This document shows positions 1 to 64,000 of a stretch of 64,000 nucleotides of DNA, piece by piece (position 1 is the stretch's first letter; every line of letters starts with the position of its first letter). Position numbers and translations under genes: made by a program. The stretch covers positions 1 to 64,000 of the forward strand of contig NZ_JAJALI010000001.1 of assembly GCF_020523795.1 (NCBI RefSeq), written 5' to 3'. Source of the stretch: Ancylobacter sp. Lp-2 (GTDB lineage Bacteria > Pseudomonadota > Alphaproteobacteria > Rhizobiales > Xanthobacteraceae). The notes beneath the pieces are model-generated. The model was not told the DNA's origin and made no database searches. It worked only from the letters and a program-made list of their open reading frames with translations.

Positions 1-316
1 TTCTCTTTCTTCCGTTTTACCTGTCAAACAGCACGAGGTTCGAAAACCTCAGGACCCGAAAGTCCGTGACCCGAAGGTCTCGCCTCTCACCAGACCGACT
101 TGCTCGTCGGCGGGAGCGGCTCTATATTCGCTGGCCTTTCGGCCGTCAAGTCCGCGTCCAAGTTATCCACTCGAACCCGAACCCCTCAACCTAAGGGCTC
201 ACACCCTTAGACCGTCGACAGTTTACCCTCCGGCGACTGCCGGTCCGAAGACCTCGTCTCTGTCGGGATCAACCAGAGGAGCGTCAGCACCGCGTCAGCG
301 GCGCGCCCCGTCGATG
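1..316 (-). promoter_or_regulatory. rRNA operon leader, transcribed leftward
   Basis: On the minus strand this stretch carries no ORF but has the features of an rrn leader: strong tandem promoters at its right end and, near its left end (21-33), a boxA-like antitermination element reading TGCTGTTTGACAG. This is followed by the AG-rich segment that usually precedes 16S rRNA in Hyphomicrobiales. The 16S gene itself must lie beyond the left edge. The identification rests on motif order, not on rRNA sequence. Confidence 0.75.
121..149 (-). promoter_or_regulatory. rrn promoter P2
   Basis: A second minus-strand promoter reads TTGACG (144-149), 17 bases, TATAGA (121-126), about 200 bp downstream of P1 and about 90 bp before boxA. 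A weaker third candidate, TTGAGG-16-GATAAC, lies at 162-189. Confidence 0.6.
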
Positions 317-322
317 AACGGG

Positions 323-351
323 GTTATAGGGGGAGCCCCTCAGAGTGTCAA
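323..351 (-). promoter_or_regulatory. rrn promoter P1
   Basis: The minus strand reads TTGACA (346-351), a 17-base spacer and TATAAC (323-328), a near-perfect sigma-70 promoter. A T/A tract upstream of the -35 box (complement of 370-381) resembles an UP element. A short hairpin, CCCCGT-6 nt-ACGGGG (306-323), begins right at the -10 box. The strength and position fit the distal promoter of the rRNA operon. Confidence 0.8.
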
Positions 352-411
352 CACCGATTTGGCAGGCCCTTCGAAAAAACGACATCGGTCTGTCGCCGGA
401 CCGACATGGAA

Positions 412-448
412 CCAGGCCGAAGCCTTGCGGTGCAAGGCTTCGGCCTGG
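412..448 (-). terminator. Hairpin between cysNC and the rrn promoter
   Basis: A perfect 17-bp inverted repeat (412-428 with 432-448) with a 3-base loop lies ten bases after the cysNC stop codon and about 60 bp before rrn P1. There is no long U-tract, so it may terminate less cleanly than a classical site. It would insulate sulfate-assimilation transcription from the rRNA operon. Confidence 0.7.
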
Positions 449-457
449 GGATAAAAA

Positions 458-2353
458 TCAGAGCAGGTAACCACGGGCCGTCAGATAGGCCACGATCTCG
501 TCGGCCAGGGCCTCCGGCGCGCGCTCTCCCGCGGCCAGATGGATCTCCGGTTCCTCCGGCGCCTCATAGGGGCTGTCGATGCCGGTGAAGTTCTTGATCT
601 CGCCGCGCCGTGCCCGGGCATAGAGCCCCTTGGGATCGCGCCGCTCGGCCACCTCCAGCGGCGTGTCGACGAAGATCTCGACGAATTCGCCCGGCTCCAG
701 GATCTCGCGCGCCATCTGCCGCTCGGCACGGAACGGCGAGATGAACGAGGTCAGCACGATCAACCCGGCATCGACGAAGAGTTTCGCGGTCTCGCCGACA
801 CGGCGGATGTTCTCCACCCGGTCGGCGGCGGTGAAGCCGAGATCCCTGTTGAGCCCGTGCCGGACATTGTCGCCGTCGAGCAGATAGGTATGCCGGCCGA
901 TGGCGTTGAGCTTCTTCTCGACCAGGTTGGCCACCGTCGACTTGCCCGATCCCGACAGCCCGGTGAACCACAGCACCACCGGCTTCTGCAGCTTCATCGC
1001 CGCCCGCGACGCCTTGTCGACCTCCAGCGCCTGCCAATGCACATTGGTCGCCCGCCGCAGCCCGAAATCGATCATCCCGGCACCGACGGTGAGATTGCTC
1101 ATCCGGTCGATGACGATGAAGGCACCGGTCTCAGGCACGTCGGCGAACGCATCGAAGGCGATCGGCTGCTGGGTGGCGAGATTGACCACCCCTACCTCGT
1201 TGAGCGCCAACTGTTTGGCCGCCAGCTTCTGGAAGCTGTTCACGTCGACCTTGTGCTTGATCTCGGTGACGCTGGCGCTCACCGTGCGGGTGCCGATCTT
1301 GATGAGATAGGGCCGCCCCGGCAGCAGCGCCTCGTCATGCATCCAGATCAGATGCGCAGCGAACTGGTCGGAGACTTCCGGACGGGCGGTGGCAGCGGCG
1401 ATGATGTCGCCGCGCGAGATATCGACCTCATCCTCCAGCGTCAGCGTCACCGCCTCGCCGGCATCGGCGCGCGGCCGCGTCCCGTCCTTGGTGACGATCG
1501 CCTTCACCTTGCTGGTCCGCCCCGAGCTCGCCACCACGATGGCGTCGCCCGGCCGCACCGAGCCGCTCGCCACCGTGCCGGAGAAGCCGCGGAAATCGAG
1601 ATTGGGCCGGTTCACCCATTGGACGGGCATGCGGAACGGCCGCGCCAGCGCATCGTCGGCCACCGGCACGCTCTCCAGATGCTCGACCAGCGTCGGGCCG
1701 TCATACCAGGGCGTGCGCGCGCTCCGCTCCAGCATGTTGTCGCCATAGCGGGCGGAGAGCGGCACCGCGACGAGGCTCTCAAAGCCGAAGCCGGCGGAGA
1801 ATTCGCGATAGGCGGCGACGATGTCGTCGAACGCCTTCTGCGAGAAGTCGACCAGGTCGATCTTGTTCACCGCCAGCACCACATGGCGGATGCCGAGCAG
1901 CGACACGATGAAGGAATGCCGGCGCGTCTGGGTGAGGATGCCCTGCCGGGCATCGACGAGGATCACCGCGAGGTCGGAGTTGGAGGCACCCGTCGCCATG
2001 TTGCGCGTGTACTGCTCATGGCCGGGCGTATCCGCGACGATGAACTTGCGCTTGTCGGTGGCGAAGAAGCGATAGGCGACGTCGATGGTGATGCCCTGCT
2101 CGCGCTCGGCGGCGAGGCCATCGACCAGAAGGGCGAAATCGAGATCGTCGCCGGTAGTGCCGTGCTTGCGGGAATCGTTCGACAGCGTCGCGAGCTGGTC
2201 CTCGAACAGCAGCTTGGTGTCGTAGAGCAACCGACCGATCAGCGTCGACTTGCCGTCGTCGACGCTGCCGCAGGTCAGGAAGCGCAGCAGGCTCTTGTTC
2301 TCCTGCGCGGAAAGATAATCAGCGACCGATGTCGCCTCGGCGGCCAGGCTCAT
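458..2353 (-). CDS. cysN: Bifunctional sulfate adenylyltransferase subunit 1 / adenylylsulfate kinase
   Basis: 631-residue CysN-CysC fusion (also called CysNC or NodQ). The N-terminal GTPase part has the P-loop GSVDDGKST at 29-37, DTPGHEQY at 108-115 and NKID at 163-166. With CysD it drives APS formation from sulfate and ATP. The C-terminal APS kinase starts at about 455 with P-loop GLSGSGKST at 465-473 and makes PAPS. The start codon lies one base after the cysD stop, so the two genes are translationally coupled. Both domains look complete, and the length fits the fused family. Confidence 0.97.
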
Positions 2354-2354
2354 C

Positions 2355-3263
2355 TCAGAAATACCCTTCGCGCTTCTTCTTTTCCATCGAGGCGGCCTCG
2401 TCGTGATCGATGAGGCGGCCCGCCCGCTCCGAGGTGCGGGCGATGAGCATCTCCTGCACGATGCCCTCCAGCGTCGTCGCCTCGCTGTCGATGGCGGCGG
2501 TGAGCGGGTAGCAGCCGAGCGTGCGGAACCGCACCAGTCGTTCCTCGGGCGTCTCGCCGGGCTTGAGCGGCAGGCGGGTGTCGTCGACCATGATCATCTG
2601 CCCGTCGCGCCACACCACCGGGCGGCGGGCGGCGAAATACAGCGGCACGATCGGGATGCGCTCGGCGAGGATGTATTGCCAGATGTCGAGCTCGGTCCAG
2701 TTGGACAGCGGGAAGACGCGGATCGATTCCCCCGGCCGCACCCGCGTATTGTAGAGGTTCCACAGCTCGGGACGCTGGCTCTTCGGGTCCCAGGCATGGG
2801 TCTCGGTGCGGAAGGAGAAGATGCGCTCCTTGGCGCGGCTCTTCTCCTCGTCGCGCCGGGCGCCGCCGAACGCCGCGTCGAAGCCGTACTGGGTCAGCGC
2901 CTCCTTCAGCGCCTCGGTCTTCATCACATTGGTGTAGAGCGAGGAGCCGTGGTCGAAGGGGTTGATGCCCTGCTCGACGCCGGCCTGATTGGTGTGGACG
3001 ATCAGGTCGAAGCCGAGCTCCTCCGCCATCCGGTCGCGGAAGGCGATCATCTCGCGGAACTTCCACGTGGTGTCGATGTGCATCAGCGGGAAGGGCGGCC
3101 GCGAGGGATAGAAGGCCTTCACCGCCAGATGCAGCATCACCGCCGAATCCTTGCCGATGGAATAGAGCATCACCGGCTTTTTGAACTCGGCCGCGACCTC
3201 GCGGATGATGTGGATCGACTCGGCCTCGAGGCGCCGCAAATGGGTCATGCGATCTGACGACAC
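2355..3263 (-). CDS. cysD: Sulfate adenylyltransferase subunit 2
   Basis: 302-residue ATP-PPase subunit of ATP sulfurylase. The PP-loop SIGKDS is at 35-40 and the rest follows the CysD family closely (for example the [15 protein letters not shown] stretch). It adenylates sulfate, with energy from GTP hydrolysis by CysN. It is the first gene of the cysD-cysNC pair, read leftward. cysQ lies 64 bp upstream on the same strand and is probably co-transcribed. Confidence 0.97.
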
Positions 3264-3327
3264 GACACTGTCCTTTCAAGATGCGCGCCCGGTGCGCTTC
3301 GAGGGAGCCGACCGAGCCGCGCCGAAT

Positions 3328-4176
3328 TCATGACGTCGCCGCGTCCGGCAGCCGGGCGAGCCCCACTGCGAGCGCCGGATCGCCGAAGGCAACGAAATAG
3401 GGATTGGCGAAATCGGTATCCTCGGCCTGCGCGCGCTTGCCATAGCGCAGCGGCGCGCCGTCGAATGTCAGCACGGTGCCGCCGGCGGCGCGCAGGATCG
3501 CGTCCCCTGCCGCAGTATCCCATTCCATGGTGCGGCCATGGCGCGGATAGACGTCCGCCGCGCCTTCGGCGAGCAGGCAGAACTTCAGCGACGAGCCGGC
3601 CGAGACAAAGCCGTGGCCGGGAAAGCGCCGCAGCCATTCCGCCGTCTGCGGCGAGCCGTGCGAGCGGCTGCCGACCACCTGGAGAGGGGGAGCCGCGGCG
3701 CGCGCCGAGATCGCGACCGTGTCGGCCAGAGTCTCGCCATCGACCTTCGCCTTGAAGACGTGGCCCGGCTGGCCGGCATAGAGCAGCTCGAGCGCCGGGG
3801 CATGAACGACGCCGACGGTCGGCAGCCCGTTCTCTACCAGCGCGATGTTGACGGTGAACTCGCCGTTGCGCGCCAGGAACTCGCGGGTGCCGTCGAGCGG
3901 ATCGACCAAGAAGAACCAACCGCCGATCTCCGGCACCCGGCCGGCGGCGTATTCCTCTTCGGCGACGACCGGGATCTCCGGCGCCAGGACCTGCAAGCCC
4001 TCGAGGATCACCGCTTCGGCGCGCCGGTCGGCCTCGGTTACCGGCGAGCGGTCGCCCTTCTCGGAAACGGCGAACTCCGTCGCATAGACGTCCATCACCA
4101 CCCGTCCGGCTCGCAGGGCGAGGCGCACGAGAGCAGAAAGAAATTCTTCGTTCCGAGAAAAAACCGCTGCATTCAT
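3328..4176 (-). CDS. cysQ: 3'(2'),5'-bisphosphate nucleotidase
   Basis: 282-residue member of the inositol monophosphatase-like, Mg-dependent, Li-sensitive phosphatases. Metal-binding signatures are visible: EEE at 73-75, DPLDGT at 92-97 and WDTAAGD at 219-225. It removes 3'-phosphoadenosine 5'-phosphate, the by-product of PAPS use, which matches its position ahead of cysD and cysNC on the same strand. Upstream lies a short AT-rich segment (about 4178-4245) that probably holds its promoter. Confidence 0.95.
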   Translation of the reverse strand: MNAAVFSRNEEFLSALVRLALRAGRVVMDVYATEFAVSEKGDRSPVTEADRRAEAVILEGLQVLAPEIPVVAEEEYAAGRVPEIGGWFFLVDPLDGTREFLARNGEFTVNIALVENGLPTVGVVHAPALELLYAGQPGHVFKAKVDGETLADTVAISARAAAPPLQVVGSRSHGSPQTAEWLRRFPGHGFVSAGSSLKFCLLAEGAADVYPRHGRTMEWDTAAGDAILRAAGGTVLTFDGAPLRYGKRAQAEDTDFANPYFVAFGDPALAVGLARLPDAATS

Positions 4177-4376
4177 GTTGAGCTCTATAACTTACACAGA
4201 GGTTCAATGGAATATTTTTAATTACATCAAAAACACGTATTTATATCTCCCCGACCGCTCTCCGGAACCTGCGCCCGCACGCCCGGCGCTCGCTGGCCCC
4301 CGCGAGATGTGCTAGGCAGCGGGCCGATCGCAAAAGCCCGGCTTCACCGCCGACAAAAGCAAGAAAGGACAAGGCC

Positions 4377-5903
4377 GTGAGCAGCAACGCCAACCTTTAT
4401 GCCGCGATTGAGGCGAGCGCCCGGCGTGCCGGCGATGCCATCGCGTTCTCACAGCCGGACGGGTCGACGCTCAGCTATGCCGAACTGCTCGCGCTGGTTG
4501 GCCGCTATGCCGATGCCTTGACCCAGCTCGGCGTCGGGCGCGGGGACCGGGTCACCGTGCAGGTGGAGAAATCGCTCGGCAATGTCGCGCTCTATCTCGC
4601 CACGCTGAAGATCGGCGCGGTCTACCAGCCGCTCAACACCGCCTACACGGCTGCCGAGCTCGACTATTTCCTCGGCGATGCCGAGCCGGTGCTGCTGGTC
4701 GCGGATCCGCGCAAAGCGGAGACACTGCGCCCCATCGCCGCCGCTCGCGGGGTGCGCCATGTCGAAACGCTCGATGCCGACGGGAAAGGTTCGCTCGCCG
4801 ACCTCGCGGCCACCCTGCCGGGCACAGCGGAAACCGTCCTCTGCGCTCCCGACGATCTCGCGGCGCTGCTCTACACCTCTGGCACCACCGGCCGCTCCAA
4901 GGGCGCGATGATCACCCATCGCAACCTGTCCTCCAATGCCAAGGCCCTGCTGGAGATCTGGGCCTTCCAGCCCGGCGACGTGCTGCTGCATGCCCTGCCG
5001 ATCTTCCACGTCCACGGATTGTTCGTGGCGCTGAATACCGCGCTGCTCAACGGTTCCGCGATCCTCTGGCTTGCGAAGTTCGATGTCGACACCGTCATCG
5101 CCCATCTGCCCCGCGCGACGGTGATGATGGGCGTGCCGACCTTCTATACCCGCCTGCTCGCCCATCCCGGTTTCACCTGCGAACTTGTCCGGGGCATGCG
5201 GCTGTTCATCGCCGGCTCGGCGCCGCTGCTGGCCGAGACTCATCGCGAGTTCGAGGCCGCGACGGGCCATGCCATCCTCGAGCGCTACGGCATGACCGAA
5301 TGCGGCATGATCACCTCCAACCCCTATGACGGCGCCCGGCTGCCCGGCTCGGTCGGCTATGCGCTGCCCGACATATCCGTGCGCATCGTCGGCGAGGACG
5401 GCGCGGAGCTGTCGCGCGGCGAGGTGGGCATGCTGGAAACCAACGGCCCCAACCGTTTCCTCGGCTATTGGCGCATGCCGGAGAAGACCGCCGCCGAAAT
5501 CCGGCCGGATGGCTTCTTCATCACCGGCGACCTCGCCAGCATGGCGCCGGATGGGCGGGTGACCATCGTCGGGCGCGGCAAGGACCTCATCATCTCCGGG
5601 GGATTGAACATCTATCCCAAGGAGATCGAGATGGAGATCGACCAGTTCCCCGGCGTAGTGGAATCGGCGGTCATCGGCGTGCCGCATGCCGATTTCGGCG
5701 AGGCGGTGGTCGCCGTGGTGGTAGCGCGGGCGGCGAATTCGCTCGACGACAAGGCGCTCGGTGCCTGGCTCGGCGACCGGTTGGCGCGCTTCAAGCTGCC
5801 CAAGCACATCGCCACCGTCGAGGAGCTGCCGCGCAACACCATGGGCAAGGTGCAGAAGGCAGCGCTGCGCGAGCGTTACAAGGGGCTGTTTCCCGCCGGC
5901 TGA
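4377..5903 (+). CDS. matB: Malonyl-CoA synthetase (MatB-like acyl-CoA ligase)
   Basis: 508-residue ANL-superfamily acyl-CoA synthetase. The ATP/AMP signature YTSGTTGRSKG is at 166-176, ERYGMTECG lies mid-protein and the catalytic lysine is about K491 in LPRNTMGKVQK. Segments around LYLATLKIGAVYQPLNTAYT and LPIFHVHGLFVA resemble characterised MatB of Rhodopseudomonas. It would activate malonate or methylmalonate to the CoA ester. It uses a GTG start with an AAGAAAGGAC Shine-Dalgarno region. No matA or matC lies next to it, so the substrate is inferred from similarity. Confidence 0.85.
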   Translation: MSSNANLYAAIEASARRAGDAIAFSQPDGSTLSYAELLALVGRYADALTQLGVGRGDRVTVQVEKSLGNVALYLATLKIGAVYQPLNTAYTAAELDYFLGDAEPVLLVADPRKAETLRPIAAARGVRHVETLDADGKGSLADLAATLPGTAETVLCAPDDLAALLYTSGTTGRSKGAMITHRNLSSNAKALLEIWAFQPGDVLLHALPIFHVHGLFVALNTALLNGSAILWLAKFDVDTVIAHLPRATVMMGVPTFYTRLLAHPGFTCELVRGMRLFIAGSAPLLAETHREFEAATGHAILERYGMTECGMITSNPYDGARLPGSVGYALPDISVRIVGEDGAELSRGEVGMLETNGPNRFLGYWRMPEKTAAEIRPDGFFITGDLASMAPDGRVTIVGRGKDLIISGGLNIYPKEIEMEIDQFPGVVESAVIGVPHADFGEAVVAVVVARAANSLDDKALGAWLGDRLARFKLPKHIATVEELPRNTMGKVQKAALRERYKGLFPAG

Positions 5904-6042
5904 CGAGCGGGATGACGGTGGCCGGCCACCGGGTGCGACGAAAGTCGAAAAACCTTGGAACGACGGGGGTTCCACGGCGTTTTGCTGTCATCACCAATCC
6001 AAGAACGGGCCGCCTTGAACGCCCGAAAGGGAGATGCGCGCC

Positions 6043-6576
6043 ATGGGTCTGCTGTCCAGGGATATCAAGTCGCTCGGCGATCTGCTGGTGCAGGGACTGG
6101 GCGAAGCACTCTACGCCGAACGACGCTGCGCCCGCGTCCTGCCGTCGCTGGTCGCCAAAGCCTCCGACCCACAGCTGAAAAGCGAGCTAAATGCGATACT
6201 TACGGCGAATCCGGCCTGCGTCGGCCGGCTGGAATCAGTGTTCCGCCTGCTGGCGCGGGCGCCGAAGGCGGCGGAAAGCCCGGCCATAGACGGGCTGTTC
6301 ATCGGCGCCGAGGAGATCAATGGCGAGATCGACGATCCGCATGTGCTCGACGCGGCCATCGCCGCCGCGATCCAGGACGTCGCCGTCTTCAAGACCGCCC
6401 GCTACGCGACGCTGATCAGCTGGCTACAGCAGATCGGCCGCCCGGATGCGGCGCAGGTGCTGCAACCCAACCAGGCCGGCTGCCGGCGGCTCGCCGACGC
6501 CCTGTGCCTGCTCGCGGAGCGGCAGCTGACCCCGCGCGCCGGGGGCCACCCATCCGCCCCTCGCCTCGCCGGCTGA
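6043..6576 (+). CDS. DUF892 / YciF-like ferritin-fold protein
   Basis: About 177 residues, helical, matching the YciE/YciF (DUF892) pattern: LLSRDIKSLGDLLVQGLGEALYAE at the N-terminus, PAIDGLFIGAEEINGE mid-protein, then DVAVFKTARYATLISW. These stress-linked proteins fold like ferritin or rubrerythrin, but their reaction is not established. The ATG at 6043 is preferred over 6034 because AAGGGAG (6028-6033) is correctly spaced only for 6043. The usual second-helix Glu/His residues appear partly replaced (for example NPACVGRLES), so metal binding is uncertain. Confidence 0.8.
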   Translation: MGLLSRDIKSLGDLLVQGLGEALYAERRCARVLPSLVAKASDPQLKSELNAILTANPACVGRLESVFRLLARAPKAAESPAIDGLFIGAEEINGEIDDPHVLDAAIAAAIQDVAVFKTARYATLISWLQQIGRPDAAQVLQPNQAGCRRLADALCLLAERQLTPRAGGHPSAPRLAG

Positions 6577-6681
6577 GGCCGGTGGGGTGGACGATGTGGC
6601 CAATGCCGGCCCGATAGACCGAGACCGGCCGATCGGCCGCCGCACACGGGTGCGCGACGGCCGGAAGGCAAAATGGCGGGC

Positions 6682-8106
6682 TCAGCCCCAGCCGACGATG
6701 CCCTTGATCTCCAGGAAATCGTGGATCGCCCAATCGGCATATTCGCGGCCGTTGCCGGACTGCTTGTAGCCGCCGAACGGCGCCATCGTGTCCCATTCCG
6801 GGTAGTTGAGATACACCGAGCCGGCGCGCATGCGGGCCGCCACCGCGCGGGCGTGCTCGATCTCCTGCGACTGGATGTAGGCGGCGAGGCCGTACACCGT
6901 GTCGTTGGCGATCTCCACCGCCTGATCCTCGCTGTCATAGGACAGCACGGAGAGCACCGGGCCGAAGATCTCCTCGCGCGCCACCGTCATGTCATTGGTG
7001 ACATGGCCGAACACCGTCGGGCGGATGTAATAGCCGCGGTTCAGCCCTTCCGGACGGCCGGGACCGCCGGTGACCAGGGTCGCGCCCTCCGAAATGCCGG
7101 CCTCGATGAGGCGCTGGATCTTGTCGTACTGGATCTGGCTGACCACCGGGCCGAGATCGGTGCCCTCGGTGTTCGGATCGCCGGTCGCCAGCGCCTCGGC
7201 GGCACCCTTGGCGATCGACAGCGCCTCGTCATGGCGGGCGGCCGGCACCAGCATGCGGGTCGGCGCGTCGCAGGACTGGCCGGTATTGCCGAAGCAGGCG
7301 CGCACGCCCTGGGCGACGGCCTCGGCGAAATCGGCGTCCGGCAGGATGATGTTGGCCGACTTGCCGCCGAGTTCCTGCGCCACCCGCTTCACGGTATCGG
7401 CCGCCGTCTTGGCGACGATGATACCGGCGCGGGTCGAGCCGGTGAAGGACACCATGTCGACGTCCTTGTGGCCGGCCATGATCTGGCCGACATCCGGGCC
7501 GGTGCCGTTGACGAGGTTGAACACGCCCTTGGGGGTGCCGGCGGCTTCCATCACCTCGGCGAAGACGATGCCGCTGATCGGCGCGATTTCCGAGGGCTTC
7601 AGCACCACGGTACAACCGGCGGCGATGGCGGGCGCCACCTTGCAGGCGATCTGGTTGAGCGGCCAGTTCCACGGGGTGATCAGCGCGCAGACGCCGATCG
7701 GCTCCTTCACCACCATGGTGGCGCCGCGGTGCTCGGTGAATTCGTAGGTCTCGAAGGCCTTGATGGTGGCCTCGATATGCGCCCGGCCGGCCCAGGCCTG
7801 CGCATCGCGGGCGAAGGAGAGCGGGGCGCCCATTTCCTGGCTGACCGCGCGGGCGATATCCTCGAAGCGCTCGTTGTAGGCGGCGAGAATGCGGTTGAGC
7901 AGCGCCAGGCGCTCTTCCTTCGGCACCAGCGAGAAGGTCGCGAAGGCGGCCTTGGCCGCGGCGACCGCCTTGTCGACATCCGCCGCCGAGCCGATGGCGA
8001 TCTGGGTATAGGCTTCCTCGGTCGAGGGATCGATGACATCGAGCAGGCGCGGCTCGACCGGGTCGACCCAGGCGCCGTCGATGTAGAATTTCTGGTGGTG
8101 GCTCAT
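6682..8106 (-). CDS. NAD(P)-dependent aldehyde dehydrogenase
   Basis: 474-residue aldehyde dehydrogenase superfamily protein. The proton-abstracting Glu is E245 in QELGGKSAN and the nucleophile is C279 in FGNTGQSCD. The dinucleotide-binding region FTGSTRAG is at 221-228. It oxidises an unidentified aldehyde to the acid in the cytoplasm. The start MSHHQKFYIDG is chosen because the family N-terminus begins there; an in-frame upstream extension to 8190 looks non-coding. It stands alone, with no operon partner to suggest the substrate. Confidence 0.92.
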   Translation of the reverse strand: MSHHQKFYIDGAWVDPVEPRLLDVIDPSTEEAYTQIAIGSAADVDKAVAAAKAAFATFSLVPKEERLALLNRILAAYNERFEDIARAVSQEMGAPLSFARDAQAWAGRAHIEATIKAFETYEFTEHRGATMVVKEPIGVCALITPWNWPLNQIACKVAPAIAAGCTVVLKPSEIAPISGIVFAEVMEAAGTPKGVFNLVNGTGPDVGQIMAGHKDVDMVSFTGSTRAGIIVAKTAADTVKRVAQELGGKSANIILPDADFAEAVAQGVRACFGNTGQSCDAPTRMLVPAARHDEALSIAKGAAEALATGDPNTEGTDLGPVVSQIQYDKIQRLIEAGISEGATLVTGGPGRPEGLNRGYYIRPTVFGHVTNDMTVAREEIFGPVLSVLSYDSEDQAVEIANDTVYGLAAYIQSQEIEHARAVAARMRAGSVYLNYPEWDTMAPFGGYKQSGNGREYADWAIHDFLEIKGIVGWG

Positions 8107-8354
8107 CTGCGCTCTCGTTTGAACGGACCGGCAAGGAAAGGATGGCCGGAGGCCATCCAGGCGGCGACGCGGTCGAACCGCGCCAGCCATGCCGATTTAT
8201 GCACGCCCGGCGCCGGATGAACATGGTGCCCGAGGAGATGTCGCCCGAACGCGGCCGACGCCCGCGTTAACCAATCCCGTATAGCTAAGGTACGCGCGAG
8301 CGCGCGCGAGACGCGCCGGGCGATACGCCTCGAATCGGGAAGGGAGGCCGGCCG

Positions 8355-9263
8355 TCAGGCGACCCGATCGTCCCGCGTGGCGAGGCCCAGCAACTCGGCC
8401 CGCGCGGCAAGGCGTTCATGGATATGCCGGGGAAGCTGGCGGGCCGACTTCACGCGCGGCAGGTCGAGCTCAAGGATCGGCGCCTCCGGCGCTTCCTGCC
8501 AATTGTCGAAGCGCCGGCGCGTGACGTTGTCGACGAAGGTTTCCGCCGGCACCCCCTCGGCGAGGATGAGCGCGTGCTCGTCGAGCTCGACATGATAGTA
8601 GACGAAAATCTCCGGCATATCGGTCCGGCGCGCGATGCTGGCGGTGTTGACCAGCGCGCCGGCCTGCACCAGCACGCCGTCGATTTCCAGCGCATGGTCG
8701 GATGACACCGAGAGATCGCGGAGCGGCACGCCGTCGCCGAGCGCACCGGCGGCTATCCGCACCGGCATCACCTTCAGCGGATCGGCGAAAAGCGTGGAGA
8801 CCGTCTGGCGGGCCAGCCAGCGTACCGGCTTGGCGGACCCGTCGGCGGTAAGCACCAGGTCGCCGGCCTCCAGGGTCTCGATCGCGACCTCGCCCGTGGG
8901 CGTCGCGATCATCGTGCCGGCGAGGAAGCAGACGATGAAGCTGTCGCCGTCCCGCTCCGCATAGGCATCGGCTTCCTGCTCGGTGTCGGTGAACCACCAA
9001 TAGACGCCACTGCCGAGGCCGGCGACCAACCCGTCGCCGCTGGCATAGTAGAAATAGGCATTGCCCGACCCGCCATCGGGCGCGACATAGGCGAAGACCG
9101 GATTATCGGGATCAAGCTCGGGATCGTCGACCGTGCCGATGAGCACATCGACAAAGGGATTGTCGGCCTGTCCCGGATCGCTGCCGCCGATGACGTAGCC
9201 GTCGGCCGTCACGGCATAGGCATAGCGAAATATCTTGAGATCCATGCACTGCCCCATCGGCAT
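8355..9263 (-). CDS. Hint-domain (Hedgehog/intein-type) protein, copy 1
   Basis: 302 residues. A short N-terminal region of about 110 residues with no recognised domain is followed by a Hint_2-type autoprocessing fold starting at C112 (CFLAGTMIATPTGE). It continues through VRWLARQTVS, a SSDHALEIDG motif matching the TxxH-like block, and AEGVPAETFVDN. In this family the first Cys starts a peptide-bond rearrangement; cleavage here is inferred. Translation may begin at M7 (9245). It is a close paralogue of the next gene upstream, and the [12 protein letters not shown] strongest from the GDSFIVCFLAGT junction on. Confidence 0.8.
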   Translation of the reverse strand: MPMGQCMDLKIFRYAYAVTADGYVIGGSDPGQADNPFVDVLIGTVDDPELDPDNPVFAYVAPDGGSGNAYFYYASGDGLVAGLGSGVYWWFTDTEQEADAYAERDGDSFIVCFLAGTMIATPTGEVAIETLEAGDLVLTADGSAKPVRWLARQTVSTLFADPLKVMPVRIAAGALGDGVPLRDLSVSSDHALEIDGVLVQAGALVNTASIARRTDMPEIFVYYHVELDEHALILAEGVPAETFVDNVTRRRFDNWQEAPEAPILELDLPRVKSARQLPRHIHERLAARAELLGLATRDDRVA

Positions 9264-9506
9264 CGACGGGCGCCACGGGCCCCGTCATGAGGGATCGTCT
9301 CCGCCAGACGCACCCTCATACGACGAAAGCAGTATCAAACCACCGGCATTCTGGAAATAGCCCGGAGACGGGCGACCCGCAGCGAGGGCCCCGGAATCGG
9401 CCGCTTCGCGGGATCGGCGATGCGCGGATCAGCGAGCGGCGGCCATTCGCGACCGGGAGGCGAGAACGGCACCCCGAGGCAATTCCCGGAGTGCCGCTCC
9501 CGAACA

Positions 9507-9537
9507 CGTGCCGGCGGTATGGGGCCCCGCCGGCACG
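9507..9537 (-). terminator. Hairpin after Hint copy 2
   Basis: An 11-bp perfect stem (9507-9517 with 9527-9537) with a 9-base loop begins 10 bases after the stop codon of the second Hint gene. There is no U-tract on the minus strand. It is likely a terminator or mRNA 3' stabiliser, separating the two paralogues into different transcripts. Confidence 0.5.
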
Positions 9538-9546
9538 CTTGACGTA

Positions 9547-10419
9547 TCAGGCCGCCTTGCCGGTGGTGACGCCGAGCTGCGTGGCGCGAACCGCCAGCCG
9601 AGCGGCGGTAACCGGCGAGAGCTGGCGGGCCGACTTGATGCGCGGCAGGTCGAGCTCGGCGAGCGCGGTCTCCGGGGCCTCTTCCCAATTGTCGAAGCGA
9701 CGACGGGTGACGTTGTCGACGAAGGTCTCCGCCGCCACGCCCTCGGCCAGCACCAGCGAGTGGTCGTCGAGTTCGACGTGGAAATAGGTGAAGGTCTGCG
9801 GCATCTCGGTGTGGCGAACGACGGAGGCACCGTTCACCAGCGCGCCGGCCTGCACCAGCGCACCGTCGACGAGCAGGGCGTGATCCGTCGATACGTAGAG
9901 ATCGCGCACGGGCAGGTTGTCGCCCAACGCGCCGGCGCGCACCAGCACCGGCATCACGCGCATCGGATCGGCGAAGCGGGTGGACACCGTCTGGCGGGCC
10001 AGCCAGCGCACCGGCCTGGCGGAACCGTCGGCGGTGAGCACGAGGTCGCCGGCCTCCAGCGTCTCGATGGCAACCTCGCCCGCGGGCGTCGCGATCATCG
10101 TCCCGGCCAGGAAGCAGACGATGAAGCTGTCGCCACTGTTCGGCGGCGTGGTGTTGCCGGTCTGGGTGGTGTCGGTGAGCAGGTAGGTGGCGCCATTATA
10201 GGAAATGACGATGCCGTCACCGCTGGCGTAGAGGAAGGTTGCCGTTCCGCTCGAAAAACCGGAAATCGTGATGGTGTCGCCAGATGTGATCGTCGCATCG
10301 CCACCGGAATTCACAGTCGTGTCCAGGTAGGGATTGCGCGCATGCCCAGCGGCATTGCCGTTCTGAACGCGTCCCTGATTGCTGAGCAGATAGGTATAGC
10401 TGAACGTATCGGTCGCCAT
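9547..10419 (-). CDS. Hint-domain (Hedgehog/intein-type) protein, copy 2
   Basis: 290 residues, paralogous to the neighbour at 8355. The N-terminus (1-95) is rich in Thr, Ser, Asn and Gly with beta-like repeats (GGDATITSGDTITISG), resembling secreted or adhesin-like modules. It differs from copy 1, although both contain a YASGDG...TDT pattern before the domain. The Hint domain begins at C102 (CFLAGTMIATPAGE) and has STDHALLVDG. No signal peptide is visible, so export would need a type I or other leaderless route. The function is unknown beyond the domain. Confidence 0.8.
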   Translation of the reverse strand: MATDTFSYTYLLSNQGRVQNGNAAGHARNPYLDTTVNSGGDATITSGDTITISGFSSGTATFLYASGDGIVISYNGATYLLTDTTQTGNTTPPNSGDSFIVCFLAGTMIATPAGEVAIETLEAGDLVLTADGSARPVRWLARQTVSTRFADPMRVMPVLVRAGALGDNLPVRDLYVSTDHALLVDGALVQAGALVNGASVVRHTEMPQTFTYFHVELDDHSLVLAEGVAAETFVDNVTRRRFDNWEEAPETALAELDLPRIKSARQLSPVTAARLAVRATQLGVTTGKAA

Positions 10420-10984
10420 CTCGACGAAACCCCCATTTTCGCATCCGAAAACCAGCGCGCTGCTTCACGCACCGGGCAGCAGCGCCCGTTGAAGGATCCA
10501 CCGCACGGCCGAAGGGTTAACCGTCTCCACGAGATTTGGAAGGGTTTGAGAGTAAAAAAGAATGAAATTCAAACTAAAGATCATTTTTTAACAATGAAAT
10601 TTGATTCTAAATAATTCTCATTTTTATCTTGAATTTTTGCGGACAACCGATTGGCACGGCAGAACGATTTGGCATCGAGATACCGACGCTATGGCGGCTG
10701 TCCGCGTCCCGCTGCCGATATATGCGGCAAATTGTCGCAGTTCGCAGCCGACAGCACCGCAACCACAGCGAGCGGACGAATCGCCGACTTCCTTCGCGCC
10801 GCCCCGGCCCGACGCCCAAGGATTGGGCATATGGCGCGCCGTGTCGTCCCGGCATACCCTTGCGTCAGACGAAACACCGCGCGGCTTCAGGCTTGGCGAC
10901 GGATTTGCATGCCGGTCGAGCTCACGTTCCAGCCGGCCGCCGGCTGGAACAGCGCCCACCCATCGCCCGACCGGAGTGCTCAGC
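10420..10984. other. Intergenic region with AT-rich core
   Basis: About 565 bp between divergent transcription units. The segment 10545-10640 is strikingly AT-rich compared with its surroundings and probably holds the promoters for Hint copy 2 (leftward) and the NMT1-type transporter (rightward). Reading frames through it lack family signatures. I looked for a TPP riboswitch because thiamine-precursor importers often carry one and did not see its conserved blocks. Confidence 0.5.
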
Positions 10985-12115
10985 ATGTCCTGCCCCGCCT
11001 CTCGCACCCTGCCGCCCCGCGCCGCCCGTCCGGCCGCGCCCGGCCCGCTGCGCCACCTCATCGCCGCGATGCGGACCACCGGTCGGCTCACCCGGACGGT
11101 CGGCGGAGCGTTGGGCATTGCGGCGGCCGTGACGCTGGGAGCGGCGAGCGCCGTGGCGCAGACGCAAGCTCCCGTTCCCGTGAAGTTCACCCTCGACTGG
11201 GTGTTCCAGGGGCCGACCTCGCCGTTCCTCGTGGCGCTCGACAAGGGCTACTACAAGGCCGAGGGGCTCGACGTGACCATGGACCCCGGCCAGGGCTCGG
11301 CGGGGGCGGTGCAGCGCGTGGCGTCCGGCGCCTACGACATCGGCTTCGCCGACGTGAACTCGCTGATCGAGTACAATGCCAAGAACCCCGGCAAGGAAGT
11401 GCTGTGCGTGTTCATGGCCTATGACTTTCCGCCCTTCGGCGTCTACGCGCTGAAGAAGAGCGGCATCGCCAAGCCGGCCGACCTCGCCGGCAAGAAGCTC
11501 GGCGCGCCGGTGTTCGACGCCTCGTTCCGGCTGTTCCCCGCCTTCGCCAAGAAGGTCGGCATCGACCCGAAGAGCGTCGAGCATGTGAACCTGACGCCGC
11601 AGCTGCGCGAGCAATCGCTGGTGCAGGGCACGGTCGACTTCATCTCCGGGCACTATTTCTCGTCGATCCTCGACCTCAACGCGCGCGGCGTGAAAACTGA
11701 GGACATCGTCGCCTTCACCTATAGCGACGCGGGCATGGACGTGTACGGCAACGGCATCATCGTCTCCCTCGCCTTCGCCGGGAAGCCGGAAGTGGTGAAG
11801 GGCTTCCTGCGCGCCACCGCGAAAGCCTGGAAGGAGGTCGCCGCCGATCCGGCCATCGGCATCGCCGCCGCCAAGGCGCGCGACCCACTAATCGATGAGA
11901 AGCTGGAGCTGGAGCGGCTCAACATGTCGCTCGCGATGAACGTGCTCACCCCCTATGTGAAGGCGAACGGCATGGGCGACGTCGACCCGGCGCGCTTCGC
12001 CCGCTCGGTGACGGCGGTGGCCGATGCCTTCGGCCTGCCGAACGCGCCGGCGCCGGACAAGGTGTTCACCAACGCCTATCTGCCGCCGAAAGAGGAGCGG
12101 ATGGTGGCGCCGTGA
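10985..12115 (+). CDS. NMT1/THI5-like ABC transporter substrate-binding protein
   Basis: About 376 residues. A long N-terminus leads to a Sec-type signal (GALGIAAAVTLGAASAVAQ) and then a periplasmic binding fold: VKFTLDWVFQGPTSPFLVALDKGYYKAEGLDVT, then GAYDIGFADVNSLIEY. The family serves nitrate, sulfonate, taurine and thiamine-precursor importers, and the ligand cannot be told from sequence alone. ATG 10985 is preceded by GGAG at 10973-10976; ATG 11069 would give a more normal signal peptide length. The ATPase and permease follow directly. Confidence 0.88.
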   Translation: MSCPASRTLPPRAARPAAPGPLRHLIAAMRTTGRLTRTVGGALGIAAAVTLGAASAVAQTQAPVPVKFTLDWVFQGPTSPFLVALDKGYYKAEGLDVTMDPGQGSAGAVQRVASGAYDIGFADVNSLIEYNAKNPGKEVLCVFMAYDFPPFGVYALKKSGIAKPADLAGKKLGAPVFDASFRLFPAFAKKVGIDPKSVEHVNLTPQLREQSLVQGTVDFISGHYFSSILDLNARGVKTEDIVAFTYSDAGMDVYGNGIIVSLAFAGKPEVVKGFLRATAKAWKEVAADPAIGIAAAKARDPLIDEKLELERLNMSLAMNVLTPYVKANGMGDVDPARFARSVTAVADAFGLPNAPAPDKVFTNAYLPPKEERMVAP

Positions 12116-12160
12116 GGCGACCGCCCGGCGCCTCCCCTCTCACCTGAATTGCGTGCCCGC

Positions 12161-12976
12161 ATGACCGCTCCCCAAACCGCTCCCGGCGCCTCCCCGCCCC
12201 TCGTCGAACTGAATGCCGTCAGCCTCGCCTATGGCGAGGGGCGCGAGGCGACGCTCGCCCTGGCCGACGCCACCATGAAGATCGGCCAGGGCGAGTTCGT
12301 CGCCGTGGTCGGCCCGTCCGGCTGCGGCAAGTCCACGCTGATGAAGCTGGTCACCGGCCTGATCCCGCCGACCTCCGGCGAGGTGAAGGTGCGCGGCGAG
12401 CGCGTCACTCGGCCGATCAAGGGCGTCGGCATGGCGTTCCAGAACGCCACGCTGCTGCCCTGGCGCACCACCCGCGACAACATCATGCTGCCGCTAGAGG
12501 TGGTGCAGCCGCACAAGAGCCGCCTGCGCGCCGAGCGGGCCGCCTATTTCGACAAGGCGCAAAAGCTGCTCGCCTCGGTGGGGCTGGGCGAGTTCGGCGA
12601 CAAATATCCCTGGCAGCTCTCCGGCGGCATGCAGCAGCGCTCCAATGTCTGCCGGGCGCTGATCCACGAGCCGCAGATCCTGATGCTCGACGAGCCGTTC
12701 GGCGCCCTCGACGCCTTCACCCGCGAGGAGCTGTGGGGGATCATGCAGGCGCTTTGGCTGGAGCGGCGCTTCACCGCCGTCTTGGTGACGCACGATCTGC
12801 GCGAGGCGGTCTATCTCGCCGACACCGTCTATGTGATGAGCCGGCGCCCCGGCCGTATCGTCAAGATCCGCAAGGTCGACCTGCCGCGCCCGCGCACGCT
12901 GGAGACCACCTTCCAGGCCGAGTTCGTCGACATCGTGCACGAGCTGCGCGAGCGCATCCAGATGGAGCACGGGTGA
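12161..12976 (+). CDS. ABC transporter ATP-binding protein (SsuB/TauB type)
   Basis: 271 residues. Walker A is GPSGCGKST, the signature is LSGGMQQR, Walker B is ILMLDEPFGALD and the H-loop is VTHD. It energises the NMT1-type importer encoded around it. ATG 12161 is preferred to the in-frame TTG at 12149. The stop codon overlaps the permease start by one base (TGATG), giving coupled translation. Confidence 0.93.
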   Translation: MTAPQTAPGASPPLVELNAVSLAYGEGREATLALADATMKIGQGEFVAVVGPSGCGKSTLMKLVTGLIPPTSGEVKVRGERVTRPIKGVGMAFQNATLLPWRTTRDNIMLPLEVVQPHKSRLRAERAAYFDKAQKLLASVGLGEFGDKYPWQLSGGMQQRSNVCRALIHEPQILMLDEPFGALDAFTREELWGIMQALWLERRFTAVLVTHDLREAVYLADTVYVMSRRPGRIVKIRKVDLPRPRTLETTFQAEFVDIVHELRERIQMEHG

Positions 12977-13758
12977 TGGCGATGACCGCGCGCCAGCAAC
13001 GCTATGCCCGCCTTGCCATGCCCTGGCTGACCCTCGCCGTGCTGCTGATCGCCTGGGAACTCGCCTGCCTCGTCTTCGACGTGCCGGAGATCGTCGCGCC
13101 GCGCCCCTCCCAGGTGTTCGCGGTCATGGTGCAGCGCTGGGACCTGCTGGTGCGCTTCTGCCTGGAGACGCTGTGGACGACGATGATCGGCTTCGTGCTG
13201 GCCATCGGCTTCGGGTTGCTGCTCGGCCTCGCCATCGGCGCCTCGCCCTTCGTCTATGCCGGGCTCTACCCGCTGCTGATCGCCTTCAACGCCATACCGA
13301 AGGTGGCGATCGTGCCGATCCTGATGATCTGGCTCGGCATCGGCGCGCTGCCGGCGATCATCACAGCCTTCGTCATCTCGTTCTTCCCCATCGTGGTGAA
13401 CGTCGCCACCGGACTCGCCACCATCGAGCCGGAGATGCGCGACCTGATGCGCTCGCTCGGCGCCAGCAATTACGAGATTTTGACCAAGGTCGGCATTCCC
13501 CGCGCCATGCCCTATCTGTTCGCCAGCCTGAAGGTGGCGGCGACGCTCGCCTTTGTCGGCTCGGTGCTGTCGGAGACGGTGGGCGGCAATCGCGGCATCG
13601 GCTTCCTGATGCTGTCGGCGAGCGCGCGCAACGACAGCGCCACCACCTTCGCCGGGCTGTTCGCCATCGCCATCATGGGCGTGGCTGTCTATGCCGCCTG
13701 CGCGCTGGTGGAGCGGCGCATGACCCGCTGGGCGTTCCGCGGCGAGCTGGTGCGCTAG
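12976..13758 (+). CDS. ABC transporter permease (SsuC/TauC type)
   Basis: 260-residue inner-membrane protein with about six hydrophobic helices. The EAA-type cytoplasmic loop is MRDLMRSLGASNYEILTKVGIPRAMPYLFASLKVA. The start overlaps the ATPase stop by one base. It is the third gene of the importer operon (binding protein, ATPase, permease). A GC-rich inverted repeat at 13782-13806 follows the gene. Confidence 0.92.
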   Translation: MAMTARQQRYARLAMPWLTLAVLLIAWELACLVFDVPEIVAPRPSQVFAVMVQRWDLLVRFCLETLWTTMIGFVLAIGFGLLLGLAIGASPFVYAGLYPLLIAFNAIPKVAIVPILMIWLGIGALPAIITAFVISFFPIVVNVATGLATIEPEMRDLMRSLGASNYEILTKVGIPRAMPYLFASLKVAATLAFVGSVLSETVGGNRGIGFLMLSASARNDSATTFAGLFAIAIMGVAVYAACALVERRMTRWAFRGELVR

Positions 13759-13781
13759 CCGCGCCGGCGAGACCGATGCGG

Positions 13782-13806
13782 CCCCTCCACGCGACGCCCG
13801 GAGGGG
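13782..13806 (+). terminator. Possible terminator hairpin after the importer operon
   Basis: A 7-bp stem (13782-13788 CCCCTCC with 13800-13806 GGAGGGG) with an 11-base loop lies 24 bp past the permease stop. The tail is not U-rich, so strength is doubtful. It separates the importer from the next cluster. Confidence 0.4.
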
Positions 13807-13959
13807 CGCGGGCTTCATCCAACTGACACATGCCGCCGCTAACCAGCCCGAAGGTCGCCCGCGACGCGGCGCGTCACCGCGCGGGGTCGTCGCGCTGGAA
13901 GCCCGCGCCGTGGCCGCGGGCGAGGCGGCCGCAGACGCCGCAGCCGAAGGAGCGCAGTC

Positions 13960-14451
13960 ATGCCGATCCGCCGTCCGGCGTCCTTTCTGTCGACGCCATC
14001 CTTCTCGACATCGCCCCAGCTATCCCGGCGCCGGCTCATGCTCGCCGCCGCCCTCGGCCTGATCGCCGCGCCGGCGCGGGCGGCCGACCGGCTGAGCTTC
14101 GAGGAGCTCTATGGCAGCCAGGGCGTGTTCGGGCTCACCTTCTCGGACAAGACCAAGGGCCTTGCCGGCAAGCCGGTGGCGATGCGCGGCTTCATGGCGC
14201 CGCCGCTGAAGGCGGAGGCCGACTTCTTCGTGCTCACCGAAATCCCGATGGCGCTGTGCCCGTTCTGCTCCTCCGACGCCGACTGGCCGGACAATATCGT
14301 GGTGATCCGGCTCGACCGCGCCCAGACCTTCGAGCAGGCCAATGCGCTGATCGAGGTGACCGGCACGCTGGAGGTCGGCTCCTGGACCGATCCCGAGACC
14401 GGCTTCGTCAGCCTTTTGCGCATCGTCGGCGCCCGCTTCGGGCGGGCCTGA
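13960..14451 (+). CDS. Secreted protein with CxxC, first gene of a MacB/LolD-type ABC cluster
   Basis: 163 residues. The N-terminal twin Arg/hydrophobic segment SRRRLMLAAALGLIAAPARA points to Tat or Sec export. The mature part has PMALCPFCSSDADWP with a C100-x-x-C103 pair and an OB-like pattern (VAMRGFMAPPLKAEADFFVLTE...LIEVTGTLEVG), resembling the DUF3299 family. GAAGGAG sits 7 bases before the ATG. The stop lies one base before the ATPase start, so it belongs to the same operon. A metal or redox role is inferred from the CxxC and the His-rich permease, not shown. Confidence 0.75.
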   Translation: MPIRRPASFLSTPSFSTSPQLSRRRLMLAAALGLIAAPARAADRLSFEELYGSQGVFGLTFSDKTKGLAGKPVAMRGFMAPPLKAEADFFVLTEIPMALCPFCSSDADWPDNIVVIRLDRAQTFEQANALIEVTGTLEVGSWTDPETGFVSLLRIVGARFGRA

Positions 14452-14452
14452 C

Positions 14453-15127
14453 ATGCCTGCCCTCACCGTCGACGCGCTGGAGGTCCGGTTCCCCGGCCTC
14501 GACACCCCCGCTCTCGCCATTCCCCGGCTGGACATCGAGGCCGGCGCCCGCATCGGGCTGACCGGCCCCTCGGGCTCCGGCAAGACCACGCTCATCAACC
14601 TGATCACCGGGCTGGAGCGCGCCCGCGCCGGCCGGCTGATCTGGGACGGCACCGACATTGCCCGCCTCTCCGAAGGCCGTCGCGACCGCTGGCGCGCCGC
14701 CAATGTCGGACTTGTGATGCAGGATTTCCATCTTTTCGACGGGCTCTCCGCCCGCGACAACGTGCTGCTGCCGCTGCGGCTGTCGCGCCTCGCCCTGCCG
14801 GCCGGCGCCGGCGAGGAGGCCGACCGGCTGCTCGCCCGCGTCGGCATCGAGCGGCGCGACCAGAAGGTCGAGACGCTGTCGCGCGGCCAGAAGCAGCGCG
14901 TGGCGGTGGCGCGGGCGCTGATCGCCCGGCCAGGCATCCTCGTCGCCGATGAGCCGACCGCCAGCCTCGACGCCGAGGCCGGGGCGGTGGTCGCCGCGCT
15001 GCTGCTGGCGCTGGCGGCGGAGGCCGGGGCGACGCTGATCGTCGCCAGCCACGATCCGCGCCTCATCGAGCGGCTCGACCGGGTGATCCGGCTGGAAGCC
15101 GGCCGCATCACCGCCAGCGAGGGCTGA
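14453..15127 (+). CDS. ABC transporter ATP-binding protein (LolD/MacB family)
   Basis: 224 residues. Walker A is GPSGSGKTT, the Q-loop is VMQDFHLFD, the signature is LSRGQKQRVAVARAL (LSRGQ instead of the usual LSGGQ) and Walker B is ILVADEPTASLD. It pairs with the FtsX/MacB-type permease that starts three bases after its stop. Such pairs usually move envelope substrates or transmit force to periplasmic partners rather than import solutes. Confidence 0.92.
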   Translation: MPALTVDALEVRFPGLDTPALAIPRLDIEAGARIGLTGPSGSGKTTLINLITGLERARAGRLIWDGTDIARLSEGRRDRWRAANVGLVMQDFHLFDGLSARDNVLLPLRLSRLALPAGAGEEADRLLARVGIERRDQKVETLSRGQKQRVAVARALIARPGILVADEPTASLDAEAGAVVAALLLALAAEAGATLIVASHDPRLIERLDRVIRLEAGRITASEG

Positions 15128-15130
15128 GCC

Positions 15131-16453
15131 ATGTTCCGTCTCGTCGCCGCCGACCTGCGGCGCAACGCGCTCGGCGCGCTCGCCATCGTGCTGATCGTCG
15201 CCTTCGCCACCGCGCTCGGCGTCGCGGTGACGCTGCAGGAACGGGCGCTACGGCTCGGCAGCGCCCGGGCGGCGGCGGCGTTTCCGGTGATCGTCGGCGC
15301 CGCCGGCAGCGAGACCCAGCTGATGCTCTCGGCGGTGTTCCTGCAGCCGGCGCCACTCGGCCTGGTGCCGGGCAAGGTGCTCGCCTCGCTCGCCACCGAT
15401 CCGCGCGTCGCCTGGGCGGCGCCGGTGGGCTTCGGCGATTTCGTCGAGGACTACCCGATCGTCGGCACCACGCAGGCGCTGATCGACGGGCTCGGCGGCC
15501 TGCGCGAGGGCAAAAGCTTCGCCCGGCTCGGCGAGGCGGTGGTCGGCGCCGGCGTGGCGCTGCGCCCCGGCGACCGCTTCCACCCGCTGCACGGCCAGGC
15601 CTCCAGCGGCGGCCACATGCATGGCGAGACCACCTATGAGGTGGTGGGCCGGCTCGCCCCGACCGGCACGCCCTGGGACCGCGCGGTGCTGGTGCCGATC
15701 GAGGCGGTGTGGCGCACCCATGGGATGGAGGCGCATGCGGATGGCGATGAACACAACCACGACGCCGCAGAGGCCGCCGGCGGCGCGCAGGCGGAAGATG
15801 GAAAGGCGGAGAACGGGAAAGCGGAGGACGGGAAGGCCGGGGACGCGCATGACCACGCCGGATCGGCGGTGGACCCTGAGGCCGCCCTCGACGCCGCGCG
15901 GGCGACCGCCGCCGACGCCCCCGGCGTGCCGGCGATCGTGGTGAAGCCGCGCAGCATCGCCGACGCCTACAAGCTGCGCCAGGACTGGCGCACCGACACC
16001 ACGCTGGCGCTGTTCCCCGCCGAGGTGCTGACCCGGCTCTATGCGACGCTCGGCGATGCCCGCCGCGTGCTCTCCGCCGTCGCCCTGGGCGCGCAGGCGC
16101 TGGTGGCGGCGGCGATCCTGCTGGTGATCCTGCTGCATGTCGGCCAGCGCCGGCGGCAGATCGGCGCGCTGCGCGCCTTCGGGGCGCCGCGCCTCGCGGT
16201 GTTCGCCGTGGTGTGGATGGAGGGGTTCGCGCTGCTCGGCCTCGGCCTCGCCACCGGCGTCGGCCTCGGCTATGCCGCCGCGCGGGCGATTGCCGCCCGG
16301 CTGGAGGCGCAGAGCGGGGTGGCGCTGCCGGTGCTGTTCGCGCCCGACGACCTGACGCCGCTGATGGTGCTGGCCGGTGCGACGGCGGTGCTGGCCATGG
16401 TGCCGGCGCTGCTGGCCTATCGCCAGTCCCCCGCCGCCGCCCTGCGCGGCTGA
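15131..16453 (+). CDS. FtsX/MacB-type ABC permease with His-rich external segment
   Basis: 440 residues. One N-terminal membrane helix (about 15-35), a large periplasmic domain and three C-terminal helices give the MacB/FtsX topology. The periplasmic domain has two His-rich parts: HPLHGQASSGGHMHGE at 151-166, and 197-242, where HGMEAHADGDEHNH is followed by three copies of an AEDGK-type repeat and HDH. These look like Zn/Cu/Ni ligands. With the CxxC secreted protein and LolD-type ATPase, the set resembles zinc-related ABC clusters such as ZrgABCDE. That parallel is recalled, not tested. Confidence 0.85.
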   Translation: MFRLVAADLRRNALGALAIVLIVAFATALGVAVTLQERALRLGSARAAAAFPVIVGAAGSETQLMLSAVFLQPAPLGLVPGKVLASLATDPRVAWAAPVGFGDFVEDYPIVGTTQALIDGLGGLREGKSFARLGEAVVGAGVALRPGDRFHPLHGQASSGGHMHGETTYEVVGRLAPTGTPWDRAVLVPIEAVWRTHGMEAHADGDEHNHDAAEAAGGAQAEDGKAENGKAEDGKAGDAHDHAGSAVDPEAALDAARATAADAPGVPAIVVKPRSIADAYKLRQDWRTDTTLALFPAEVLTRLYATLGDARRVLSAVALGAQALVAAAILLVILLHVGQRRRQIGALRAFGAPRLAVFAVVWMEGFALLGLGLATGVGLGYAAARAIAARLEAQSGVALPVLFAPDDLTPLMVLAGATAVLAMVPALLAYRQSPAAALRG

Positions 16454-16511
16454 GCCACTGCTGGAAATGGGCGAAGCGGCAGCCGAGGCGCCGCAATTCA
16501 CGGCACGGCGC

Positions 16512-16588
16512 TGGTGTCCCGGAAGGGAATCGAACCCCTGACCCCAGGTTTAGGAAACCTGTGCTCTATCCTGCTGAGCTACCGGGAC
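16512..16588 (-). tRNA. tRNA-Arg (anticodon CCT)
   Basis: The minus strand folds as a full tRNA: acceptor GTCCCGG pairing with CCGGGAC, D-arm TAGCTCAGCAGGATAGAGCA, anticodon stem-loop AGGT-TTCCTAA-ACCT with anticodon CCT, and T-arm GGGGTTCGATTCCC. The 3' CCA is encoded. It reads the AGG arginine codon. No integrase or obvious attachment repeat lies beside it. Confidence 0.95.
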
Positions 16589-16798
16589 GCAGCCGTCGCG
16601 GGCGCGGGCGCCCGCCGCAAGCGTATGGTCCGAACCGGACGCGCTTGCAAGAGGCCGGCGCCAACTTCGCCGGCACGCCGGACGCGCCTCCCCTCCGACC
16701 CGGTGGGCGTTGCGCGCCGCGATTCACGCACGCGTGACGGGAACTTTCAGCATTCATGCGGATTCACCCCAGGAACCGCATTGACCTCGTCCACAGAT

Positions 16799-16813
16799 GT
16801 TCTAACTTTGTTC
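16799..16813 (+). promoter_or_regulatory. LexA-type (SOS) box
   Basis: GTTC-TAACTTT-GTTC is an exact match to the alphaproteobacterial LexA consensus GTTC-N7-GTTC. It sits directly in front of the ATG at 16816, where a repressor would block transcription or initiation. About two such matches are expected by chance in 64 kb on both strands, so the position is the main support. Confidence 0.45.
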
Positions 16814-16815
16814 TC

Positions 16816-17145
16816 ATGATGATCACGCTTCCCACCCTTAGCGGCGATTCGCTGCGCGACGACGGTCCGCTCACCGTCGCCGACGGCGTGCTCGCCCGAC
16901 GCTTTCGGCTCTGGCGCGGCCCGGACGGGCGGCGGCAGGTCTTCTCCGTCTATGCCGTCGAGGACGCGCCGGACTATCCGGACGCCGTCGCCCTCGTGGT
17001 GCGCCGCATCGGCGGGCGCTGCGTGGCGCTGTGGAGCGGCCCGGCCGGCGCCAAGGCGCGCGTCGCCGCGCTGGCCAACGGTGGGCAGGAGATCCATCTG
17101 CGGATCATTCCCGAGACCGAGAGTGGCCCGCTGGCGCCGGAATGA
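16816..17145 (+). CDS. Conserved hypothetical protein behind a LexA-like box
   Basis: 109 residues from the ATG at 16816 (in-frame alternative 16756), starting MMITLPTLSGDSLRDDGPL. It is basic and beta-rich (RRFRLWRGPDGRRQVFSVYAVEDA, then CVALWSGPAGAKARV) with no domain I recognise. It has no membrane segment and no signal peptide. If it starts at 16816 the putative SOS box abuts the start; if at 16756 the box is inside the gene. The gene is convergent with the ChaC-type gene. Function unknown. Confidence 0.6.
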   Translation: MMITLPTLSGDSLRDDGPLTVADGVLARRFRLWRGPDGRRQVFSVYAVEDAPDYPDAVALVVRRIGGRCVALWSGPAGAKARVAALANGGQEIHLRIIPETESGPLAPE

Positions 17146-17167
17146 GCCGGCCGGTGGCCCCCGACGG

Positions 17168-17719
17168 CTAGAGCCGCGCGGCGATCCATTCGAGTTCGGC
17201 GTCGGCGATGCCGAGATCGGCGAGATGCCGGGCGGTGGCGCGGACGTAATCGCCGTTCGGACCGCCGACGCCATGGCCCTGCCGCACCAGATGCAGCCGC
17301 TCCTCGCGGCCCATCGCCCCGGCATATTGCGCATGGCCGCGATCCACCAGGAACGCCAGCGCCGGCACGCTGCGCCGGCTGCCGTCGCGCAGCCAGACCC
17401 GGCGGGTGCTCTCGCGATAGATCATCGTCACCTGCTCGCGTTCGCGCAGATAGGCGATCGTCGCCTCCGCCCGCGCGGCGGCGACGCGGAAGGCGATGCC
17501 GATGCAACTGCCGCCACGGTCCAGCCCCAGCACCAGGCCGGGCCGCTCCGCCGTGCCCCGCCAGTGCACCGACAGCACGCAAAGCGAGCGATGCGCGCCG
17601 ATCAGCCGGGCCGGCACGGCCTCCTCGTGCTCGAAGCCGGGATTCCACATCAGCGAGCCATAGCCGAACACCCACAGATCGCTCGCCGCCTCGTGAGTGG
17701 AAGACAGAAGGAGGTCCAT
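17168..17719 (-). CDS. chaC: ChaC-type gamma-glutamylcyclotransferase
   Basis: 183 residues. The signature WVFGYGSLMWNPGF is near the N-terminus (about 16-29) and is followed by HWRGTAERPGLVLGLDRGGSCIGIAFRV. The YLREREQV segment carries the candidate catalytic Glu. The ChaC subfamily cleaves glutathione to 5-oxoproline and Cys-Gly. The start at 17719 gives a normal family length. Upstream in-frame sequence to 17995 is low-complexity Pro/Arg-rich and runs through the GGGGCTT repeat, so it is not taken as coding. The mRNA 5' side would contain the C-rich complement of that repeat. Confidence 0.88.
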   Translation of the reverse strand: MDLLLSSTHEAASDLWVFGYGSLMWNPGFEHEEAVPARLIGAHRSLCVLSVHWRGTAERPGLVLGLDRGGSCIGIAFRVAAARAEATIAYLREREQVTMIYRESTRRVWLRDGSRRSVPALAFLVDRGHAQYAGAMGREERLHLVRQGHGVGGPNGDYVRATARHLADLGIADAELEWIAARL

Positions 17720-17937
17720 GCGCCGTACGATCCGAGCCGCTCGCGGCGCCGGAGATGCGCGCCGATTCGCGGCATGCTGGCACCGGCGCCGGCGGGGCGG
17801 AAGTCCCTGATCGCAGCGGAGGGCCATGTATCTCGCCGGGTATCGATGGCACGGATGTCCGCGCGGATGGCGTCGGGGAGCCGACCGCCGGAAGTTGCGC
17901 GCCCGGGGGGCTTGGGGCTCGAATACTTGGGCGCTAT

Positions 17938-17970
17938 GGGGCTTGGGGCTTGGGGCTTGGGGCTTGGGGG
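17938..17970 (+). repeat. (GGGGCTT)n, G-quadruplex-forming tract
   Basis: Five runs of four to five Gs (17938-17941, 17945-17948, 17952-17955, 17959-17962, 17966-17970) are separated by identical CTT loops. This satisfies the G4-N3 quadruplex pattern with one spare G-run. It lies about 220 bp upstream of the chaC start, G-rich on the strand opposite to chaC mRNA. Confidence 0.9.
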
Positions 17971-18328
17971 AGTATCCCGCCTCGACGCAGGGCAAGCCCG
18001 CCGGATCCTCGCGCGGTCACGGCTTCGTCGATCCACGCCCTCGTCGCCGCGGCACGGAACGGACCGAGCCCGACCGGACAGTCGCGGCTGCCCAGGACCA
18101 ACCGTGCGGTGCCATCGACTGACGGCGCATCCGTCCCGGCAGAACCGCCTCAATGCAGCCAGCTAAGGCGCCACGGCTCGCGGCCCCTCACCGGCCGAGG
18201 AAGACCTTCGTGCACGGAAGGCCGGTTGAAAGGGCAAGCGACGCGGCCACCGTTTCGATGGCTTGGGCCGGCGGCAGGCGTCCCGCCGCGAAACATTTCA
18301 CGGCAACCGGCCCCTCGACACGGCTGCG

Positions 18329-19207
18329 GCTTCGGCGCCCCTCCCCGGTCCGTCGCCACGGCACGGACCGAGCCTGACTATGCAGCCGGCGGTTACCGAA
18401 AGCCGGGCCATGCCACGTGATCGACGGACAGTGCATCTGTCGCGGTCGCGCCGCCCCGAGGTCGCCGGCTACATCGCCATGACCGACCGCCCCTCACCGG
18501 CCCACATTCCCCACCGCCTGCGGTGCCAGCGACGGGGTAATCAACGCAACAGCGGAGCCGCAGCGTGAACCTCGATGCAGGCACTCCGGCACGGCACCAT
18601 TCATCCCAACAGGGTCCCCGATGCGGTCACCGCTTCGGCGCCCCTCCCCGGTCCGTCGCCACGGCACGGACCGAGCCCGACTATGCAGCCGGCGGTTACC
18701 GAAGGCTGGGCCATGCGACCTGATCGACAGACAGTGCATCTGTCCCGGTCGCGCCATCCCGAGGTCGCCCGCGACGGCTCCGTAGCTGACGGCCCCTCAC
18801 CGTCCCACATTCCCCACCACCTGCGGCGCCAGCGACGGGGTAATCAACGCAACAGCGGAGCCGCAGCGTGCACCTCGATACAGGCATTCCGGCACGGCAC
18901 CATTCGTCCCAGCGGTGTCCTCGACGCAACCACCGCTTCGGCGCCCCTCCCCGGTCCGCCGCCACGGCACGGACCGAACCTGGGTGTGCAGCCGACGGAC
19001 ACCGAAGGCCGAACAATACGACCTGATCGACCGACAATGCATCTGTCGCGGTCGCGCCGCCCCGAGGTCGCCGGCTACATCGCCATGACCGACCGCCCCT
19101 CACCGTCCCACATTCCACACCGCCCGCAGCGCCAGCCACAGGGGTAATCGACACAACAGCGGATGCTGCAGCGCGGATCTCCATACAGGCATCATCGACG
19201 CGGTCGC
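18329..19207. repeat. Three tandem, diverged 303-bp repeats
   Basis: Units begin at 18329, 18632 and 18935, each opening with the same GCTTCGGCGCCCCTCCCCGG block, so the spacing is exactly 303 bp twice. Unit ends share CACATTCC, CAGCGACGGGGTAATCAACG and GCGGAGCCGCAGCGTG blocks; the third unit is shortened. A more decayed relative lies at about 18040-18328. On the minus strand the first two units give a similar 60-odd-residue frame ending just inside the unit, but without a convincing ribosome site. Confidence 0.8.
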
Positions 19208-19808
19208 CGTTGGGACGGCAGGCCGATATCCGGGAGGACTGGGACGGTCGGTCGGGCACCATTCCGCGCGCCTGGGACAAGGCACGGCAATGAGTTCCGA
19301 CATCGCATCCGTTGACGACACGACGTCAGACAGTGGCGCGATAAGGATGTGGTGAGCCGTCGGACAGCGCCGCGACGAGGGCATGGCCGGCGCCCTCGGC
19401 CAGCGGCACGGGCTTCGCCCCATGTGCGGACCCCAGACCGGCAATCGACATCCGTCCGTGCCGCGTCCGCCCATGCCGCGACGGGCGCGGCGCGCTTCCT
19501 CGCGGCGTCATAGCCGCACGGCCTTGAACCCCCCGCGATGAACGGCACGGCACCGTGGGATCGCGCGGAGGCGACCAACGGGACCTGGCCGGGCACCCAC
19601 GCAGCCGGGCGAACGACCAGTGGGGCCGCGACAAGGGTGCTGTCGGCGGGACGTCGGCACGGCGGCGCCGCAATCACGCCCTTAACGTGGCCGGTGGAAC
19701 GCGATATCCGGTCCGTGGCATCCGTCGACGACCGGTCGGTCGCCGCACCGGTGACGCAATGGCAGGCCAAAGGACGGTGATGCCGGGCCCGCGCAGGAGA
19801 CTTTACCG

Positions 19809-20870
19809 ATGACCGATCCCGACCATGCCGCCTCGCCCGCCGAAACACCGGCCGTGACCGGGCGCCGCTCCTCGCTCTGGGTGGTGCTGCCGCTGGCGCT
19901 GTTCGTGATTGCCGGCCTCGGCTGGACCGCTGCCTGGTTCTATGCCGCCGGCCGCGCCGAGAAGGAGATCGACAGCTGGATCGCCAACGAGGCGGCGGCC
20001 GGGCGGCAATGGAACTGCGCCGACCGGCGGCTGACCGGCTTTCCGTTCCGCTTCGAGCTCGCCTGCGCCCAGCCCAGCGTCACCTTCACCGGCTCGGACC
20101 CATGGCAATGGTCGGCCGCGCGCGCCCACGCCGTGGCGCAGGTGTGGGACCCGCAGCACATCATCGCCGAGTTCCAGGGGCCGTCGGTGCTGAAGGAGCC
20201 GACCAGCGGCCGCAGCATCGAGGCCAACTGGTCGCTGCTGCAGGTGAGCGCCGTCGGCTCCGGCGGCGTGGTCGACCGCGTCTCCACCTCGGCCAACGAC
20301 TATGTGCTGAGCGAGGGCGGCCGGCCGCTGTTCTTCGCCCGCCATGCCGAGTTGCACGCCCGCCATCACCCCGGCGCCGACGGCAACACGCTGGACGTCG
20401 CCATCGGCCTGAAGGGAGCGGGCAGCGGCGCGCTCAACGGCGGCACCCAGGCGGCGGCCGACGCCGAATTGCAGGCGACCATCTCGCAGGTGCCGCCCTT
20501 CCAGGCGATGCCGGTCGCCGAGCGGCTGCGACTGTGGCAGGAGGCCGGCGGCAAGGTGAAGGTCGAGGTCGCCAAGCTTTCCGCCGGCGGCGGGGCGATG
20601 AACGCCACCGGCGATATCGGCCTCGACGGCCAGCGCCGGCCGGCCGGCGCGCTCACTCTGGCGGTGGCCAATCCGCAGGGGCTGATGGGCGCGCTGGGCG
20701 GCTCCGGCCTGCTGCCGGAGCAGGCCGCCTCGCTGGCGCCGCTGCTGATGGCGGCGGGCATGCCCACCACCCTCGACGGCGCCAAGGCCAGCGCCTTCCC
20801 CTTCGTGTTCCGCGACGGGCGGGTGGCGCTGGGCCTCATCCCGCTCGGCAAGATCGGGCCGCTGTACTGA
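19809..20870 (+). CDS. DUF2125 domain membrane-anchored protein
   Basis: 353 residues. One N-terminal transmembrane segment (about 24-48, LWVVLPLALFVIAGLGWTAAWFY) is followed by a large periplasmic domain. The sequence WFYAAGRAEKEIDSWIANEAAAGRQWNCADRRLTGFPFRFELACAQP is typical of DUF2125, common in Hyphomicrobiales and of unknown function. AGGAGA precedes the ATG. It is convergent with edd, with a hairpin-rich spacer between them. Confidence 0.85.
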   Translation: MTDPDHAASPAETPAVTGRRSSLWVVLPLALFVIAGLGWTAAWFYAAGRAEKEIDSWIANEAAAGRQWNCADRRLTGFPFRFELACAQPSVTFTGSDPWQWSAARAHAVAQVWDPQHIIAEFQGPSVLKEPTSGRSIEANWSLLQVSAVGSGGVVDRVSTSANDYVLSEGGRPLFFARHAELHARHHPGADGNTLDVAIGLKGAGSGALNGGTQAAADAELQATISQVPPFQAMPVAERLRLWQEAGGKVKVEVAKLSAGGGAMNATGDIGLDGQRRPAGALTLAVANPQGLMGALGGSGLLPEQAASLAPLLMAAGMPTTLDGAKASAFPFVFRDGRVALGLIPLGKIGPLY

Positions 20871-20912
20871 GCGGACAGCCCCCGGAGGACGCTTAGTAGG
20901 CGTGAGGTTGCT

Positions 20913-20934
20913 CCCTCTCCCGTCGGGGAGAGGG
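20913..20934. repeat. REP-like palindrome
   Basis: CCCTCTCCC and GGGAGAGGG form a 9-bp stem with a 4-base loop, followed by ATGGGGTGAAGG. This 'ccctctccc...gggagaggg..ggggtga' pattern is a familiar dispersed intergenic palindrome in Hyphomicrobiales genomes. Only one copy is seen here. Confidence 0.55.
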
Positions 20935-21126
20935 ATGGGGTGAAGGATATTCGACACGTCCCGATCGCGTCGCCCCTCGCCGACCCGCGGAGCCTGTCCT
21001 TGGGCTCGCCGGAGACGAGACCCGGGGGCGTGCCACCTTTCCGCCGAAGCCGGATGCTTCAGGATTCGGCCTTGCCGGAGCCGAACGCGGCAACGGCCGA
21101 GTTCGGGGGGAGAGGGAAACCAGGCC

Positions 21127-21152
21127 GAGATTCGGCGGCTTCGCCGAATCTC
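21127..21152. terminator. Hairpin downstream of edd
   Basis: An 11-bp perfect stem (21127-21137 with 21142-21152) and GCTT loop. It lies about 60 bp past the edd stop on the minus strand. There is no strong U-tract; a bidirectional terminator is plausible. Confidence 0.45.
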
Positions 21153-21214
21153 TCCTCGGCCCCGGATCAGCGCTGCACGGCGGCAGCGAGTCCGGGGGAG
21201 TAGGAGGCAGCGGT

Positions 21215-23059
21215 CTACGCCACCGCGAAGATAGTGGCGCCGGTGTCAGCGGTGCCCACCGCCGCCCGGAACGAGCCGAACAGCTCGCGGCCGACGCCCC
21301 AGTGACTGACCGTGAGATCGGTGGTCGCCGGGCTGCGCGCCGCCCATTCGGCCGGATCGACCTTCACCGTCAGCGTGCCGGCCACCGCATCGACGCGCAC
21401 GATGTCGCCCTCGCGGATCAGCGCGATAGCACCGCCATCGGCGGCCTCGGGCGTGACGTGGATCGCCGCCGGCACCTTGCCGGAGGCGCCGGACAGCCGG
21501 CCATCGGTGACGAGAGCCACCTTCTGGCCGCGGTCCTGCAGCACGCCGAGCGGCGGCATCAGCTTGTGCAGCTCCGGCATGCCATTGGCCTTCGGGCCCT
21601 GATAGCGCACCACCGCGACGAAATCGCCGGTGAGCGTGCCGGCCTTGAAGGCCTTCTGCAGCTCCTCCTGCGAGTGGAACACCTTGGCCGGCGCCTCGAT
21701 GACATGGCGCTCGACAGCGATCGCCGAGGTCTTGATGACGGCGCGGCCGATGTCGCCGGAGAGCAGCTTGAGCCCGCCGGTCGCCTGGAACGGCCGCGAG
21801 GCGGGGCGCACCACGTTCTCGTCGCCGCTGTCGCGCGCGCCGTCGCGCCAGTCCAGCGTGCCCTCGGAGGTGAGCTTCGGCTCCAGCGTATAGGCGTCGA
21901 GGCTGGAGCCCCACACCGTCTCGACGTCGCGATGCAGCATGCCGATGCCGAGCAATTCGCGGATGACCAGGGCCATGCCGCCGGCGGCGTGGAAATGGTT
22001 CACATCCGCCTTGCCGTTGGGATAGACGCGGCACAGGAGCGGGGTGACATCGGCGAGGTCGGAGAAATCGTCCCAGGTCAGCTTGATGCCGGCCGCCGCC
22101 GCCATCGCCACCACATGCATGGTGTGGTTGGTGGAGCCGCCGGTGGCGTGCAGCCCGACAATGCCGTTGGCGAAGGCGCGCTCGTCCAGCATCCGCCCGA
22201 CCGGCCGGTAGTCATTGCCCAGCGCGGTCATCTCCATCGCCCGCTCGGCGGCGGCGGTGGTGAGCGCGTCGCGCAAAGGCGTGTTCGGGTTGACGAAGGA
22301 GGCGCCGGGCAAATGCAGGCCCATGATCTCCATCATCATCTGGTTGGTGTTGGCGGTGCCGTAGAAGGTGCAGGTGCCCGGCCCGTGATAGGCTTGGCTC
22401 TCGGCCTCGAGCAGCGCGTCGCGGCCGACCTTGCCCTCGGCGAAGAGCTGGCGGATCTTCGCCTTGTCGTCGTTGGACAGGCCGGAGGTCATCGGGCCCG
22501 CGGGGATGAACACCGCCGGCAGATGGCCGAAGGACAGCGCGCCGATGACGAGGCCCGGCACGATCTTGTCGCAGATGCCGAGATAGACCGAACTGTCGAA
22601 GGTCTGGTGCGACAGCGCAACGGCGGTAGACAGCGCGATGACGTCGCGCGAGAACAGCGACAACTCCATGCCGGCCTCGCCCTGGGTGACGCCGTCGCAC
22701 ATCGCCGGCACGCCGCCGGCGACCTGCGCGACACCGCCCATCGCCCGCGCCGCGGCACGGATGAGGTCGGGATAGTGCTCATAGGGCTGGTGGGCCGAGA
22801 GCATGTCGTTATAGGCGGTGACGATGGCGAGATTGGCGCCGGCGCCCTCGCGCAGCATCGCCTTGTCGCCCGGCCCGCAGGCGGCGAAGCCGTGCGCCTG
22901 GTTGGCGCAGCCGAGCTTTTGCCGGCTCGGTCCCTTTTCGGCGGCGGTGGCGATGCGCTCGAGATAGCGCGCGCGGGTATCGTGCGAGCGGCGGACGATG
23001 CGCTCGGTGATCTCGCCGAGGCGGGCGCTCACGCCGGACGTCTCAGGGGCTTCGGCCAT
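21215..23059 (-). CDS. edd: Phosphogluconate dehydratase
   Basis: 614-residue ILVD/EDD-family Fe-S dehydratase, full length. Family landmarks are [18 protein letters not shown] near the N-terminus, [45 protein letters not shown] and [20 protein letters not shown]. It converts 6-phosphogluconate to KDPG in the Entner-Doudoroff pathway. GAGGAG precedes the start. It is the third gene of zwf-pgl-edd, 38 bp after pgl. The KDPG aldolase gene is not in this window. Confidence 0.97.
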
Positions 23060-23097
23060 GCGGATCTCCTCGGGCTAGCGAATGCGGACCGGCGCCA

Positions 23098-23799
23098 TCA
23101 GGGGCACCAGAAGATATCGGGCGGACGGGAGGCGCGCAGCACGGCACGCACCGGCATCTCCTCGACGGGGCCATCGGCCAGCGCCGCCTGCAGCACCGGG
23201 CGCTTGCCCTCGCCCTCGATATGGAGCGCCAGGGCGTCCGCCGCCAGCAGCACCGGCAAGGTGAGGGTGATGCGCGGCTCGCCGGCACCGGGGGCCCGCA
23301 TCGGCAGCAGGCCGAGGGTGTTCTCCGGGTCCAGCACCTCGGACAGCCTATCACCGCCGGGGAAGAACGAGGCGGTGTGCCCGTCCTCGCCCATGCCGAG
23401 CACGGCGCAGGCCAGTGGCCAGTAAAGGTCCTCCAGCGCCTCGTTGATGGCGAACAGGCCATCTTCCGGCGTCGGGGCGTCATTGGCCAGCGCCACGAAG
23501 CGCGCTGCCGCCGCCGGCCCCTTCAGTAGGTGCTCGCGCACCAGCCGGGCGTTGGAGCGGTCGGAGGTTTCGCGCACCCAGCGCTCGTCGACGAGGGTGA
23601 TGCCGATCTTCGACCAGGGAAGGTTACGGCCCGACAGCGCCTCGAAGAAGCGGGTCGGCGTGCGTCCGCCGGAGACGGCGAGGCTGGCGCCGCCGTCGCG
23701 GGCGACGCGGGCGGCGAGCTTGCCGGCGACGAAATCGGCCAGCGCCTCGGCCAGCGCGGGACCATCGGCGAAGACGTGCATGGGGAGAGCGGCGCTCAC
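23098..23799 (-). CDS. pgl: 6-Phosphogluconolactonase
   Basis: About 233 residues, DevB/Pgl family. Landmarks are LAVSGGRTPTRFFEAL near the N-terminus, ITLVDERWV, and LGMGEDGHTASFFPGG with the catalytic-site His. It hydrolyses 6-phosphogluconolactone from Zwf to 6-phosphogluconate for Edd. A GTG start at 23799 is chosen because it overlaps the zwf stop (GTGA) and has GGAGGA upstream; the in-frame ATG at 23781 has only a pyrimidine-rich upstream. Confidence 0.94.
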   Translation of the reverse strand: MSAALPMHVFADGPALAEALADFVAGKLAARVARDGGASLAVSGGRTPTRFFEALSGRNLPWSKIGITLVDERWVRETSDRSNARLVREHLLKGPAAAARFVALANDAPTPEDGLFAINEALEDLYWPLACAVLGMGEDGHTASFFPGGDRLSEVLDPENTLGLLPMRAPGAGEPRITLTLPVLLAADALALHIEGEGKRPVLQAALADGPVEEMPVRAVLRASRPPDIFWCP

Positions 23800-25271
23800 G
23801 CGCCGTCCTCCAGCCAGGTGCGGCCGTCGCGCTCGATCAGCGCGATGGCGGCCGACGGACCCCAGGTGCCGGCGGTATAGGGCCGCGGCGGCTCCTTGGC
23901 GTTGCGCCAGGCCTCCAGGATGGGGTCCACCCATTCCCACGCCGCCTGCACCTCGTCGCGGCGCATGAACAGCGTCTGGTTGCCGCGCACCACGTCGAGG
24001 ATCAGGCGCTCATAGGCGTCGGGGTTGCGCACCTTGAACGCCTTGGCGAAGCTCATGTCGAGCGGCACATGGGTGAGTCGGATGCCGCCCGGGCCGGGAT
24101 CCTTGATCATCAGCCACAGCTTCACGCCCTCGTCCGGCTGCAGGCGGATGACCAGCCGGTTGGATTCGATGGGGCCGACATTGGCGTCGAACACCGAATG
24201 CGGCACCGGCTTGAACTGGACCACGATCTCCGAGACGCGCGAGGCGAGGCGCTTGCCGGTGCGCAGATAGAACGGCACCCCGGCCCAGCGCCAGTTGCTG
24301 ACCTCGGCCTTGAGCGCCACGAAGGTCTCGGTCTGGCTGCGGGTGGAGCCCAGTTCCTCCAGATAGCCCGGCACCGCGCCGCCCGCCGAGGCGCCGGCGC
24401 GATACTGGCCGCGCACGGTGAGGGTGCCGGCGTTCTGGTCGTCGACGGGCTTGAGCGCGCGCAGCACCTTGAGCTTCTCGTCGCGCACCGCGTCGGCATC
24501 GAGCGAGGAAGGCGGCTCCATGGCGACGAGGCACAGCAGCTGCAGGATGTGGTTCTGCACCATGTCGCGCATGGCGCCGGCGGTGTCGTAATAGCCGGCA
24601 CGCTCCTCAACGCCGAGCGCCTCGGCCACGGTGATCTGCACATGGTCGATATGGGCGCTGTTCCACAACGGCTCGAACAGCGCGTTGGCGAAGCGCAGCG
24701 CCATCAGGTTCTGCACCGTCTCCTTACCGAGATAGTGGTCGATGCGGTAGACGCGGTCTTCCGGGAAGATGCGGCCGATCTCGGCGTTCAACGCCAGTGC
24801 CGAGGCGAGGTTCTTGCCGATCGGCTTCTCGATCACCACCCGCCCGTCCTCGGCGAGGCCGAATTTGCCGAGCTTCTCGCAGATCGGCCCGAACAGCTCC
24901 GGCGCGGTGGCGAGGTAATAGACCTTGATGCGCTCGCCCGCCGCCTTCATGTGTTCGGCGAGCTTGTCCCAGCCCTCCTCGCGCCCGGCATCGGCGGAGA
25001 TATAGGTGATACGGGCGAGGAAGCGCTCCACCAGCTCGGGGGCCAGTTCGGCGGCCGGGATATGGTCGTTGAGCGCCTGCAGCGCGAAGGCGCGGAAATC
25101 CTCGTCGCTGAGCGGACGGCGCGACACGCCGACGATCGCCGCGTCGTCCGGCAGCTGGCCGTCAATATCGCGGTGGAACAGCGCCGGCAGCAATTTGCGG
25201 CGCGACAGGTCGCCGGTGGCGCCAAACACGGCAATGACGAAAGGCGCCACGGGAATCACGCGACTGGTCAT
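23796..25271 (-). CDS. zwf: Glucose-6-phosphate 1-dehydrogenase
   Basis: 491 residues, full length. The N-terminal dinucleotide site is [17 protein letters not shown] and the substrate/active-site signature is [21 protein letters not shown]. It oxidises glucose-6-phosphate to the lactone with NAD(P) reduction. It is first in the zwf-pgl-edd operon and overlaps pgl by four bases. A GGGAGAG Shine-Dalgarno region precedes the ATG. Confidence 0.97.
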
Positions 25272-25988
25272 GAAATGGACTCTCCCTCAACGTTCATCCG
25301 GATGCGGCGCCACGCAGCCGGCTCTGTACACCACTCGTAGCAAAAACGATTCCGCCCGGCGACGCTATCGCCACCGGGCGCCATGCTGCCACGCGGCCAA
25401 CGCAGGGCAGTGACAAGCGGCGACGCGGCAAAGGTTGGAACGCTTCGGAAAAAAGTTGCTGCGTCGCAATAGGAACGGCGGGATTGTGCCCACAATCGGG
25501 CGGAAACAAGGCTTCAGCAAAGGAAGGCGGGCATGTTCGAAAAACAACCTTTCCCGCCGACCCGTGTCGCGCTGTGCCGCCGCTGCGGAAACGTGCCTCA
25601 AGGGAGACGGATGAAACACGTGCCTGCGCAACGGGTTACTTAATAAGATATTCCAGAACAAAATATGAATTATTACGTATACCAGAATTGGCATACCAGA
25701 TGCCTGAATATTGGATATGTAATTCCCTCTTACCTTGCGTCGCACCATGCAACTTTAGAATTATCTCTTGGCATTACAGTCATCTTGGTACAACTTATTC
25801 CACAGACAGACCGCCCCAGAGCATAAGGAAAACAGCCGGCTGTCGATGCGCTGCGCACCGCTGGTTTCGACCTCTCGCCAAAGTCGTCGATAGCCCGAAG
25901 ATGCACGGAGCCAAGTAAAAATCAGCAAGCAAGAATGCCGACAAGAATGGAACGGCAAGAGACCAAACCCCGTGGGAAGGAACGCCAA
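25272..25988. other. Intergenic region between zwf and tctC
   Basis: About 715 bp between divergent operons. The part 25620-25800 is clearly AT-rich and probably carries promoters. Frames through it have no family signatures and strongly atypical composition. Two ATACCAGA repeats around 25680-25700 are listed separately. Confidence 0.5.
25676..25700 (+). promoter_or_regulatory. Candidate GntR-family operator upstream of tctCBA
   Basis: Two ATACCAGA repeats (25679-25686 and 25693-25700) lie about 290 bp before tctC. The second is embedded in the palindrome TGGCATACCA (25689-25698), a shape common for FCD-type GntR regulators such as the one encoded at 29511. Inference only. Confidence 0.35.
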
Positions 25989-27002
25989 ATGAAGAACTTC
26001 CATGCTCTCGGCCTCGGGACGCTGACCGCGCTCGGCCTGGCCGCGATGTCGATACTGCCGGCGGCGGCGGAGTGGAAGCCGACCAAGCCCGTCGAGTTCA
26101 TCGTCCCGGCCGGCACCGGCGGCGGCGCCGACCAGATGGCCCGCACGCTGCAGGGCATCATCGCCAAGCACGAGCTGATGCCGACCCAGCTGATCGTGAT
26201 CAACAAGTCCGGCGGCGCCGGCGGCGAAGGCTTCCTGGACGTCAAGAACTCCAAGGCCAATCCGCACAAGATCGTCATCACCCTGTCCAACCTGTTCACC
26301 ACCCCGCTGGCGACCGGCATTCCCTTCAACTGGAAGGACATGACGCCGGTGGCGATGCTGGCGCTCGACGAATTCGTGCTGTGGGTGAACGCCCAGGATC
26401 CCTACAAGACCGCGCAGGAATACGAGGCCGCGATCAAGGCGGCGCCGGACGGCACCTTCAAGATGGGCGGCACCGGCTCCAAGCAGGAAGACCAGATCAT
26501 CACCGTCGCCATCGAGAAGGCGCTCGGCAAGAAGATGACCTACATTCCCTACAAGGGCGGCGGCGAAGTCGCGGTGCAGCTGGTCGGCGGCCACGTCAAC
26601 TCGACGGTGAACAACCCGATCGAGGCGGTCTCCCAGTGGCGCGGCGACAAGGTGCGCCCGCTCTGCGTGTTCGATGGCAAGCAGCTGCCCTACACCGACA
26701 AGATCCTCGGCGACCTGTCCTGGTCCTCGATCCCGACCTGCAAGTCGGCCGGCCTCGACGTGGAATATGTGATGCTGCGCGGCATCTTCATGCCGCCGGG
26801 CGTTTCCGAGGAGCAGGTCGCCTATTTCGTTGACCTGTTCAAGAAGGTCCGCGAGACCCCTGAATGGCAGCAGCTGATGAAGGACGGCGCCTTCAACCAG
26901 ACCTTCATGGCCGGCCCCGAATTCAAGGACTGGCTGACCAAGGCCGAGGCGACCCATAAGGGCCTGATGCAGGAAGCCGGCTTCATCGCCGCCGCCAACT
27001 GA
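25989..27002 (+). CDS. tctC: Tripartite tricarboxylate transporter substrate-binding protein (Bug family)
   Basis: 337 residues with a clear Sec signal (MKNFHALGLGTLTALGLAAMSILPAAAEW). The mature domain starts WKPTKPVEFIVPAGTGGGADQMARTLQ, typical of Bug/TctC proteins that bind carboxylates in the periplasm. GGAAGG precedes the ATG. It is first in the tctC-tctB-tctA order. The exact ligand (citrate, tricarballylate or another acid) cannot be read from the sequence. Confidence 0.92.
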   Translation: MKNFHALGLGTLTALGLAAMSILPAAAEWKPTKPVEFIVPAGTGGGADQMARTLQGIIAKHELMPTQLIVINKSGGAGGEGFLDVKNSKANPHKIVITLSNLFTTPLATGIPFNWKDMTPVAMLALDEFVLWVNAQDPYKTAQEYEAAIKAAPDGTFKMGGTGSKQEDQIITVAIEKALGKKMTYIPYKGGGEVAVQLVGGHVNSTVNNPIEAVSQWRGDKVRPLCVFDGKQLPYTDKILGDLSWSSIPTCKSAGLDVEYVMLRGIFMPPGVSEEQVAYFVDLFKKVRETPEWQQLMKDGAFNQTFMAGPEFKDWLTKAEATHKGLMQEAGFIAAAN

Positions 27003-27229
27003 TCCCGCGAGCTCCCGCCCCGCGCCCGGCGCCTCGGGCGGGAGCATCGCCGGCTAACAAGGCCGCTTGCCAGCATCCCTGCCCCCGTCGCCGCGACGAA
27101 CCGGCGACCCCGGGCAGCTTCGCCGGCCCGGCGCACAGAACATCGCGTCAATCGAGAATGCGTCGATCCGGCACCGGCGGGAGTGATCCCGCCGGACGGC
27201 TGGATCGTGACAGGAGCGCGGAACCCATC

Positions 27230-27730
27230 ATGAGCGAAACATCCCACGGCACCGGCACGGGCCCCACGCAGCGCAACGCCGAGATCGGCGTCGCCCTGCT
27301 GACCCTGCTGTTCGGCCTGATCGTCGTCTATGGCAGCTACCTCGTCGGCTTCGGCTGGGGCGCCGACGGCCCGCAGGCCGGCTTCTTCCCCTTCTATGTC
27401 GGCATTGCCATCTGCGTCTGCAGCCTCATCAACCTGGCGCAGGGACTGCGGGAAAACCCCGCCGACCTGTTCGCCGAATGGAGCCAGCTCCGCCAGGTGC
27501 TGAAGGTGCTCGTTCCCACCACAATCTACTGCCTGATGGTGGAACCGCTCGGCATCTATCTCCCCTCGATCCTGCTGATCGCGGTCTTCATGAAGTGGCT
27601 GGGCAAGTACAGCTGGCCGCTGACCGCCGCCATCGCCATCGGCGTGCCGGCCGCCTTCTACCTCGTCTTCGAAAAGTGGTTCCTCATCCCACTGCCAAAA
27701 GGTCCGGTCGAAGCCCTGCTCGGGCTGTGA
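27230..27730 (+). CDS. tctB: Tripartite tricarboxylate transporter small membrane subunit
   Basis: 166 residues with four hydrophobic helices: ALLTLLFGLIVVYGSYLVGF, FFPFYVGIAICVCSLINL, then two in the C-terminal half. The GPQAGFFPFYVG segment is characteristic of TctB. It works with TctA in the inner membrane. The start at MSETSHGT gives the usual length; an upstream in-frame ATG at 27158 adds only low-complexity residues. Confidence 0.9.
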   Translation: MSETSHGTGTGPTQRNAEIGVALLTLLFGLIVVYGSYLVGFGWGADGPQAGFFPFYVGIAICVCSLINLAQGLRENPADLFAEWSQLRQVLKVLVPTTIYCLMVEPLGIYLPSILLIAVFMKWLGKYSWPLTAAIAIGVPAAFYLVFEKWFLIPLPKGPVEALLGL

Positions 27731-27787
27731 CGCCACCATAAACCGGAACGGGAGCACGCGCGGGCGAGCTCCCAGGGGAAAGCGCTC

Positions 27788-29293
27788 ATGTTCGACAATT
27801 TCGTCAATCTCTGGCACGGCTTCGCTGTCGCCGGCGATCCGTTCAACATCCTCCTGATGGTGGTCGGCATCCTGCTCGGCGTCATCATCGGCGTGCTGCC
27901 CGGCCTCGGCGGCGCGAACGGCGTCGCCATCCTGCTGCCGCTCACCTTCTCCATGTCGCCCACCTCGGCGATCATCCTTTTGTCGTGCATCTACTGGGGT
28001 GCGCTGTTCGGCGGCGCCATCACCTCGGTGCTGTTCAACATACCGGGCGAACCCTGGTCGGTGGCCACCACCTTCGACGGCCATCCGATGGCCCGGCAAG
28101 GCAAGGCGGGCGAGGCACTGACCGCGGCCTTCACCTCCTCCTTCGTCGGCGCCTTCGTCGCCATCCTGATGATCACCCTCGTCGCCCCGCTGGTCGCCGC
28201 CTTCGCGCTGCGCTTCGGGCCGGCAGAGAAGTTCGCGGTGTACTTCCTCGCCTTCTGCTCCTTCGTCGGCATGAGCAAGGAGCCGCCGGCCAAGACCATC
28301 GTGTCGATGATGATCGGCTTCGCGCTCGCCGCCGTCGGCCTCGACATGGTGACCGGCCAGTTGCGCCTCACCTTCGGCTCCGAGGAACTGCTGAACGGCT
28401 TCGACTTCCTCATCGCCGTCATCGGCCTGTTCGGCATCGGCGAAATCCTGCTGACCATGGAGGAAGGCCTCGAATTCCGCGGCAAGTCGGCGAAGATCGA
28501 CGCCAAGGTCGTGCTGCGGACCTGGGCGAGCCTGCCGCGCTACTGGGCGACCTCCATCCGCTCCTGCATCATCGGCTGCTGGATGGGCATCACCCCGGCG
28601 GGCGCCACCCCGGCCTCCTTCATGGCCTATGGCATCGCCAAGCGCGTGTCGAAGAACGGCAAGAACTTCGGCAATGGCGAGATCGAGGGCGTTGTCGCCC
28701 CCGAGACCGCCGCGCACGCCGCCGGCACCTCGGCCCTGCTGCCGATGCTGGCGCTGGGCGTGCCGGGATCGCCGACCGCCGCGGTGCTGCTCGGCGGCCT
28801 GCTGATCTGGGGCCTCCAGCCCGGCCCGATGCTGTTCGTCGAGCAGAAGGACTTCGTCTGGGGCCTGATCGCCTCGATGTATCTCGGCAACGTCGTCGGC
28901 CTGATCGTCGTGCTCACCACGGTGCCGCTGTTCGCCGCCATCCTGCGCATCCCCTTCTCGATCATCGCCCCGGTGATCCTGGTGATCTGCGCCATCGGTG
29001 CCTACACGGTGAACAACAACGTGTTCGACGTGGTGATGATGCTGGTGTTCGGCGTGCTCGGCTACGTGCTGAAGAAGACCAACTACCCGTTGGCACCGCT
29101 GGTTCTGGCCATCGTGCTGGGCGACAGCGCCGAGGAAGCCTTCCGCCAGTCGCTGCTCGCCTCCGGCGGTTCGATCGGGATCTTCTGGTCCAACCCGCTG
29201 GTGTCGACCATCATGGGCCTCGGCCTGGTCGCCGCCCTGTACCCGATGATCTCCAACCTGCTCAGCCGGCTGCGCTCGCCGCAGCCCGCCTGA
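27788..29293 (+). CDS. tctA: Tripartite tricarboxylate transporter large permease
   Basis: 501 residues, about 11-12 transmembrane helices. Family landmarks are GVIIGVLPGLGGANGVAILLPLTF and the later GITPAGATPASFMAYGIAKRVSKNGKNFGNGEIEGVVAPETAAHAA. It forms the main translocation path, driven by an ion gradient. It is the last gene of the operon; the hairpin plus T-stretch at 29314-29343 follows. Confidence 0.95.
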   Translation: MFDNFVNLWHGFAVAGDPFNILLMVVGILLGVIIGVLPGLGGANGVAILLPLTFSMSPTSAIILLSCIYWGALFGGAITSVLFNIPGEPWSVATTFDGHPMARQGKAGEALTAAFTSSFVGAFVAILMITLVAPLVAAFALRFGPAEKFAVYFLAFCSFVGMSKEPPAKTIVSMMIGFALAAVGLDMVTGQLRLTFGSEELLNGFDFLIAVIGLFGIGEILLTMEEGLEFRGKSAKIDAKVVLRTWASLPRYWATSIRSCIIGCWMGITPAGATPASFMAYGIAKRVSKNGKNFGNGEIEGVVAPETAAHAAGTSALLPMLALGVPGSPTAAVLLGGLLIWGLQPGPMLFVEQKDFVWGLIASMYLGNVVGLIVVLTTVPLFAAILRIPFSIIAPVILVICAIGAYTVNNNVFDVVMMLVFGVLGYVLKKTNYPLAPLVLAIVLGDSAEEAFRQSLLASGGSIGIFWSNPLVSTIMGLGLVAALYPMISNLLSRLRSPQPA

Positions 29294-29313
29294 GCCTCGG
29301 GCACCACAACACG

Positions 29314-29343
29314 GCCCGCCGCGCCCACCGCGCGGCGGGCTTT
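29314..29343 (+). terminator. Rho-independent terminator of tctCBA
   Basis: A 10-bp GC stem (29314-29323 with 29331-29340) and 7-base loop followed by TTT, 20 bp after the tctA stop. Confidence 0.75.
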
Positions 29344-29510
29344 CGATCCGCCGGAACCGGATCGACCGCATCCCGCCGTGACACGCCGACAAGGCGGCCG
29401 GCCCGGCCTGCGGACCACACCACGCTTCAGGGGATTGGGAGGGCAACGCCAATGACCACCGCCAACACCACCGCCATGTCGGCATCTCAGTTGCGCAGGC
29501 GAGCCGGACG

Positions 29511-30233
29511 ATGAGCATCGAAACCAGCATCCAGCGCGTCGGCACAGGCGCCGCCAAGCTCGCGGTGGCGCCCCTCGAGGACACCTCCACCTTCAAGAAC
29601 CGCGCCTATGCCGCGCTGAAGGACGTCATCGTCTCGCTCAACATCTACGATCAGCCGCACGAGGTCCGCCTCGACGAGCGCCAGCTGGCCCAGAGCCTGG
29701 GGGTGAGCCGTACCCCGGTGCGCGAGGCGATGGCGCAACTGGAGCGCGAGGGCTTCGTCCACTCGGTGCCGCGCCGCGGCATCTATGTGGTGCGCAAGAC
29801 CAAGCGCGAGGTCATCGAGATGATCCAGGTCTGGGCGGCGCTGGAGAGCCTGGCCGCCCGGCTGATCACCCAGAACGCCAGCGACGAGGAGATCGCCACG
29901 CTGCGCGCCATGTTCGCCACCTTCGAGGACGGCACACCACACGCCAAGCTCGATGAATATTCCGAGGTGAACATCCAGTTTCACCAGGCGATCATCGCCA
30001 TGGGCGGCAATGGCATCCTCGTCAATCTCGCCGAGAACCTGTTCACCCATATGCGGATGATCCGCCGCAAGACCATCGTCGAGGAAGACCGCGCCGATCG
30101 CTCCATCCAGGACCATTTGGCCATCATCCAGGCGCTGGAGGCGCGCGAGACCGACACCGCCGAGGTGCTGGTGCGCAACCATGCGCTCGGCCTCGCCGGA
30201 CATGTGTCGCGCTACGCCACCTATCTCGAATAG
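29511..30233 (+). CDS. GntR-family regulator (FCD domain)
   Basis: 240 residues. The N-terminal winged helix-turn-helix (about 55-95) includes RQLAQSLGVSRTPVREAMAQLEREGFV. The C-terminal FCD helical domain has metal/ligand-type residues in NIQFHQAII and the final helices. It lies after tctCBA on the same strand but behind its terminator, so it is probably a separately transcribed local regulator that senses the transported acid. Its operator may be the TGGCATACCA site upstream of tctC. Confidence 0.9.
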   Translation: MSIETSIQRVGTGAAKLAVAPLEDTSTFKNRAYAALKDVIVSLNIYDQPHEVRLDERQLAQSLGVSRTPVREAMAQLEREGFVHSVPRRGIYVVRKTKREVIEMIQVWAALESLAARLITQNASDEEIATLRAMFATFEDGTPHAKLDEYSEVNIQFHQAIIAMGGNGILVNLAENLFTHMRMIRRKTIVEEDRADRSIQDHLAIIQALEARETDTAEVLVRNHALGLAGHVSRYATYLE

Positions 30234-30298
30234 GCGACACAGCCACATCCTCGCAGGGCTCAGGCCCGCTCCGGCCACCGGAGATACCGAAGACTGCG

Positions 30299-30332
30299 CC
30301 CGGCGGGTTCCTCGACCTCGTCGGGCTTTTTT
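30299..30332 (+). terminator. Rho-independent terminator after the gntR gene
   Basis: A CCCGGCG/CGTCGGG stem (one G-U pair) with an internal GG/CC extension spans 30299-30325 and is followed by TTTTTT at 30327-30332. It lies about 65 bp past the regulator stop. Confidence 0.75.
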
Positions 30333-30525
30333 CGTTCCGCACGCTCAAGGTGTGGCACGGCTGCACGTTCGCGCGAGGATCGACCGGACGCCGCCCGGGG
30401 AAGATTGCACCGCCCCGGCAATTCCGATACGCAAAATGCGAGGTTGGCTACCGGCCTCGCCGCACCCAAATGTCCCTCGATCGAACGGGGTTCCTGGAAC
30501 CTCGCCGCTGGAGCCTTGCGCCGGC

Positions 30526-30987
30526 ATGCTGCGCAGTTTGACCGATTTCATCGCCGAGATCGCCGGCGGCGTCCGCGAGCCGGAGTTCGCCGAGAACGAT
30601 TATCGTCTCGCCGCCGCCGCGCTGCTGGTGCATGTGGTGACCATCGACGGGATCATCGGCGATGCGGAGATGGAGAAGCTGCGGCACATCCTCGCCTTCC
30701 GCTTCAGCCTGAAGCCGGAGGAGGCCGAGCATCTGCTCGAGGCCGCCATCGCCCGCGACGCCGAGGCGGTGGATCTCTACGCCTTCACCAGCGTGCTCAA
30801 CCGGGCGATGGACGAGGAAGGCCGCAAGCGGGTGATCGAGATGATGTTCGAGGTCGCCTATGCCGATGGCGGGCTGACCGAATTCGAGGACAACCTCGTC
30901 TGGCGCGCCGCCGAGCTGCTGAACATCTCCTCACGCGACCGGGTGGAGATCCGCAAGCGTATCCGCGAGACCTTCGACGAGGCGTGA
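30526..30987 (+). CDS. TerB-family protein
   Basis: 153 residues, all-helical TerB fold. It has LAAAALLVHVVTIDGIIGDAEMEKL and, later, MMFEVAYADGGLTEFEDNLVWRAAELL, the two acidic metal-binding helices (DG.I.D.E) expected of tellurite-resistance TerB domains. The start MLRSLTDFIAEIAGG is chosen by family length; upstream frame sequence to 30181 is not family-like. It is a cytoplasmic stand-alone copy without terC/D/E neighbours, so a tellurite role should not be assumed. Confidence 0.85.
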   Translation: MLRSLTDFIAEIAGGVREPEFAENDYRLAAAALLVHVVTIDGIIGDAEMEKLRHILAFRFSLKPEEAEHLLEAAIARDAEAVDLYAFTSVLNRAMDEEGRKRVIEMMFEVAYADGGLTEFEDNLVWRAAELLNISSRDRVEIRKRIRETFDEA

Positions 30988-31160
30988 ACGCCGGCCGCAC
31001 GGCGCCGGCATGGTTCCCATATCGCGCACTCACGGCGCCAAATCACGGACCGGCGCTGGGTTTTCATGCCGCCGCGCCTTGAAACCGCTCGAAAATCATG
31101 TCGTGATGGCTGACATATGCCGCAGCGCAGCGTTGCGGATTCGCGCCGACGACGAAAAGC

Positions 31161-31952
31161 ATGGGTCAGCAACTCGCCTCCGACGTCCTGATCGTCCTGC
31201 ACCAGGAACATTCCTCGCCCGGCCGCGTCGGCCGGCTGCTGGTCGAGCGCGGATACCGGCTGGATGTGCGGCGCCCCTGCCTCGGCGATCCCCTGCCCAC
31301 CACGCTGGCCCGCCATGCCGGCGCCGTCGTCTTCGGCGGCCCGCAGAGCGCCAATGACTGCCACGACTATGTGCGCGCCGAGATCGACTGGATCGGCGTC
31401 GCGCTGAAGGAAGCCAAGCCCTATCTCGGCATCTGCCTGGGCGCGCAGATGCTGGCCCGCCACCTCGGCGCCCGCGTGGCGCCGCATCCCGAGGGGCTGG
31501 TGGAGATCGGCTATTATCCGCTGCGCCCAACCCCCGCCGGGCGCGCGCTGCTCGACGACGGCCGCGACGAGGCGGGCGACGCCGCCACGACCGCCCCCGA
31601 CGAATGGCCCAACCATGTCTATCATTGGCACCGCGAGGGCTTCGAGCTGGCGCGCGGCGCTGAATTGCTGGCCTCCGGCGACGCCTTTCCCAACCAGGCG
31701 TTCCGCTACGGGCCGGCGGCCTATGGCCTGCAGTTCCACCCGGAAGTGACGCACCACATGATGTGCCGGTGGACGATACGCGGCAATGAGCGGCTCTCGC
31801 TGCCCGGCGCGCGCCCGCGCAGCGCCCATTTCACCGACCGGCTGCAGCATGACGGGCGAGTGCGGCTGTGGCTGGACAGCTTCCTCGACCGCTGGCTCGG
31901 CGGCTCGGCCGCCGGAGCGTTCAGCGCACCGCTTCAGACGGCAGCACAGTGA
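31161..31952 (+). CDS. Class I glutamine amidotransferase-like protein
   Basis: 263 residues. The GATase1 catalytic triad is visible: nucleophile C92 in LGICLGAQML, and H193 and E195 in GLQFHPEVT. It belongs to the GMP-synthase-like stand-alone amidotransferase/peptidase group; the acceptor is unknown. The last 32 bp overlap the tail of the oppositely oriented membrane protein gene. Confidence 0.88.
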   Translation: MGQQLASDVLIVLHQEHSSPGRVGRLLVERGYRLDVRRPCLGDPLPTTLARHAGAVVFGGPQSANDCHDYVRAEIDWIGVALKEAKPYLGICLGAQMLARHLGARVAPHPEGLVEIGYYPLRPTPAGRALLDDGRDEAGDAATTAPDEWPNHVYHWHREGFELARGAELLASGDAFPNQAFRYGPAAYGLQFHPEVTHHMMCRWTIRGNERLSLPGARPRSAHFTDRLQHDGRVRLWLDSFLDRWLGGSAAGAFSAPLQTAAQ

Positions 31953-32496
31953 TCTCGAGCCCGCGCAGCCGCGTGTAGAGCACGCGGTCGCGGGCATAGG
32001 GCCACCAGTCGAACAGCAGGATCTCGATCGGCCGCCACAGCCCGACCCAGCCGGCGATAATCGCGCCCTCGCTCAGCAATTCGCCGACCAGCATGTCGTC
32101 CAGCGCCGAGCTGCTGATCAAGGTCGCGACGCCGATGCACAGAGCGAGGAACACCACGCCGACCGCCAGCGTGCGCAGCCCCTCGCGCCGGGTCTCGCGC
32201 AATTTGCGCTCGGCATAGTCACGATTGGTGTCGCAATAGCGCGCCAGCGCCTCGGGAAGGCGCGGCGCGAGCTCGGCATTGCCCGGCGTCGGCGCCACAT
32301 GCAGCCGCAGCCGCACCGGCCGGCGACGCCAGCGACGCTCGGCCGTCACCAGATCGATCAGCCGGTCGATGCCGGATTCGTCAATGCTCTCGCCGGCGAA
32401 GGGATCGATATCCGGCGTGGCGAAGAAATTGCGCAGGTCGCGCAGGCGGATGTCGATCTCGATCGGCACGGCGTCCATGGGTGGCGACTCATGCAA
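31921..32496 (-). CDS. Hypothetical membrane protein
   Basis: 191 residues (possible later start M7 at 32478). The N-terminal half is acidic then Arg-rich (DIDPFAGESIDESG, ERRWRRRPVRLRLHVAP). The C-terminal half has two hydrophobic segments (LAVGVVFLALCIGVATLI and EGAIIAGWVGLWRPIEILLF), then WWPYARDRVLYTRLRGLEI. I recognise no domain with certainty. It overlaps the amidotransferase gene tail-to-tail by 32 bp. Confidence 0.7.
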   Translation of the reverse strand: MHESPPMDAVPIEIDIRLRDLRNFFATPDIDPFAGESIDESGIDRLIDLVTAERRWRRRPVRLRLHVAPTPGNAELAPRLPEALARYCDTNRDYAERKLRETRREGLRTLAVGVVFLALCIGVATLISSSALDDMLVGELLSEGAIIAGWVGLWRPIEILLFDWWPYARDRVLYTRLRGLEITVLPSEAVR

Positions 32497-32554
32497 GCGG
32501 TTTTACCACCGCGGGTCATAGCAGCGGCCGACCGTCCCGTCTCCCGTGCCGCGC

Positions 32555-33055
32555 TCAGCGCTGGAGCGCCGCGCGCAGGCGGGCGATGTCGGCACGCATC
32601 CGTTCCACCGAGGGGCGGTCGAGCCCGGTGGCGGCGGCGATGGCGGCCGGCACCGCCGCGCCCTTCGCCCGCAACGCCTGCCCCTCGTCGGTGAGATGGA
32701 CGTGAACCTGCCGGGCGTCGGCGACGCTGCGCCGCCGCTTAACCAGGCCCTGTGCCTCCAGCCGCTTGATCAGCGGCGTCAGCGTGCTGGATTCGAGCGC
32801 GAGATGGCCCGCAAGGTCGCCCACCGTCTGCCCGTCGGCGCGCCACAGGCTGACCATGACCAGATATTGCGTATAGGTCAGGCCCAGTGCGTCGAGCAGC
32901 GGCAAGTAGGCGCGATTGAAGGCGTGATTGGCGGAATAGACCGCGAAGCAGAGGAAGTCGTCGAGACCGGCCTCGCCGGCACACGACCCGGCAGCGTTGA
33001 GCTCCGTGGTGGCCAGCGCCGTCCGCGCGGCGGCCTCATCAGCATGTCCCTTCAT
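32555..33055 (-). CDS. ohrR: MarR-family regulator, OhrR-like
   Basis: 166 residues. FLCFAVYSANHAFNRAYLPLLDALGLTYTQYLVMVSLW (32-69) closely follows the OhrR pattern, with C36 at the peroxide-sensing cysteine position. The winged helix has VGDLAGHLALESSTLTPLIKRLEAQGLV. OhrR represses ohr until organic hydroperoxide oxidises the Cys. The N-terminus is about 25 residues longer than usual. No ohr gene is adjacent here, which is atypical. Confidence 0.85.
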   Translation of the reverse strand: MKGHADEAAARTALATTELNAAGSCAGEAGLDDFLCFAVYSANHAFNRAYLPLLDALGLTYTQYLVMVSLWRADGQTVGDLAGHLALESSTLTPLIKRLEAQGLVKRRRSVADARQVHVHLTDEGQALRAKGAAVPAAIAAATGLDRPSVERMRADIARLRAALQR

Positions 33056-33103
33056 GGCGGGTGTCCTCTCGGCGCGATGGCGCCCACCCCTAAAATAATC
33101 GTA

Positions 33104-33118
33104 TGCGATCTAATCGCA
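33104..33118 (-). promoter_or_regulatory. Palindromic operator upstream of ohrR
   Basis: The inverted repeat TGCGAT-CTA-ATCGCA lies about 50 bp before the ohrR start in a locally AT-richer segment, with a second small palindrome (ATCG-CATA-CGAT on the minus strand) overlapping it. Position and symmetry suit an autoregulatory MarR/OhrR site. Confidence 0.5.
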
Positions 33119-33253
33119 AGTGATCGACCGTCGCAGATCTGCCGTCCTAGGCCTGCCGCCTCGCAACCGCCGACGTCGATCCCGCGTGTGCGGGGCAAGC
33201 GGACGCCCCGATGCGGCCCGCCCGAAGGAGGCACCCGGCACGCCGACGCGCGA

Positions 33254-34141
33254 TCAGGCCGCCATGGGCGCAGCGGCGCCGCTGAGCTCGCTTTCCTCGG
33301 CGGCCTGGGCGGCGCGCAGGCGGCGCTCGGCGGCCGCGTCGGCCCGACGCTTCCACAGCTCATAGGCGATGGCGCCGACGATCGTCACCCCGACGATGAT
33401 CACCGCCAGCGCGCTGATCGCCGGGGTGGAGCCCTGCCGCACCCGTCCGGCGAGCACGGTGGTGAGCGTCTTCTCCGATAGGATGGCGAAGGTGGTGGTG
33501 TTGTAGTTCTCGAAGGAGGACAGGAAGGCGAGCACCGCCGCCGAGAACAGCGCCGGCTGCAGGAAGGGCAGCAATATGTGGCGGAACACCTGCGGATAGG
33601 AGGCGCCGAGATCGAGCGCCGCCTCCTGCTGCGCCTGGTCGAAGCGCTGCAGCCGGGCGAGGATGATCAGCATGCAATAGGCGGAAATGAAGCTCGACTG
33701 GCCGATCACCGTGAGGATGATGCCGTCATAGAGGAACTTCGTGCCGGTCAGCGTGGTGAATTCGCGCCAGAACACCACGGTGGAGATGCCGATGATGATG
33801 CCCGGCGTCAGCACCGGCGACACCACGACGAGGTAATAGGCCGAGCGCACCCGCGGCTGGATCTGCGTCATCACGATGGCGCCGGCGAGCCCGATCGGCA
33901 CGGAGATGGCGACCACCAGCACGCCGATCCACAGGCTGGTCCGCAGCCCGTACATCATGTCCTGATCGGCGAAGAGTTGGGAGAACCAGTCGAGGGTCAG
34001 CCCCTCGATCGGCCAGACCTGCGGGTATTGCGGGGTGTTGAAGGCCGAGACGCCCATCACCATGAGCGGGCCGAGCAGATAGAGGAAGAACACCGCGATA
34101 TAGACGGCGAACAGGATGCGCTGGAGCGGCCCGGATGTCAT
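33254..34141 (-). CDS. Spermidine/putrescine-type ABC permease (PotC-like)
   Basis: 295 residues, six predicted helices. The EAA-like loop is QQEAALDLGASYPQVFRHILLPFLQPAL. It has an Ala/Glu-rich hydrophilic C-terminal tail (RRADAAAERRLRAAQAAEESE). Its start overlaps the stop of the upstream permease by four bases (ATGA). It is the last gene of the binding protein-ATPase-permease-permease operon, read leftward. Confidence 0.9.
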   Translation of the reverse strand: MTSGPLQRILFAVYIAVFFLYLLGPLMVMGVSAFNTPQYPQVWPIEGLTLDWFSQLFADQDMMYGLRTSLWIGVLVVAISVPIGLAGAIVMTQIQPRVRSAYYLVVVSPVLTPGIIIGISTVVFWREFTTLTGTKFLYDGIILTVIGQSSFISAYCMLIILARLQRFDQAQQEAALDLGASYPQVFRHILLPFLQPALFSAAVLAFLSSFENYNTTTFAILSEKTLTTVLAGRVRQGSTPAISALAVIIVGVTIVGAIAYELWKRRADAAAERRLRAAQAAEESELSGAAAPMAA

Positions 34142-35154
34142 CGCGTGATTTCTCCAAGGCTCAGCCGGAACATCTTCAGCACCAGCAGCACGAAGACGAC
34201 GCAGGTCACTAGCAGGATGAAGGCATAGGCCGCGCCCTGCGGCCAGTTGAACGCCTGGTAGAAGCGGTCATAGACGATGGGCGTGAACCACAGCGTGCGC
34301 GGACCGGCCAGCACCAGCGGCGCGGCGAGCGCGCCGGCGCACAGCATGAACACCAGCGTGCAGCCCGAGGCGATGCCCGGCTTGGCATGCGGCATCACCA
34401 CGAAGAGGTGGATGTGCCACCACGGCGCGCCGAGGTCCCGCGCCGCCTCGATCTGGTTCTTGTCGAGGCTCTCGATGGCGCTGTAGAGCGGGAACACCAT
34501 CATCAGCAGATAGGCGTAGGAGAGGCCCATATAGAGGCCGACATCGGCGCCGAGGAAATCGATCGGCTCGCCGATCACGCCCGCCCCCAGCAGCAGCTTG
34601 TTGATGATGCCGCCGGAGGACAGCAGCACGCGGAAGGCGAAGGCGCGCAGGATCTCGTTCACCCAATAGGGGATGATCAGCAGCAGCAGCAGGATGCGCA
34701 GCCGCGCCGCCCCCGCCGACTGCGCCATGTGGAAGGCGATCGGGTAGCAAAGGGCGAAGTTGAACAGGGTGATGGCGATGCTCACCCCGATGGTGAGCAA
34801 GAAGGCCTTGATGTGGATCCAGTTCCAGCTCGACGTCGAGGTGGTCGAGCCGAACAGGAAGTAGCGGTAGTTCTCCAGTGTGAACACGTCCTTCGGCCCG
34901 CCCATCTGCGAAGGCGGCAGTTTCGGGCGAAACGACATGTCCACCATCGAGAACTGCGGAAGCACGATGACGAAGAACACCCAGAAGCCGACCGCCAGCA
35001 CCAGATAGAGCCCGACCGCGAGCCCGTTACGCTGGAAGAAGCCCGGGCCGTTGGCGAGGCCCATGCGCCGCTCATAGGCGGCGAGCCCGAAGAAGAACAG
35101 CGCTACCGCCAGCGGTAGCCCGAAGACGAGGGTGAGGCCGCCGGTCGCTCCCAT
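34138..35154 (-). CDS. Spermidine/putrescine-type ABC permease (PotB-like)
   Basis: 338 residues. Two N-terminal hydrophobic segments precede the core permease helices. The EAA loop is NQIEAARDLGAPWWHIHLFVVMPHAKPG. It forms the channel with the PotC-like partner. Overlap with the next gene and 12 bp spacing from the ATPase indicate one transcript. Confidence 0.9.
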   Translation of the reverse strand: MGATGGLTLVFGLPLAVALFFFGLAAYERRMGLANGPGFFQRNGLAVGLYLVLAVGFWVFFVIVLPQFSMVDMSFRPKLPPSQMGGPKDVFTLENYRYFLFGSTTSTSSWNWIHIKAFLLTIGVSIAITLFNFALCYPIAFHMAQSAGAARLRILLLLLIIPYWVNEILRAFAFRVLLSSGGIINKLLLGAGVIGEPIDFLGADVGLYMGLSYAYLLMMVFPLYSAIESLDKNQIEAARDLGAPWWHIHLFVVMPHAKPGIASGCTLVFMLCAGALAAPLVLAGPRTLWFTPIVYDRFYQAFNWPQGAAYAFILLVTCVVFVLLVLKMFRLSLGEITR

Positions 35155-35166
35155 GCCGCCCTCCCC

Positions 35167-36249
35167 TCAATGGCTCGCCGGGCGGGCGAGCAGCAGGCCG
35201 TCCTGCGGCTTGAAGCCGATATGCAGCGTCTCGCCGCTCACCGGCACCACGCCGCCGCCGACCGTGGCGGTGATCTTCTGGCCGGTGCGGACCCGGAGCG
35301 TCACGTGGGTGACGCTGCCCTCATAGGCGACGTCGAGCGCCTCGCCGTCGAAGCCGACCGTCGAGCCGTTCGGCGTGCCCGTGGGCACCAGCGACAGCAC
35401 CTCCGGCCGGACGAACAGCAGCGCCTCCTCGCCGGCCTTCAGCCCGACCGGGTTGCGCCCGGAAAGCGTGCCGAGCGGCGTGTCCAGCGTTGCCATGCCG
35501 TCGGCGACGGCGGTGACCCGGCCGCGGATCTGGTTGTTCTCGCCGACGAAGGCGGCGACGAAGGGCGTGCGCGGCTCGGCATAGACGGAGCGGCCATTGC
35601 CGACCTGCTCGATCACCCCGGCATTCATCACCGCGATGCGATCCGACATGGTCAGCGCCTCGCCCTGGTCGTGGGTGATGTAGATGAAGGTGATGCCCAC
35701 CCGCTTCTGGATGGCACGCAGCTCGGCGCGCATGTGCTGGCGCAGCTTGAGGTCGAGCGCCGACAGCGGCTCGTCGAGGAGCAGGACCGAGGGCTCGACG
35801 GCAAGCGCCCGGGCGATGGCGACGCGCTGCTTCTGGCCGCCGGACAGCTCCGACACCTTCTTGTGGCCGTGCTCGCTGAGCGCGACCTGGATGAGCAGGT
35901 TCTTCACCTTCTCGTCGCGCTCATGCTTGGGCACGCCGCGCACCCGGAGGCCGTAGCCGATATTGTCGGCCACGCTCATCATCGGGAACAGCGCGAGGTT
36001 CTGGAAGATCAGCGCGGTGGGCCGCTTGTTGGGACCGATGCCGACCATGTCCCGGCCGCCGATGCGCACCTGCCCGCGCGTCGGCTCGATGAAGCCGGAA
36101 ATGGTACGCAAAAGCGTGGTCTTGCCGCATCCGGACGGGCCGAGAAAGGAGAAGAACTCCCCGGCCTCGATGGTGAGGTTGGCATCACGGACGGCGACGA
36201 AATCTCCGAACGTCACATTGACGCCCTCGAGCTCCACGGCTGCGGCCAT
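35167..36249 (-). CDS. Spermidine/putrescine-type ABC ATPase (PotA-like)
   Basis: 360 residues. Walker A is GPSGCGKTT, the signature is LSGGQKQRVAIARAL, Walker B is LLLDEPLSALD and the H-loop is THDQ. A C-terminal TOBE domain (about 280-360) is typical of PotA/FbpC. The GGAGA before the ATG at 36249 fixes the start; an in-frame extension to 36591 would read through the two hairpins and is rejected. Polyamine specificity is family inference. Confidence 0.92.
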   Translation of the reverse strand: MAAAVELEGVNVTFGDFVAVRDANLTIEAGEFFSFLGPSGCGKTTLLRTISGFIEPTRGQVRIGGRDMVGIGPNKRPTALIFQNLALFPMMSVADNIGYGLRVRGVPKHERDEKVKNLLIQVALSEHGHKKVSELSGGQKQRVAIARALAVEPSVLLLDEPLSALDLKLRQHMRAELRAIQKRVGITFIYITHDQGEALTMSDRIAVMNAGVIEQVGNGRSVYAEPRTPFVAAFVGENNQIRGRVTAVADGMATLDTPLGTLSGRNPVGLKAGEEALLFVRPEVLSLVPTGTPNGSTVGFDGEALDVAYEGSVTHVTLRVRTGQKITATVGGGVVPVSGETLHIGFKPQDGLLLARPASH

Positions 36250-36334
36250 AGGGTCTCCGGTTGCTTGTCGACTGGCCGCCAGATCGCGGGACATGGCGGC
36301 GGGAACGCGGGCGGACGGTCGCCCCGCGCGCGGA

Positions 36335-36393
36335 CCCGGGCCGGCGAACCGGCCCGGGAGAGCAACGGACCGGAGCCGGCGAGCCGGCTCCGG
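36335..36393 (-). terminator. Two consecutive hairpins between binding protein and ATPase genes
   Basis: Hairpin 1 has a 10-bp stem (36335-36344 with 36349-36358); its loop on the minus strand is TTCG. Hairpin 2 has a 10-bp stem (36370-36379 with 36384-36393). They lie just after the binding-protein stop and before the ATPase start. Tandem hairpins here would let most transcripts stop or be protected after the binding protein, giving it in excess over the membrane parts. Confidence 0.6.
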
Positions 36394-36409
36394 CGGGATC
36401 GTCGCGCGA

Positions 36410-37585
36410 TCAGGCCGCCTTGAACTTCTCGGCGTACTGGGTGCGCAGCTCGGCGTACCACGACGGCTCCGGCGGGCGGCTCCACAGCTTGGAGAGCGCG
36501 TCGCCCGGATAGGCCTCGGAGAAGTTCTTCTTGGCGGCCTCGGACAGGAAGGCGTCGGCGCCCTTGACCACCGGGTTGTAGCCCGAGCCATCCGCCACCT
36601 GCGCCGAGACTTCCGGCGAGTGGATGTAGTTCAGCCACTCATAGGCCTGGTCGATGTTCTTGGCGCCCTTGGTGATCGCCCAGCCGTCGACCCAGGTGAT
36701 CGCGCCTTCCTGCGGCGCCATATAGGTGACCGGCTTGCCCTGCTTCTTCAGCGACAGCGGCGGGCCGTCCCAGGTCTGGCCGATGGTGCAGCCATTCTCC
36801 ATGAAGCCGGACTTGGTGTTGTCCGAGGAATCCCAGAACTGCTTCACCTGCGCCTTGTTCTCGATCGCGTAGGCGAGGATGACGTCGTAGATCTTCTTCA
36901 TCGTCTCCTCGTCCTTGAACGCATCGAGCATGCGGTTGGACGGGAGCTTGCCGTTGGCGTCCATCCACAAGCCGATGCCGAGCAGCAGCGAGTGGGGGCG
37001 GCCCTGCATCTTGCCCTTGAACTCCGGCGCCCACAGCGTGCCGTAGCTGAGCTTGTCATAGGTCAGGCCGGGCGCGAGGTCGGTGCGCCAGGAGATTGCC
37101 TCCGAGCCCCAGCAATGCGGCACGTGGTAGAGCTTGCCGTCCCAGGTCCACACGCTGGTGGAAGCTTCCAGCATCGAGGGCAGCAGGTTGTCGAGATGCA
37201 GCTTGTTGGTGTCGAACGGCGCGAGGACGTCGAGCTCCTTGAACTGCGGGGCACGGTCGCGGGTGGGCTCGCACAGGTCGAAGCCCTCGCCGGCGGTGGC
37301 CTGCAGCTTGTTGATCTGCTCCTCGTTCTGCGAGAACGGGGTGGTCTTCACCTTGATGCCGGTCTTCTTTTCGAAGTTCGGGATCACCGGGTTGGGCAGT
37401 TCGTCGTCCCAGTTGAGCAGGCTGAGCTCGCCGGACGAGGAGAAGGCATCGCGCACCAGCCACGGGCCGGAAGCGGCCACCGCGCCGGCGCCGAGCGCGC
37501 CCTTGAGCAGGGTGCGGCGCGTGAACCCTCGCGCGGCCAGAAGGGTCAGGTTCGTCGAGTTGCGAAGGTCGGTCTGCTTCGTCAC
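36410..37585 (-). CDS. Spermidine/putrescine-type ABC substrate-binding protein
   Basis: About 391 residues from a GTG start (in-frame ATG at 37654 possible). A twin-arginine signal, FTRRTLLKGALGAGAVAASG, exports it folded. The mature domain reads ELSLLNWDDELPNPVIPNFEKKTGIKV, the PotD/PotF pattern. GAGGAC upstream supports the GTG. It is first in its operon, and the two hairpins follow. Confidence 0.88.
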   Translation of the reverse strand: MTKQTDLRNSTNLTLLAARGFTRRTLLKGALGAGAVAASGPWLVRDAFSSSGELSLLNWDDELPNPVIPNFEKKTGIKVKTTPFSQNEEQINKLQATAGEGFDLCEPTRDRAPQFKELDVLAPFDTNKLHLDNLLPSMLEASTSVWTWDGKLYHVPHCWGSEAISWRTDLAPGLTYDKLSYGTLWAPEFKGKMQGRPHSLLLGIGLWMDANGKLPSNRMLDAFKDEETMKKIYDVILAYAIENKAQVKQFWDSSDNTKSGFMENGCTIGQTWDGPPLSLKKQGKPVTYMAPQEGAITWVDGWAITKGAKNIDQAYEWLNYIHSPEVSAQVADGSGYNPVVKGADAFLSEAAKKNFSEAYPGDALSKLWSRPPEPSWYAELRTQYAEKFKAA

Positions 37586-37847
37586 GTCCTTGTCCTCGCT
37601 CTGGGCCGCCTTTCTGGCGGACTGATGCGAGGGGATCAGCAGGAAGCATGCCACAGGTCGGAGCGGCCGCGATTCGCCGCGCCGCGCCGGGGCGCGACCG
37701 CGCTCCCGACCGGAAGGTCAACCGCCGGTGGCGCTGTTTTCAGCAGATTTTCGCCCGTGCATGCACGCGGATTAAGCGCGGATTGAACAGCGGCGAAATA
37801 AATCCGGTTTCATACCCCGCCGAACCGCAAGCGGATTGAACCACGGT

Positions 37848-38870
37848 TCAACCCGGGCCGACAGCTTCGATGAGCGCGCTCGCCAGCGCGTGCAGGTCGT
37901 CGCGATGACCGGAACGGCCGGCGGGCGCGTCGGTGGCCGAGGTCATGGCGAGGGTGAGGCCGCGCTCGGGCACCACATAGAGCATCTGCCCGCCATAGCC
38001 CCAGCCATAGGCGACATCCGCGCCGCCGAGCGTGCGGCGGAACCAGCCATAGCCGTAGCCGTCGCCGGTGAAGCGCGACTGGGTGCGCACGCGCCAGCTC
38101 TCGTCGATCCAGGCCTGCGGCAGGATGCGGGTGCCGTCCACCGTCACGCCGCCGCGCCGGTAGAGTTCGCCGAAGGCCAGCAACGAGGTGGGGCGCATCG
38201 CCATCTGGTTGCCGCCGAAATAGATGCCCTGCGGGTCGCGGTCCCAGGAGGCGATGGCGAAGCCCTCCACCGGGCCGAGCCAGTCGCGCGCCAGCGCCAG
38301 TGTCGGGCGGCCGGTGGCGCGGGTGAGGATGGCGGAGAGAAGATGCGTCGAGCCGGTGGAATACAGCATCGGCCCGCCGGGCTCGGCCTCGAACGGCTCT
38401 GCGAGCGCCGCGCGCACCCAATTACCGGAGGCGATCCAGCGTCCGTAATTCGGCCCGGAGGTGCGGGCCAGCCCGGCCTGCATGGAGAGGAGGTTGCCGA
38501 CGGTGACTCGGGCGAGGCGCGGATCGGGATGGGCCGGCAAGTCGCGGACGAGCAACGGCGCGACGGGTTGGTTGACGCCTTCCAGCACGCCCTTGTCAAT
38601 GGCGACGCCGACGAGGGCCGACATCACCGATTTCGAGGCGGACTTGATGTTCGCGGGGGCATCGAGCCGGGCGCCGTTATAGGCGCGGGCGTCGGCAAGC
38701 CAGCTGTCGTGCGCGATGTGGACCGTGCGCAATGGGGTCAGCGCGGCGGCGGCATCGAGGGCGGGGGTGAAGGGGGATGGGGCGGGCGACGTGGGTGCAG
38801 GCTGCGCCGGGGCGGAGCGTGGGGTGAGGAGCAGGAACGGGGCGGCGAGCAGGAGAGTGCGGCGGTTCAT
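37848..38870 (-). CDS. Serine hydrolase of the beta-lactamase family
   Basis: 340 residues with a signal peptide (MNRRTLLLAAPFLLLTPRSAPAQ) and a Pro/Ala-rich linker. The S-x-x-K motif is SASK at 77-80 (nucleophile S77). Class C-like features follow: GNLLSMQAGL, a YSTGS box in place of Y-x-N, and YGWGYGGQM near the C-terminus. It is a periplasmic esterase/peptidase-type enzyme of unknown substrate. Classification as a true beta-lactamase is not justified. Gene stands alone. Confidence 0.85.
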   Translation of the reverse strand: MNRRTLLLAAPFLLLTPRSAPAQPAPTSPAPSPFTPALDAAAALTPLRTVHIAHDSWLADARAYNGARLDAPANIKSASKSVMSALVGVAIDKGVLEGVNQPVAPLLVRDLPAHPDPRLARVTVGNLLSMQAGLARTSGPNYGRWIASGNWVRAALAEPFEAEPGGPMLYSTGSTHLLSAILTRATGRPTLALARDWLGPVEGFAIASWDRDPQGIYFGGNQMAMRPTSLLAFGELYRRGGVTVDGTRILPQAWIDESWRVRTQSRFTGDGYGYGWFRRTLGGADVAYGWGYGGQMLYVVPERGLTLAMTSATDAPAGRSGHRDDLHALASALIEAVGPG

Positions 38871-39010
38871 GCCGGGGAGGATAGGGGGATCGGTTGGGTG
38901 GTGGAGTCACAATGGGGAGAGGGGCCACGATCGGATCGCCACGAAATTTTAGAGTTTCGCCGCTATTGATTGAGCAGAACAAAGAGGGTACGTTTTTTTG
39001 GGAGGCGATC

Positions 39011-39499
39011 ATGCCTTATGATGTTCGAGAGATTGCAAATTTCATTTTGGATTTTGTTGAAAAACGTGAAAAGAAAATCACGAACATAGATATTAATAAG
39101 ATTATATATTTTATCCATGGATGGTATTTAGCCAAAAATAATAAACCTTTGGTTTCGGCAAAGATTGAAGCTTGGGATTACGGTCCAGTATTCAGAGAAA
39201 TATATCACGAATTCAAACAACACGGCAGCGATCCCATAACATCTCGAGCACATCGACGCTCACCCATCACTGCCAGACTTGAAGAATGTACACCGAACAT
39301 TGATGCAAGTGATGAGGCATTCATATCCCCGCTGATCGAACATTATACCCGCATATCCACATACAGGTTGGTTGAACTATCTCACGCAAGTGGCGGCCCA
39401 TGGGATCAAGTGTATAATCACGACGGCGACTCAAACCCGGGAATGCGAATTTCCGACGAGCAGATAAGTGCGTACTTTAAGGAGCAGACGCGGCATTAG
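39011..39499 (+). CDS. Panacea-domain protein (DUF4065; SocA/GepA-like, putative antitoxin)
   Basis: 162 residues. The Panacea pattern is clear: VREIANFILDFVEKREKKITNIDINKIIYFIHGWYLAKNNKPLVSAKIEAWDYGPVFREIYHEFK, with the conserved YGPV block near 55, and a C-terminal helix around LVELSHASGGPWDQVYNHDG. This domain neutralises many unrelated toxins in PanAT-type systems. GGAGG lies 6 bases before the ATG. AT-rich codon use is unlike all neighbours, a sign of transfer. The gene is 11 bp upstream of its probable partner. Confidence 0.88.
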   Translation: MPYDVREIANFILDFVEKREKKITNIDINKIIYFIHGWYLAKNNKPLVSAKIEAWDYGPVFREIYHEFKQHGSDPITSRAHRRSPITARLEECTPNIDASDEAFISPLIEHYTRISTYRLVELSHASGGPWDQVYNHDGDSNPGMRISDEQISAYFKEQTRH

Positions 39500-39510
39500 A
39501 GGGTTAATAA

Positions 39511-40248
39511 ATGTCCGTTACGAAGCTTGAAAGACCGCCTTACGTCCACAACTGGGTTCGTTACAATTACGCAGATGAGGTCAAGACAACTAAGGCACTG
39601 GTAAGCTTTGTAAGGGCAATACCACAAACGACCTATGTGGCCGCTTCACCCATTGTCCGGGATAGGATAATTTTTGGCCTCGACCGGGAAACCGCAATGA
39701 TAGCGGCGATGTCGAAAGGACCTCCGAAAAGTCGCTCTCACGTAGCCAAATTGGTTTCCGCATTTTATGATTATGACCAAGGACGAAAATACTCAGGAAG
39801 CCCTTCATACGACCAATTTGTTCATCCGTTCCCTGTCAGTCGGACCATCCAAATCCCTGTCAAACCGCTGCTTATAATAGCGGAAGGCGGGCAGCTTAAG
39901 CCGCTATTTCTGTTTGGCTGGAGCACAATGCCTTTGGACACATTCCAAAGGCGACTTTTGATGACTATTGTAGAAGACACCGTATTTTCGTTGACTGACT
40001 TTCAGAATTCGGACGGTGAATTTATTTGTTTTCCGAAGAATGAACACGGCATCAGGGCGCCGGAAGTTTGGCACCGCGGTGATTATAATTCATTATCTCC
40101 GCAGGAGCTGAAGCAGAAAATTGAGATATATCTAACAGCCCTCAAAAGGGCCAAGTTGATTTTGGCAAACTCTGCTAAGATTGACAAAGACGCCCCTACG
40201 AAAGAACCGGCACATGCGGATCAATACATTCTAAAATTAGAAAAATAG
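39511..40248 (+). CDS. Unknown protein paired with Panacea gene (candidate toxin/effector)
   Basis: 245 residues, no domain I recognise. Visible features are N-terminal PPYVHNWVRYNYADEVKTTKALVSFVRAIPQTTYVAA, a mid-region VKPLLIIAEGGQLKPLFLFGWSTMPLDTFQRRLLMTIVEDTVF, and a Lys-rich C-terminus. There is one hydrophobic stretch (PLLIIAEGG..PLFLFGW) but no clear membrane helix. It is 11 bp behind the Panacea gene, with the same AT-rich composition, so the two were acquired together. A toxin role is inferred only from the pairing. Confidence 0.75.
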   Translation: MSVTKLERPPYVHNWVRYNYADEVKTTKALVSFVRAIPQTTYVAASPIVRDRIIFGLDRETAMIAAMSKGPPKSRSHVAKLVSAFYDYDQGRKYSGSPSYDQFVHPFPVSRTIQIPVKPLLIIAEGGQLKPLFLFGWSTMPLDTFQRRLLMTIVEDTVFSLTDFQNSDGEFICFPKNEHGIRAPEVWHRGDYNSLSPQELKQKIEIYLTALKRAKLILANSAKIDKDAPTKEPAHADQYILKLEK

Positions 40249-40257
40249 AGACGCCGC

Positions 40258-41442
40258 TCACCCTCCACCCAGCACCAGATCATCCCGGTGCACCATCGCG
40301 GACCTGCCCTCGAACCCGGTGATCCCGACGATCTCGTCGGATGACCGCCCCTTGATCCGTTCCGCGTGGTCGTGGTCATAGGCCACCAGCCCGCGGCCGA
40401 TCTCGGCGCCGTCAGGGCCGCGCAGCACCACCGCGTCGCCGCGGGTGAACTCGCCCTCGACCTTCTTCACCCCCGCTGGTAGCAGCGAAGAGCCGCGCCG
40501 CAGCGCCGCCACCGCTCCGGCGTCGAGATGCAGCACGCCGCGCGGCTCCAGCGAGCCGGCGATCCAGCGCTTGCGCGACGCCACCGGATTGGCCGGGGCG
40601 AGGAACCAGGTGCAGCGCGCACCGTGCTCGATGGCGCGGATCGGGTTCTTCACCTTGCCCGAGCCGATCACCATATGCGCGCCCGCCGTGGTGGCGATCT
40701 TGCCGGCCTCGATCTTGGTCTTCATGCCGCCGCGCGACAATTCGGTACCGGCGCCGCCCGCCATCGCCTCCACCTCGGCGGTGATGCGCGGCACCACCGG
40801 GATCAGCTGCGCGTTCGGGTCGTCATTGGGCGGGGCGGTGTAGAGGCCGTCAATGTCGGAGAGCAGGATCAAGAGATCGGCGCTCGCCATGCCGGCGACG
40901 CGGGCCGCCAACCGGTCATTGTCGCCGTAGCGGATCTCCGAGGTGGCGACGGTGTCGTTCTCATTGATCACCGGAACGGCCTTGAGCTCCAAGAGCTTGT
41001 GCAGCGTCGAGCGGGCGTTGAGGTAGCGGCGGCGCTCCTCGGTATCGCCGAGCGTGAGCAGGATCTGCCCGGCGGTGACGCCCTCATGCGCCAGCGCTTC
41101 CGACCAGGCGCGGGCCAGCGCGATCTGGCCGATGGCGGCGGCCGCCTGGCTCTCCTCCAGCTTCAGCGGGCGCTTGGGCATCTTGAGCAGGTTGCGGCCC
41201 AGCGCGATGGCGCCGGAGGACACCACCAGCACCTCCTTGCCAACCCGGTGCAGCGCACCGACATCCTCGGCCAGCGCGGCGAGCCAGGCATGGCGCAGCT
41301 GGCCGCGGGCGCTATCGACCAGCAGCGCGGAGCCGACCTTCACCACGATGCGGCGGAAGGAGGCGATCTGCGGCACGCCCGTCAGGCCGGCGGCGGAAGG
41401 GGTTGCGGTGGTCGAGGCGGCGGGGTTCGAATCGGCGGACAT
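40258..41442 (-). CDS. proB: Glutamate 5-kinase
   Basis: 394 residues. The amino-acid kinase domain starts at about 28 ([15 protein letters not shown]) and includes [28 protein letters not shown] and [24 protein letters not shown]-terminal PUA domain follows (about 290-370). It phosphorylates glutamate as the first step of proline synthesis. The start at 41442 leaves a short Ala/Thr/Pro-rich leader of about 25 residues. Downstream of obgE on the same strand, as in many Hyphomicrobiales. Confidence 0.96.
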
Positions 41443-41693
41443 TGGCGGTCTCGCAGGCGGGCGATGAAAGGACGGGCTTATAGGCCAAAGCATGCCTGCC
41501 GTCTTCCCGCCATCCGGCTCCCACCCTCGCCACCCGAACCGTTCCCCAGTCGGCGGCACACGGGCAGAAACCGGATCAGCACGCTCCCGATGCGAGACCG
41601 CGCTCGATGGCAGCTCGCCGCACCTACGCCGAGGATGACGCTCGTGGAATCGGGGGAAGATGGATGCTCAGGCAGTCAGGCGGCGAGACGGCG

Positions 41694-42734
<1,041 letters not shown>

Positions 42735-42768
42735 TCAGCTCGGCGGATCAGCGCGGTTCGGAACGAGT

Positions 42769-42798
42769 CTCCCCGCTCCGGCGAACCGGAGCGGGGAG
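42769..42798 (-). terminator. 13-bp hairpin between the GNAT gene and obgE
   Basis: CTCCCCGCTCCGG (42769-42781) pairs perfectly with 42786-42798; the minus-strand loop is TTCG. It sits 40 bp upstream of obgE. Without a U-tract it may be a weak terminator, an attenuator or an mRNA boundary element. Confidence 0.55.
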
Positions 42799-42838
42799 GA
42801 TGTCATCATAGCAAATCACGACCGCGATTGCGGCGCGC

Positions 42839-43486
42839 TCAATGCGTTATTTGCACGTGCCGGGTCGCCGAGGCGGTAGCGCCCCAGGACCGCAGCGAGG
42901 CCCATAGCCGCTTTTCGAGGCGGAACCGGTCGACGGGAACCGAGGCACCGATCGCGCGCACCCGCGTCAGTCCCACGCCCGTCCACTGGAAGCCGCACTT
43001 CTCAAGCACCCGCCGCGAGGACGGATTGACCACGCGCGCCGCCGCGTTGAGCGCCGGCAGGTTGAGGTCCTCGAAGGCGTGGTCGAGCAGCGCCCGCGTC
43101 GCCTCCGTGGCATAGCCGAAACCCCAATAGGGCTCGCCCACCCAATAGCCGATCTCCGGCACCGCCTCGTCGCGCGGGGAAAAGCCGCACATGCCGATCG
43201 GGATCGGCGGGCCGAGCGGGTTGGAGCCGTCATTCTTCATGAACATCGCGAAGGTCGCGCAATCCGGCCCGACCAGCAGGTTGGCGACGAAGGCCGCGGC
43301 ATCCGCCATCCCGTAGGGATGCGGAATGTTCGACGTCATCTCGGCGATGCGCCGGTTGTCGGCGAGCTCGGCGATCCAGGCCATGTCCTCGATTCGCGGG
43401 GCGCGCAGGAAGAGGCGGCCGGTCTCGAGGACGGCGGTACTGCTCTCGGCAAGGGCGGACCCGAGGGTCGCTTCGACGATGGTCAT
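42839..43486 (-). CDS. GNAT-family N-acetyltransferase (RimJ/RimL type)
   Basis: 215 residues. ETGRLFLRAPRIEDMAWIAELADNRRIAEM begins the fold, and the acetyl-CoA loop region is GYWVGEPYWGFGYATEATRALLDHAF (variant of R/Q-x-x-G-x-G/A). VVNPSSRRVLEKCGFQ is the C-terminal signature. It acetylates an unknown N-terminal or small-molecule amine. GGAG precedes the ATG. It lies between rpmA and obgE, where a GNAT gene is common in this order. Confidence 0.9.
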   Translation of the reverse strand: MTIVEATLGSALAESSTAVLETGRLFLRAPRIEDMAWIAELADNRRIAEMTSNIPHPYGMADAAAFVANLLVGPDCATFAMFMKNDGSNPLGPPIPIGMCGFSPRDEAVPEIGYWVGEPYWGFGYATEATRALLDHAFEDLNLPALNAAARVVNPSSRRVLEKCGFQWTGVGLTRVRAIGASVPVDRFRLEKRLWASLRSWGATASATRHVQITH

Positions 43487-43573
43487 GGCTGGCTCCTGGT
43501 GCGTGGAACGACGAAGGGGAGGCGGTCTTCCTCGCCTCCCCTTCGGGCACCCGGAGCGTTGACAGTGGCTCCA

Positions 43574-43609
43574 GAAATCCTACCGGTCGGGCGAGACCGG
43601 TGGGATTTC
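43574..43609 (-). terminator. Terminator after rpmA
   Basis: A 15-bp stem (43574-43588 with 43595-43609, one G-T wobble) with 6-base loop, 18 bp past the rpmA stop on the minus strand. The A/T pairs at the stem base provide a short U-rich end. Confidence 0.7.
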
Positions 43610-43626
43610 AGGAAATCTCACCGGCT

Positions 43627-43896
43627 TTATTCGGCGGCCTCGGCGGCCGGAATCACGGATACGTAGGTTCGGTCATTGGCTTTATTGCGGAACTCGACGC
43701 GGCCTTCGACGAGGGCGAAAAGGGTATGGTCCTTGCCCATGCCGACATTGGTGCCGGGATGCCACTTGGTGCCGCGCTGACGCAGAATAATGTTGCCCGA
43801 GATGACGGCTTCGCCACCGAACTTCTTCACGCCGAGACGACGGCCGGCCGAATCACGACCGTTGCGCGAGGAACCGCCTGCTTTTTTATGAGCCAT
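43627..43896 (-). CDS. rpmA: 50S ribosomal protein L27
   Basis: 89 residues, [29 protein letters not shown]. This is the typical L27 start whose N-terminus reaches the peptidyl-transferase centre. No cleavable N-terminal extension as in Firmicutes. AGGAGAG precedes the ATG. Second gene of rplU-rpmA. Confidence 0.98.
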
Positions 43897-43924
43897 GGTG
43901 CTCTCCTAAATCCTGCTTGCGGTC

Positions 43925-44233
43925 TCAGGCGCCAGTGATGGCGGTGATACGGACCACGGTGAAGTCCTGCCGGTGGCCGATCTTGCGGCGCGAATTCTGC
44001 CGGCGGCGCTTCTTGAACGCAATGACCTTGTCGCCACGGGTCTGCTTGACCACTTCGGCGGTGACGGAAGCACCCTCGACCAGCGGAGCGCCGACCTTCG
44101 GGGCATCGCCACCGAGCATCAGCACCGGGAAGGTGACGGTCGCGCCGTCCTCGGCTTCGATCTTGCCGAGGGTAATGACTTCATTGGCGACAACGCGATA
44201 CTGCTTGCCACCCGTCTTGATGACCGCGAACAT
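43925..44233 (-). CDS. rplU: 50S ribosomal protein L21
   Basis: 102 residues, [28 protein letters not shown] to [24 protein letters not shown], a standard L21 with the basic rRNA-binding segment. GAAAGGA precedes the start. First gene of the unit, served by the promoter at 44341-44369. Confidence 0.98.
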
Positions 44234-44340
44234 GTTATGTCCTTTCGTTCGAGCCCGGACTGCGCGCCATCAGGCACGTGACCGGCTTCTTTCGGTCGGC
44301 TACGGATCATGGCACGAACCCACTTCGCGCCAAGGCAGCG

Positions 44341-44369
44341 CCTATAGGGGCTCGGGCGGAGCGAGTCAA
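44341..44369 (-). promoter_or_regulatory. Promoter of rplU-rpmA
   Basis: The minus strand has TTGACT (44364-44369), a 17-base spacer and TATAGG (44341-44346), giving a 5' untranslated region of about 100 bases before rplU. Confidence 0.7.
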
Positions 44370-44512
44370 GGTTTTCCACCGGCTGCCGCGACCGGAAAAG
44401 AGCGAGCGGGCAGCATCGGTCGCCCTGCCGCCTGAACCTTCGACGCGCTGCGGCGTTATCCGGCCGGATGACAGCCCGGTACGGTTTTGGCTGTCGAAAC
44501 AGCGAGGACGAG

Positions 44513-44839
44513 ATGAACAGGAATCGGATCACCGGTGCGGCCCGCGATCTGGCGGATGAAGTCGGCGGCCGGCTGCGCAGCGTCGCCGGCGGCGCCCGTC
44601 GTCAGTCCGCGGCGCAATTCGACGAGCTCTATGACGACGCGGTGGCGGTCGGCCAGCGCGCACGCGGGCAGGCGGTCCATCTCGCCGACGACGCGTTCGA
44701 GCTCGGCCGCTCGGCCTATGGGCGCGGCATGCGGGAGTTGACGCACCATGCCGGCCGGCATCCGGTCGCGCTGATCCTTGCCGCCGGTATTGCCGGCGCC
44801 GCGCTCGCCTGGCTCTGCAGTTCAGCCTCGCGCCGCTGA
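44513..44839 (+). CDS. Small single-pass membrane protein (DUF883/ElaB-like)
   Basis: 108 residues. An amphipathic helical N-terminus (ARDLADEVGGRLRSVAGGARRQSAAQFDELYDDAVAVGQRARGQA) is followed by a C-terminal membrane helix (HPVALILAAGIAGAALAWLC). This architecture matches DUF883/ElaB/YqjD proteins, which tether ribosomes in E. coli; that role is not shown here. Divergent from rplU. Confidence 0.7.
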   Translation: MNRNRITGAARDLADEVGGRLRSVAGGARRQSAAQFDELYDDAVAVGQRARGQAVHLADDAFELGRSAYGRGMRELTHHAGRHPVALILAAGIAGAALAWLCSSASRR

Positions 44840-44959
44840 ACGGCGTGGATTGCCGACGGGCGGTCCACTTCGTGTCGGCACGGGTCTTGTGCCCGACCGA
44901 CTCCTCGGTTATTGAGCCTGCGCTCCACGACGCGGCGGCCGCCGTCGCGTCCCGTGCGC

Positions 44960-45050
<91 letters not shown>

Positions 45051-45282
45051 CCTATTTTAGCAACCACTTGGTTTTGCATCGCTTTTAGCGTCATCGCTGA
45101 CGTGATGTCGCCATTTCACCCCACATTTTTGATTTGCTGTCGCTGCCTTTGACATCCGAATGATGCCCTGTCGTGGGTCGACCTTGAACGGCGACGAGTC
45201 ACTGTCTCGGTGCGCCAGAAGCGGTCGTTGGGCGTCCGTCCGAAAGCCGACATCAGCCCGAAGCGTGTACCCATCAAGCCCT

Positions 45283-45723
45283 TCACAAAGAAGCCTTTCG
45301 CATGAAATGAAGACCGGGCAGCAATGCCGTGAAGCCCCACTTGGCATAGAAGGGTATCATTTCCTCCAGGCAGTACAGCTCGCGGTGCTTGATGTGGACG
45401 ATGGCGGGATCGTTCATCACGGTCTCCATCAGCAGACCGCCCAGCCCCGTATTGCGCCATGTGCTTTTGACGATGATGTCGAAGATCATCGCCTTGTAAA
45501 CACCGTCGCTCAGGACGCGGGCGAACGCGACGAGGTCGTCGCAATGCGGATCGATGAAGGCGAAGATGGGCCCGCCGGATTGCAGGATCTTCTCGACATC
45601 CGTTTTGGTGCGCCCCTTGGTCCACCACTCTGCTTGAAAGAGGCCTACCAACTGATCGACCTGCGAAGAGGTCAGGGATCGATGAAGAGCCAGTCGGCCC
45701 TTGTCATGCGAAACGGCGTTCAC
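45283..45723 (-). CDS. GNAT-family N-acetyltransferase
   Basis: 146 residues from a GTG start with GGGAGGG upstream. The acetyl-CoA loop lies in STWRNTGLGGLLMETVM (R-N-T-G-L-G pattern), preceded by VYKAMIFDIIVK. C-terminal EEMIPFYAKWGF is the usual beta-bulge segment. Substrate unknown. First gene after tRNA-Ser. The 230 bp between them contain no other gene. Confidence 0.85.
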   Translation of the reverse strand: MNAVSHDKGRLALHRSLTSSQVDQLVGLFQAEWWTKGRTKTDVEKILQSGGPIFAFIDPHCDDLVAFARVLSDGVYKAMIFDIIVKSTWRNTGLGGLLMETVMNDPAIVHIKHRELYCLEEMIPFYAKWGFTALLPGLHFMRKASL

Positions 45724-45775
45724 AGTGCCCTCCCGAAACGGACTGTCTGAAACGGAATGCGAAGTGCTGGCGTGG

Positions 45776-46813
45776 TCACGTGCCGTTTGCCGCTAGGGCC
45801 TTCAGATGAAAAAGCTTCTCTTCCGAAATCGGAACGCCGAAGCGCTCTGCATTGGCTCGGTTCCTGTACCTGCGCTCGCCGGGCAGACGTTCCTGCCCGG
45901 CGTCGAGAAGCCGGCCACACAACAGCGCGACACGCTGCGCGAACTGCGAATTTCCTCCGCGCCGGGGATCGATGACGATCAGCAATTGCCCGGCTTTTGG
46001 CGTCTGGGCTCCGACGCAATCGCCGAAATCGTTTTCGAACGAGAGCTGCCCACCGGTCAGGGCCCCCGCCATCAGCTCGACCATGAGTGCGATGGAGGAT
46101 CCCTTGTAGCCGCCAAAGGCGTTCAACGCCCCGCCGGCCAGAACCGCGTGGGGATCCGTGGAAGGGTTGCCGTCGCTGTCCACTCCCGTGCCGGGAGGAA
46201 GGGGAGTGTTCGCCAGGGCATGGAGCCTGACTTCGCCATTGGCCATCACACTTGTCGCCTGATCCACCACGAGCGGTTCGGCACCGGCGACCGGCGTCGC
46301 AAACGCCATGGGGTTCGTGCCGTAGACGGGCGATCGACCGCCATGCGGCACGACATTGGCGAGGCCGTTCACGAAGCTGATCGCCACAAGGCCCCGGCGC
46401 GCAAACGGTTCGACATCAGGCCACAGCGCGCTGAAATGATGGGAGTTGCGCGTGGCAACGATGGCGACCCCTGTGCTCTCCACGGCGCCGTCGATCGCCC
46501 TCGCGGCGGCTGCCAGGGCCGGCTGGGCAAATCCGTTCCGGGCGTCCACGCGAATGAAGGAAGGGCTGACGCCGACGATGTCCGGGACCGCCGTGCCATC
46601 GACCCACCCCGTTCTCAGCGATGCCACATAGCCGGGAATGCGGAATATGCCGTGACTGATCGCACCGTCGCGCTCGCAGCCGGCGCAGTTGGCGGCGAGA
46701 ATATCGGCGGTTGAAGGCGATGTTCCATAGCGGGAGAAAATATCGCTCAGAAGCGATTTCAGAGCGTGGAAATCCACACGGATCTCAGCGTGCTCGGCGG
46801 TCATTCCTGTCAT
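45776..46813 (-). CDS. Ldh-family NAD(P)H oxidoreductase (possible pyrroline-2-carboxylate reductase)
   Basis: 345 residues (alternative ATG 46804). Malate/L-lactate dehydrogenase superfamily: GCERDGAISHGIFRIPGYVASLRTGWVDG at the N-terminus, RNSHHFSALW around the catalytic His, and VYGTNPMAFATPVAGAEPLVVDQATS. Some members (DpkA) reduce delta1-pyrroline-2-carboxylate to L-proline. The nearby T3LHyp dehydratase-type gene makes that compound, so this role is likely but inferred. The gene ends 22 bp after the dimethylformamidase-like gene and is read with it. Confidence 0.85.
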   Translation of the reverse strand: MTGMTAEHAEIRVDFHALKSLLSDIFSRYGTSPSTADILAANCAGCERDGAISHGIFRIPGYVASLRTGWVDGTAVPDIVGVSPSFIRVDARNGFAQPALAAAARAIDGAVESTGVAIVATRNSHHFSALWPDVEPFARRGLVAISFVNGLANVVPHGGRSPVYGTNPMAFATPVAGAEPLVVDQATSVMANGEVRLHALANTPLPPGTGVDSDGNPSTDPHAVLAGGALNAFGGYKGSSIALMVELMAGALTGGQLSFENDFGDCVGAQTPKAGQLLIVIDPRRGGNSQFAQRVALLCGRLLDAGQERLPGERRYRNRANAERFGVPISEEKLFHLKALAANGT

Positions 46814-46835
46814 CGCTAATTGGACCTGGGGTTGA

Positions 46836-49046
46836 TCACCGCGGAACAGCTGGGTCGGTGTCGACATCGGGCGCTGTTTCGAGAAATTTGCGGAGGCAGT
46901 TTTCCAGAAGGCGGGACACGTTGTTCTCGTAGCCGTCATGAGACAGGCTGCCGCAAAACGTGATGGAGCCGACCGAAAACAAACCTCCGCCATTCCCGGC
47001 GAGGCCGTAGACGATGTTTGATCGGATGCCGCCGTAAGGTCGCGGACCGCCGTCGAAGACGCCGGGAAGCAGCAATTCTTCAAAGCTCGTTTCGAAGCTC
47101 GGCCCATGGCCTTCAGACGCGGCAACCACGGTGACGAAATCCGGCGTCCCAAGATCCGGGCTGGCCTGGTCGATCTCGAAGCCGGCAGCACCGCCGCCTG
47201 AAAGGCCGAAATCACCTATTCTCTGATCGGGCGGAATGCCCTCGAACAGAAACGCCAGCTCCGGTCGGAACGACCCTTCGGTGCGGAGGTAGTAGGTGCC
47301 CTCGAATGCGCCTTCCGCCGTGAACCCGACGCCGGCGACCTTTTGCGGGGGGATGCCGTTTCGACGCCAGAGCCCGCCATATTCGCCATCGAGCTGATTG
47401 TAATATTCGCCCGGCTGGCTGGCCCAGGTCCTGCCGCCTCCCTCCGCCCGGCGGATCTCGATGAGGTGGGGCTGACGCGGATCGCGGCCGATCTTCCAGT
47501 AGAAGCCGTTGCCGCCGAGGTACATCAGCCTGCCGCCCCCCTCCCTGTAGGAGATGAGAGCCTCGATCGTCCGGCGCGTATGATATTCAGGGTGGGTGCC
47601 CGTCAGAACGACGTCATAAGGGGTAAGAGCCGCCACACCCTCGCGGTCCAGATCTTCGTCGGTCAGGACGTCGAACCCAAAACCTTTGGCTCTCAGCCAG
47701 TCCGTGAGATGGGAATCCGCCGGGAAGCCGCGCATGCCGGAACCCTTCTCGTCGTGATAGACCAGATAGCCGGGGCGCATCGTCATGATCGGGCGCAGCC
47801 GGGACGACAGCGTTATGCCCGATCCGTCCGGGTGGCGGTTATAGGTCGAATAGCCGTAGGTACCGACGACATCCGGGTTATGGGGATAGGCTCCCCACTC
47901 TTTCACCCGCGCCTCCAGCGCACCGGCAAAATTGCCGCGCGCATGGTTGGCATAGGCCATGTAGGTGAAGGTGGGCGCCAGAAAGACGATCCTCTGCCGG
48001 GGCAAGGCAGGGTTGGGACCCACATAGAACGGGATCGTGTCCGCGCCGACCTCGTTGTCGATCGCGAGACCGTAGACGCCCGATGGCACTCCCGCCGGCA
48101 CGTCGACGGCGATGGTGGTTTCCCACTTGCAGTCGCTCAGATCGTCCGAATGAAAGGCGATGGCGGCATATTCATCGGGTGCGGTTTTCCAGTCCATGTT
48201 GCGGCCGGTCCAGCCGGATGAGCGAACCGCGCGCATCGGCATATTGATCAAGGTGAGGCGGCGCGAGGGGTCGATCTCGTCCGCCACCCACTCGCCGTCG
48301 CCGGGGCCGCTGAACCGCCAGCGTGCAAGTTCGCGAGTATCGGAGCCTGCTCCCTTCCGCGACCGGCATACCAGACGCGGCGCTTCGATCGAGCCGTTGA
48401 AGCACGCGTACGGATGACCGTTCCAGCCCGCCGCGAAACAGATGCGATCCACCTCACCGAGGAGATCCCGGAGCCCCTCCGGCGCCGCGAACCATTGCGA
48501 ATTCTTCTGGACTCCCACGACACAGACACGGGCGAAGACGCCCTCGTCACCGAAGTTGACCTCCAGCCTCGACCATTCATTCAGGTCGAGAGCGAGATCC
48601 AGCGCGACACGGGTGGGGTGCGGCCGCCGCGTTTCGAGGAACAGCGCTCCGCCATTGAGGACCAGGGCGACGCCTTTCGCGTCGTCGGAGTCCTGAAGCG
48701 AGAACACGGTCTGGTCGGCGGAACAGAGGAATGTCGGCCTGACGACAAGCTCCACCGTCAGGTCCCGCGCTTCCGGGATCGGCGGGATGGGCCCGATCGC
48801 GCAGGAGCCCAGATGGGCCTTCTGCTCCTTGGCGGCATAGCGCGGCGTCAAGCCGAATTCCACGTCTTCGCTCTTCATGCCTTGGCCGACCGGATTGGGG
48901 TCGCAGCAATCCAGCCTCACGACCTTTGCCGTAACGTCGCGGTCGCCGATCGATGAAATCTTGAACTCGAGCCGCTCTCCCGCTTTCGCACCGAGCGGGG
49001 CGACATAACCGATGAGCGCCGGCTGAGGGAATTCCGGAGTAGGCAT
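46836..49046 (-). CDS. N,N-dimethylformamidase large-subunit-like hydrolase
   Basis: 736 residues from ATG 49046 (MPTPEFPQPALIGYVAPLGAKAGE). An N-terminal beta domain is followed by a LamG-like lectin module (about 100-250) and the C-terminal catalytic region. Characterised dimethylformamidase uses a mononuclear iron held by two Tyr and one carboxylate. Equivalent candidates are Tyr residues in TFTYMAYANHA and YGYSTYNRH, and Glu in GTHPEYH. No small-subunit gene is adjacent. A physiological C-N bond substrate linked to hydroxyproline metabolism is inferred. Confidence 0.85.
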   Translation of the reverse strand: MPTPEFPQPALIGYVAPLGAKAGERLEFKISSIGDRDVTAKVVRLDCCDPNPVGQGMKSEDVEFGLTPRYAAKEQKAHLGSCAIGPIPPIPEARDLTVELVVRPTFLCSADQTVFSLQDSDDAKGVALVLNGGALFLETRRPHPTRVALDLALDLNEWSRLEVNFGDEGVFARVCVVGVQKNSQWFAAPEGLRDLLGEVDRICFAAGWNGHPYACFNGSIEAPRLVCRSRKGAGSDTRELARWRFSGPGDGEWVADEIDPSRRLTLINMPMRAVRSSGWTGRNMDWKTAPDEYAAIAFHSDDLSDCKWETTIAVDVPAGVPSGVYGLAIDNEVGADTIPFYVGPNPALPRQRIVFLAPTFTYMAYANHARGNFAGALEARVKEWGAYPHNPDVVGTYGYSTYNRHPDGSGITLSSRLRPIMTMRPGYLVYHDEKGSGMRGFPADSHLTDWLRAKGFGFDVLTDEDLDREGVAALTPYDVVLTGTHPEYHTRRTIEALISYREGGGRLMYLGGNGFYWKIGRDPRQPHLIEIRRAEGGGRTWASQPGEYYNQLDGEYGGLWRRNGIPPQKVAGVGFTAEGAFEGTYYLRTEGSFRPELAFLFEGIPPDQRIGDFGLSGGGAAGFEIDQASPDLGTPDFVTVVAASEGHGPSFETSFEELLLPGVFDGGPRPYGGIRSNIVYGLAGNGGGLFSVGSITFCGSLSHDGYENNVSRLLENCLRKFLETAPDVDTDPAVPR

Positions 49047-49156
49047 GTTCCACCACGGTAAGGCGTTGAACGAGGCTTGCCGACGGGAAGGCCGCGCGAA
49101 AATCGCCGACGCACCGCCGCCGCGAGTCATTCGTCAAACATCGAATGAAATAGAAT

Positions 49157-49168
49157 ATCGTATACGTT
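49157..49168. promoter_or_regulatory. GntR operator copy 1 (one mismatch)
   Basis: ATCGTATACGTT, one base off the palindrome ATCGTATACGAT. It lies about 110 bp before the dimethylformamidase-like gene, in the divergent region with the regulator. Confidence 0.6.
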
Positions 49169-49271
49169 TCTGGCACCTGTCAAGTTGCGGATCTCCGGTC
49201 GCGCGCCCATCTTAGCGCCACGAACGACGCCCGCGCGGCTCGCTGCCCATGGCGTGACCTTGCGATCCGAT

Positions 49272-49283
49272 ATCGAATACGAT
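49272..49283. promoter_or_regulatory. GntR operator copy 2 (one mismatch)
   Basis: ATCGAATACGAT, 40 bp before the regulator's own GTG start, a position for autorepression. Confidence 0.55.
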
Positions 49284-49323
49284 ACTCGATCGCTGCCCTT
49301 CCAAGGCAGGCTGGGAGATGTAA

Positions 49324-49989
49324 GTGCCACTTACCGCAATAGATTTGCCATCTCTCGGTTCGGCGCCGACCGCGTCCGACATTATCGCCAAGCACATTCG
49401 CGAAGCGATCGTCAGCGGAGCTTTCGACGAGGGAGAGCCTATCCGACAGGACGACGTCGCGAAGCTGTTCGATGTCAGCAAGATCCCTGTGCGGGAAGCG
49501 CTGAAACGGCTGGAGGCGGAGGGGCTTGTCGAGTTTCACCGCAATCGCGGAGCTGTCGTCGCGAGCCTTTCCGAGCCGGAGATCGCGCAGATCTTCGAGG
49601 TGCGCGCCATGCTGGAGTCAAGCGCACTGAAGCTTTCCGTGCCGCGCATGACCGAGAAGACCTTCCAGCGGGCCGGAGAATATTGCGAGGCCTTCGCGCG
49701 GGAGACAAATGTGGCGCGCTGGGCCGAACTCAACTGGCAGTTCCACTCCTCTCTCTACGAGGATGCGGATCGACCATTTCTCATGAATCTCATTCGATCC
49801 GTCAATGATCGGATCGAGCGCTATCTGCGGATACAACTCACGCTTTCGGGCGGAACCGGCGTCGACGACAAGGAGCATCGCCAGATACTCGCGGCCTGCC
49901 GGGAGAAGAATGCCGACAAGGCCGCCGCGTTGCTGCATCACCACATATCGAATGCCTGCGACTCCCTTCTGAGCCACCTGAAGAAATAA
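49324..49989 (+). CDS. GntR-family regulator (FCD domain) of the hydroxyproline-type cluster
   Basis: 221 residues, GTG start with GGGAGA upstream. The winged helix-turn-helix (about 18-75) reads ASDIIAKHIREAIVSGAFDEGEPIRQDDVAKLFDVSKIPVREALKRLEAEGLV. The FCD ligand domain follows with NWQFHSSLY and EHRQILAA metal-type His residues. It is divergent from the hydrolase-reductase unit and lies upstream of the dehydratase and transporter. Four ATCGTATACGAT-like palindromes flank these units and are its probable operators. Confidence 0.9.
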   Translation: MPLTAIDLPSLGSAPTASDIIAKHIREAIVSGAFDEGEPIRQDDVAKLFDVSKIPVREALKRLEAEGLVEFHRNRGAVVASLSEPEIAQIFEVRAMLESSALKLSVPRMTEKTFQRAGEYCEAFARETNVARWAELNWQFHSSLYEDADRPFLMNLIRSVNDRIERYLRIQLTLSGGTGVDDKEHRQILAACREKNADKAAALLHHHISNACDSLLSHLKK

Positions 49990-50169
49990 CCTGTGCGCCC
50001 AGGCGCTTGCATCGAGCGTAAGGCGCATCTCGGCCATAGGCCGCCCCTTCGCATCCGGCGATGGATGGCGCTAGCGATCCGTCAAGCTCGGGCCGCCGGC
50101 CAGTCCAGAACGATGGCGCATCTTGAAATTCTCCGCGCCTGACATTTCTGCGGTTGACGCCTTCGCATG

Positions 50170-50181
50170 ATCGTATACGAT
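50170..50181. promoter_or_regulatory. GntR operator copy 3 (perfect)
   Basis: ATCGTATACGAT followed by ATCTGAAAT, about 140 bp upstream of the dehydratase gene. Confidence 0.7.
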
Positions 50182-50319
50182 ATCTGAAATTCTTCAGTCA
50201 GGAATGAGGGTGGCCGCTTTTCGGTGCTTCGGAAGCCCGATGGGCCGCGCCGGTATGACTGGGCCCGCTTTGCAGCGTCCTTTTTGAGACAAAGCCCGAT
50301 AGGGAGTTGGAGATTCCGC

Positions 50320-51327
50320 ATGCAGTACGAGAGATCGTTGAGCACCGTTGAACTGCATACGTGCGGTGAAACATTCCGACTGGTGACTCAGGGGCTTCCG
50401 AAAATTCCCGGAAACACCATCGTCGAACGTCGCGCCTGGCTGCAGCAGAACGCAGATCAATATCGTCGCGCCGTCATGCTCGAACCTCGCGGCCACAAGG
50501 ATCTGTATGGCGGATACCTTACAGAGCCAGTGAGCGAGGACGCGGACTTTGGCGTGATCTTCCTGAACAACATGGGCTACAGCCCTCATTGCGGCCACGG
50601 CGTGATCGCCCTCGCGACGGCGGCCGTGGAACTGGGATGGGTCGAGCGCAGCTCACCTGAAACGCGGATCGGCATCGACGCTCCGTGCGGCTTCATCGAA
50701 GCCTTTGTCGAATGGGACGGGAAGAAAACCGGATCCGTGCGCTTCGTGAATGTGCCTTCATTCATCTTCAAGCGGGACGTGACGGTCGTCACGCCGAGCT
50801 TCGGCAAGGTAACGGGCGATATCGCCTATGGCGGCGCGACATATTTCTATGTCGACGGACATCCTCACGATATCGCCATTCGTGAGACGGATGTTCAGAA
50901 GATCATGCAGTTCGGATACGAAATCAAAACGGCGGTGAATGCGGCAATGCCCGTCGTCCACCCGGAAATTCCCGAATTCAACGATGTTTACGGCGTCATG
51001 GTCTATGGCGCTCCGCGTCACGAGGGATCGACCCAGGCCAATTGTTGCGTCTATGCCGACCGCGCGATCGACCGATCGCCGACAGGCTCGGGCACGGCGG
51101 GCCGGGTCGCCCAGTTGTATCTTCGTGGTGAGCTTTCGGCGTCAGAAACTTTGATAAATGAATCCATTATCGGGACAGTGTTCAAAGGACACGTCCTCAG
51201 TGAAACAAAGGTCGGCGAGTTTGATGCGGTGATCCCCGAAATCAGCGGCAACGCCTATATTTCGGGATTTGCAAACTGGATCATCGATGAAGAGGATCCT
51301 CTCGCTTACGGGTTTCTTGTCCAGTAA
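50320..51327 (+). CDS. Proline racemase superfamily; probable trans-3-hydroxy-L-proline dehydratase
   Basis: 335 residues. The first catalytic residue is C91 in MGYSPHCGHGVIAL. The second position is T255 in DRSPTGSGTAGR, where proline and hydroxyproline racemases have Cys. A Cys/Thr pair is the hallmark of trans-3-hydroxy-L-proline dehydratases, which form delta1-pyrroline-2-carboxylate. GGAG precedes ATG 50320. With the Ldh-family reductase the route would end at L-proline. Assignment by active-site residues; substrate untested. Confidence 0.85.
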   Translation: MQYERSLSTVELHTCGETFRLVTQGLPKIPGNTIVERRAWLQQNADQYRRAVMLEPRGHKDLYGGYLTEPVSEDADFGVIFLNNMGYSPHCGHGVIALATAAVELGWVERSSPETRIGIDAPCGFIEAFVEWDGKKTGSVRFVNVPSFIFKRDVTVVTPSFGKVTGDIAYGGATYFYVDGHPHDIAIRETDVQKIMQFGYEIKTAVNAAMPVVHPEIPEFNDVYGVMVYGAPRHEGSTQANCCVYADRAIDRSPTGSGTAGRVAQLYLRGELSASETLINESIIGTVFKGHVLSETKVGEFDAVIPEISGNAYISGFANWIIDEEDPLAYGFLVQ

Positions 51328-51387
51328 TCATTGCCGTTCATCGGGCGGAATACGATAGCGTCGGAAGGCAATTCCAGCCACTTCATT

Positions 51388-51399
51388 ATCGTATACGAT
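51388..51399. promoter_or_regulatory. GntR operator copy 4 (perfect)
   Basis: ATCGTATACGAT followed by ATCTCAGAT, 60 bp before the transporter binding-protein gene. The tail ATCT-A-AT is shared with copy 3. Confidence 0.7.
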
Positions 51400-51459
51400 A
51401 TCTCAGATACGCTTTTCCGTAAGCAGGGTCTGATTTCAATCAACGAGAAGGGAACAGAA

Positions 51460-52275
51460 ATGCGCGTCACCACACTTGCCTTCGCCGCGGCTTTGGCCGT
51501 ATCGGCCGCCGCGACCGCCCACGCCGACAAGCTGGACGACATCATCTCGGCCGGCACGCTTCGCTGCGCGGTCGTGCTCGATTTTCCGCCGATGGGCTCG
51601 CGGGACACCAGCAATAACCCGATCGGCTTCGACGTCGACTATTGCCTCGATCTCGCCAAGGCGCTCGGCGTGAAGGCGGAGATCGTCGAGACGCCCTTCC
51701 CGGACCGGATTCCGGCCCTCGTCTCGGGTCGCGTGGATATCGGCGTCGCCTCGACCTCGGATACGCTGGAGCGTGCCAAGACCGCCGGCTTCTCCATTCC
51801 CTACTTCGCCTTCACCAATGTCATCCTCACCAAGGCGGGCATCGGCATCGACAGCTATGAGACGCTGAAGGGCCGCAAGGTCGGCTCGACCGCCGGCGGC
51901 TACGAGGCGCTGGCGCTGGAAGCCGACGTCAAGAAGTGGAACGATCCGAAGGGTTCGTTCCGCGCCTATCAGACCCAGGCGGACGTGTTCCTGGCACTGG
52001 CGCAGGGCCAGATCGAGGCGACCGTCGTCACCTCCACCGTGGCCGCCGCCATCGTGAAGGAAGGCAAGTACAAGGGTCTCGTCATGGCCGGCGACGCCCC
52101 CTATGACATCGACTATGTCGGACTGATTGCACTGCGCCAGGAACAGGGCCTCCTCAATTACCTCAACCTGTTCGTCAACCAGCAGGTGCGTACCGGGCGC
52201 TACAAGGCGCTGTACGACAAGTGGATCGGCGGCGGACAGGTGCCCAATCTGACGGTTCCGGGCGTCTATCGCTGA
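51460..52275 (+). CDS. Polar amino-acid ABC transporter substrate-binding protein
   Basis: 271 residues. Signal peptide MRVTTLAFAAALAVSAAATAHA, then a PBP-II fold: LDDIISAGTLRCAVVLDFPPMGSRD, IGFDVDYCLDLAKALGVKAEIVETPFPDRIPALVSGRVDIGVAS. It is family 3 (HisJ/GlnH-like). GAAGGGAAC precedes the start. Context with the dehydratase suggests hydroxyproline or a related imino acid as ligand, which is inference. Confidence 0.9.
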   Translation: MRVTTLAFAAALAVSAAATAHADKLDDIISAGTLRCAVVLDFPPMGSRDTSNNPIGFDVDYCLDLAKALGVKAEIVETPFPDRIPALVSGRVDIGVASTSDTLERAKTAGFSIPYFAFTNVILTKAGIGIDSYETLKGRKVGSTAGGYEALALEADVKKWNDPKGSFRAYQTQADVFLALAQGQIEATVVTSTVAAAIVKEGKYKGLVMAGDAPYDIDYVGLIALRQEQGLLNYLNLFVNQQVRTGRYKALYDKWIGGGQVPNLTVPGVYR

Positions 52276-52303
52276 TCAAAAACTCCGGCGGCGGGCGCGA
52301 GCG

Positions 52304-52966
52304 ATGAACTACACCTTTCATTGGCGCCCGGCCTTCCGGGCCCTGCCGGATATGCTGTGGGGAGCCTTGGTGACGCTTGAGGTCGCCGTGCTCTCCATGG
52401 TGCTCGGCGTGTTCTTTGCCGTGCTTCTGGCACTGGCGTCCGGCTCGCGCTTCCGTGCGCTCCGGGCGTTCGCCACGAGCTGGGTGGAACTCGCCCGCAA
52501 CACGCCGGCGCTGTTCCAGATCTACATGGCCTATTTCGGCCTCGGCTCGCTGGGAATTTATCTCGACAGCTTCCCCGCGCTGCTCGCAGGCATCACCTTC
52601 AACAATGCCGGCTATCTCGCGGAAACCTTTCGCGGCGGCCTGCGCGCCGTGCCGCCGACACAGGTGCGCGCCGCCCGCTCGCTCGGCATGGGACCCGTCC
52701 AGGCGTTCCGGCTGATCGTTCTGCCGCAGATGTTCCGTGTGGTGTTCCATCCGCTCACCAACCAGATGGTGTGGGCAATCCTGATGACGTCGCTGGGCGT
52801 GGTGGTCGGATTGAACAACGATCTGACGGGCGTCACCCAGGATCTCAATGTCAAGTCGTTCCGGTCTTTCGAATTCTTCGCCATTGCCGCGGTCATTTAT
52901 TACCTGATCGCCAAGTTCGTTACCGGCTCGGCCCGCCTGATGGCGTGGCGGCTGTTCCGCTACTGA
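52304..52966 (+). CDS. Polar amino-acid ABC transporter permease 1
   Basis: 220 residues, HisMQ-type, about five helices. The conserved loop is ETFRGGLRAVPPTQVRAARSLGMGPVQAFRLIVLPQMFRVVFHPLTNQ. It lies 28 bp after the binding-protein gene and 11 bp before permease 2. Confidence 0.92.
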   Translation: MNYTFHWRPAFRALPDMLWGALVTLEVAVLSMVLGVFFAVLLALASGSRFRALRAFATSWVELARNTPALFQIYMAYFGLGSLGIYLDSFPALLAGITFNNAGYLAETFRGGLRAVPPTQVRAARSLGMGPVQAFRLIVLPQMFRVVFHPLTNQMVWAILMTSLGVVVGLNNDLTGVTQDLNVKSFRSFEFFAIAAVIYYLIAKFVTGSARLMAWRLFRY

Positions 52967-52977
52967 GGGAGGCACGG

Positions 52978-53646
52978 ATGTTCGACACCTCCCTTTTCGA
53001 GACCTCGTTCACTCTCAGCGACCTCTGGTTCATGCTGAAGGGCGCGGGCGTCACCCTTTCCATCACCTTCTGGGCGGTGCTGGGGGGAACGCTGCTGGGG
53101 CTGCTGTTTGGCTTGGCACGGGCCAGCGTGCCGTGGTGGCTGAACGCGCCGATCGGCTTCGTGCTCGACATCTTCCGCTCGGTGCCGCTGATCATCCAGT
53201 TCGTGCTGGCGAACTCGTTCAAGTCGATCGTCGGGCTGAACGTGTCGGCCTTCACGGTCGGCTGTGCGGTGCTGGCCGTCTATACCGCCGCCTTCTGTAC
53301 CGAGATTGTGCGCGCGGGCATTCTCGCCGTGCCGGCGACGACCCGGCGGGCGGCTCGCTCGCTCGGCATGAGCTGGCGGCAGGACCTGACCTCGATCGTG
53401 TTTCCGATCGCGCTGCGCGTCGCGCTGCCAAACTGGATCGGCCTGACGCTCGGCGTGATGAAGGACACCGCGCTGGTGCTGTGGATCGGCATCGTGGAGC
53501 TACTGCGGTCCTCGCAGATCATCGTCACCCGGATCCAGGAGCCGCTTTTCGTGCTCTCCATCGCCGGGTTGATCTACTTCCTCATGAGCTTCCCCATTGC
53601 CCGCCTCGGCGCACGGTTGGAGAAGAGGTGGCGCGAGAATGATTGA
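52978..53646 (+). CDS. Polar amino-acid ABC transporter permease 2
   Basis: 222 residues, HisMQ-type. The loop is EIVRAGILAVPATTRRAARSLGMSWRQDLTSIVFPIALRVALPNW. GGGAGG before ATG 52978 sets the start. Forms a heterodimer with permease 1. Its end overlaps the ATPase start by eight bases. Confidence 0.92.
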   Translation: MFDTSLFETSFTLSDLWFMLKGAGVTLSITFWAVLGGTLLGLLFGLARASVPWWLNAPIGFVLDIFRSVPLIIQFVLANSFKSIVGLNVSAFTVGCAVLAVYTAAFCTEIVRAGILAVPATTRRAARSLGMSWRQDLTSIVFPIALRVALPNWIGLTLGVMKDTALVLWIGIVELLRSSQIIVTRIQEPLFVLSIAGLIYFLMSFPIARLGARLEKRWREND

Positions 53647-54361
53647 GATCGAGAACGTTCATAAATCCTTCGGTGCTCTCGAAGTGGTCAAGGGCGTCAC
53701 CATGACCGTCGAGAAAGGCGAGGTGGTCTCGGTGATCGGCGGCTCCGGCTCGGGTAAGTCGACACTGCTGATGTGCATCAATGGACTGGAGCCGATCAAT
53801 TCCGGCCACATACTAGTCGACGGCACCGACGTGCATGCGCGCGGCACCGACATCAACAGGCTGCGCCGCAAGATCGGCATCGTCTTTCAGCAGTGGAACG
53901 CTTTCCCTCACCTCACGGTGCTGGAGAACGTGATGCTGGCGCCGCGCAAGGTGCTCGGCAAGCCGAAGGCCGAGGCCGAGGCGATCGCCGTCGAGAAGCT
54001 CTCCCATGTCGGACTGGGTGAGAAGCTGAAGGTCTATCCCTCCAAGCTTTCCGGCGGCCAGCAGCAGCGCATGGCGATCGCCCGCGCGCTCGCCATGTCG
54101 CCGGACTACATGCTGTTCGACGAAGTCACCTCCGCGCTCGATCCGCAGCTCGTCGGCGAGGTGCTGGATACTATGCGCATGCTTTCCTCGGAGGGCATGA
54201 CGATGATCGTCGTCACCCACGAAATCGCCTTCGCCCGCGAGGTGTCGGACCGCGTCGCTTTCTTCCACAAGGGCAAGATCCACGAGATCGGTCCTCCGGC
54301 CCAGGTGATCGGCAATCCGCAACAGCCGGAAACCGCTACCTTCCTCAAATCCGTCCTCTGA
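53639..54361 (+). CDS. Polar amino-acid ABC transporter ATP-binding protein
   Basis: 240 residues, GlnQ/HisP type. Walker A is GGSGSGKST, the Q-loop is FQQWNAFPHLTV, the signature is LSGGQQQRMAIARAL and Walker B is YMLFDEVTSALDP. The start MIEIENVHKSFG overlaps the permease stop, so translation is coupled. Last gene of the four-gene importer. Confidence 0.95.
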   Translation: MIEIENVHKSFGALEVVKGVTMTVEKGEVVSVIGGSGSGKSTLLMCINGLEPINSGHILVDGTDVHARGTDINRLRRKIGIVFQQWNAFPHLTVLENVMLAPRKVLGKPKAEAEAIAVEKLSHVGLGEKLKVYPSKLSGGQQQRMAIARALAMSPDYMLFDEVTSALDPQLVGEVLDTMRMLSSEGMTMIVVTHEIAFAREVSDRVAFFHKGKIHEIGPPAQVIGNPQQPETATFLKSVL

Positions 54362-54795
54362 GGTCAGAAAAAATCTTTGGGGCTAATCATGCGGTAAGGG
54401 TTTCCGGCCGCCGGTTCGGCAAATGCGATCGGTCGCGATATCAAAGCCGATCAGACCTACTGCTCGATCCCATTCGGCTGCTCTTGGCTAAAGGAAACAC
54501 GCTGATCGTCTTCGTGGGAATAGTGGCCACTGACGACGCAACCAACTATTGCCGATGCGACGCCATCTCGCGACGGAAATCGGATGTGCGAAAGCGCCAA
54601 AAAAGGACCTTGCCGAGTTCGTGTCCGAACGCCTGCTATGGGGCCGAGAGTGGACTGGCAGGTTTTGGCTGCCGCAATGCAGATAGCCGCCGTTACGACC
54701 CCGTCGCGGTCGTACAAGTGGTCGGAGAACACTTCTAAGAACGGACGCTATCCAGCTAAGGTGGCAACCACCGGCAAGTGTGGCGGGCAGTCTTC
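54362..54795. other. Gene-poor spacer left of the IS element
   Basis: No recognisable gene. Short frames on both strands have coding-like stretches but no motif, so this may be decayed sequence. No terminator with a clear U-tract was found after the ATPase gene. Confidence 0.4.
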
Positions 54796-55625
54796 TAGGC
54801 TCAGGACTCATAGCTAGTAGAGCACGGTGGCCGCAAGACCGATGGCGGACATGAAGACGGTCGGGCATCGATCGTAGCGGTTGGCGACGCGCCGCCAGTC
54901 CTTGAGCCTTCCGAGCATGATCTCGATGCGATTGCGTCGTTTGTAGCGGCGCTTGTCATATCGGATAGGCTGGGAGCGGGATTTTCGCCCTGGGATGCAG
55001 GGTTTGATACCCTTGGCCTGCAAGGCGTCGCGGAACCAGTCGGCGTCATAGCCCCGGTCGCCCAGGAGCCATTGAGCCTTGGGAAGGCTGTCCAGTAGAG
55101 CGGCGGCGGCGGTGTAGTCGCTGACCTGGCCCGCGGTCATGAACAGGCTGATCGGGCGTCCATTCGCATCCGTCACGGCGTGAAGCTTGGTGTTCATGCC
55201 GCCCTTGGTGCGTCCGATCAGTCGCCCGACATCCCCTTTTTACGCGCTGGCTCGAAGCCGTGCGGTGGGCCTTCAGATAGGTCGCGTCGATCATAACCGT
55301 TCGCCGTTCGCTCCCTGCGGCGGACAGGCCCTCCATCATACGGATGAAGATGCCTGCATCGCTCAAGCGTTTCCAACAATTATAAAGCGTCTTATGCGGC
55401 CCATAGGCCGCCGGGCGTCGCGCCAGCGCAGCCTGTTGCGGTTGACGAAAATGATCCCGCTTAGAACCCGACAATCATCCACGCGGGGCTTCCCGTGGCT
55501 CCTAGGGAAATAGGGCTGAAGCCGAGCAATCTGCTCGTCTATCAGCCAATACAGGTCGCTCATGTTCAAACTCCTGCGGAGTCTGAATCAGATCATGCGC
55601 CTCGTATCAATGGGTCCTGAGCCTA
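54796..55625 (-). mobile_element. IS5-family insertion sequence, degenerate
   Basis: About 830 bp bounded by 16-bp inverted repeats with one mismatch: TAGGCTCAGGACTCAT at 54796-54811 and the complement of 55610-55625. CTA occurs at both edges (54795-54797 and 55623-55625), compatible with a short target duplication. It encodes a DDE transposase on the minus strand, broken by frame changes. Confidence 0.85.
54814..55569 (-). pseudogene. IS5-family (IS427-like) transposase, frame-disrupted
   Basis: Three successive frames together make a full transposase. The first frame covers MSDLYWLIDEQIARLQPYFP to NRLRWRDA. The second has AAYGPHKTLYN and VMIDATYLKAHRTASS. The third has IGRTKGG, TKLHAVTDANGRP, LLGDRGYDADWF and KDWRRVANRYDRC, which includes the last DDE part. 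Frame breaks fall near 55411-55416 and at 55233-55242, the latter in an AAAAAGGGG run where IS427-type elements can use programmed frameshifting. The first break looks like a simple one-base loss, so the element is probably inactive. Confidence 0.85.
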
Positions 55626-55826
55626 AGGGACCGACAGCGGACGGGATGAAGTGCAATAAACCGCTGTAGGCGACAGCCAGCACGTGCTTTCGTACTCAAG
55701 TCATCTGCCGTTTACAAGGTCGGCCGCACGGAGGGTATTGAGGTCACTGTGTTCAGCTTATAACGCTTTATTGCAGCCGTTGTGCGCGGATAGGAAAGTA
55801 AATATTTCTATACAACAAGTAATGTC

Positions 55827-56039
55827 TTGATAATTCAAGATCCTCGTCAGGATGACCATTGTACGACATCCCAGCTTGAACATTTGAGAAAGCTTCTTTT
55901 ATCAGCCCAGCGTGAGATCATTTCCGCTGCAGCATCATCCTGCGTCATGCCTTCAGATAATGCGTTGAGGAAGATCGCTGACCTCGAAGTCGCGATCGGT
56001 GCCGTCGAGACGATGACGGAGAACAAGCGAGGAGCGTGA
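55827..56039 (+). CDS. Small hypothetical protein
   Basis: Up to 70 residues from a TTG codon; the true start is unclear. The core LEHLRKLLLSAQREIISAAASSCVMPSDNALRKIADLEVAIGAVETM is helical and coiled-coil-like and resembles small uncharacterised proteins of Hyphomicrobiales. It sits in an AT-rich pocket between the IS element and the Liv operon. Real coding status is uncertain. Confidence 0.45.
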   Translation: MIIQDPRQDDHCTTSQLEHLRKLLLSAQREIISAAASSCVMPSDNALRKIADLEVAIGAVETMTENKRGA

Positions 56040-56064
56040 TGCGCTCCTCGCAAGATGGGCGATT

Positions 56065-56226
56065 TCAGGCGGTCTCCTGATCCGCAGTGTCTGAACTCGC
56101 GGGCGAGCCTTCGGTGGGTTGCGGCTCCACAGCATCGATTGTGGGGGGCGGCTCTCCCAAGGGTCGTCCCAGCCCGCTCTCCGGCGTGAGCTTCGAGCGC
56201 TGCTCAGAATAGTTCGGCGCAACCAT
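56065..56226 (-). CDS. Small (53-residue) hypothetical protein
   Basis: ATG at 56226 with GAGAGGG 6-7 bases upstream; it reads MVAPNYSEQRSKLTPESGLG and ends EGSPASSDTADQETA. The NYSEQRSKL start recalls short basic proteins seen across Hyphomicrobiales, but here the rest is Pro/Glu-rich. Convergent with the small gene at 55827. Support is the good ribosome site and the familiar N-terminus. Confidence 0.55.
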   Translation of the reverse strand: MVAPNYSEQRSKLTPESGLGRPLGEPPPTIDAVEPQPTEGSPASSDTADQETA

Positions 56227-56572
56227 CGGATACCCTCTCGCTGTCTACCTCAGGGGCGCGCATTCCAAACGCACCGCCCCGGATGGATCAGACCTCCATG
56301 AGCACATTACCTGGCGGGCGGCTCCACATATAAGCCAGTGCCAATTCTCAATGGAAAAACAGAGTGAATTCCTTGGCGGGGGCCATTCGCCGACACGCAT
56401 TCCAATTTGTTCAATTGGCACCTTGATCTATAGGCCAATTGCAAAGCCTAATATCTGTGCCTGCCTATTTTAACATCAACAATGCACAATTGGTGCTCTC
56501 TTCGAATGCCAATGTCCATCATCTGACCAGGCACGCAAGTTTTTGAGGCCTAACGGCCCGAGGGGAACACGG
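56227..56572. promoter_or_regulatory. Control region of the Liv-type operon
   Basis: About 345 bp without a gene, clearly AT-richer than its surroundings. It contains several CCAATT/AATTGG half-sites, including the 39-bp motif at 56402-56440, ahead of the substrate-binding protein gene. Confidence 0.6.
56402..56440 (+). promoter_or_regulatory. Putative MocR operator, copy 1
   Basis: CCAATT, 5 bases, AATTGG, then CACCTTGA and, 8 bases on, CCAATT. The same arrangement with identical spacing recurs at 63107-63145. TATAGG just inside it could be a -10 element. Confidence 0.65.
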
Positions 56573-57775
56573 ATGATCTCAAGACGTTCGCTTATCGCGC
56601 TCACATACGGAGCCTTCGCGCTATCCACGGCGACACAGGTCCATGCTGCCGAAGACATCACCATCGGCATGGCCGTGGCCTACTCGGGCTGGGTGGAGGC
56701 CTATGATGGTGAGGCCGCGAAGATGGCCCAGCTTTGGGTCGAGCAGGCCAACGCCAAAGGGGGCCTGCTTGGCAAGCCCATTAAGATCATTATTGGCGAC
56801 ACCAAGTCGGATCGGGTCGAAGGCGCGAAGGTTGGGCAAGAACTTGTCAGCAAGGGTGCCAATCTGCTCCTCGTCTCGGCGGATTACGATTTCGGCGCGC
56901 CGGCAGCGCTTCAGGCACAAAAAGCCGGCGTCATTTCGGTCTTTGTCGGCGCATCAGACCCCAAGGCGGGCGTGTTGGGCGTAGGCCCGTTGTCCTTCAC
57001 GGCAAACAATGCTGGCCAGCTCGAAGGCGCAATCATGGCGGACTGGGGCTTCCAGAAAAAGGGGCTACGCAAGGGCTACACTCTGGTCGACGAGGCCATC
57101 GAATACACGAAGTCCGTATGCGCTGGTTATGAATGGAAGTTTCCGCAGGTCGGCGGCACGATTGTCGAGCGGGATACGTTCAAGGGAGCCGATCCAACGA
57201 TCAGCTCTCAGATTACGCGGCTCACCAACAGCATCCGCAGCGACGGTGTCGACCACGTCATGCTCTGCTCGGTGAACCCCGGCGCGGCGAGCGCTGTCCG
57301 GCAGTTGCGCGCGGCCGGCATAAACCTGCCGATCTTCGGCTCGACGGGCATGGACGGCACCTATTGGCTGGCATCGGTGCCCGGCCTGAAGGATTTCTAT
57401 CTTCCGTCCCAGGCGTTGCCCGAAAATGACCGTCGTCCTGCAGTGAATGCCGTTTCTTCGGCGTTCAAGGAGAAGTACGGCGCCGCTCCGTCGACGCAAT
57501 ATGCCTACCCAATCTACGCTTTCCTCGACATGTGGGCGAAGGCCGTGACGGCTGCCAACACCACCGAGGGCGCCGAGGTCGTAGCCGGGCTGAACACGTT
57601 CAAGGATGAGTCGACAGTACTGGGGCCGCGAACCTTCACTCCCAAGCTGCACATCCAAATCGACATGCCGATGTTCATCACGTCCTACGCGGACAACAAG
57701 CAGTCGGCGATCGAGGAGTGGAGGATCAGCGGCACCATTCCGAACAACGTTCTATACCGCACGAAGGGCAACTGA
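56573..57775 (+). CDS. Branched-chain amino-acid-type ABC substrate-binding protein (LivJ-like)
   Basis: 400 residues. Export signal with twin Arg (MISRRSLIALTYGAFALSTATQVHA), then a type I periplasmic binding fold: EDITIGMAVAYSGWVEAYDGEAAKMAQLWVEQANAKGGLLGKPIKIIIGDTKSD. GAGGGGAA precedes the ATG. First gene of a complete five-gene Liv operon. Ligand probably an amino-acid derivative or cyclic amide, inferred from the hyuA neighbour. Confidence 0.9.
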   Translation: MISRRSLIALTYGAFALSTATQVHAAEDITIGMAVAYSGWVEAYDGEAAKMAQLWVEQANAKGGLLGKPIKIIIGDTKSDRVEGAKVGQELVSKGANLLLVSADYDFGAPAALQAQKAGVISVFVGASDPKAGVLGVGPLSFTANNAGQLEGAIMADWGFQKKGLRKGYTLVDEAIEYTKSVCAGYEWKFPQVGGTIVERDTFKGADPTISSQITRLTNSIRSDGVDHVMLCSVNPGAASAVRQLRAAGINLPIFGSTGMDGTYWLASVPGLKDFYLPSQALPENDRRPAVNAVSSAFKEKYGAAPSTQYAYPIYAFLDMWAKAVTAANTTEGAEVVAGLNTFKDESTVLGPRTFTPKLHIQIDMPMFITSYADNKQSAIEEWRISGTIPNNVLYRTKGN

Positions 57776-57928
57776 GCGTGCCGCGTGGCCCCTCTTGCTT
57801 TCCTTCATAAGGTAGCAAGAGGGGCATCCACGACAGTTCATGCAGAAGCGCGAAGGCACAATCACCTCGCGGCACAATGTCGAACGGCCACGATCTGTGC
57901 CGCTTCTGATGTCTTCGGAGTTCGCGAC

Positions 57929-58702
57929 ATGAATTACACTTTCGATATTGAACAGCCATTGCTCATGCGGGGCGATGGCAATAGCTCGGAACTGACGGCA
58001 CAGCACCTGACAGTGCGCTTTCAGGGGCTAGCAGCTATTTCGGATGTCAGCCTCACCCTGCATCGCCACGAAGTGTTAGGTCTGATCGGTCCGAATGGCG
58101 CCGGAAAGACAACTCTGGTCAACTGCCTGACAGGCTTTCAGCGGCCGACGGAAGGCCATGTGCTCGTCGGCCGAGAGCGGACCAGTGACTGGTCGCCCGT
58201 CGATTTCCGTGCCCGCGGCGTGGCACGAACGTTTCAGGCAGGTCGTCTGTTCAAGGATATGTCCATCCTCGAGAATGTAGAGGCAGGCGCTCTGGCACTT
58301 GGGCTAGGTCGCAGGCAGGCCGTCGAGCACGCCCGCGAACTCCTGGACTGGGTCGGGCTGAAGGCCGACCCCTACCAGAAGGCGGGAATGCTCGCCTATA
58401 CCGACCAGAGGCGCCTCTCGATCGCGCGTGCCATGGTCCTGTCGCCAGCCTTCGTATTGCTGGATGAGCCGGCGGCAGGCATGTCCGACGCGGAATGCGA
58501 AGACCTGATGGAGTTGATTTCCTCCATCCCCTCCCTGTTCACCTGTGGCGTGCTTCTGATCGAGCACAATATGCGGGTCGTGATGGGTATCTCCCACCAG
58601 ATTCACGTTCTCGACGGCGGATGCATCCTTGCAAAGGGAACGCCCGGGGAAATCCAGAATAACGAGGCTGTAATGGCAGCTTATCTCGGTATGGAGAGCT
58701 GA
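57929..58702 (+). CDS. Liv-type ABC ATP-binding protein (LivG-like)
   Basis: 257 residues. Walker A is GPNGAGKTT, the Walker B region is FVLLDEPAAGMSDAE and the H-loop is LLIEHNM. The C-loop reads AYTDQRRLSIARAM, so the LSGGQ core is diverged (Y-T-D-Q), as in other LivG proteins. GGAG lies 8 bases before the ATG. Its stop overlaps the next start by one base. Confidence 0.92.
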   Translation: MNYTFDIEQPLLMRGDGNSSELTAQHLTVRFQGLAAISDVSLTLHRHEVLGLIGPNGAGKTTLVNCLTGFQRPTEGHVLVGRERTSDWSPVDFRARGVARTFQAGRLFKDMSILENVEAGALALGLGRRQAVEHARELLDWVGLKADPYQKAGMLAYTDQRRLSIARAMVLSPAFVLLDEPAAGMSDAECEDLMELISSIPSLFTCGVLLIEHNMRVVMGISHQIHVLDGGCILAKGTPGEIQNNEAVMAAYLGMES

Positions 58703-59454
58703 TGTCCGCCCTGCTGGATATACAAGAACTTCACGTTCATTATAGCGACCTGGCCGCTATTCGTGGCGTGTCCCTCCATGTTGATGAGGGAGAGGTTGTT
58801 TGCCTTGTAGGGCCGAACGGCGCCGGCAAGTCGACCATGCTCGCGGCGGTGGCCGGTGGGGTGAAGCCGACATCCGGCAGCATCCGGTTCGATGGCGGAA
58901 GCCTCAGGAGTGTCCGGCCGGAGCAGATCGCGCGTCTCGGCGTGTCGCTCGTGCCGGAAGGTAGGCAAATTTTCGGGACGCTGACCGTCGAGGAAAATCT
59001 AAGGATCGGCGGCTACATATCCAGCGACAGGAAAGCCGCGGCATCGGATTTCGACCGGCTGCTCGTCACGTTCCCGCGCCTGAAGGAGCGCCTTGCCTAT
59101 CCGGCTGGCCGCCTCTCCGGCGGCGAGCAGCAGATGCTCGCCGTCGCCCGCGCCGTGATGACCCAGCCCCGACTGCTGCTCGTTGACGAGCCCTCGTTGG
59201 GTCTTGCGCCGCTGATCATCGAGCAGATCTACAAGACGCTGCTCGAACTGCGCGCCGAGCGAGGACTGACTCTGTTCATCAATGAACAGAGTTCTGCCCG
59301 CGTCCTCAAATATGCTGATCGGATTTACATTCTCCGGGGCGGCCAGATCCAGCTTGAAGGCCGCGCGAGCGACCTGCGCGACGGCGATGCGATCAGGAAA
59401 GCTTATTTTGGCTTCAGCGCCGGATCACAGCGGGCGGCGGAGAATGTCGCATGA
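58702..59454 (+). CDS. Liv-type ABC ATP-binding protein (LivF-like)
   Basis: 250 residues. Walker A is GPNGAGKST, the signature is LSGGEQQMLAVARAV and Walker B is LLLVDEPSLGLAP, typical LivF. It overlaps the genes on both sides (TGATG before, ATGA after), so translation is tightly coupled. Confidence 0.94.
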   Translation: MSALLDIQELHVHYSDLAAIRGVSLHVDEGEVVCLVGPNGAGKSTMLAAVAGGVKPTSGSIRFDGGSLRSVRPEQIARLGVSLVPEGRQIFGTLTVEENLRIGGYISSDRKAAASDFDRLLVTFPRLKERLAYPAGRLSGGEQQMLAVARAVMTQPRLLLVDEPSLGLAPLIIEQIYKTLLELRAERGLTLFINEQSSARVLKYADRIYILRGGQIQLEGRASDLRDGDAIRKAYFGFSAGSQRAAENVA

Positions 59455-60365
59455 TTTCATTCTTTCAAAACGTCATCGACGCTGTCGCGCTCGGCAGCAT
59501 ATATGCACTTGTAGCGCTCGGCATCGGCCTGATCTTTGGCATACTTCGCTTGATCAACTTCGCTCACGGCGACATGATCACTGTCGGTTGCTACGCACTG
59601 ATTGTTCCGTCCACCGATGCGGCCGCGCAACTGCTGATCGGTTCCTGGACGCCACTGGCTGCGATCGCTGCCATCGCCATCATTGTCCTGCTTGTGGCGC
59701 TCTCGACGGACGCATTGGTATTCAAGCATCTGCGCCGCGCGTCGCCGACCACACTGATGATCGCCTCCTTTGCGGTTAGCTACGTCACTCAGAACGCCCT
59801 GCTGATGGCATACGGCGCCCGCGCGAAGGGCGTCGATTTCTGGAGCGGCGTGAACGTTCAGATCGCCATCGGCGAGTTGCGGGTACCGTTGCTGCAGCTA
59901 ATCACCGTCGCCGTCACGTTTGCCCTGATGATGTTGCTGAACCTGTTCCTCCGATACACGCGCTATGGAATTCAAATGCGCGCCGCTGCGGAGGATTTCC
60001 GCATGGCGCAGTATATCGGCGTGCGCGGCAATATCGTCATCGGATTGGCTTTCGCCATCAGCGGCATGCTGGCCGCCACCGTTTCCCTGCTTTACGTCAC
60101 CCAGTCCGGGTCCCTGTCCATAACGATGGGGGTGCCACTGGTTCTCTTCGCCTTCGTCGCCGTAGTGATCGGCGGAATGGGCAACCTGCTGGGTTCGGTT
60201 GTGGGCGGCTTCCTGATCGGCATCTTGCTAACCATGCTCCAGGCCTACCTGCCACCGGATCTGCGCGCCTTCCGCGACGCATTCGCCTTCGCCTTCGTCA
60301 TTCTTGTCCTGCTCGTGCGACCTGCAGGACTCATCCCCGCCCGCAACACCATTGAACGCGTTTAG
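59451..60365 (+). CDS. Liv-type ABC permease (LivH-like)
   Basis: 304 residues, about eight helices. The N-terminus has VALGSIYALVALGIGLIFGILRLINFAHGDMI, the classic LivH opening, and the C-terminus has VVIGGMGNLLGSVVGGFLIG. ATGA overlap with the LivF-like gene. Confidence 0.94.
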   Translation: MISFFQNVIDAVALGSIYALVALGIGLIFGILRLINFAHGDMITVGCYALIVPSTDAAAQLLIGSWTPLAAIAAIAIIVLLVALSTDALVFKHLRRASPTTLMIASFAVSYVTQNALLMAYGARAKGVDFWSGVNVQIAIGELRVPLLQLITVAVTFALMMLLNLFLRYTRYGIQMRAAAEDFRMAQYIGVRGNIVIGLAFAISGMLAATVSLLYVTQSGSLSITMGVPLVLFAFVAVVIGGMGNLLGSVVGGFLIGILLTMLQAYLPPDLRAFRDAFAFAFVILVLLVRPAGLIPARNTIERV

Positions 60366-60378
60366 CGATGGGTACCAC

Positions 60379-61452
60379 ATGTACAGTTTTCTCGTCCGCT
60401 ATCAGACGCCCGTTCTACTGATCCTTGCACTCGGCGCGATCGTAGTATTTGGCACCCTCGCGGCGAACAACGCCGCCGTCTCACTGACGGAGATGCTGAT
60501 CCAAATGACGGTCGTCGTCGGACTTTATGTCTTCATCGGCAATTCCGGCATCGTGTCTTTCGGGCATATCGGTTTCATGTGTATCGGGGCCTATGCTGCT
60601 GCGTGGGCGTCGGCCGATCCGGCTTTCAAAGAGATCATGCTCGAAGGCCTGCCCCTTTTTCTGCGGGAGGGCCAGTTCCCCTTTCCCGTGGCCATGGCGG
60701 CGGCCATCGTCTTGCCGGCGGCCGCGGCGGCCCTGTTCGGCCTTGCCATCATGCGCCTGACCGGTATCGCCTCGTCGATCGCGACCTTCGCCTTCCTTAT
60801 CATCGTAAACAGCGTCTACTCCAACTGGAATTCGGTTACCGCGGGGGTGAGTTCGATCATCGGCATTCCCACGGTGGTGGGGCCGTGGACGGCCTTCGCC
60901 GTCGCCTCGGTCGCCATTCTCGTGGCCTATGTCTTCCAGACATCGCGCTATGGCCTGCTTCTGCGCGCCTCGCGCGATGACGAGGTGGCGGCGCGCGCCA
61001 GCGCGATCAATGTCATCGGCATGCGACTGCTGGCGTTTGTCCTCAGTGCCGCGCTGGTGGGTGCAGGCGGCGGCCTATATGCGCAGTTCCTTGGCATCCT
61101 GACTGTGGATTCCTTCTATCTAAGCCTGTCCTTTATCGCCATTGCGATGCTGGTCGTGGGCGGCATGTCGAGCTTGACGGGGGCGGTCCTGGGTGTCGTC
61201 GCCGTCACAGCTATCGTCCAGATATTGCGGGCGGCAGAACGTGGTATCCCTGTTGGCTCGATGACATGGGCCTTGCCGTCGGGTAGCCAGGAACTGGGAC
61301 TGGGTATTCTGCTGGCCGTCATCCTGATCTACCGACCGACAGGATTGAGCGGCGGACAGGAAGTCAGGCTTCCGGTCCGCCCCTCGTCCGCTGCCGCGAA
61401 AGAGCAGGCAGCCATCGACAATCGCATCCTTGCGGCTCGCCAGCGATCCTGA
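60379..61452 (+). CDS. Liv-type ABC permease (LivM-like)
   Basis: 357 residues. GLYVFIGNSGIVSFGHIGFMCIGAYAAA and the C-terminal VVGGMSSLTGAVLGVVAVTAIVQILR are LivM landmarks. ATG 60379 is 14 bp after the LivH-like stop. A hydrophilic tail follows the last helix. Last gene of the operon; convergent with the MocR-type gene 50 bp further. Confidence 0.93.
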   Translation: MYSFLVRYQTPVLLILALGAIVVFGTLAANNAAVSLTEMLIQMTVVVGLYVFIGNSGIVSFGHIGFMCIGAYAAAWASADPAFKEIMLEGLPLFLREGQFPFPVAMAAAIVLPAAAAALFGLAIMRLTGIASSIATFAFLIIVNSVYSNWNSVTAGVSSIIGIPTVVGPWTAFAVASVAILVAYVFQTSRYGLLLRASRDDEVAARASAINVIGMRLLAFVLSAALVGAGGGLYAQFLGILTVDSFYLSLSFIAIAMLVVGGMSSLTGAVLGVVAVTAIVQILRAAERGIPVGSMTWALPSGSQELGLGILLAVILIYRPTGLSGGQEVRLPVRPSSAAAKEQAAIDNRILAARQRS

Positions 61453-61501
61453 AAGCCACTTCTGATCAAGATGACCTGAAGGGGCGGTTGCCGAGCGCGC
61501 G

Positions 61502-62959
61502 CTACCGCCTGCTCTTTCGATGGGCGGCGTAGGATTCCCACGCCTGCGCCAAACGCCTCACGCCGAGCGTAATCGACTCGCTATCCTGTACGAACTGAAG
61601 GCGGACATGATCGTCGCAACCGCCGTCACTGGTCAGGGCCGAGCCCGCGACGATGGTCACCCCGTGCAGCAGGGCGACCTGGGCGAATTCGGTCGCGGTA
61701 CCCGACGGCAGGCGTGCCCAAAAGGACAGTCCGCCCGCAGGTCGGACCCAAGTCCAATCTGGCAGAAGGCGCGTCATCTGCTCGCACAGCAGATCGAGGC
61801 TGCGCCGGATTTCCTCATGCCGGAGCCTTCGAACCTCGTCTGCATGCTCCATTAGGCCCGTCGCCATCAGTTGCACGACGGGCGATATTCCCATGTCCAC
61901 CACTGCCTTCAGACGCGAGAGGTGCTCGATGATCGGCTGAGGCGCACGGATCCAGCCGATGCGCAGGCCCGGCCAGAACAGTTTGCTGAGCGAGCCAATG
62001 GTGAGCAACGGTGCTGTCGAGGATATCTCAGCGAGCGACGTCGGACGGGTCTCACCGACGTGAAGGTCCAGCATGGTCTGGTCTTCGATGGTGGCCACCT
62101 GATACTGGTCGATCAGCTCTACGAGCGCCCTGCGTTGCTCAAAAGGCATCACGATGCCGGTCGGCGCGTGGCAGGTGGGAGTCACCATCACAAGGCGCGG
62201 ACGGACGGTCTTAAGCAGGGTTTCGAGCCCATCGAGCACAAAGCCTGTCGGTTCAACGGGTAGCGTGGCCAAATTGGCACCGATCATGCGGAACGCGCTG
62301 ATGGCGCCAGGATAGGTCGGGTTCTCCAGCACGACGCGCTCGCTATAGGGCGCATAAAGCTGTCCGATCAGCCAAATGGCCTGCTGCGAGCCCGAGGTGA
62401 TGAGAATTTCGTCAGGTTGCGTGCGCAGCCCGCTTACGCGCTGGATGTAGTCCGACACCGTGCTACGCAACGCCATCAGGCCCAGGGGCTGATAGCCGCT
62501 GCTGGCGGGAAGCGCGTGCAGCGCAGCCATCTGTTCAGCGGCAATGTCGCACAGCAAGGGACCGATGCTTGCTTGCCGCGACACGCTGAAATCGACGGTT
62601 CCGGGCGGCGGCGGCGCCAATGGGCGCATCATCGGATTGCGTGCCATCGCCTTGACCACGTCCTGATTGACGTAGGGCGAGGGAATGTTGTGCTGCGGGT
62701 GGCGGATCATATGGCCGCTGCCCTGGCGGCTTTCCAGCCAACCCTCCTCGCGCAGAATCCCGAACGACCGGATGACGGTCGTGCGGCTCACCTTCAGCGT
62801 GTCGGCAAGCGTGCGCTCGGGCGGCAGCACGATGCCGGGCGCAATATCCCCGTTCGTCAGCGCCGCGCGCAGGGCAGCGGCAAGCCTGGCGTAAAGGGGG
62901 CCCTCACCCTCCTGCCAGTTTCCAAGCATCTTCTGGAGCGATCGCGGTTTTTGCAGCAT
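61502..62959 (-). CDS. MocR-type regulator (GntR helix-turn-helix fused to aminotransferase fold)
   Basis: 485 residues. The N-terminal winged helix (about 20-85) has GPLYARLAAALRAALTNGDIAPGIVLPPERTLADTLKVSRTTV. A fold-type I aminotransferase domain follows, with candidate PLP-binding Lys K326 in IGSLSKLFWPGLRIGW and the NPTYPG motif. MocR regulators bind PLP and usually control neighbouring amine or amino-acid genes. It is divergent from hyuA and convergent with livM; the CCAATT motif upstream of both flanking units is its likely operator. Confidence 0.92.
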   Translation of the reverse strand: MLQKPRSLQKMLGNWQEGEGPLYARLAAALRAALTNGDIAPGIVLPPERTLADTLKVSRTTVIRSFGILREEGWLESRQGSGHMIRHPQHNIPSPYVNQDVVKAMARNPMMRPLAPPPPGTVDFSVSRQASIGPLLCDIAAEQMAALHALPASSGYQPLGLMALRSTVSDYIQRVSGLRTQPDEILITSGSQQAIWLIGQLYAPYSERVVLENPTYPGAISAFRMIGANLATLPVEPTGFVLDGLETLLKTVRPRLVMVTPTCHAPTGIVMPFEQRRALVELIDQYQVATIEDQTMLDLHVGETRPTSLAEISSTAPLLTIGSLSKLFWPGLRIGWIRAPQPIIEHLSRLKAVVDMGISPVVQLMATGLMEHADEVRRLRHEEIRRSLDLLCEQMTRLLPDWTWVRPAGGLSFWARLPSGTATEFAQVALLHGVTIVAGSALTSDGGCDDHVRLQFVQDSESITLGVRRLAQAWESYAAHRKSRR

Positions 62960-63209
62960 GGCAGGACGTCTCGGTCTGGCGGCATATGTCAACGGGTACG
63001 GTCGAGGGGCGTCACGCTCCGGGGAACCCGACCCAAGGGATACAAAGCCCTCGGACCTTCGGCGAGGCCAATTATGGCCAAAACAATCACATGACAAGAT
63101 CGAAGTCCAATTCATGCGATTGGCGCCTTGAGGTTAAGTCCAATTATGCGCTCTAAATTTGACATTGGTTTTCGAGCGAATAGCCGGCGACCCAAAAAAG
63201 CGAGGGAAT
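62960..63209. promoter_or_regulatory. Divergent MocR-hyuA control region
   Basis: 250 bp with no gene. The half nearer hyuA is AT-rich and holds the second 39-bp CCAATT motif plus an extra half-site pair (GGCCAATTATGGCC at about 63066-63079). Confidence 0.6.
63107..63145 (+). promoter_or_regulatory. Putative MocR operator, copy 2
   Basis: CCAATT, 5 bases, GATTGG, then CGCCTTGA and, 8 bases on, CCAATT. Spacing is identical to the copy at 56402. It lies 65 bp before the hyuA start. Confidence 0.65.
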
Positions 63210-64000
63210 ATGAGCACGACCAATATTCGAGTCGCCGTGGACGTGGGAGGCACGTTCACGGACATATGCATCTTCGACGATCGATCCGGAGCCATGCGCG
63301 TCGAAAAGCTTCCGTCCAGTGTCGATCCGATCGACGCCGTTCTGAAGGGCGTCAGCAATGCGGGTGTCGACCTGCACGACGTGGCTCTCTTTTCCCATGG
63401 CACCACGGTGGCGACGAATGCGCTGATCACCCGCCGCCTCCCGAGGGCCGCCATGGTCACGACCCGCGGCTTCCGCGACATCATCGAGATCCGCCGGGGA
63501 ACCAAGGAAGATCTCTGGGACGCCTACAAGGACGTTGCCCCGCCCTATATCAAGCGCCGCGACCGCATCGAGGTCACCGAGCGTGTCGACTATGCGGGCG
63601 AGATTCTCACGCAGCTGGACGAGGAAGATGCGCGCCGCGTCGCCGGGGTTCTGCGCCGCAAGGGCATTGAAACCATCGCGGTGTGCTTCATCAATGCTCA
63701 TGCCAATCCGGCGAATGAGCGCCGCATGCGCGACCTCCTCCTGGAGGAGCTGCCTGGAGCACGCGTGACCTGCTCCAGCGAGGTCCTGCCGGAGATCTTC
63801 GAGCATGAGCGCTTTTCCACCACCGTCGCGAATGCCGTGCTGGCCCCGCTGGTCAGCGGTTATGTCAACCGCTTGGGCGAGCGCCTGAAGACGGGCGGAT
63901 ATGACGGCGACCTGCTCATTCTCCATTCCGGCGGCGGCGTAATGACGCCGAAGACCGTCGAGAAGATGGGCGTGCGCCTCGCCGCGTCCGGCATCGCCGC
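63210..64000 (+). CDS. hyuA: Hydantoinase/oxoprolinase family protein, N-terminal part (runs off the edge)
   Basis: 263 codons visible, then cut by the window edge. It starts MSTTNIRVAVDVGGTFTDIC, the ASKHA-type ATP-binding opening of HyuA-like enzymes. FSHGTTVATNALITRR and GFRDIIEIRRGTKEDLWD follow, then the second phosphate loop SGGGVMTPKTVE. Family members hydrolyse or carboxylate hydantoins, 5-oxoproline, N-methylhydantoin or acetophenones with ATP. GAGGG precedes the ATG. A HyuB-type partner would be expected just beyond the edge. Confidence 0.9.
   Translation, partial: MSTTNIRVAVDVGGTFTDICIFDDRSGAMRVEKLPSSVDPIDAVLKGVSNAGVDLHDVALFSHGTTVATNALITRRLPRAAMVTTRGFRDIIEIRRGTKEDLWDAYKDVAPPYIKRRDRIEVTERVDYAGEILTQLDEEDARRVAGVLRRKGIETIAVCFINAHANPANERRMRDLLLEELPGARVTCSSEVLPEIFEHERFSTTVANAVLAPLVSGYVNRLGERLKTGGYDGDLLILHSGGGVMTPKTVEKMGVRLAASGIA

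Follow-up and report, generated by a model that had tools for sequence, protein, structure and literature searches.

A GntR-linked hydroxyproline cluster of Ancylobacter sp. Lp-2 with a predicted N-acyl-hydroxyproline amidohydrolase

The window (the whole 64,000-nucleotide stretch of Ancylobacter sp. Lp-2 DNA analysed) contains a hydroxyproline cluster made up of the dehydratase T3LHypD, an Ldh_2 reductase, an amino-acid ABC importer, a GntR regulator, a DMFA2_C hydrolase and a GNAT acetyltransferase. Judged by homology and gene context, this is probably a GntR-linked regulon for uptake of trans-3-hydroxy-L-proline (T3LHyp) and its conversion to L-proline, with an extra first hydrolytic step. 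The already-known part of the pathway, T3LHypD, the reductase acting to form proline and the importer, is well supported as one regulon by homology and conserved context, as the first-pass annotation had proposed. The features are as follows.

45283-45723, minus strand: GNAT N-acetyltransferase, 146 aa, GTG start (PF13508, 30.0 bits, cut-off 27; PF00583, 27.9 bits, cut-off 20.7)
45776-46804, minus strand: Ldh_2 (MLD2) reductase, probable delta1-pyrroline-2-carboxylate reductase (PF02615, 307.8 bits; inferred start ATG 46804)
46836-49046, minus strand: DMFA2_C hydrolase, predicted N-acyl-hydroxyproline amidohydrolase (PF20254, 277.9 bits, cut-off 27)
49156-49169, no strand: operator-like palindrome upstream of the hydrolase row (2 mismatches to TATCGTATACGATA)
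49271-49284, no strand: operator-like palindrome upstream of gntR (1 mismatch to TATCGTATACGATA)
49324-49989, plus strand: GntR/FCD regulator (PF07729, 86 bits; PF00392, 60.2 bits)
50169-50182, no strand: operator-like palindrome upstream of T3LHypD (1 mismatch to TATCGTATACGATA)
50320-51327, plus strand: T3LHypD (NF045511, 636.9 bits, cut-off 540; Cys91/Thr255)
51387-51400, no strand: operator-like palindrome upstream of the importer (exact TATCGTATACGATA)
51460-52275, plus strand: substrate-binding protein, SBP_bac_3 family (PF00497, 107.3 bits)
52304-52966, plus strand: ABC permease, amino acid type (PF00528, 63.7 bits; TIGR01726, 92.3 bits, cut-off 42.2)
52978-53646, plus strand: ABC permease, amino acid type (PF00528, 54.2 bits; TIGR01726, 64.3 bits, cut-off 42.2)
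53639-54361, plus strand: ABC ATPase, amino acid type by best-scoring models (PF00005, 123.3 bits)

The first-pass annotation had positioned its genes correctly, but the span it gave (45776-54361) missed the GNAT gene, which is the final gene of the leftward row hydrolase-Ldh_2-GNAT. The start codon of the hydrolase is uncertain and may be ATG 49046 or 49130. A branched-chain ABC transporter at 56543-61452 was considered as a regulon member and dropped, the palindrome being absent nearby. A tRNA-Ser(CGA) gene at 44960-45049 was considered as an island end; no repeat of its 3' end was found within the window, so tRNA-targeted insertion of the cluster is unsupported.

The palindromes of the cluster exceed chance. 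With at most one mismatch TATCGTATACGATA occurs at three places in the 5.59 Mb genome, all within the cluster, and with at most two mismatches at nine places, four of them within the cluster; the reversed-pattern control gave one place. Each of the six conserved T3LHypD loci described below holds 3 to 7 copies at up to three mismatches, while at up to two mismatches none was found in 1,463,416 bases of 78 other hydrolase loci (L053-L130). We predict that it serves as the operator of the regulon. A GntR-family regulator likewise governs hydroxyproline genes in the HypR regulon of S. meliloti and other Proteobacteria, which also comprises an alternative epimerase (hypY), a malate-dehydrogenase-like hypS and an ornithine cyclodeaminase in some genomes; the available portion of that paper (PMC5343134) mentions no DMFA2_C protein. 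The GntR protein annotated in the R. etli cluster (173 aa, other than HypR) matches the window GntR at 23% over 156 residues. Elsewhere, GntR orthologues adjoin either T3LHypD or Ldh and proline-racemase-family genes, and in Paracoccus pantotrophus the same GntR type lies beside a second-family T3LHypD (NF047722, 635.5 bits, cut-off 550) and an OCD-family gene. In Rhizobium loci that share this GntR and palindrome, the partner of Ldh is a proline-racemase-family protein that falls under every T3LHypD cut-off, suggesting that the regulator may have a specificity wider than T3LHyp.

T3LHypD exceeds its curated equivalog cut-off and carries Cys91 within SPHCGHG and Thr255 within DRSPTGSG (numbering from the ATG at 50320), confirming the residue pair assigned earlier to this proline-racemase-family gene. 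The closest solved relative of Ldh_2 is delta1-piperideine-2-carboxylate reductase (1wtj/2cwf/2cwh) at 389 bits, with the next match at 145 bits. It reached the cut-off of none of the five NCBIfam dehydrogenase families listed (malate/lactate/ureidoglycolate, sulfolactate and related equivalogs; best 168.3 bits against a cut-off of 336). Known T3LHyp catabolism, according to PMC4113996, employs t3HypD/LhpH and a delta1-pyrroline-2-carboxylate reductase, which can be of either OCD or MLD2 type, and MLD2 members from neighbourhoods of t3HypD-type dehydratases are reported to reduce proline ketimine. The window resembles that system in having a Cys/Thr dehydratase, an MLD2 reductase and an importer in one neighbourhood, and differs in adding the DMFA2_C hydrolase and GNAT under the same palindrome; the text of that paper gave no word starting with formamidase, acylase, N-acyl or deacylase, and no occurrence of dimethylformamidase.

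Among the hydrolase-family matches, only two kinds combine a solved structure with a named activity, and the hydrolase is nearer to the first, an N-acyl-amino-acid acylase, than to the second, dimethylformamidase. With N-acetyl-(R)-beta-phenylalanine acylase (8huy, 8i59, 8i5a) it shares a single kind of chain and full-length homology (568 bits to 8huy over residues 14-725; Foldseek TM 0.85, with 42% identity; Z 45.4 over 675 residues). The large subunit of N,N-dimethylformamidase (6lvb) shares the overall fold (Z 41.5) at 29-30% identity. Residues Y368/Y405/E490 align with the iron ligands Y399/Y440/E521 of the Paracoccus dimethylformamidase, and N516/E627 with its catalytic N547/E657 (PMC7686228, in part); hydrolase numbers follow P0001, which begins three residues before ATG 49046, and the equivalents were read off the alignment by eye. 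All five residues are invariant in 80/80 hydrolase homologues, in line with the candidate Tyr/Tyr/Glu ligands proposed earlier. The hydrolase is separated from Ldh_2 by 31 bases and from gntR by 193-277 bases, depending on the start; both gaps are too short for a small-subunit gene, and the earlier statement that none is present is borne out for the adjacent DNA of this locus. The isolated large subunit of dimethylformamidase is reported to be inactive (PMC7686228). A true dimethylformamidase identity was dropped since the small subunit is not adjacent and the similarity is lower. The first description of the protein as dimethylformamidase-like was loose as a label, the acylase being closer (42% versus about 30%); annotated plasmid records call family members 'N,N-dimethylformamidase beta subunit family domain-containing protein'. 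Searches of open-licence papers found none on beta-phenylalanine acylase, none linking dimethylformamidase with amino acids, gene clusters, ABC transporters and rhizobia together, and none joining proline racemase and hydroxyproline with acylase and GntR.

Thirteen distinct T3LHypD loci were compared, six of which, the window included, have a T3LHypD identity of at least 79% and form the conserved set; by record name and kinship these six represent only four genera, two loci coming from Shinella. GntR, Ldh_2, GNAT, the importer and the palindrome are kept in all six and the hydrolase in five, in each of which it adjoins Ldh_2 just downstream of the palindrome. An unconserved hydrolase neighbourhood had been put forward as grounds for rejecting the link, and the survey thus did not refute it. 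Joint occurrence in wide samples was too infrequent for statistics: at E ≤1e-110 T3LHypD was found in 2/397 genomes of the order (read from a list made at 1e-50), 2/391 of the window's own family and 2/394 of the family of the Agrobacterium locus, and a 66% hydrolase was present in 2/21 genomes from the same genus as the Shinella locus, that locus counted.

The sixth conserved locus, on an Agrobacterium vitis plasmid, is without the hydrolase exactly between Ldh_2 and GntR. There the leftward row reads Ldh-GNAT-solA-M20, its fourth gene encoding an M20 amidohydrolase related to N-acyl-amino-acid hydrolases, and two T3LHypD genes flank a dipeptidase-like M20 gene. Of the seven distant T3LHypD loci, L133 (compared directly) and L135 (via 43-47% identity to the L133 protein) carry a relative of prolidase 3feq/3n2c; the queries used caught no M20 or prolidase-like gene in the other five. 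The presence of unrelated amide hydrolases beside the same dehydratase suggests, as the role of the hydrolase, the release of hydroxyproline from N-acyl or peptidyl compounds. This case for replacement depends on a single locus, represented by three near-identical A. vitis records, and since rhizobial plasmids often carry M20 relatives (59 records at E 1e-100), the M20 genes could be there by coincidence.

An amide or N-substituted precursor is favoured by the hydrolase's kinship with acylases, by the conservation of its surroundings, by the common palindrome and by the M20 and prolidase-like enzymes at related loci. Release of the imino acid from such a precursor, as first proposed, would apply to amides, to which acylase kinship and context point, and less to betaines. 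An N-methyl precursor is less likely because both characterised relatives cleave amides and most clusters have their own SolA-like gene, of the type that encodes N-methyl-amino-acid oxidases (the A. vitis cluster and 4/5 hydrolase clusters, the window being the exception); the window's own genome gave no SolA match at E 1e-30 in a search run without a positive control. As a counterpoint, the closest characterised acylase acts on an N-acetyl beta-amino acid, a secondary amide, and not on proline, whereas the hydrolase is found in a hydroxyproline-catabolism setting.

The same pathway could operate with another leaving group, the hydrolase being an aminoacyl or cyclic-dipeptide amidase on small hydroxyproline peptides. 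The prolidase-like genes and the A. vitis dipeptidase-like gene agree with this, as do an oligopeptide importer and a gamma-glutamyltransferase in the A. vitis locus, the peptidase families reported in the neighbourhood network of Bacilli t3HypDs (PMC4113996, in part) and the apparent peptide ABC transporters, recognised by eye, that often neighbour the wider hydrolase family. We regard it as a possible but distinctly less probable reading, since the nearest relative with a characterised activity, an N-acetyl-amino-acid acylase, is no peptidase, and the window's importer is of the amino-acid type.

Absence of the hydrolase from 8/13 T3LHypD loci indicates that it is dispensable for T3LHyp use and would suit a hydrolase that serves another nutrient, an unrelated amide co-occurring with hydroxyproline and sharing only its regulator. 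Sister hydrolases (51-52%; Achromobacter, Herbaspirillum) also have no T3LHypD in the fetched 10 kb flanks. The constant position beside Ldh_2 just downstream of the palindrome argues against this, and the clade-specific E581 (Q in 75/75 others) and F602 (W in 99%) suggest a specialised hydrolase. In a tree of 28 rows the T3LHypD-linked hydrolases form one clade (support 100/100), within which the window splits from the other four as it does in the Ldh_2 and GntR trees. This agreement makes the hydrolase a probable ancestral member of the cluster, and service to another nutrient is unlikely.

GNAT, present in all six conserved clusters, is an unexplained companion. Its orthologues in the five related clusters are 69-74% identical. 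A fold search with a model of moderate confidence (pLDDT 68.6) returned GNATs of the ordinary small-molecule sort, 3s6f being the best; the 50 matches listed included no proline-analogue acetyltransferase, which excludes nothing. GNAT and the hydrolase might form an acetylation-deacetylation pair running a reversible N-acyl cycle for imino acids, in which GNAT would N-acetylate hydroxyproline or a toxic proline analogue for protection or storage and the hydrolase (the M20 amidohydrolase in A. vitis) would strip the acyl group upon induction of the regulon; we consider this doubtful. That the cluster serves the six-membered analogue 3-hydroxypipecolate, with Ldh_2 reducing delta1-piperideine-2-carboxylate like its closest solved relative, is very improbable given the T3LHypD score far above the T3LHyp cut-off and the proline ketimine activity of MLD2 reductases from t3HypD neighbourhoods.

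In the pathway that we prefer, the SBP_bac_3 ABC importer would take up both free and N-blocked hydroxyproline, its presumed ligands. The hydrolase, with a 2-Tyr/1-Glu site and a predicted metal dependence, would cut the ring-nitrogen amide of N-acyl or aminoacyl hydroxyproline, its putative substrate. T3LHypD would dehydrate the freed imino acid to delta1-pyrroline-2-carboxylate, and the Ldh_2 enzyme would reduce this to L-proline. The conserved, palindrome-linked cluster provides one DMFA2_C clade with a definite class of substrates to test, and suggests that bacteria may find N-blocked hydroxyprolines in nature as nutrients.

Homology argues that the cluster is very probably a regulon for the conversion of trans-3-hydroxy-L-proline (T3LHyp) to proline. 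The T3LHyp dehydratase (T3LHypD) scored 636.9 bits in a profile search, against a curated cut-off of 540, and both residues of the Cys91/Thr255 pair claimed for it in the first-pass annotation are present. The nearest solved protein to the Ldh_2 product was delta1-piperideine-2-carboxylate reductase, at 389 bits (runner-up, 145 bits). The cluster span first drawn had left out a GNAT gene, which lies outside it. The cluster and its flanks are as follows.

44960-45049, tRNA-Ser(CGA), immediately flanking the cluster; the transposase sequence listed below flanks it at the other end
45283-45723, GNAT acetyltransferase, conserved in 6/6 related clusters
45776-46804, Ldh_2, probable delta1-pyrroline-2-carboxylate reductase
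46836-49046, minus strand, DMFA2_C protein (the hydrolase)
49324-49989, GntR regulator
50320-51327, T3LHypD
51460-54361, amino-acid ABC importer
54817-55197, DDE transposase stretch
56543-61452, branched-chain amino acid type ABC transporter genes, adjoining the cluster, without the palindrome described below
61502-63115, GntR-aminotransferase fusion protein, after those transporter genes

When a species-genome collection was scanned with the hydrolase, the best 80 of 408 relatives were examined. Two of these loci, in Agrobacterium genomosp. 13 and Shinella lacus (65-66% identity), contained the whole cluster; the retrieved stretches of the other 78 contained no T3LHypD, apart from a 41% partial match at the edge of L130. 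A plasmid collection contributed Pararhizobium sp. A13 (67%) as well as Agrobacterium vitis, represented by three nearly identical records, and a family sample added a second genome of the genus Shinella. The comparison set was 13 distinct T3LHypD loci (14 were run, including the duplicate L144). All six with a T3LHypD of at least 79% identity carried GntR (78-100%), Ldh_2 (68-100%), GNAT (about 70-100%) and the importer. The hydrolase was present in five of these six, which bears out the conserved neighbourhood that the first-pass annotation had proposed to look for, and in none of the seven loci with T3LHypD at 49-72%. The six conserved clusters represent four genera: Agrobacterium and Shinella with two clusters each (the former by record name), and Pararhizobium and the window's genus with one each. 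A second proline-racemase-family gene was seen in the Agrobacterium (L051, 20066-21094) and Shinella (L052, 20009-21037) clusters; the L051 protein scored 636.4 bits with the second T3LHypD model, NF047722 (cut-off 550), and an LhpI reductase (430.8 bits with NF045512, cut-off 400) is encoded in L051 as well. An Agrobacterium tumefaciens plasmid also has a GNAT orthologue (75%), adjacent to solA; the annotation of the retrieved stretch shows no T3LHypD.

The A. vitis cluster is without the hydrolase, which is missing at precisely its place between Ldh_2 and GntR. Both the GntR and the Ldh_2 tree (100/100 each) set the window and A. vitis apart from the other four clusters; the T3LHypD tree leaves this corner unresolved, the nearest row to the window being an A. 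vitis copy (90%). The five T3LHypD-linked hydrolases group as a single clade (100/100) in the hydrolase tree of 28 rows, where the window branches apart from the other four. On the simplest reading, the ancestral cluster would already have contained the hydrolase, which A. vitis then lost. Horizontal acquisition of the cluster is likely, given that a T3LHypD-type dehydratase occurs in 2 of 391 genomes of the window's own family, the window's genome among them, and given the DDE transposase stretch, but it is not proven. The cluster, between the tRNA gene and transposase sequence, is possibly an island; an end repeat was looked for in the window and none was found.

The palindrome TATCGTATACGATA precedes the hydrolase row, gntR, T3LHypD and the importer. 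Allowing up to 3 mismatches, the window contained 5 matches compared to 0.39 expected and a maximum of 2 in 100 shuffles; the fifth, at position 33097, has 3 mismatches. Places with at most 1 mismatch numbered 3 in the whole genome, all inside the cluster. Sites with up to 3 mismatches occurred in all six conserved clusters (3 to 7 each), the seven distant T3LHypD loci together had one, with 3 mismatches, and at up to 2 mismatches there were none in the 78 loci L053-L130 (1,463,416 bases). The palindrome is a candidate operator to which GntR may bind. On three Rhizobium plasmids, GntR orthologues (69-72%) adjoin Ldh, and a perfect copy of the palindrome lies upstream of Ldh; two of the three plasmids have a proline-racemase-family gene annotated on the far side of that copy, and the two encoded proteins score below every T3LHypD cut-off. 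In Paracoccus pantotrophus (L153, 4324-9681) a 70% GntR adjoins an OCD-family gene and a second-family T3LHypD (635.5 bits with NF047722, cut-off 550); next to them is hpbD, annotated as 4-hydroxyproline betaine 2-epimerase, and the palindrome site there has 2 mismatches. The closest known kind of regulator is HypR of S. meliloti, described in PMC5343134 and PMC6608401 as a GntR-type protein that represses hydroxyproline genes; the likeness is one of kind.

Among solved structures, N-acetyl-(R)-beta-phenylalanine acylase matched the hydrolase sequence best, with 568 bits over residues 14-725; the large subunit of dimethylformamidase came second with 323 bits. Structure comparison with a predicted model (mean pLDDT 76.7, pTM 0.83) ranked the two alike: the acylase, 8huy (TM 0.85, identity 42%, Z 45.4), before dimethylformamidase, 6lvb (TM 0.80, identity 29%, Z 41.5). 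The iron ligands, catalytic Glu and Asn of dimethylformamidase, as named in an excerpt of PMC7686228, align with Y368, Y405, E490, E627 and N516 of P0001, the hydrolase translation; the candidate Tyr/Tyr/Glu ligands proposed earlier would be Y368, Y405 and E490. All five are invariant in 80/80 homologues. The five T3LHypD-linked hydrolases share substitutions such as E581 (Q in 75/75 others), F602 (W in 99% of the other 75), F658 (P in 85%) and, beside the catalytic Glu, I628 (L in 91%). Such a pattern would suit a specialised member. In six alphaproteobacterial loci (L064, L073, L076, L087, L106 and L108) the gene directly after the hydrolase is a different Ldh_2 (31-34% identity), and no T3LHypD was found in the retrieved stretches.

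Other amide hydrolases lie beside T3LHypD. Leftward, the A. vitis row runs Ldh, GNAT, solA, an M20 amidohydrolase and a binding-protein gene; on the right are two T3LHypD genes with an M20 dipeptidase-like gene between them. With 329.9 bits against TIGR01891 (cut-off 153.75), the first M20 protein is kin to the N-acyl-amino-acid hydrolases, its solved relatives including IAA-amino-acid hydrolase and N-alpha-acyl-glutamine aminoacylase; it scored 330.3 bits with the N-acetyl-diaminobutanoate deacetylase model, below the cut-off of 550. An amidohydrolase is also found near T3LHypD in Paraburkholderia sprentiae, where it is close kin (501 bits) of 3feq/3n2c, named prolidase, and in Rhizobium leguminosarum (43-47% identical to the former). 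Prolidases of this kind also cut N-acyl-prolines. Three unrelated amide-hydrolase families (DMFA2_C, M20 and prolidase-like) therefore adjoin the dehydratase. Replacement of one by another should not be pressed too far: rhizobial plasmids often carry M20 relatives (59 records), and A. vitis is a single locus; in 5 of the 7 distant T3LHypD loci the queries used caught no M20 or prolidase-like gene.

No description of the hydrolase in hydroxyproline catabolism was found in the open-licence papers searched. Dimethylformamide is a tertiary amide, as N-acyl-proline would be, a likeness that fits an N-acyl-hydroxyproline role but proves nothing. The best explanation, towards which we lean with some reserve, is a predicted role in which the hydrolase would release hydroxyproline from its N-acyl or aminoacyl derivatives.
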